This document shows positions 1 through 20,910 of a DNA stretch of 20,910 nucleotides, in pieces. The DNA is from a virus. Position 1 is the first letter of the stretch. Each line of letters opens with the position of its first letter. The stretch is taken from positions 1 through 20,910 of IMG/VR virus record IMGVR_UViG_3300008459_008028; one strand, 5' to 3'. The position numbers and the translations under genes are program-made. The notes beneath the pieces are model-generated. The model did no database searches, was not told where the DNA came from, and saw only the letters and a list, made by a program, of their open reading frames with translations.

Positions 1-651
1 GGCACTTTTTCTATAGGAGATTATGGAACATATACTGATCAATCATATCAAATAACATTAGATGATGGTAGAGTAGTAAGGGTTATTCCTAATTATGATC
101 TTAGTAAAACTACTACTGTACAACCTGTAGGTGAAAAGTTTGCTATTAAAAAAATCACAAAAGAAATAGAAGGTAAACTTAGAGAAGTATTAGCTATTTA
201 TAGATTTGATAAAGATGGTAATATTAAATCTCAAAATTTTGGATATGTAAGAGAAAATACACCTTCTAAAGAGTTTAAATCTGAAACTGTAACTCTTGAA
301 TCTATAAATAAAAATATTAATGTTGATAATTTAACTATTGCTAAGGAAAGAGGCTATGAGGTATTATATACTCCTTTTGGTCAAGTAACTCCAAACCCTT
401 ATAAAATTAGTAAAATCAACAAAAAAACTGTAACTTTATCTTCTCCGATATCAGGTGATGTAACTATAAAAATTGAAGATTTATCAACTGTTATACAAGG
501 GGTTGTAGATCCTAAATCTATAAATGTAACTACTGAGGATAATGATACTATACTTGAAAATAAAAAATCAATAGTTCAAAATCAAACAGTATACAACAAC
601 AAGCTTACTAAAGAAGAAGCTAAAAATAACTTTATAAACAAATTGTGTTAA
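1..651 (+). CDS. C-terminal part of an unidentified, probably virion-associated protein (5' end outside window)
   Basis: The reading frame is open from the first base to a TAA stop, giving 216 visible residues; the start lies outside the window. I do not recognise the family. The visible part alternates short beta-like stretches rich in Val, Thr and Ile with Gly, Asn and Asp turns, and ends in a Lys/Asn-rich tail. It has no membrane segment and no catalytic motif I can name. Its only cysteine is the very last residue. It is followed after six bases by the giant RNA polymerase gene, which is in the same reading frame, so the two are probably co-transcribed. By position it is likely another cargo or structural protein; it could also be the end of a further RNA polymerase-related subunit. 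The existence of the CDS is well supported; the function is not. Confidence 0.8.
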   Translation, partial: GTFSIGDYGTYTDQSYQITLDDGRVVRVIPNYDLSKTTTVQPVGEKFAIKKITKEIEGKLREVLAIYRFDKDGNIKSQNFGYVRENTPSKEFKSETVTLESINKNINVDNLTIAKERGYEVLYTPFGQVTPNPYKISKINKKTVTLSSPISGDVTIKIEDLSTVIQGVVDPKSINVTTEDNDTILENKKSIVQNQTVYNNKLTKEEAKNNFINKLC

Positions 652-657
652 AATATT

Positions 658-3600
658 ATGGTTTGTAATCTTGAACAACAAAAAGACTTAAAAAAAGCTT
701 TAGAAGAATATGTAAATGTTTTAATGCTGGAAGGTATTAAGACAAAACCATTTAATTATCTGGGTATTATAAAAGAAATTTATGATGCTGCTTATAGTAA
801 AAATAAAGATCAAGTACAGGCTTTAGGTGTGGCATATCATGTACCACAAATAATGACTAATTTGTTTAAAATAAATCCTGATCTAGACATGATGAGTTTA
901 GACGGGAAAGATTTAGATGGTATTAAAGATCTTATTCAAAAAGTAAATAGTCAAAATGGGTTGGATCTTTTAGCTAAAGAATTAAAAATTATATCTATTC
1001 CTATATCACAAATAGAAGAAGAGATTGCTAATCAACCTAAAGATTCAGTTATTCCTATAGAAACTATTACATCTGCAAAAGAACTTTTTATTGATAGATT
1101 ATTATTCCCAAGTGAAATAAATAAAACTATTGGTCAACAGTTACTTAGAGTAAATGGTATTCCTTCTCAAGATCAAACAAACCCTAAAGCAAATTTACAT
1201 CATAATGTAGTAAATAAATTATTAGGTTCTGTTAAAGATTTTCAACCAGACTTTACAGAAGTTACTTATGAAGGACATACTGGGTTTAGATTGCTGGCAA
1301 TAAAAGAAAATCAATTACCTAATCTTGAAAGAAATCTTTATTTGAATGAGCAACCTACAAATTTTGTAGTATTAGCTCTTGTAGATAATAAAGGTAACTT
1401 TCTTTACTTTAAAGAAGATGGTACTCTTGGTGATGCAAGTAATGGTACTATAGTTCATTTTTTAATGAAAGCTTCTTCTAAAGAAGAAGAACAATCTATT
1501 AAAGACAGATTGTTTAATGAAAAACAAACTGAAATAACAAATATAGTAGATAGTGATACAAGTTTAACTTCTGAAGAAAAAGAAGCTGTTAAAACTGAAA
1601 AGTTTAAAGATTTAGTTTCTTATATAGATAAGTTATATAAAGAAAAAGAAGATTTTGTAAAACAAATAGTAGAAGAAACTAATACTGAACCTGTACTTTT
1701 AGATATAAACAGTGGTAGCACTGGTTATTATAAAAATACAAATGATATGACTCCTGCTCAAAGAAAAGCAACACAAGCTTATCTTTCTGAGTTTAATCTT
1801 ACACCGGTAGAAAAAGCAAGTATTGAATTTACTACAATAGTAAAAGGTAATAAAAGTATAGTATTACCTACTATAAAATTTGAAGATTCAGACTCAAGAG
1901 TATCTTTAAAAAATCCTGAAAAACTTAGTACTGATTCTGATGTATTAAATAATATTGTAAGTGTTTTAGTTGATGATCCAAAGCTTTTAGGTATTCCTTT
2001 ATCAGCTATGGATAAACTAGATTATATAAAACAGTTTTTACATATAGAAGAAAACTCTGGATTTATTCTTACTAAAGATGTATTAAGTGTTAATGGTAAA
2101 ATATTAGATATTGTAAATAATAAGGAAGAAGCTAGAGAAATTCTAAAAAGTTTCTTTGGTAACAATTTCCTTACTATTATGGAAAAACCTTACAATGATA
2201 ATAAATTAAGATGGATCACTGTTACATCTACTGGTGAAATAACTGAAGATAGTAGAAATTACTATGATTTTATTTTCCAAAGAATTATGCCTAGAGTTGC
2301 TATGGATAAAACTGTAGGAAGAAAAGGTAGACCAATGATTGTTAATTCTTATTTAGGATATAAAAGAATAAATGAGAAAAAACAAGTAGAACAAGAAGTT
2401 AAAGAAACTATAGAAAAAGTTGATGAAAATCCTGATTTATTTGGAGGAATTGACTTTGATATAAATTCTGCAGCATTCAGATCAAAACTTTTAGAAACCA
2501 TACCTACAACAGCTGAACAAGAAGAAAGAGCTAAAAAGTTTTTAGAAGAAAGCCCTTTATTTAAAGCTGTTGATGAAAGTGGTAAACCATTAATTACAAC
2601 TGACTTTAGTAGAACAATTGTAAATTCTGATGCATTTGGTATGTTTTCTAATGCAGCTGTTACATTGTTTTCTGGAGCAAGTTATACTCATGGTTATCAT
2701 GAAGCATGGCATGTATTTAGTCAATTATATTTATCAAAAGGTGATAGAGATAGATTGTATAACCGTGTTTCTAAACTTGATGGTTCATTTGAAGTAGTTA
2801 AAGGAACCGGTGGTCAAGGAGGTAACAACTTTGAAAAAGTAACAGTAAAGTTTAGTGATCTTAACCCTAACTTTCCTCAAGACAGATTATTACTAGAAGA
2901 ATTTATAGCAGAAGAGTTTAGATTATTTGCTATAAATAATGGTAAGTTTAAAACCAAAAATGCTAAAACTAATATTCTAAGTAAAATCTTTAATAGAATT
3001 TGGGCTTTACTTAAACAGTTTTTTGGTAGTGCTGATGCAACTACTGTATATTCTAATCCTGGTTCTGAGACTGTTCTTAATGAAATGTTCAATACTTTGT
3101 ATAGAGCTAAGACACAAGATCAAATAAGCCGTATAGCTCCTAATCTTAAAAATGCTGAGTTTGGAAGATTAAACTCTGGTATTATAGCAGAAGATGGGGC
3201 ACCTTTGTTTAACTATCAAGAAGCTATAGAGTTAAGCAATAGTATTGATGGTATTATATCTTTATATACAGATAGAGTAATTCAAGAACAAAAAGCAAAA
3301 GGTGTTATTGCTAATGGATATGTTATTACAGCTATAACAAGTCCTAAAAATCAAGATCATATTTATAATGTTGTTGTTAAAACAGCTTTTCAAAATAAGC
3401 TTAAACAACACATGGCTTATGTAGAAAAAAATAAAGAAAATAAAAATGATCCTTTCTTAGATGTTTACAAAAGAAATATTGATATTTTAAGTAGAGCTCT
3501 AAAATCAGAAATATTTGGTGATATAACAGAAATAATAAAAGGTAATGCAAAAGGTAATTCTGTTGTTGCATTCCATAGAGAAAATTCTGCATTTAAAGAT

Positions 3601-6600
3601 TTAGGTTTAGTAAAAGATTATGATATTGAAATAGATAATTTAGATTCTAAAAAAGCAGAAGCTGATGAAACTTACTCAAACAAGGGTCCTAATGAGAAAA
3701 AATCTGAAGATATAGCCACAAATGAAACTTTATTTCTTGTTAAAAGTTTACTCAAAAAAAACCCTGATGGTTCTAATATAGAAAATGCTTTAGGATTTCC
3801 TGAAACTGTAGATTTTATTCCTACATGGAGAGTATTAACTAATAAATTAGGTGGTCAAACAACACCGACAGGCTTATATAATAAAATGATAAAAGCCCGT
3901 GATATGAAGATTGCTCCATATTTTGATCAATTATTGCTCAAAGTTGGTAATCCTGCTGAAGTAATGTCTACATCTGAAAATGCAGCTAATATGTGGATTA
4001 GTTTATGGCAATCTTTAAATCTTTACAACATGCCTATCTTAGCTACACAATTTGTAGAAGATAGAGATGAAAATGGAGAAGTATCTGTGAAAATAAAAGT
4101 AGGTAAAACTACTGCAGAATACTTTAAAATTAAAAGAAGAGATTGGCCATCTAAGTTTGCTCAGGAAACATCATCTCCTTATATCAAAGTAAATACTGAA
4201 ACAAAAGCTAATGAATTAAATTTACCAGCTATTAAGAAAGCTTTTTTAGTAGAAACATTTGGTGCTGATGGTTTATTATCTTATACAGTAAACAGTAAAG
4301 AAAACTGGATACCTTTTTTAAATAGTATTGGATTATATCTAACTAATAATTATGATATAAATCAAACATTACAAGAAGAAGATGTAAAATATATAGCACA
4401 AGCCATAGGTCTTGCTGAATATAATAAACTAAACATTGAAGCTCCAATAGATTTCCTAAGTAGATTTCACAAGTTTAAATCATTAAATAGATTTAATCAG
4501 GTTGTAGATATAAATTATAACTCATCTGTTGGTAGAGTTGATGCTATTGCTAGTCTTGAGGCTCAGTATTCAGATCAATATACCGGCAGTATGGTAAGAG
4601 CTTCTTCTGATAATTTAAAAGCAACAACTGCTCTTAACAGCACATACACTAAAATCATAAATTCTATTAATGAAGTTATGTTTAAAGGTGATATGTTTGA
4701 TAATACATTGTTAGGTGATTATGCTCATTTATATTATCTAAATCCAGAATTTAATCCTCAAGCAAAAGCTTCTATCTTTTTAAACTCATTATTTAAAACA
4801 GATGGAACAAAAGATCAAGATAACTCAATAGAGGTATTTGATGTTGATGGTAGCAAATATGTGACTGAAGATTTTGAATCTAATGGTGTACCTTATGGTA
4901 AAATGACCAAACTAGACAAAGTTATTACTGACATGACTAGTATGATGTTTTATGGTGTTCAAGAAGGTACAACAAGAGCTGCAGGAAAGAAAACATATTT
5001 AGGTGTAAAAATAAAAGAAATAAAAACTTATGATGGTAAAAAGACTAATCATTTGTTTATAGATACTGAGTTATTCTTAAAAAATGCTTCAGGAGATTAT
5101 ATTACCCAAGGCAATGTTAATACAAAAATATTACAACTGGTTTATCCTAAACTTGAAGCAGAAATCAAAAGAATAAAAATGGTTAAAGATGATCCGACTT
5201 ACTATAAAACATATAAAGGTTTTGAAAAAGCTGATCAATTTGCAATGTTTGATGATGTTTTAGAGCAAGATGTTGATAAAGAAAAATCATTAAAACAAAG
5301 ATTAACAACTACTGAATTTTTAAATGCTGTTGCTGAGAAAGGATTAATAACTACTCTAAATGAGAATGAAGTATTAAGAGATGAACTAAATAAACAAGTT
5401 CTTGAATATTTTTCTAGATTAAAGAAAAGATATGAAAAGCAATATGTTAAAGCTGTTAAATCTGCAAAACTTCAAAGAAATGGAGAAGCATTATTACCAG
5501 AAGCTATTAAAGAAGCTTTAAAAGAAAGATTTATTTCTAATAAAGTAATAAAAAAAGCACAGTTAGATTCTTTAGGTGAAAGTTCTGATATACTTCTTAA
5601 AAATGCATTTTTCTCATCTTATACTATTAACTCTTGGTTATACAAAGCTGAAGTAGGAACAATTATTCATACAGATCACTTTCAGTTTAATCATGCTAAA
5701 AATGAAGGTCCTAAAAGGATTGCTCCTTACCAATCACCAGGTACTATTTTTGCAACAGGTTCATTAGCTAATAATTATGCTAATACTTATGCTAAAAGAG
5801 AGTATGAGCAAAAATTAATGGATGAGAATAAAATAGCTAAAAAAGATATTAGAAAACATACTAGTATATTTAATACAGCTATCATAAAAGAATCTGAAGT
5901 AAGATCTGCATATTATGAAATGTATGAAGATATGTTCAGAAAGTCAATGATAAGAAGAGGTATTACAGACGAGGCTGCTATTAAAAAAGAATTATATGGA
6001 CCAGATGGTTTAGATAAAAACGGTAATCCTACAGGTGGTAGGATGGCTCCTTTTGCTAAAATTAAAGATGCTGATGGTCAAGGTTTTGTTAGTTTTGATG
6101 CATACAGAATTCTTAAAAAATTAGAATCAGATTGGAGTCCTGAACAAGAAGCTGCATATCAAGATGTTATAAAAGGTAAACAAGTATCTGCAGATGAGAT
6201 AAAAGGTTTATTTCCAGTATACAAATTAGGTTATGCCGGTCCGTTAGCTATTACAGGTAGATATCCAATAAACAGTATTCATAAGTTTAGTTTGATGCCT
6301 TTGACTCCTAGTATGCTTGAATACGGAAATAAAAAAGCTGTGCTACAGGACATTCATTTAAAAATGATTGAACAAGGTATTGATTATATCACATTTGAAT
6401 CAGGTTCAAAACAATCACATATTAGATCCTCAGAAAATCTTAATGGTGATGATATATATGAAGGAAATGATACAAGTAGACTAAAAGAAAATTTTACATT
6501 TACTGTAAATCCTATATTTCTTGCTTATCTTAAAAATCAAACTAAAGTAAATAGTTATTTTAAAGGAGAATCTACTTTAGCATCTCAGTTACGTAAACTA

Positions 6601-9600
6601 TTTAATGTTAGTTTATACAGTGAAGGAGATCCTAAAAAACAGATATTTAAAGAAAAAACTGACAAGGTATTTAGTCTTATTGATAGAATAGTAAAAGTTA
6701 AAAAGGCTGAAATACTAAGAAATTTAAAATTTAAAGAAGTAATTGATCCTAAAACTGGAACTGTTAAACTTGAAGGTGATATTCAAGTAATGCTAGGTTT
6801 TATAAGAAAAGAATTAGAAAAACAAGGTTACAGCAAAACTGAAATTGATCTTATTCAAAGCAATGAAAAAGGTACAGTTGATTTAAGTAGCCACCCTTTA
6901 GCTCCACAAATAGAAAAAAATCTAGTATCTATTATCAACAATAGATTAGTAAGATTAAAAGTAAATGGTGAACCATTAGTTGAAGGATCTTCTGCATTTT
7001 TTCAAGATGTAAAATTTAAAAAACCTACAGAAAAAGACTTAAATAATTATGGAACTAATGGTTTAAGATCTTATGTAGTAGACCCTGATGGTAAAGTTGA
7101 CACAAAAGGTATGGGTGTAGCTATTGCTTTAAATGAAGATTATCAAAAGCTTTTCTTTACTAAATATTTTACCAAAGATGAAAAAGGTAATTATATAGAT
7201 TCTAAAGAAATAATTGCTGTTTATAAAAAGAATGAAAAAGGTGATAGAGAATTAGACTTTGATGCAAGTTTCAATAGGCTTAATGAAATGATCAATGTCA
7301 ATGAGTGGTTAAATACAGATGAAAACAGATTAAAAATTAGAATAACAGGTGTTAGGATTCCAGTACAAGGACCTAACTCTGCAGAATTTGCTGAAGTTCA
7401 AAGATTTTTACCACCTATTGCCGGTCCAATTATTATTATTCCTGCAGAAATTGTTGCTAAATCAGGTACTGACTTTGACGTGGATAAACTCACTTCTTAC
7501 TCTAAGTACATATCTAGCAGAGGTACTTTAATTAAAGATAGTTTTAATACTGTTGAGGAGTTAGATGCTCATATAGAAAAGCTTGAAGAAAGTTTTAATA
7601 AAGCTAGGGCTAAAGCTATTAAAGGTGAAATCAAAACTGAAGTAGACAAAAAGAATCTTACTTGGACTACTATTAAAGATGATCTTAGTGATTTCAGAAA
7701 AGCTGTAACTGATGTTGCTCAAACTAAGTACTTAGGAAAAGAACAGTATAATTCTTTAACTCAAAAAAATACTAGAAAATTATTAGAAAATCTTTCTGAT
7801 AAAAATCTAATGGACTTTGTTAAAAATAATATACCTGAAGCATATAAAATATACAATCAAAAACTTAAAGACTTTAATATTACTGAGTTAAATAAAGTTG
7901 AAGAAACTATATCTAATTTATATAAAGAAAAAAATGATTTAGCTAAAACAGCTATAGAACTTTCTTTAGCAAAAGAGCATAAAAGAAACTTTTCTAAAGT
8001 TATTGAGAATGATTTAATTGATGCTATAACTGATGTCCTTTCTTTACCAGATATGGCCGAAGTATTATTGACACCAAATGATACTCATTTAACTAAATAC
8101 ATAACTGAAGATGCTCCAGGTCAAAAAGGATTAAAATCATTAGTTCAAGAACTAGATGATGAAACAGACTATGAAAAGTCTATTATGACTGGTAAAAGAA
8201 ATGCTCCAAAAGGAATTAGTGCTACCAGAATGTTAGAGCAAGATTTTAATACAGATAAACAACAAGCTAGTATTGCTGGTGGTCAAGGTCTAGGTATTGT
8301 TGCTGTAGGTGGTACTAATAGTAACCAATTCCGTATTTATGGAACTAAGCTTAAAAAGTCAATGCCTGTGGTAATAAAAATACTTACTCGGACTAAAGCT
8401 GGTAAAAATGTGATTGAAGAAAAAATTGTTGATTTTCCTATTGGTTTAAAGTTAAAGCATAATAAAACTTCTGATGGTGCTATTTCTTTATCTAAAGATA
8501 GAGATTATAATAATGAAAACAGTGTTGCTGAAATTATTTCTCAGTTGTTAAATGGATTTGTTGATATTGATAAAGATGAATGGGTAGCTTATTTGCAAGG
8601 TAATCCTACTGTTACACCTAAAATTTTGTTTTTAGTTGATGCAGGAGTGCCTTTTGAACACATAGCATATTTTGTTTCTAATCCTATGGTTAGAGAATAT
8701 GTTTCTTTAGAAAATAGTTATAAATCTCCACTATCTAAATTAGTATTTGGTAAAGATCATGATTCAAGTGGGTCTAATGCTAAAAATTTAGCTAAGAAAT
8801 ATATGATGAGATCTATAAATGTACCAAGTGCTGAATATACTAATAATAAAGATAATGTACACGGTTTACAATATGCTTTAAATTTTTATCATAAAGGAGC
8901 TTTTACATTAGATGAATTAAAAAGTATAGCTTCTAGCAGACTTAATTTTGCTGATCAATCTCAAAAAGCTGGATTTTTACAATATCTTCTTATTGAAGAA
9001 TTGATGAAGGATTATGATTTATTAAAAATGACTTTAAATCCTGATACAACTACTTCACCAAACATGTTTGAGGCTAAGATAAAATCAAGAGCTATAGCTA
9101 GATTAAAAGATTCTAAAACTGTTTCTCAAGAAGATGTAAATAATCTTGTTAATGGAGGTGCTCTTAAACCATTTCAAGTTCAAGATTTTACTATTGAATT
9201 GTTTGGAAGACTGTTTCCTACTAGAAATCATCCTAAGGTAATTGACTTTTTAACTAATGCTGTAGAAAATAGAACACTATTTAGTAGTATAGAAAAAGCT
9301 ACTGGTTTAGATGAAGAAAAATATGTAATAAGATTTTTAAATTCTTTATATCAGTATGTATTTATCAATACTCTTAAAAACTACAGATCTGGTGATACAA
9401 TGTATAAACAAATTCCTGTAGATCAGTTAGTTAACATTGAACAACTTAAAAATGATTATGATAATAAAGAATATGCTAAAAACTATATAGAAAGAGGATT
9501 ATATCCTGTTCCTTTAGCTGCTTTTGAAGATGCTACATTTGAAGAGTTTGTTGAGTTTAGCTTAGAAAGAGAATATTTAAGAAGAATGTATCCAATAGAT

Positions 9601-11253
9601 TCTGTGGTTAATACTACTAGCTATAAAAGATCTTATGCTGCTTTAAAAAATATTAATAATCCTGCATTTTCTACAGAAGACGGATTAAAGAAGTATGCTT
9701 ATGAAAACATTTTAAAGAATAAAGCATTAAATAATATTTATAATACATTCAAATTATTTAGATCTGGAAAAGATACTGTGGCTCAAGAACTTATAAATAT
9801 TATTAATGATAACCCTGCTCTTGCTAAAAAGTATTCTGTTATATCTAAATTTAAAGCTAGTGTAGTACCTAATGATGTAAAACAAAAGTATAAAGGTATA
9901 TTAAACTTTACTCTTACTGATATATCAGATGTTACAGATATTAGGGATGAGAATGGTAAAAAGAAAAGAGAAGATTATAGAAGACAAATGAGTGAACTTG
10001 CTGATCCTAGTTTTATTAAAGTAGCAAACAGTCCTCAAAATAATGCTTATATAAGTAGCTTTTTTGAAAAGTTACCGTTATATGCTTTCTTACAATCAGG
10101 TATGAACCCAAGTGAGTTTAACTTAATGTCAATCATGCCTTATGGAAACTATAATAGAATAATGGATGTTGCTGTCAATAACCTAAAAAAATTATTAGAT
10201 AGTGATAATGCAGATAAATTTTTAGCCGGTTTTAATGAATTCTTTAAAGCTAGATACAATTCTAAAAATTCTACTTTAATAAATAGAGGTGTAAACTGGA
10301 GAATGAATATGCAAGATGTTATTAATCTTAAACAATCTAATGCATTGAATATAAACAACTTACCATTTATAACAAATGTAAAAGGTAATGTTTATGTTTT
10401 AGATGATAACTCTCAAACATTTAAAGATTTAGCTAAAGATTATGAAAAGAAAAGTGATTTTATCTATGATGTAAAAAACAACAATCTAGATTCTATCATT
10501 ATTTCTTCTTTATCAGATTTGAACTATAGATTTCCAGGTATGTCTTTTGAGCAAATCAATGCTGCTAAAACTGATATTGATTCTGCTATTTCTAATATCA
10601 AGTCTTTAGAGGATAGTGGTAAAAATATTGTGTTCTTATCATCTATATTTGATCAAGCTAAACTTACTACTACTCAACTAGGTAAACCATATTTTACTGA
10701 AGAAAAAGCTTTAGCTCAAAAAACTTTTAGAAAAAAACCTCTTTTGTTCCAACAAATTGAATCAACTAGAGATAAACCTGTAGGAGCAAGAAACATTGGT
10801 AATGCTATTTTACTAAATATTTCACTTTTGAAACAAAAATATGCTGAAAAAGCTTGGACTAAATCTGCAGTATTAAATGATAAAAGTTCTGCTACACCTC
10901 TTGCTGAAAATGAGTTTACATCATTTGATGAATTTTTTACTTTTGTTCTTCTTCATGAATTAGGTCATGACTTTATTAAACAAGCTGAAGGAGAAACCAA
11001 AGGATTATTAGAAGATAGAATAAATAAAGCTGCTTTAGCTGAACTAAGAAAGAATTATAGTAAATCCACTACTCAACCTATAGTACAAACTGGTGATCCT
11101 ATAAAACAAATAACAGCTATCTATAATAAATTAACTGATGAACAAAAGAAAAAAGTTGGTACCTTAGAGAGCATACTTGATAAATATAATGAACTACCAT
11201 TTGATTTAACAGTCGAACAATTTGTAGATCAAACAATTAATTGTAAATTATAA
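658..11253 (+). CDS. giant crAss-like phage RNA polymerase polyprotein with two zincin-like metalloprotease motifs
   Basis: This 3531-residue protein probably transcribes early phage genes after delivery with the DNA, the role known for virion RNA polymerases of crAss-like phages. The catalytic loop DFDVD (2272-2276) is the DxDxD triad that binds Mg2+ in the beta'-type double-psi barrel. It follows a stretch from R2233 (RIPVQGP) resembling the beta' 'NRAPTLHR' region. An upstream block with HKFSLMPLTP (1875-1884) and ESGSK (1914-1918) probably forms the beta-like barrel with its lysines, and a Gly-rich segment (2541-2551) may belong to the bridge or trigger region. HEAWH (681-685), followed by EEFIAEE (747-753), looks like a gluzincin site. 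HELGH (3433-3437) near the C-terminus is a second one. The first ~600 residues and the region between core and second zincin are unassigned. The only cysteines are residues 3 and 3529. ATG at 658 is six bases after the previous stop. Polymerase assignment is strong; proteolytic activity is inferred. Confidence 0.9.
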   Translation: MVCNLEQQKDLKKALEEYVNVLMLEGIKTKPFNYLGIIKEIYDAAYSKNKDQVQALGVAYHVPQIMTNLFKINPDLDMMSLDGKDLDGIKDLIQKVNSQNGLDLLAKELKIISIPISQIEEEIANQPKDSVIPIETITSAKELFIDRLLFPSEINKTIGQQLLRVNGIPSQDQTNPKANLHHNVVNKLLGSVKDFQPDFTEVTYEGHTGFRLLAIKENQLPNLERNLYLNEQPTNFVVLALVDNKGNFLYFKEDGTLGDASNGTIVHFLMKASSKEEEQSIKDRLFNEKQTEITNIVDSDTSLTSEEKEAVKTEKFKDLVSYIDKLYKEKEDFVKQIVEETNTEPVLLDINSGSTGYYKNTNDMTPAQRKATQAYLSEFNLTPVEKASIEFTTIVKGNKSIVLPTIKFEDSDSRVSLKNPEKLSTDSDVLNNIVSVLVDDPKLLGIPLSAMDKLDYIKQFLHIEENSGFILTKDVLSVNGKILDIVNNKEEAREILKSFFGNNFLTIMEKPYNDNKLRWITVTSTGEITEDSRNYYDFIFQRIMPRVAMDKTVGRKGRPMIVNSYLGYKRINEKKQVEQEVKETIEKVDENPDLFGGIDFDINSAAFRSKLLETIPTTAEQEERAKKFLEESPLFKAVDESGKPLITTDFSRTIVNSDAFGMFSNAAVTLFSGASYTHGYHEAWHVFSQLYLSKGDRDRLYNRVSKLDGSFEVVKGTGGQGGNNFEKVTVKFSDLNPNFPQDRLLLEEFIAEEFRLFAINNGKFKTKNAKTNILSKIFNRIWALLKQFFGSADATTVYSNPGSETVLNEMFNTLYRAKTQDQISRIAPNLKNAEFGRLNSGIIAEDGAPLFNYQEAIELSNSIDGIISLYTDRVIQEQKAKGVIANGYVITAITSPKNQDHIYNVVVKTAFQNKLKQHMAYVEKNKENKNDPFLDVYKRNIDILSRALKSEIFGDITEIIKGNAKGNSVVAFHRENSAFKDLGLVKDYDIEIDNLDSKKAEADETYSNKGPNEKKSEDIATNETLFLVKSLLKKNPDGSNIENALGFPETVDFIPTWRVLTNKLGGQTTPTGLYNKMIKARDMKIAPYFDQLLLKVGNPAEVMSTSENAANMWISLWQSLNLYNMPILATQFVEDRDENGEVSVKIKVGKTTAEYFKIKRRDWPSKFAQETSSPYIKVNTETKANELNLPAIKKAFLVETFGADGLLSYTVNSKENWIPFLNSIGLYLTNNYDINQTLQEEDVKYIAQAIGLAEYNKLNIEAPIDFLSRFHKFKSLNRFNQVVDINYNSSVGRVDAIASLEAQYSDQYTGSMVRASSDNLKATTALNSTYTKIINSINEVMFKGDMFDNTLLGDYAHLYYLNPEFNPQAKASIFLNSLFKTDGTKDQDNSIEVFDVDGSKYVTEDFESNGVPYGKMTKLDKVITDMTSMMFYGVQEGTTRAAGKKTYLGVKIKEIKTYDGKKTNHLFIDTELFLKNASGDYITQGNVNTKILQLVYPKLEAEIKRIKMVKDDPTYYKTYKGFEKADQFAMFDDVLEQDVDKEKSLKQRLTTTEFLNAVAEKGLITTLNENEVLRDELNKQVLEYFSRLKKRYEKQYVKAVKSAKLQRNGEALLPEAIKEALKERFISNKVIKKAQLDSLGESSDILLKNAFFSSYTINSWLYKAEVGTIIHTDHFQFNHAKNEGPKRIAPYQSPGTIFATGSLANNYANTYAKREYEQKLMDENKIAKKDIRKHTSIFNTAIIKESEVRSAYYEMYEDMFRKSMIRRGITDEAAIKKELYGPDGLDKNGNPTGGRMAPFAKIKDADGQGFVSFDAYRILKKLESDWSPEQEAAYQDVIKGKQVSADEIKGLFPVYKLGYAGPLAITGRYPINSIHKFSLMPLTPSMLEYGNKKAVLQDIHLKMIEQGIDYITFESGSKQSHIRSSENLNGDDIYEGNDTSRLKENFTFTVNPIFLAYLKNQTKVNSYFKGESTLASQLRKLFNVSLYSEGDPKKQIFKEKTDKVFSLIDRIVKVKKAEILRNLKFKEVIDPKTGTVKLEGDIQVMLGFIRKELEKQGYSKTEIDLIQSNEKGTVDLSSHPLAPQIEKNLVSIINNRLVRLKVNGEPLVEGSSAFFQDVKFKKPTEKDLNNYGTNGLRSYVVDPDGKVDTKGMGVAIALNEDYQKLFFTKYFTKDEKGNYIDSKEIIAVYKKNEKGDRELDFDASFNRLNEMINVNEWLNTDENRLKIRITGVRIPVQGPNSAEFAEVQRFLPPIAGPIIIIPAEIVAKSGTDFDVDKLTSYSKYISSRGTLIKDSFNTVEELDAHIEKLEESFNKARAKAIKGEIKTEVDKKNLTWTTIKDDLSDFRKAVTDVAQTKYLGKEQYNSLTQKNTRKLLENLSDKNLMDFVKNNIPEAYKIYNQKLKDFNITELNKVEETISNLYKEKNDLAKTAIELSLAKEHKRNFSKVIENDLIDAITDVLSLPDMAEVLLTPNDTHLTKYITEDAPGQKGLKSLVQELDDETDYEKSIMTGKRNAPKGISATRMLEQDFNTDKQQASIAGGQGLGIVAVGGTNSNQFRIYGTKLKKSMPVVIKILTRTKAGKNVIEEKIVDFPIGLKLKHNKTSDGAISLSKDRDYNNENSVAEIISQLLNGFVDIDKDEWVAYLQGNPTVTPKILFLVDAGVPFEHIAYFVSNPMVREYVSLENSYKSPLSKLVFGKDHDSSGSNAKNLAKKYMMRSINVPSAEYTNNKDNVHGLQYALNFYHKGAFTLDELKSIASSRLNFADQSQKAGFLQYLLIEELMKDYDLLKMTLNPDTTTSPNMFEAKIKSRAIARLKDSKTVSQEDVNNLVNGGALKPFQVQDFTIELFGRLFPTRNHPKVIDFLTNAVENRTLFSSIEKATGLDEEKYVIRFLNSLYQYVFINTLKNYRSGDTMYKQIPVDQLVNIEQLKNDYDNKEYAKNYIERGLYPVPLAAFEDATFEEFVEFSLEREYLRRMYPIDSVVNTTSYKRSYAALKNINNPAFSTEDGLKKYAYENILKNKALNNIYNTFKLFRSGKDTVAQELINIINDNPALAKKYSVISKFKASVVPNDVKQKYKGILNFTLTDISDVTDIRDENGKKKREDYRRQMSELADPSFIKVANSPQNNAYISSFFEKLPLYAFLQSGMNPSEFNLMSIMPYGNYNRIMDVAVNNLKKLLDSDNADKFLAGFNEFFKARYNSKNSTLINRGVNWRMNMQDVINLKQSNALNINNLPFITNVKGNVYVLDDNSQTFKDLAKDYEKKSDFIYDVKNNNLDSIIISSLSDLNYRFPGMSFEQINAAKTDIDSAISNIKSLEDSGKNIVFLSSIFDQAKLTTTQLGKPYFTEEKALAQKTFRKKPLLFQQIESTRDKPVGARNIGNAILLNISLLKQKYAEKAWTKSAVLNDKSSATPLAENEFTSFDEFFTFVLLHELGHDFIKQAEGETKGLLEDRINKAALAELRKNYSKSTTQPIVQTGDPIKQITAIYNKLTDEQKKKVGTLESILDKYNELPFDLTVEQFVDQTINCKL

Positions 11254-11258
11254 GTACT

Positions 11259-12050
11259 ATGACTTGTATAAATAAATCAACTAAGGAGTATAAAAACTTA
11301 GAAAAAAGATATGGAAGCACTATTGCTGAAGGCTTAATAAGAAGATATAATCAGGGTAAACCAGACTCTGATTATATCCCTACTGTAAGTGAAGCCAAAA
11401 ATTTTTTATTAAATATTAATAAAAACAAACTACAGAAAATACAAAGAGGTCTCAAAGCCAACCAATATCTTACTGAAAGAGGTATTCTAGATTATTTACA
11501 GGGAGTTCTTGCTAAATCTAATGATAAAATTTTTATAGTAAAAGGATGGAATGTTGGTATGAGTGTTAAAACTGCCAATAGGAAAGAGATCTTTGAGCCT
11601 AATCTTAAAATAATGCAAGAAATTGCAACTCAATATCCTGATATTTTTAAGTTAAAAAATACTACAATTGAAGATGTTATTATTGTAGAAATTAATCCTA
11701 GACAATCACCATCTTTACTGATAAGTAAACCACAAATAGGTATTCAAAAAACTATAGATTTTACTACACCAGAAGAAGAATATGAAACAGAAGACCTTTC
11801 TAAAGAAGAAGACATAGAAAGACGTAAAGAAGGTAGCTGGACTATGGATGAAGAAGGTAACATCATTCCTTTTACTGAAGAGGAATCCTCTACAAACCAA
11901 GAATTATCAATATATTTGTCTAACAAACTTAATGATGCTTTTGGAATAAGTGATCCTAGTGTTACAGGAGCTCCATCTATAGATGACATTGTAAACAAAC
12001 ATATTTCACCATCAGAAGAAGATATTAACAACAAAAAAAGCGAATGTTAA
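11259..12050 (+). CDS. small protein of unknown function between two giant virion proteins
   Basis: A 263-residue protein, starting five bases after the giant polymerase gene and ending one base before the next giant gene, so almost certainly part of the same transcript. I do not recognise a catalytic family. Residues 1-55 form a short helical module with the pattern Cys3, Glu10-Tyr11, Leu14-Glu15, Gly19, then a Tyr-Ile-Pro turn. A related pattern with identical spacing opens the next protein. Residues 70-165 look like a mixed alpha/beta domain. The C-terminal 90 residues are strongly acidic and low in complexity (many Glu, Asp, Ser), probably disordered. The only two cysteines are residue 3 and the last residue, 263. 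It may be an adaptor or scaffold linking the two giants, which is inference from position and termini. Confidence 0.85.
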   Translation: MTCINKSTKEYKNLEKRYGSTIAEGLIRRYNQGKPDSDYIPTVSEAKNFLLNINKNKLQKIQRGLKANQYLTERGILDYLQGVLAKSNDKIFIVKGWNVGMSVKTANRKEIFEPNLKIMQEIATQYPDIFKLKNTTIEDVIIVEINPRQSPSLLISKPQIGIQKTIDFTTPEEEYETEDLSKEEDIERRKEGSWTMDEEGNIIPFTEEESSTNQELSIYLSNKLNDAFGISDPSVTGAPSIDDIVNKHISPSEEDINNKKSEC

Positions 12051-12051
12051 A

Positions 12052-15000
12052 ATGAAAGGATCTTGTCCTCTTAAAACTGCCCCAGACTGGTTAGCTCTAG
12101 AAAATACTATAGGTGAAAATAATACTTGGAAAGTATGGATGTCATCTAGAGAAGATGTTTTACCTGAGCCTGTTGCCGGGGCATTTTTTCTATTTACTGA
12201 AGCTGAACCTATAAAAGCAGCTGCTTTACTTAATAAATATGTTCCATTAGTTAAAAGACAAAAGTATGATTATAGCACTACTCTTCTTGACATGATAAAT
12301 GATGCTCAAGAAGGTATGTTTAATGAAGATGTTTATAAACAATGGCTTGCAAATAATGATTATTTAGATAAATTGTTTCAAGGAGAAATTATAAAAAGAA
12401 CTGAGGAAGAAAAAGAAATTGCTGCTAAAAGATTCCAAACTCTTGAAGAATTGGCTAATGAAGTACCAGAAGAATTTGTAGAACCAATAACAGCTATTGA
12501 TTTACAAAACAAGATGAGAAAAGATGAATTTCTCTACAAGTTTGGTGAAAATTTAGGTAGGGATTTTATAATTGTAACAACCCAAGAAGCTAATAATATT
12601 TTAACAAAAACTGCTACTCCTTATCAAGGACAATCTGTATTTATCATCAATAACAAAATACATTTAGTTGAGGATAAAATATCATTGAATAGCAACTTTG
12701 CTGATATTGCTTTACCTTTAATTCATACTTTAAGACTAAATGCTAAAGATACTTTTAATGCTATTTATGAAAGATTTCTTAAAACTCCACAAGCAGCTGA
12801 TATTCAAGAGATTATAAATGATAAATATCCAACAATAATAAATAAAGATTCTGATTTATATAAAGAATTAGTTTTAGCTGAATCTCTTAAATATTATGCA
12901 TCAGTAAAAAATGCTGGTACTAATGTTAATGCAGGTCTTATGAGTGAAGCATTTGATGCTTTTATAAAGAATAATCTGATGTATCACATCAAACAAAGAA
13001 TAAGAAAACAATTTGGAACTGTAAAAGTAGAAAAGCTTACTCCTAATGATAGTGTTTCATCTTTTGTTAAAATGGTAGAGAATGAAAACTTTAAACTTGA
13101 AAATGAAGAAGTTAATGCAGAAACTATAAATTCTTATAATAATGAATTAGAAAAAGCTGCAAAAGAAATTACTGATGCTATAAAAACTGCAGAAGCTGAA
13201 AGTAAACTTATGGGTGTTATTGATAATTTTATAATGTTCAATGATAGACAATTAAGACTTACAAAAGCAAAACCTTACTGGGATATAAAAAAGGTTATTG
13301 CTGATGAAGAAGCAGGTGGATATTTAAGAGATATTGCTGAGAGATTAAAAGATGTAGATCCTTCTAAAGTAAAAAACTATGCTGATCTTACTCTTTCTTT
13401 TAGAACTAAAGCATTAATAAATTCTCTATTTACATTAGATAAAACTCTTACTGAAATTAATAAGTATTTAGAAACCATTGCAGCAAGTAATGCTAAACCT
13501 GTAGACAAACTAAAAGATGTAGCTTATGCTCATGATTTATTAAAACAATGGGGTGATTTCATTGATCAAACTGAAAGAGCAATGATTGAAGCTGGTATTC
13601 CCAAAGATAGTTATGTTTTTAGATTTGTTGCTACATTAGATGCTTCTGTTAAAAAAGGTAAAGAAACTTTTGTTACTATACAAGAAGATGGTGCTGTAAA
13701 ATCTACTACAGATTTACTTAACTATTTTTCAGAAAATATAACAAAGAATATTGATGAAGAAATCAAAAGGCTAGAAGAAATGCCTGCTGATTCTTATAGA
13801 GATAAGCTTATAAAAGAACTAAAAGAAAAAAAGAAGAAATATACATTTGATGAGGATAAAATAAAAAAATTGTATACTGGTGAACTTGGTGACTCTAATT
13901 TTTGGAGTACAATGTTTGAGAGTTATACTACAAATCCTGATCCTATTCTTTCAACTTTTGCTTTATTCTTAAAGAAACATACATCAGATATTACAGCTAA
14001 TGCTTTCTTAAGATCTAGAAAATTTTCTGAGACTATTCAGCCTCTTATGGAGTCTTTAGGTATTACAGGGAATGATCCTAGAAAAGAGTTTGCTGAATAT
14101 ATTATAACAGATACAAAAGCCGGAAGAGATGAAAACGGTAGACTAACTAAACAAGCTGTATTATCTTTAATGGCACCAACAACTAGTGGTAGGTATGAAG
14201 TTGCCATGCTAGAGCAAGATATTGAAGATGCTAAAAAGGCTAATGATCCAGAAAAGTTAAAAGAAGCTTATAAGAAAAAAGAAGAATTCTTAAATAAATA
14301 CTTTAATAGAGAATATGTTAAGTCATATTATGAAGACAGAAAAGTTCTTGAAAATGAGAACTATGATGCTTTCATGAAGTTAGAAGAAATAAATCTTGAG
14401 ATAAAAAAGTTTAGAGCTGATAATCCTAATGAACTAGATACATTTGAAAACAATAGTATACTAGATAATTTATTAAAACAGAGAGAAAGACTTTACTCTA
14501 TTTTTGATGAGAATGGAAATCTTAAAGATCAAAAAGACCAAAAAATAGCAAGGGATTTAACTGCTCATAGAAAAAGAATGGGTAAGTATTATGATGCTAT
14601 TCCTAAAAAAGGTCAGTTTCAAAGAGAATTTGAAGCTTTTTCTAATTTGTTAGCTACAGATCCTAGATATTCTAACATAGCAAAATATAATCCTGATGGT
14701 ACTTTAACTGATGAGTTTAAAGATTTACAATATAAATGGTTAAAACAAAACAGTAGAGTAAAATATACACAAGCTTATTATGATAGACAAGCTGAATTAT
14801 ATGATACTTTAGCTGAATTATCTAAAGATTTACCTGATGAATATAAAGTAGATGCACTTTATAAAGAAAGAACAGCTATTTTATCTGGATATAAAGATTC
14901 TTATGGTCAGACTGATCCTTCTAAAATGGCCAATAGAGCTAAAATTTTAGAAAAGCTTAAGAATATTCAAGAAAAAATTAATGATATTCAGTTTAAATCT

Positions 15001-17640
15001 CAAAATGATCAGATTAATCTTAGTACAGCTACTAAACTTAGAATAAAAGAAGTTTTAAAAGAACTTGCTGAATTGCAGTTTAAAGAGCCTACTGAGTATT
15101 ACATGGATGAATTAAACCAAAATCTAATTGCTATTAATGCTAAACCTAGAAAATTAGATGAGGCTGATTCACTTCTTAGTGATATTAAATTATTAGAAGG
15201 TACTTTACTTAAAAAACCATCATTTGCTAAATGGTTTAATGAAAATCATGTAAAAAGATATTACATGACTTCAGATGGTACAAAGAAATACAAATATGAA
15301 AGACTAAATGCTTGGAGTGTTGTTATTCCTATTGAAAAAAATCCTGATGTTCCTTATATAGAAAAAACTAAAGTTAAGTTTGAAGGACAAACCTATGAAA
15401 TAAATGGTATTCCTAGTTCTAGATTTTTCTTTTTCAAAATAAAAGATGAATTTAAAACCATCAAGCCTAACATGACTAAAGAAGAAAAAGCTCAGTTTGT
15501 TAATAACAGGGGTGAATATCTTCCTTTAAGTAAAGAACAAGGAGCACCTCAAGATTCTCCATTTATAAATCATGCTTATTATGAAATTATCAAAGATTCT
15601 AAAAAAGCTGCTTTACTAAAAGCCTTTACAGAATATCATGTTGATAATCAAATAGGTCTTGATAAATCTCAAAAACTATATTTAGATATTCCAAGATTTC
15701 CTATTAAAGATAATCTTGAAAGATTAAGAACAGGTAGACCTTTAAAAAGATGGGTTGATAGAATAAAAAGTGTGGGTAGAGGTATGGCTGCTACTCTTAG
15801 TGGTAAGTCTAGAGAAGAAGCTAATATAGAATCTAGGGAAGAAATTGATGTTGAAGATGAATTAGGCAATGTTCAGTTTGAAGAAGATTATGAAAAACTA
15901 GCAATGGCTAAAAATGCTTTATTAGATCCTGTTGTAGATAAAATTCCTATGAGAGGTTTATCTAATATTCCTATTGAAGAAGTGTCTTATGATCTTATAA
16001 CATCTTTTAATTTGTACATGCTTCAGGCTGAAAAACAAAGAGTATTTAATGAAATATCTCCAGTTGCCCAGGCTATGATGAATACACTAGAAAATTTAGA
16101 TGAAGCAGCAAGAGAACTTGATAAAATTAGAAACAAACAAGGTACTATGAGAGATAGTGTAAAAGCTTTGTTTGGTAATAAAGGTACAAGTAATAGAGTT
16201 GCTGGTTTTAAAGCTCTTTATAACCGAGAATTTAAAGGTAAGGTCTTTGATGAAAAACATCTTGATTGGATTAATAAAGTAACTGCTGGTATTACAAAAG
16301 GAGCATCTATTAATTACTTTGCATTAAACTTACCATCTGCTGTAAAAAACTACTGGGGTATTCTTTGGCAGTTAAATGTTGAAGCAACAGCTGGTGAATA
16401 TTTTGACTTTGTCTCTATGGGTAAAGGTAAAATAAGAAGTAAGACAGCAATGAATGAATGGACTACTAGAATATGGGGTGGTAACTATAATACATTAGAT
16501 ACTCAACTCATAATGCTTATGGATCCATTACAAGGTAAAGCAGATGAAAGTTTGGGTAAAGATGCATCAAGAACTTTTGCTAAAGATCTAGCTAGTTTAA
16601 GTTTTGTGTATAGCCCTAGAAAATTCATGGAGATGGAAGGTGGTTTACAGCTATTCTATTCTATGATGTATCATAAACAAATTCCAAGAATTGTAAATGG
16701 TGTAGAAACTAGTATAGCTTATGCAGATGCTTTTGAATTAGATAAGTCTGGTAAGATGGTTCTAAAAGAAGGTGTAGATGCTACTTATGGAATCACTTAT
16801 GAAGTAGATGAAAACGGTCAAGAAAAAGCTGTATTAGGTAAAGAGTTTGTAAAAATGCAAAATGCTGTACATGAGAAGTTTAAAGATCTCAATGGTGCTT
16901 TTGCTAAATTTGAACAACCTCAAGCTCAAGCTTTTTTTGCTTATAGGTTATTTGCTTTCATGAGAAGATACTTTACAAGTATGTTTATGAACAGATTTGG
17001 TAAAGACCGTGCAAACTTTGCATTAGGTACTATAAGAGCAGGATATTATGTAGAAGCTACAATTGCTATAGCAAAAACAATAGCTACATTAGGTAAACAT
17101 ATAAAATATCTTCAAAAATCTGAAAAAAGAGCAATGGCTAGAATGCTTATGGATGCTGCACAAATATTAATAGTATCTATGGTAGCTTCTCTATTGTTTG
17201 GTTATGATGATGATGATGAAGATAGATTTGAAAAATTAAGAGCTAAATCTGGTGCATTAGGGGAAGATGATTTTGAATTAACAGGGTGGTTATCAAACCA
17301 TGCTCTTACTCTAATGCTAAAAACACAAGCTGAAAACCAAAGTTTTATACCACTACCAGGAGTAGGTTTGAATAACTATCTTGATTTAACAAGTTCAACA
17401 TCACTTGCCTTTGGTCCAACTATTACATCTTATTCTAAAATATTAACTGATATTGCCCTACATGCTATGCCTGGTGAAAATGAAGATTTATTTTACAAAA
17501 AAGATACAGGTCCTTATGAGTGGCAAAAAGAAGGAGAAGCTAAAATATGGAACCATTTAGGAACAATGTTAGGTTTCTCTGGAAGTCAAGTAGATCCTGT
17601 TAAAGGTTTACAATCTTTTGAAACATTTAGTAGACAATAA
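12052..17640 (+). CDS. giant helical virion cargo protein (1862 aa), polyvalent-protein type, function unknown
   Basis: This 1862-residue, mostly helical protein is the last gene of the plus-strand block. The N-terminal module (Cys5, Asp12-Trp13, Leu16-Glu17, Gly21) matches the spacing at the start of the preceding 263-residue protein. The middle (about 330-1100) is rich in Lys, Glu and Leu, with likely coiled coils. The C-terminal third is more hydrophobic and aromatic, with an Arg/Phe-rich stretch (about 1640-1660), a hydrophobic helix (1702-1718) and then an acidic run DDDDED (1719-1724). Such C-terminal regions occur in large phage proteins delivered with DNA, where a membrane role has been proposed; here that is inference. 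I see no nuclease, lysozyme or polymerase motif. Its only cysteine is residue 5. ATG at 12052 is one base after the previous stop, which fits translational coupling. A terminator hairpin follows four bases after its stop. Confidence 0.9.
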   Translation: MKGSCPLKTAPDWLALENTIGENNTWKVWMSSREDVLPEPVAGAFFLFTEAEPIKAAALLNKYVPLVKRQKYDYSTTLLDMINDAQEGMFNEDVYKQWLANNDYLDKLFQGEIIKRTEEEKEIAAKRFQTLEELANEVPEEFVEPITAIDLQNKMRKDEFLYKFGENLGRDFIIVTTQEANNILTKTATPYQGQSVFIINNKIHLVEDKISLNSNFADIALPLIHTLRLNAKDTFNAIYERFLKTPQAADIQEIINDKYPTIINKDSDLYKELVLAESLKYYASVKNAGTNVNAGLMSEAFDAFIKNNLMYHIKQRIRKQFGTVKVEKLTPNDSVSSFVKMVENENFKLENEEVNAETINSYNNELEKAAKEITDAIKTAEAESKLMGVIDNFIMFNDRQLRLTKAKPYWDIKKVIADEEAGGYLRDIAERLKDVDPSKVKNYADLTLSFRTKALINSLFTLDKTLTEINKYLETIAASNAKPVDKLKDVAYAHDLLKQWGDFIDQTERAMIEAGIPKDSYVFRFVATLDASVKKGKETFVTIQEDGAVKSTTDLLNYFSENITKNIDEEIKRLEEMPADSYRDKLIKELKEKKKKYTFDEDKIKKLYTGELGDSNFWSTMFESYTTNPDPILSTFALFLKKHTSDITANAFLRSRKFSETIQPLMESLGITGNDPRKEFAEYIITDTKAGRDENGRLTKQAVLSLMAPTTSGRYEVAMLEQDIEDAKKANDPEKLKEAYKKKEEFLNKYFNREYVKSYYEDRKVLENENYDAFMKLEEINLEIKKFRADNPNELDTFENNSILDNLLKQRERLYSIFDENGNLKDQKDQKIARDLTAHRKRMGKYYDAIPKKGQFQREFEAFSNLLATDPRYSNIAKYNPDGTLTDEFKDLQYKWLKQNSRVKYTQAYYDRQAELYDTLAELSKDLPDEYKVDALYKERTAILSGYKDSYGQTDPSKMANRAKILEKLKNIQEKINDIQFKSQNDQINLSTATKLRIKEVLKELAELQFKEPTEYYMDELNQNLIAINAKPRKLDEADSLLSDIKLLEGTLLKKPSFAKWFNENHVKRYYMTSDGTKKYKYERLNAWSVVIPIEKNPDVPYIEKTKVKFEGQTYEINGIPSSRFFFFKIKDEFKTIKPNMTKEEKAQFVNNRGEYLPLSKEQGAPQDSPFINHAYYEIIKDSKKAALLKAFTEYHVDNQIGLDKSQKLYLDIPRFPIKDNLERLRTGRPLKRWVDRIKSVGRGMAATLSGKSREEANIESREEIDVEDELGNVQFEEDYEKLAMAKNALLDPVVDKIPMRGLSNIPIEEVSYDLITSFNLYMLQAEKQRVFNEISPVAQAMMNTLENLDEAARELDKIRNKQGTMRDSVKALFGNKGTSNRVAGFKALYNREFKGKVFDEKHLDWINKVTAGITKGASINYFALNLPSAVKNYWGILWQLNVEATAGEYFDFVSMGKGKIRSKTAMNEWTTRIWGGNYNTLDTQLIMLMDPLQGKADESLGKDASRTFAKDLASLSFVYSPRKFMEMEGGLQLFYSMMYHKQIPRIVNGVETSIAYADAFELDKSGKMVLKEGVDATYGITYEVDENGQEKAVLGKEFVKMQNAVHEKFKDLNGAFAKFEQPQAQAFFAYRLFAFMRRYFTSMFMNRFGKDRANFALGTIRAGYYVEATIAIAKTIATLGKHIKYLQKSEKRAMARMLMDAAQILIVSMVASLLFGYDDDDEDRFEKLRAKSGALGEDDFELTGWLSNHALTLMLKTQAENQSFIPLPGVGLNNYLDLTSSTSLAFGPTITSYSKILTDIALHAMPGENEDLFYKKDTGPYEWQKEGEAKIWNHLGTMLGFSGSQVDPVKGLQSFETFSRQ

Positions 17641-17644
17641 AAAA

Positions 17645-17673
17645 AATAGGCTACCCTTTTGAGGTAGCCTATT
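17645..17673. terminator. terminator hairpin between convergent gene blocks
   Basis: A perfect 11-bp inverted repeat (AATAGGCTACC / GGTAGCCTATT) encloses a 7-base loop. It lies four bases after the last plus-strand stop and five bases before the stop of the convergent minus-strand gene. Read on the minus strand it is followed by a run of T (complement of the A-run at 17639-17646), the form of an intrinsic terminator. On the plus strand the following bases are AT-rich but lack a clean T-run, so plus-strand termination is probably weaker. With the two operons meeting tail to tail, it likely serves both. Confidence 0.88.
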
Positions 17674-17678
17674 ATTAG

Positions 17679-18077
17679 TTAGTTATCAGCAAGGGATGCA
17701 ATAACTATTTTACTGAGATCTGGTTTAAAGTATCTACTACTTTTAAGTATTTTACCATCCTCTCTAAAAATAGGGTTTCCATTTTCATCCAGTTTACTCA
17801 TATTACTTCTGTGTATTTCATCAAATACATCTTCAATAATATTTTGCATACCATGTTTTAAAATAGTACCACATAGAATATATAGTTGATCTCCTAATGC
17901 ATCAGCTATATCTACAAGATTATTTGCAGCACATGCCTCAAGATATTCTTCATTTTCTTCTTTCATTAATTTGAATCTTAAATCATAAGAGTCAACATCT
18001 ATTAATCTTGGTTTTTCTCCATCTTGTTGTAAAAAAGCTTTATGAAAAGCAGCTACAGATTTTAAAGGTTTTTCCAT
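17679..18077 (-). CDS. MazG-like / phosphoribosyl-ATP pyrophosphohydrolase-like NTP pyrophosphatase
   Basis: A 132-residue all-helical protein of the MazG / PRA-PH type, which hydrolyses nucleoside triphosphates or related compounds to monophosphate and pyrophosphate. The Mg2+-binding pattern is visible: EENEE at 40-44 (EExxE), then D56, D59 and D63 in DIADALGD for the second acidic helix. The C-terminal stretch with SNMSKL (about 91-96), a DGK turn and a hydrophobic end is typical of the PRA-PH-like phage and Bacteroidota members. Length is normal for a single-domain enzyme. It is the last gene of the minus-strand replication block and probably adjusts the nucleotide pool during phage DNA synthesis; the true substrate cannot be read from sequence. 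The start ATG is preceded by an almost pure A-run, a plausible Bacteroidota-type initiation context. Two cysteines, both internal. Confidence 0.88.
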   Translation of the reverse strand: MEKPLKSVAAFHKAFLQQDGEKPRLIDVDSYDLRFKLMKEENEEYLEACAANNLVDIADALGDQLYILCGTILKHGMQNIIEDVFDEIHRSNMSKLDENGNPIFREDGKILKSSRYFKPDLSKIVIASLADN

Positions 18078-18090
18078 TTTTTTTTTGTTT
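18078..18090 (-). promoter_or_regulatory. A-rich translation initiation leader
   Basis: The 13 bases between the stop of the upstream gene and the ATG at 18077 are all A on the coding strand except one C. There is no Shine-Dalgarno-like purine core. Bacteroidota ribosomes are known to rely little on Shine-Dalgarno pairing and to favour A-rich, unstructured leaders, so this is the likely initiation signal for the MazG-like gene. The functional call is inference. Confidence 0.45.
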
Positions 18091-18438
18091 TTAAAGTTTA
18101 TTATAGTTTTTTATTCTTTCTTTAATCATTCCTTCTATTAATATAAGATAATTTATAGCATCACCAATTTTTTCTTCAACATATTCTGTTTTTGGGTGAC
18201 CATTAAAACCATCTATAGATAAATGATCCAACATATCTTTTATTGATTGAAAGTGTTTTACTGCAAATTCCCAAGCTACTTTTTCTTGAGTATTATGAAA
18301 ACTTAAACCAATAGCTTTTTTAAAATTGTGAAAAGCATCTTGATTACCTGCAGAGTACTCGGTACCTTTACTAGCTAAAACATTATTAATAAGCTCTTGC
18401 CTCCTTGCTACTATAGTATTAAATTCTTCTCTTGTCAT
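18091..18438 (-). CDS. small phage protein, probably MazG-like / nucleotide-modification-associated helical fold
   Basis: A 115-residue helical protein of a type common in phages. Features seen are KGTEYS (24-29), then HNF (37-39), a helix with KHFQSI (60-65), and an acidic EEKIGD (87-92) followed by a hydrophobic helix AINYLILI. The spacing of acidic helices resembles MazG-like or nucleotide-modification-associated proteins, but the canonical EExxE is absent, so enzymatic function is uncertain. It sits between another MazG-like gene and the DNA polymerase, which supports a link to nucleotide metabolism or DNA modification. The ATG at 18438 is separated from the TAG stop of the upstream small ORF by one codon in the same frame. 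It has no cysteines. The family likeness is recalled, not searched. Confidence 0.8.
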   Translation of the reverse strand: MTREEFNTIVARRQELINNVLASKGTEYSAGNQDAFHNFKKAIGLSFHNTQEKVAWEFAVKHFQSIKDMLDHLSIDGFNGHPKTEYVEEKIGDAINYLILIEGMIKERIKNYNKL

Positions 18439-18441
18439 ATT

Positions 18442-18627
18442 CTATTTTTTTATATACTTCTGTCTCCATGGTTCTTTATTTTTTTCTTCTTCTTCCATCT
18501 CCTTGATCAAATCTTCTAAATCAGTTTGAATAGACATTTTGATTTTACTTTTATTGTGTTCTTCACCGGGAACCTTATTAAGTTCATTTGACCCCTCTTT
18601 TGAGGGATCATTTATGTTGTTTATCAT
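18442..18627 (-). CDS. small acidic/hydrophilic protein of unknown function (61 aa)
   Basis: A 61-residue ORF whose ATG overlaps the TGA stop of the polymerase C-part (ATGA), suggesting translation by reinitiation. The product is very hydrophilic: an N-terminal half rich in Asn, Ser, Pro and Lys, then an acidic helix with a Glu run around 45-49 and a basic end. It has no cysteine, no membrane segment and no recognisable domain. It ends in TAG, the only amber stop among the genes seen here. The next gene starts one codon later in the same frame, so readthrough would give a 178-residue fusion. A strong hairpin overlaps codons 7-13. It could be a short regulatory protein, an N-terminal extension of the next protein, or non-functional spacer. 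Confidence 0.55.
   Translation of the reverse strand: MINNINDPSKEGSNELNKVPGEEHNKSKIKMSIQTDLEDLIKEMEEEEKNKEPWRQKYIKK
18590..18609 (-). other. RNA hairpin inside the start of the 61-aa ORF
   Basis: On the minus-strand transcript GAUCCCUC and GAGGGGUC pair over eight positions, one of them a G-U wobble, around an AAAA loop. This is GC-rich compared with its surroundings. It lies about 18 bases inside the ORF and has no T-run after it on either strand, so it does not look like an intrinsic terminator. A role in translation control, RNA processing or transcript stability is possible but unproven. Confidence 0.5.
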
Positions 18628-19112
18628 TGTTCAAAAAGATTAAGTTGTTTACTAACTTTAGGTATAATATTATTAATCTCTCTATAGATTTTGTCCAAAT
18701 AATAGGACTCATCTATGTTATAGTCTTCCCAAGCTTTATTTTTATATACATTAAATAAAGTTTGCATCCACTTGCCTGATTCAAGTTGTATTTCTCTTTT
18801 GTCAGATTTATTTACTTTATAAATTTTACAACCATTATTTGATATATAATATCTAAGTGTTTTCTGTAAGGTTTGTCTTGTTATTTCTCTATCAATAACA
18901 CAAGTCTGTTGAAATTCCCAGTCACCTTTGATTTTTACACCTGCACAATAGTCTAGTATATTTCTATTTTCTTGTAAAAACTGTTCTGGCAATTTGTTAT
19001 CAATAAAGTATGCACTCAAAGCTTTAGGTATGATTAAAAAACTTTTGTTTTTATGTAAAGCCATGTTTTCAAACTCAAATAATCCTTTATACTTAGCTTT
19101 TTTCTGTATCAT
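18624..19112 (-). CDS. family B DNA polymerase, C-terminal part (split gene)
   Basis: This 162-residue ORF reads as the missing end of the family B DNA polymerase whose N-terminal part stops at 19786. It opens with KAKYKGLFEFE (5-15), which looks like the conserved K-x-Y motif that follows motif C and contacts the primer-template, and continues with ALHKNKS (18-24) into the thumb-like region. It holds no nuclease or palm motif of its own, so it should be inactive alone. A homing endonuclease gene sits between the two parts. The ATG at 19112 overlaps the endonuclease TGA stop (ATGA), which suggests separate translation by reinitiation rather than splicing. The two chains would then have to assemble, as reported for the split gene 43 polymerases of some Aeromonas T4-like phages. 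Its stop overlaps the next ORF. The assignment rests on recalled family similarity and complementarity with the upstream fragment. Confidence 0.82.
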   Translation of the reverse strand: MIQKKAKYKGLFEFENMALHKNKSFLIIPKALSAYFIDNKLPEQFLQENRNILDYCAGVKIKGDWEFQQTCVIDREITRQTLQKTLRYYISNNGCKIYKVNKSDKREIQLESGKWMQTLFNVYKNKAWEDYNIDESYYLDKIYREINNIIPKVSKQLNLFEQ

Positions 19113-19741
19113 GTTTTTATTCTTTCTATTACTATACCTTTAAAAATTACTTTATTACTATTTTGTTTATAAAAAGTTGCTATAACATTTTTTAAACCGC
19201 ATCTTTTTAATCTTTTATAATTAAGCTTTCTACCATTTATTACATATTCATATTTAGTTAATACTTTAGACATTACTTTAGATTGTAATTGAACTCTACC
19301 TGGATTTATTTTCCAATTAGCTGAAAGTTTTTTTCCGTGATCTTTTCTTATACCTTTAGCCCATTCTTTCTTAAGTCTATTAGATATTTTTTTTCTTGTA
19401 GATTCATGAACTATCATTTCAGAATCACTATCAGATCTTAAGTTATAACCATAATTTTTATCTAAAGTTTTTAAAGCATGCATCCAAAATAATTCTCTTC
19501 TAGCAATTTCATCTGTATCTTTAATTATTTCTAATATTGAATAGTCAAAGTTTTTTGAACCATGTTTTAACCATGAACTTTGTAAATGAGAACTATCAGA
19601 TAATCCTTTATTTAATTTATAAGTATGCTCAATTATTCTAGCATATATATTTAAAGATTTACCTATATAAACTTTATTATTTATTAGGTTTCTAATCATG
19701 TAAATACCAGATAGATTTTTATGTTTTATGTCAGCTTTCAT
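19109..19741 (-). CDS. GIY-YIG homing endonuclease inserted in the DNA polymerase gene
   Basis: A 210-residue protein with a GIY-YIG nuclease domain at residues 10-95: GIY (12-14), YIG (25-27), Arg35 and Glu83, corresponding to the catalytic Arg and metal-binding Glu of this family. The second half is basic, with a STRKKIS segment (about 114-120) of the NUMOD3 type and a Lys/Arg/Asn-rich C-terminal DNA-binding region. Such enzymes cut an uninterrupted copy of their host gene so that repair copies the endonuclease gene into it. It lies exactly between the two parts of the phage DNA polymerase gene, just before the codons for the conserved K-x-Y motif, a typical conserved target. Only 44 bases separate the upstream stop from its ATG, and its stop overlaps the downstream start, leaving no room for a normal group I intron core. 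The enzyme looks intact. Confidence 0.92.
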   Translation of the reverse strand: MKADIKHKNLSGIYMIRNLINNKVYIGKSLNIYARIIEHTYKLNKGLSDSSHLQSSWLKHGSKNFDYSILEIIKDTDEIARRELFWMHALKTLDKNYGYNLRSDSDSEMIVHESTRKKISNRLKKEWAKGIRKDHGKKLSANWKINPGRVQLQSKVMSKVLTKYEYVINGRKLNYKRLKRCGLKNVIATFYKQNSNKVIFKGIVIERIKT

Positions 19742-19757
19742 ATAACAAATATATGAA

Positions 19758-19770
19758 ATATAGTTATTAA
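19758..19770. repeat. 13-bp direct repeat, copy in endonuclease leader
   Basis: ATATAGTTATTAA on the plus strand is an exact copy of 19799-19811, with 41 bases between equivalent positions. This copy lies in the leader of the homing endonuclease gene. Read in the endonuclease frame on the minus strand it encodes Asn-Asn-Tyr-Ile, the same residues the other copy encodes in the polymerase frame. In such AT-rich DNA chance cannot be excluded. Confidence 0.55.
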
Positions 19771-19785
19771 TAAAAATAACATTAA

Positions 19786-20910
19786 TTAATATATTCCTAT
19801 ATAGTTATTAACATCTTTAATCACCATTTTCTTATACTCATCATGTTCTAGGTTAAGCTGCGTTATCTTTTCCCATTCTGAGCATATTTCCATATACTTC
19901 TGTTTGTATTGTTCAGGTATCATCATCTCTACACCGTCTGTATTTTGCATTAGAGGAATAGATCCTGGTATACCTTCAGATAACATTTCATACAGCATCA
20001 TCAGAGTTAATTGACCATTGATAGTAATTCTCATGGTAAACTCTGGATCATATAGAAAGCTATTCTCATCATTACTTAAACCATAAGTTGAATTAAGAAT
20101 AATTTTATAAACATAGTTTTTAGGATCTTTTTTGGGTAATTTTTTTCTCTCCTCAAAGAACCATTCATACTTATCACAAAAGATATCTTTAGGTAAATGA
20201 GCAGGAGACCACTTGTTTCTAATAGCTAGATTAGGATAAAAGCTGGTGACATCAGAACTCATGATGATCATACCATCTTTAGCTTCATATACTCCAGAAG
20301 CTGTACAACCATGAGCACCGCCTAGACCAAAATCAGTTTTTACATTTTTATAGTTAAAACTATATTTGAATCCTCCTTTAGTATCTTTAGCATTTATTAT
20401 TAAACCTTTAAAGTTTAAAAGTAAATTTTGAAAAGCTGGATGATTAAATTTAGTATAAGGTAGTATTATATCTGATACTTTTATATAATCTCTTCTAGTT
20501 CTAAGATTTTTTAAGTCGTACTTTTTTATTCCAGTTTCTTGACTTAGAAACATTAAGAATAACTCTTTAGATATTCTTGGTTCTGAAGCACTAAATAAAT
20601 TAATACCATACTCTTTAGTAAGATCTTTTCTAAGATTAATTTGATCTTTGCTAAGATTCATAATTTGTTTAGTAGACTTTACATCATTAATACAATAAGT
20701 TACCACGGTATCAAGTTGTTCTTGAGTAGTAACACTGGTTGTATGGTGAATAGGCATATCAAGAATATTGTGCCAATCCATAGAATATTGTATCCATTTA
20801 AGACTAGATCTTTTAGCCGGATTGTCCCAGTGGTTTAACTTGAATACATCTATCTGTCTTATAGATAAATCTCTTTCACTAAACTCTGAGAATTCTTTAT
20901 TTTCTTGTCT
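19786..20910 (-). CDS. family B DNA polymerase, exonuclease and palm part (5' end outside window, split gene)
   Basis: The frame is open to the window edge, so the internal Met at 20781 is not the start; 374 residues are visible. The product is the phage replicative polymerase with 3'-5' proofreading. Seen in order: the Exo III-like YCIND (20683-20697), motif A DVTSFYP (20233-20253), motif B with NSTYG (20080-20094) and motif C as NTDG (19933-19944), where the usual DTDS has Asn in the first position but keeps the key Asp. It stops with TAA soon after NNYIGIY. A complete family B polymerase should continue into the K-x-Y and thumb region, and that piece is encoded separately at 18624-19112 beyond a homing endonuclease gene. 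It heads the minus-strand replication block. The family assignment is firm; whether the two chains form an active enzyme is inferred. Confidence 0.92.
   Translation of the reverse strand, partial: RQENKEFSEFSERDLSIRQIDVFKLNHWDNPAKRSSLKWIQYSMDWHNILDMPIHHTTSVTTQEQLDTVVTYCINDVKSTKQIMNLSKDQINLRKDLTKEYGINLFSASEPRISKELFLMFLSQETGIKKYDLKNLRTRRDYIKVSDIILPYTKFNHPAFQNLLLNFKGLIINAKDTKGGFKYSFNYKNVKTDFGLGGAHGCTASGVYEAKDGMIIMSSDVTSFYPNLAIRNKWSPAHLPKDIFCDKYEWFFEERKKLPKKDPKNYVYKIILNSTYGLSNDENSFLYDPEFTMRITINGQLTLMMLYEMLSEGIPGSIPLMQNTDGVEMMIPEQYKQKYMEICSEWEKITQLNLEHDEYKKMVIKDVNNYIGIY
19799..19811. repeat. 13-bp direct repeat, copy in DNA polymerase gene
   Basis: The second exact copy of ATATAGTTATTAA. On the minus strand it covers the polymerase codons for Val-Asn-Asn-Tyr-Ile, four codons before the premature TAA. 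Its partner is 41 bases downstream in the endonuclease leader. It may mark remodelling of the insertion junction during homing. Confidence 0.55.

Follow-up and report, generated by a model that had tools for sequence, protein, structure and literature searches.

crAss-like viruses are very abundant in the human gut. The closest described relatives of the locus studied here are the RNA polymerase cargoes of Cellulophaga phage phi14:2 (RNA polymerase, PDB 6VR4) and of crAss001 (gp47, gp50 and gp49), which are of the same protein kind, a DxDxD RNA polymerase packaged in the virion with two partners that we call A and D, the polymerase being B. The phi14:2 cargo is annotated in its record as detected in the virion by MS/MS and, in the available part of the crAss001 structural study, gp47, gp49 and gp50 are reported to be present in virions, the cryo-EM map leaves most of the cargo unresolved, the tail has constrictions below 50 Å past which the authors infer partial unfolding, and virion mass spectrometry is described for both a reduced and a non-reduced sample (PMC10172136). 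The ejected proteins of N4 (the virion RNA polymerase with gp51 and gp52) and of T7 (gp14, gp15 and gp16) resemble the crassviral cargo in being large, in passing a narrow tail and in nearly lacking cysteine, with none in 4294 aa for the three N4 proteins and one in 2261 aa for T7 gp14-16, but unlike it they show no terminal cysteine pairs at neighbouring ends.

The window, that is the whole analysed stretch of 20,910 nucleotides from an IMG/VR record of an uncultured virus, carries on its plus strand four consecutive genes with intergenic gaps of 1 to 6 bases, whose products are named A, B, C and D in this order (Table 1). Compared with the phi14:2 and crAss001 cargoes, it has a fourth member, C, and a shifted A/B break. 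The capsid, portal and terminase genes shared across Crassvirales lie outside the window. A is cut by the window edge; a 60-kb IMG/VR contig, 100% identical to the window over B and D, supplies its full length of 1738 aa (L003:3582-8798), and the single cysteine of full-length A is its last residue. Altogether, A, B, C and D contain six cysteines in 7394 aa, each at a junction end. The positions listed in the original prediction (residue 216, the last, of the first reading frame; 3 and 3529 of B; 3 and 263, the last, of C; 5 of D) were found again with no others, as was its count for the six minus-strand products (2+0+0+3+1+4 = 10 cysteines in 1011 aa). By simple arithmetic, about 0.5% of residues fall within 5 of one of the eight ends, and the chance of six out of six cysteines lying there is about 1 in 10^13 to 10^14.

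Table 1. Features of the cargo genes and their junction cysteines (window coordinates)
Feature	Position	Strand	Remark
A, last 216 residues	1..651	+	lone Cys is the last residue
A C-terminal Cys, upstream side of A/B junction	646..648	+	
B, 3531 aa, virion RNA polymerase	658..11253	+	DFDVD motif and B profile match
B Cys3, downstream side of A/B junction	664..666	+	
HEAWH zincin-like motif in B	2698..2712	+	
DFDVD, RNA polymerase catalytic motif in B	7471..7485	+	
B Cys3529, upstream side of B/C junction	11242..11244	+	
C, 263 aa, extra chain member, Cys at both ends	11259..12050	+	
C Cys3, downstream side of B/C junction	11265..11267	+	lost along with its partner in L007
C Cys263 (last residue), upstream side of C/D junction	12045..12047	+	retained in L007
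D, 1862 aa, crAss001 gp49 homologue, without C-terminal Cys	12052..17640	+	
D Cys5, downstream side of C/D junction	12064..12066	+	

The four plus-strand proteins (A as its last 216 aa) gave no match in PHROGs (E 0.001) or Pfam (E 0.01), nor did B among PDB sequences. The DxDxD motif that marks crassviral virion RNA polymerases occurs in B as TDFDVDK at residue 2272; B also has two HEXXH motifs (residues 681 and 3433) and matches a crassviral polymerase profile built without the window (E 3e-46); D matches a profile of crAss001 gp49-like proteins, likewise built without the window (E 2.5e-31). No match was obtained between the window A and an A profile built in the same manner, and its position and lone terminal cysteine agree with A. 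A structure prediction of C alone reached a pLDDT of 39 and was set aside.

The terminal pairs are near-universal in our sample, and the absence of cysteine at free ends and the scarcity of internal cysteine also extend well beyond the window. Among 96 genomes or loci, a cysteine lies at most 12 residues from 242 of the 244 junction ends and from none of the 121 free ends. It occurs at the C-end of A in 47/47 cases, at the N-end of B or BD in 55/55, at the C-end of B or AB in 71/72, at the N-end of D in 67/68 and at both ends of C (2/2), most often 1-4 residues from the C-ends and 3-5 from the N-ends; by comparison, the free ends are devoid of it (A N-end 0/37, AB or ABD N-end 0/27, BD or ABD C-end 0/10, D C-end 0/47). 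The two exceptions among junction ends have displaced cysteines, 29 aa from the end of AB in L220 and at residue 20 of D in L186. Co-conservation of each junction's pair and a missing cysteine at the true ends of the series had both been anticipated in the original prediction; where junctions were scored on both sides, the pair is present in 47/47 cases for A/B and 66/68 for B/D, the latter including the window, where C intervenes between B and D, and the outer ends gave the 0/121 reported above. These same figures bear on the idea that the pattern is a coincidence of composition, cysteine-poor proteins tolerating cysteine only at floppy ends. The tails do have a polar make-up and ejected proteins of N4 and T7 are cysteine-free or nearly so, which would suit such a view; however, free and junction ends of the same proteins differ almost completely and N4's three ejection proteins have no terminal cysteine, and we give this idea next to no credence.

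The loci were retrieved with a DNA pattern for the polymerase motif, blind to cysteine, which yielded at least 120 IMG/VR stretches; the first 80, with up to 20 kb taken around the motif, entered the main count and the other 40 served as a held-out set. The 96 comprise these 80 stretches minus seven copies or damaged ones, plus 23 named genomes including the window. Removed were L178, L217, L166, L214 and L232 as 95% copies, L236 as partly masked (its D start as read lacks cysteine) and L191 for a frameshifted RNA polymerase (with the pattern kept at the A end, the B start and the D start), while the near-identical crAss001 and cr112_1 were both retained; the 103 rows before removals form 78 clusters at 50% identity. 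L002, L007 and cr108_1 lie outside the 96 though described, and L017-L024 are unscored. Neighbours in the IMG/VR loci were assigned to A or D by profile, cysteine never being used in any step, and since these profiles were trained on proteins picked by their place in the same loci, membership is partly circular; in the 23 named genomes, roles were given by annotation, size and order instead of profiles. The profile sort replaced an earlier one by distance from the motif, in which 236/240 junction ends and 3/105 free ends had a cysteine. The four misses were an upstream ORF of L158 and a downstream ORF of L203, neither of which matches the A or D profile, together with L220 and L186; the free-end cysteines were in L205 and L223, AB proteins with long inserts, and in L173, whose N-end (Cys 4) was left unscored, the break being far upstream.

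With the first ATG of the frame taken as start, the cysteine is still there in 92 of 93 N-ends of the IMG/VR loci. In ZA, crAss002 and cr110_1, an ATG giving MSC is found 14-32 residues downstream of the annotated B+D start, and this inner ATG was used. In four loci, read with the standard code, the boundary falls at one TAG with a cysteine before and after it, that of L179 being the seventh residue from the end. Three A proteins encoded apart from B were recognised by size and place, outside the count: the cysteine is the penultimate residue in L161 and the last one in L158 if the contig is circular, and the last cysteine of L175 is 51 aa from the end. The held-out set (40 stretches, 4 removed as copies), scored with these profiles under closely similar rules, gave a cysteine at 38/46 junction ends and 1/14 free ends. 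All eight misses and the free-end cysteine belong to L121, L151 and L155, three loci with a break inside the polymerase or D gene, and L121 and L155 still have a cysteine at the true B end and D start; a hand count without these three loci, an exclusion decided after seeing them, gives 35/35 junction ends.

Named relatives illustrate the pattern. It is complete in phi14:2: the only cysteine of A is residue 1797 of 1797, B has Cys 3 and Cys 2179 of 2180, and D has Cys 3 only. In crAss001, A (gp47) contains a single cysteine in 2341 aa, at residue 2339, B (gp50) has cysteines 5, 1334 and 2404 of 2412, and D (gp49) carries Cys 5 alone. The gene for A is found on the opposite strand in crAss001, cr128_1, cr112_1 and DAC15, with the same cysteine pattern. 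Because crAss001 gp47 is encoded on the other strand, the order of the series is a property of the proteins and not of the genes. The head-to-tail disulfide chain proposed in the original prediction thus fits the comparative tests run, with the amendment that its order is the protein series A-B-(C)-D instead of gene order. A signal at the DNA level, in the context of starts and stops, was considered and rejected: the tails differ in sequence, some genomes such as crAss001 encode A on the other strand, and the N-ends of A and AB have cysteine in 0/64 cases. Several genomes have genes annotated as thioredoxin-like close to the cargo block, which is no more than suggestive.

Paired terminal cysteines were seen only in the crassviral set and in the cyanobacterial Leptolyngbya phage Lbo-JY46, where a 1552-aa protein with its only cysteine at the last position is followed by a 2748-aa protein whose only cysteine is residue 4. 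The latter matches the D profile, and neither a B profile match nor the polymerase motif was found in it, so that we regard it as a B+D-like fusion with reserve.

Gene fusions offer another view of the junctions. Fused proteins are of three types (30 AB, 18 BD and 1 ABD), and their 37 scored free ends are all without cysteine. In 13 cases the site of the fused boundary could be identified; a cysteine lies within 60 aa of it in one of them (L205). In Suoliviridae and Flavobacterium phage Fpv1, A and B form a single product of 3,481-4,946 aa, which lacks cysteine at its N-end and has one at its C-end, D starting with a cysteine wherever it is in view. In Intestiviridae, B and D form one protein with a cysteine at its start, which in three genomes was set at an inner ATG, and none at its end, and A ends with a cysteine. 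The 5824-aa protein of L160 unites A, B and D and has no cysteine near either end, while B and D are fused in its relative L175, which has Cys 3. In L215, a BD fusion that was compared with its close relatives L197, L157 and L179, there is one cysteine in 3525 aa. In L007, a relative 70% identical to the window in D, the C-terminal part of C is fused to B: other sequence takes the place of the B end and the C start, both B/C junction cysteines are gone, the C/D junction cysteines are retained (the upstream one being residue 3331 of 3332), and one internal cysteine (2411) is found elsewhere. The joint loss that had been foretold for fused genes is seen in A+B, B+D, B+C (L007) and A+B+D (L160), both junction cysteines being missing in each and the others kept. 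This joint absence also led us to reject homodimers formed through one tail, with which an A-B fusion would not require losing both cysteines.

The composition of the fusions was established with the same profiles: the B profile located B in all of them except Lbo-JY46, every B+D fusion gave a D match to the D profile, and with the A profile A was recognised in four true fusions (L206, L207, L227 and L160), A being inferred in the other AB fusions from the roughly 1,400-2,400 aa that precede the polymerase. On a polymerase-core tree (90 rows, 550 columns, from a quick search, with the window on a long branch and unsurely placed), the A/B state changes at least 6 times among 82 rows, or 5 times in 79 rows without three long-branch ones, and the B/D state at least 2 times among 86 rows, four truncated rows being omitted.

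The alternation of fused and split forms could also be thought to reflect processing or trans-splicing, the terminal cysteines being protease tags or marks of split inteins or thioester ligation, and a high density of inteins and introns in crassviral genomes is described in the accessible portion of one survey (PMC7886860). Nevertheless, the upstream proteins stop 0-10 residues past the cysteine, leaving no room for an intein half, which made us reject split inteins in particular, and the tails share no strong motif beyond the cysteine. Processing or sorting tags, as listed in the original prediction, would moreover leave the joint loss of both cysteines at fusions unexplained, and this reading is very unlikely.

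The position of the A/B break itself has varied. In crAss001 and Intestiviridae, a zincin-like HEXXH motif is found close to the C-terminus of A; it is found in the N-terminal part of B in the window (residue 681), L201 (344) and L186 (542). By BLAST, residues 659-709 of the window B match the end of crAss001 A (E 1e-5), and N-terminal parts of B match C-ends of A in L201/cr112_1 (6e-18), L186/L202 (2e-29) and L161/L209 (3e-8). Since the N-terminal parts of B match the A C-ends of other genomes, the A/B gene break has moved, and where it has moved the cysteine pair stands at the new break, as seen on both sides in the window and on the B side in L201 and L186.

The make-up of the tails gives some insight into the chemistry involved. 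Exactly one cysteine is present in 239 of 242 A, B and D junction tails, one tail having two and two having none, and cysteine is the only strongly conserved residue, the next best reaching 0.3-0.5; the start of D shows a mild C-P-N preference. In junction tails versus free ends, His amounts to 0.89% versus 1.03%, Asp to 4.9% versus 7.4% and Glu to 7.1% versus 7.9%, so that none of them is enriched. One cysteine per tail, no enrichment of His and no other strong residue favour thiol chemistry over a docking motif or a metal site. Coordination of a metal ion (zinc, copper or iron) common to both tails, an idea raised at the outset as metal sites built from adjoining termini, is disfavoured by these figures and by the fact that no second ligand stands out by position. 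That two thiols of adjoining tails could hold one ion, and that zincin-like HEXXH motifs lie near the A/B junction in several genomes, speaks for it, and we still find it quite improbable. We favour a covalent thiol tether between the paired terminal cysteines, to which we attach a probability of roughly 0.7.

Internal cysteines are scarce across the order. Leaving out 12 residues at each end, 553 were counted in the 527,391 residues (0.105%) of 212 proteins, 115 of which have none. Their complete absence, as first described, therefore holds for the window and not for the order, some members having many (19 in 2505 aa for L158, 23 in 4448 for L202). Since internal cysteines are common in such members, stray disulfide pairing is possible there. 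The other cargo proteins C1 (14) and C2 (18) contain 0.07% and 0.03% cysteine, and the muzzle-like proteins of eight named genomes 0.71%. Because cysteine is nearly missing from the ejected proteins of N4 and T7 too, an exclusion of internal cysteine tied to unfolding is plausible, and cysteine scarcity may be a trait of ejected proteins in general.

How such a tether could serve the virus can be outlined as follows. The RNA polymerase cargo would be one domain string, A-B-(C)-D, threaded partly unfolded through the tail, in which each junction consists of a peptide bond, by fusion, or of a cysteine pair between the upstream C-end and the downstream N-end. Most simply, the paired thiols would form a disulfide inside the particle as a reversible stand-in for the peptide bond, the separate gene products would act as one unbranched chain running from C-end to N-end and be drawn through in order, and the reducing cytoplasm of the host would open the links and free the polymerase. 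Being linear and without branches, such a string could be threaded. A 1:1:1 chain would require equal copy numbers of A, B and D. A point against this account is that the cytoplasm, where the particles are assembled, is reducing, so that the bond would need to form once packaging or lysis has taken place. Thiols do oxidise in the particle as purified, judging from the available part of the crAss001 structural study, since the same virions have inter-protein disulfides in the tail barrel, the fibre hubs and the portal-vertex protein (PMC10172136). These stabilising bonds of a crassviral virion likewise link separate proteins; they join structural subunits, whereas the proposed ones would connect ejected cargo proteins serially by their very ends.

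Alternatively, the cysteines might act in assembly only, as a short-lived thiol contact or lock through which A, B and D would be packaged together in equal numbers, and take no part in ejection. The facts of pairing apply equally to this possibility, and fusion would likewise fix the stoichiometry; however, the reducing state of the cytoplasm during assembly runs against it, and it explains the scarce internal cysteines and the C-end-to-N-end order less well than threading does. We judge it unlikely. That the covalent tether is a disulfide, that it serves threading and that it is released by reduction are points that we infer, and a role in ejection is a step less sure than the tether itself.

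In the available portions of the crassviral literature searched, a set outside which the phi14:2 polymerase paper (Drobysheva 2021) falls, we found no account of terminal cysteines or of a covalent chain. No mention of cysteine was found in the accessible parts of the crAss001 structure paper, the 2021 crAss genome survey and the Crassvirales review, nor in those of the N4 polymerase preprint, the P23-45 paper and the ejection-protein review. A further parallel is offered by the viral polyproteins, which also combine several functions in one chain, as do the 4,000-6,000-aa fusions encoded by some crassviral lineages; polyproteins are cleaved, whereas in crassviruses a reversible bond would build the chain out of separate gene products.

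We consider it somewhat better than an even bet that crassviruses build a reversible polyprotein of this kind, a disulfide-concatenated cargo that is threaded as one string in a fixed order (A, polymerase, D) and comes apart in the new host through reduction in the cytoplasm. Splits of the gene could then fall at various points provided that a cysteine is placed on each side, and the rule would be order-wide and reach at least one cyanobacterial phage (Lbo-JY46, with D confirmed by profile and the polymerase not). The chain model makes sharp and cheap predictions as to which residues of which two proteins are bonded. If true, a covalent, redox-cleavable, end-to-end string would explain both how proteins of 150 kDa and well above, including a working RNA polymerase, pass constrictions of less than 50 Å and in what order they do so, in gut viruses that are among the most abundant in humans, and it would suggest a design rule for the delivery of protein sets through narrow pores, namely cysteines end to end and few inside.

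The virion RNA polymerase gene (B) is divided at or near its catalytic DxDxD motif in three of the compared loci (L005:12882-24472, L155 and L121), by an intron, an intein or a frameshift, and the Cys pair is absent at these mid-gene breaks. In L160, the entire polymerase cargo is encoded as one polypeptide of about 5,824 residues, a single open frame (1962-19482) in which A, B and D, the homologue of crAss001 gp49, are joined. In the window relative where B and C are fused (L007:3-10001), the stretch between both proteins is swapped for another segment, which by eye looks like a putative 2-oxoglutarate/Fe dioxygenase.

Among the 80 IMG/VR loci, 13 carry 34 to 124 in-frame TAG codons within the polymerase gene, a pattern that would fit decoding of TAG as an amino acid. 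These TAG-rich loci keep Cys at the scored junction ends, those facing a neighbor in the series, and it is displaced in L220. C1, another crassviral cargo protein (gp45-like), has a lone Cys at most 11 residues from its C-terminal end, with no assigned partner, in three Intestiviridae (3 of the 14 C1 proteins looked at).

Minus-strand genes of the window, C1 proteins with the lone Cys and TAG-rich loci
Feature	Location	Strand
PRA-PH (MazG-like) pyrophosphohydrolase gene	window 17679-18077	-
GIY-YIG nuclease gene	window 19109-19741	-
Gene with weak family-B DNA polymerase match, below cut-off	window 19786-20781	-
C1, lone Cys in C-terminal region	L026:1737-4124	
C1, lone Cys in C-terminal region	L014:6490-8763	
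C1, lone Cys in C-terminal region	L027:456-2129	
TAG-rich polymerase frame	L167, L170, L172, L174, L188, L194, L204	
TAG-rich polymerase frame	L205, L211, L219, L220, L224, L234	

The ejected proteins of phage N4 (vRNAP, gp51 and gp52; L252 9524-22524) contain no Cys in 4294 residues, against 0.86% in a chosen comparison set of 14 other N4 proteins, and those of T7 (L253 7729-14552) have a single one in 2261 residues, at position 2 of gp14. Avoidance of Cys may thus be a general trait of ejected proteins.
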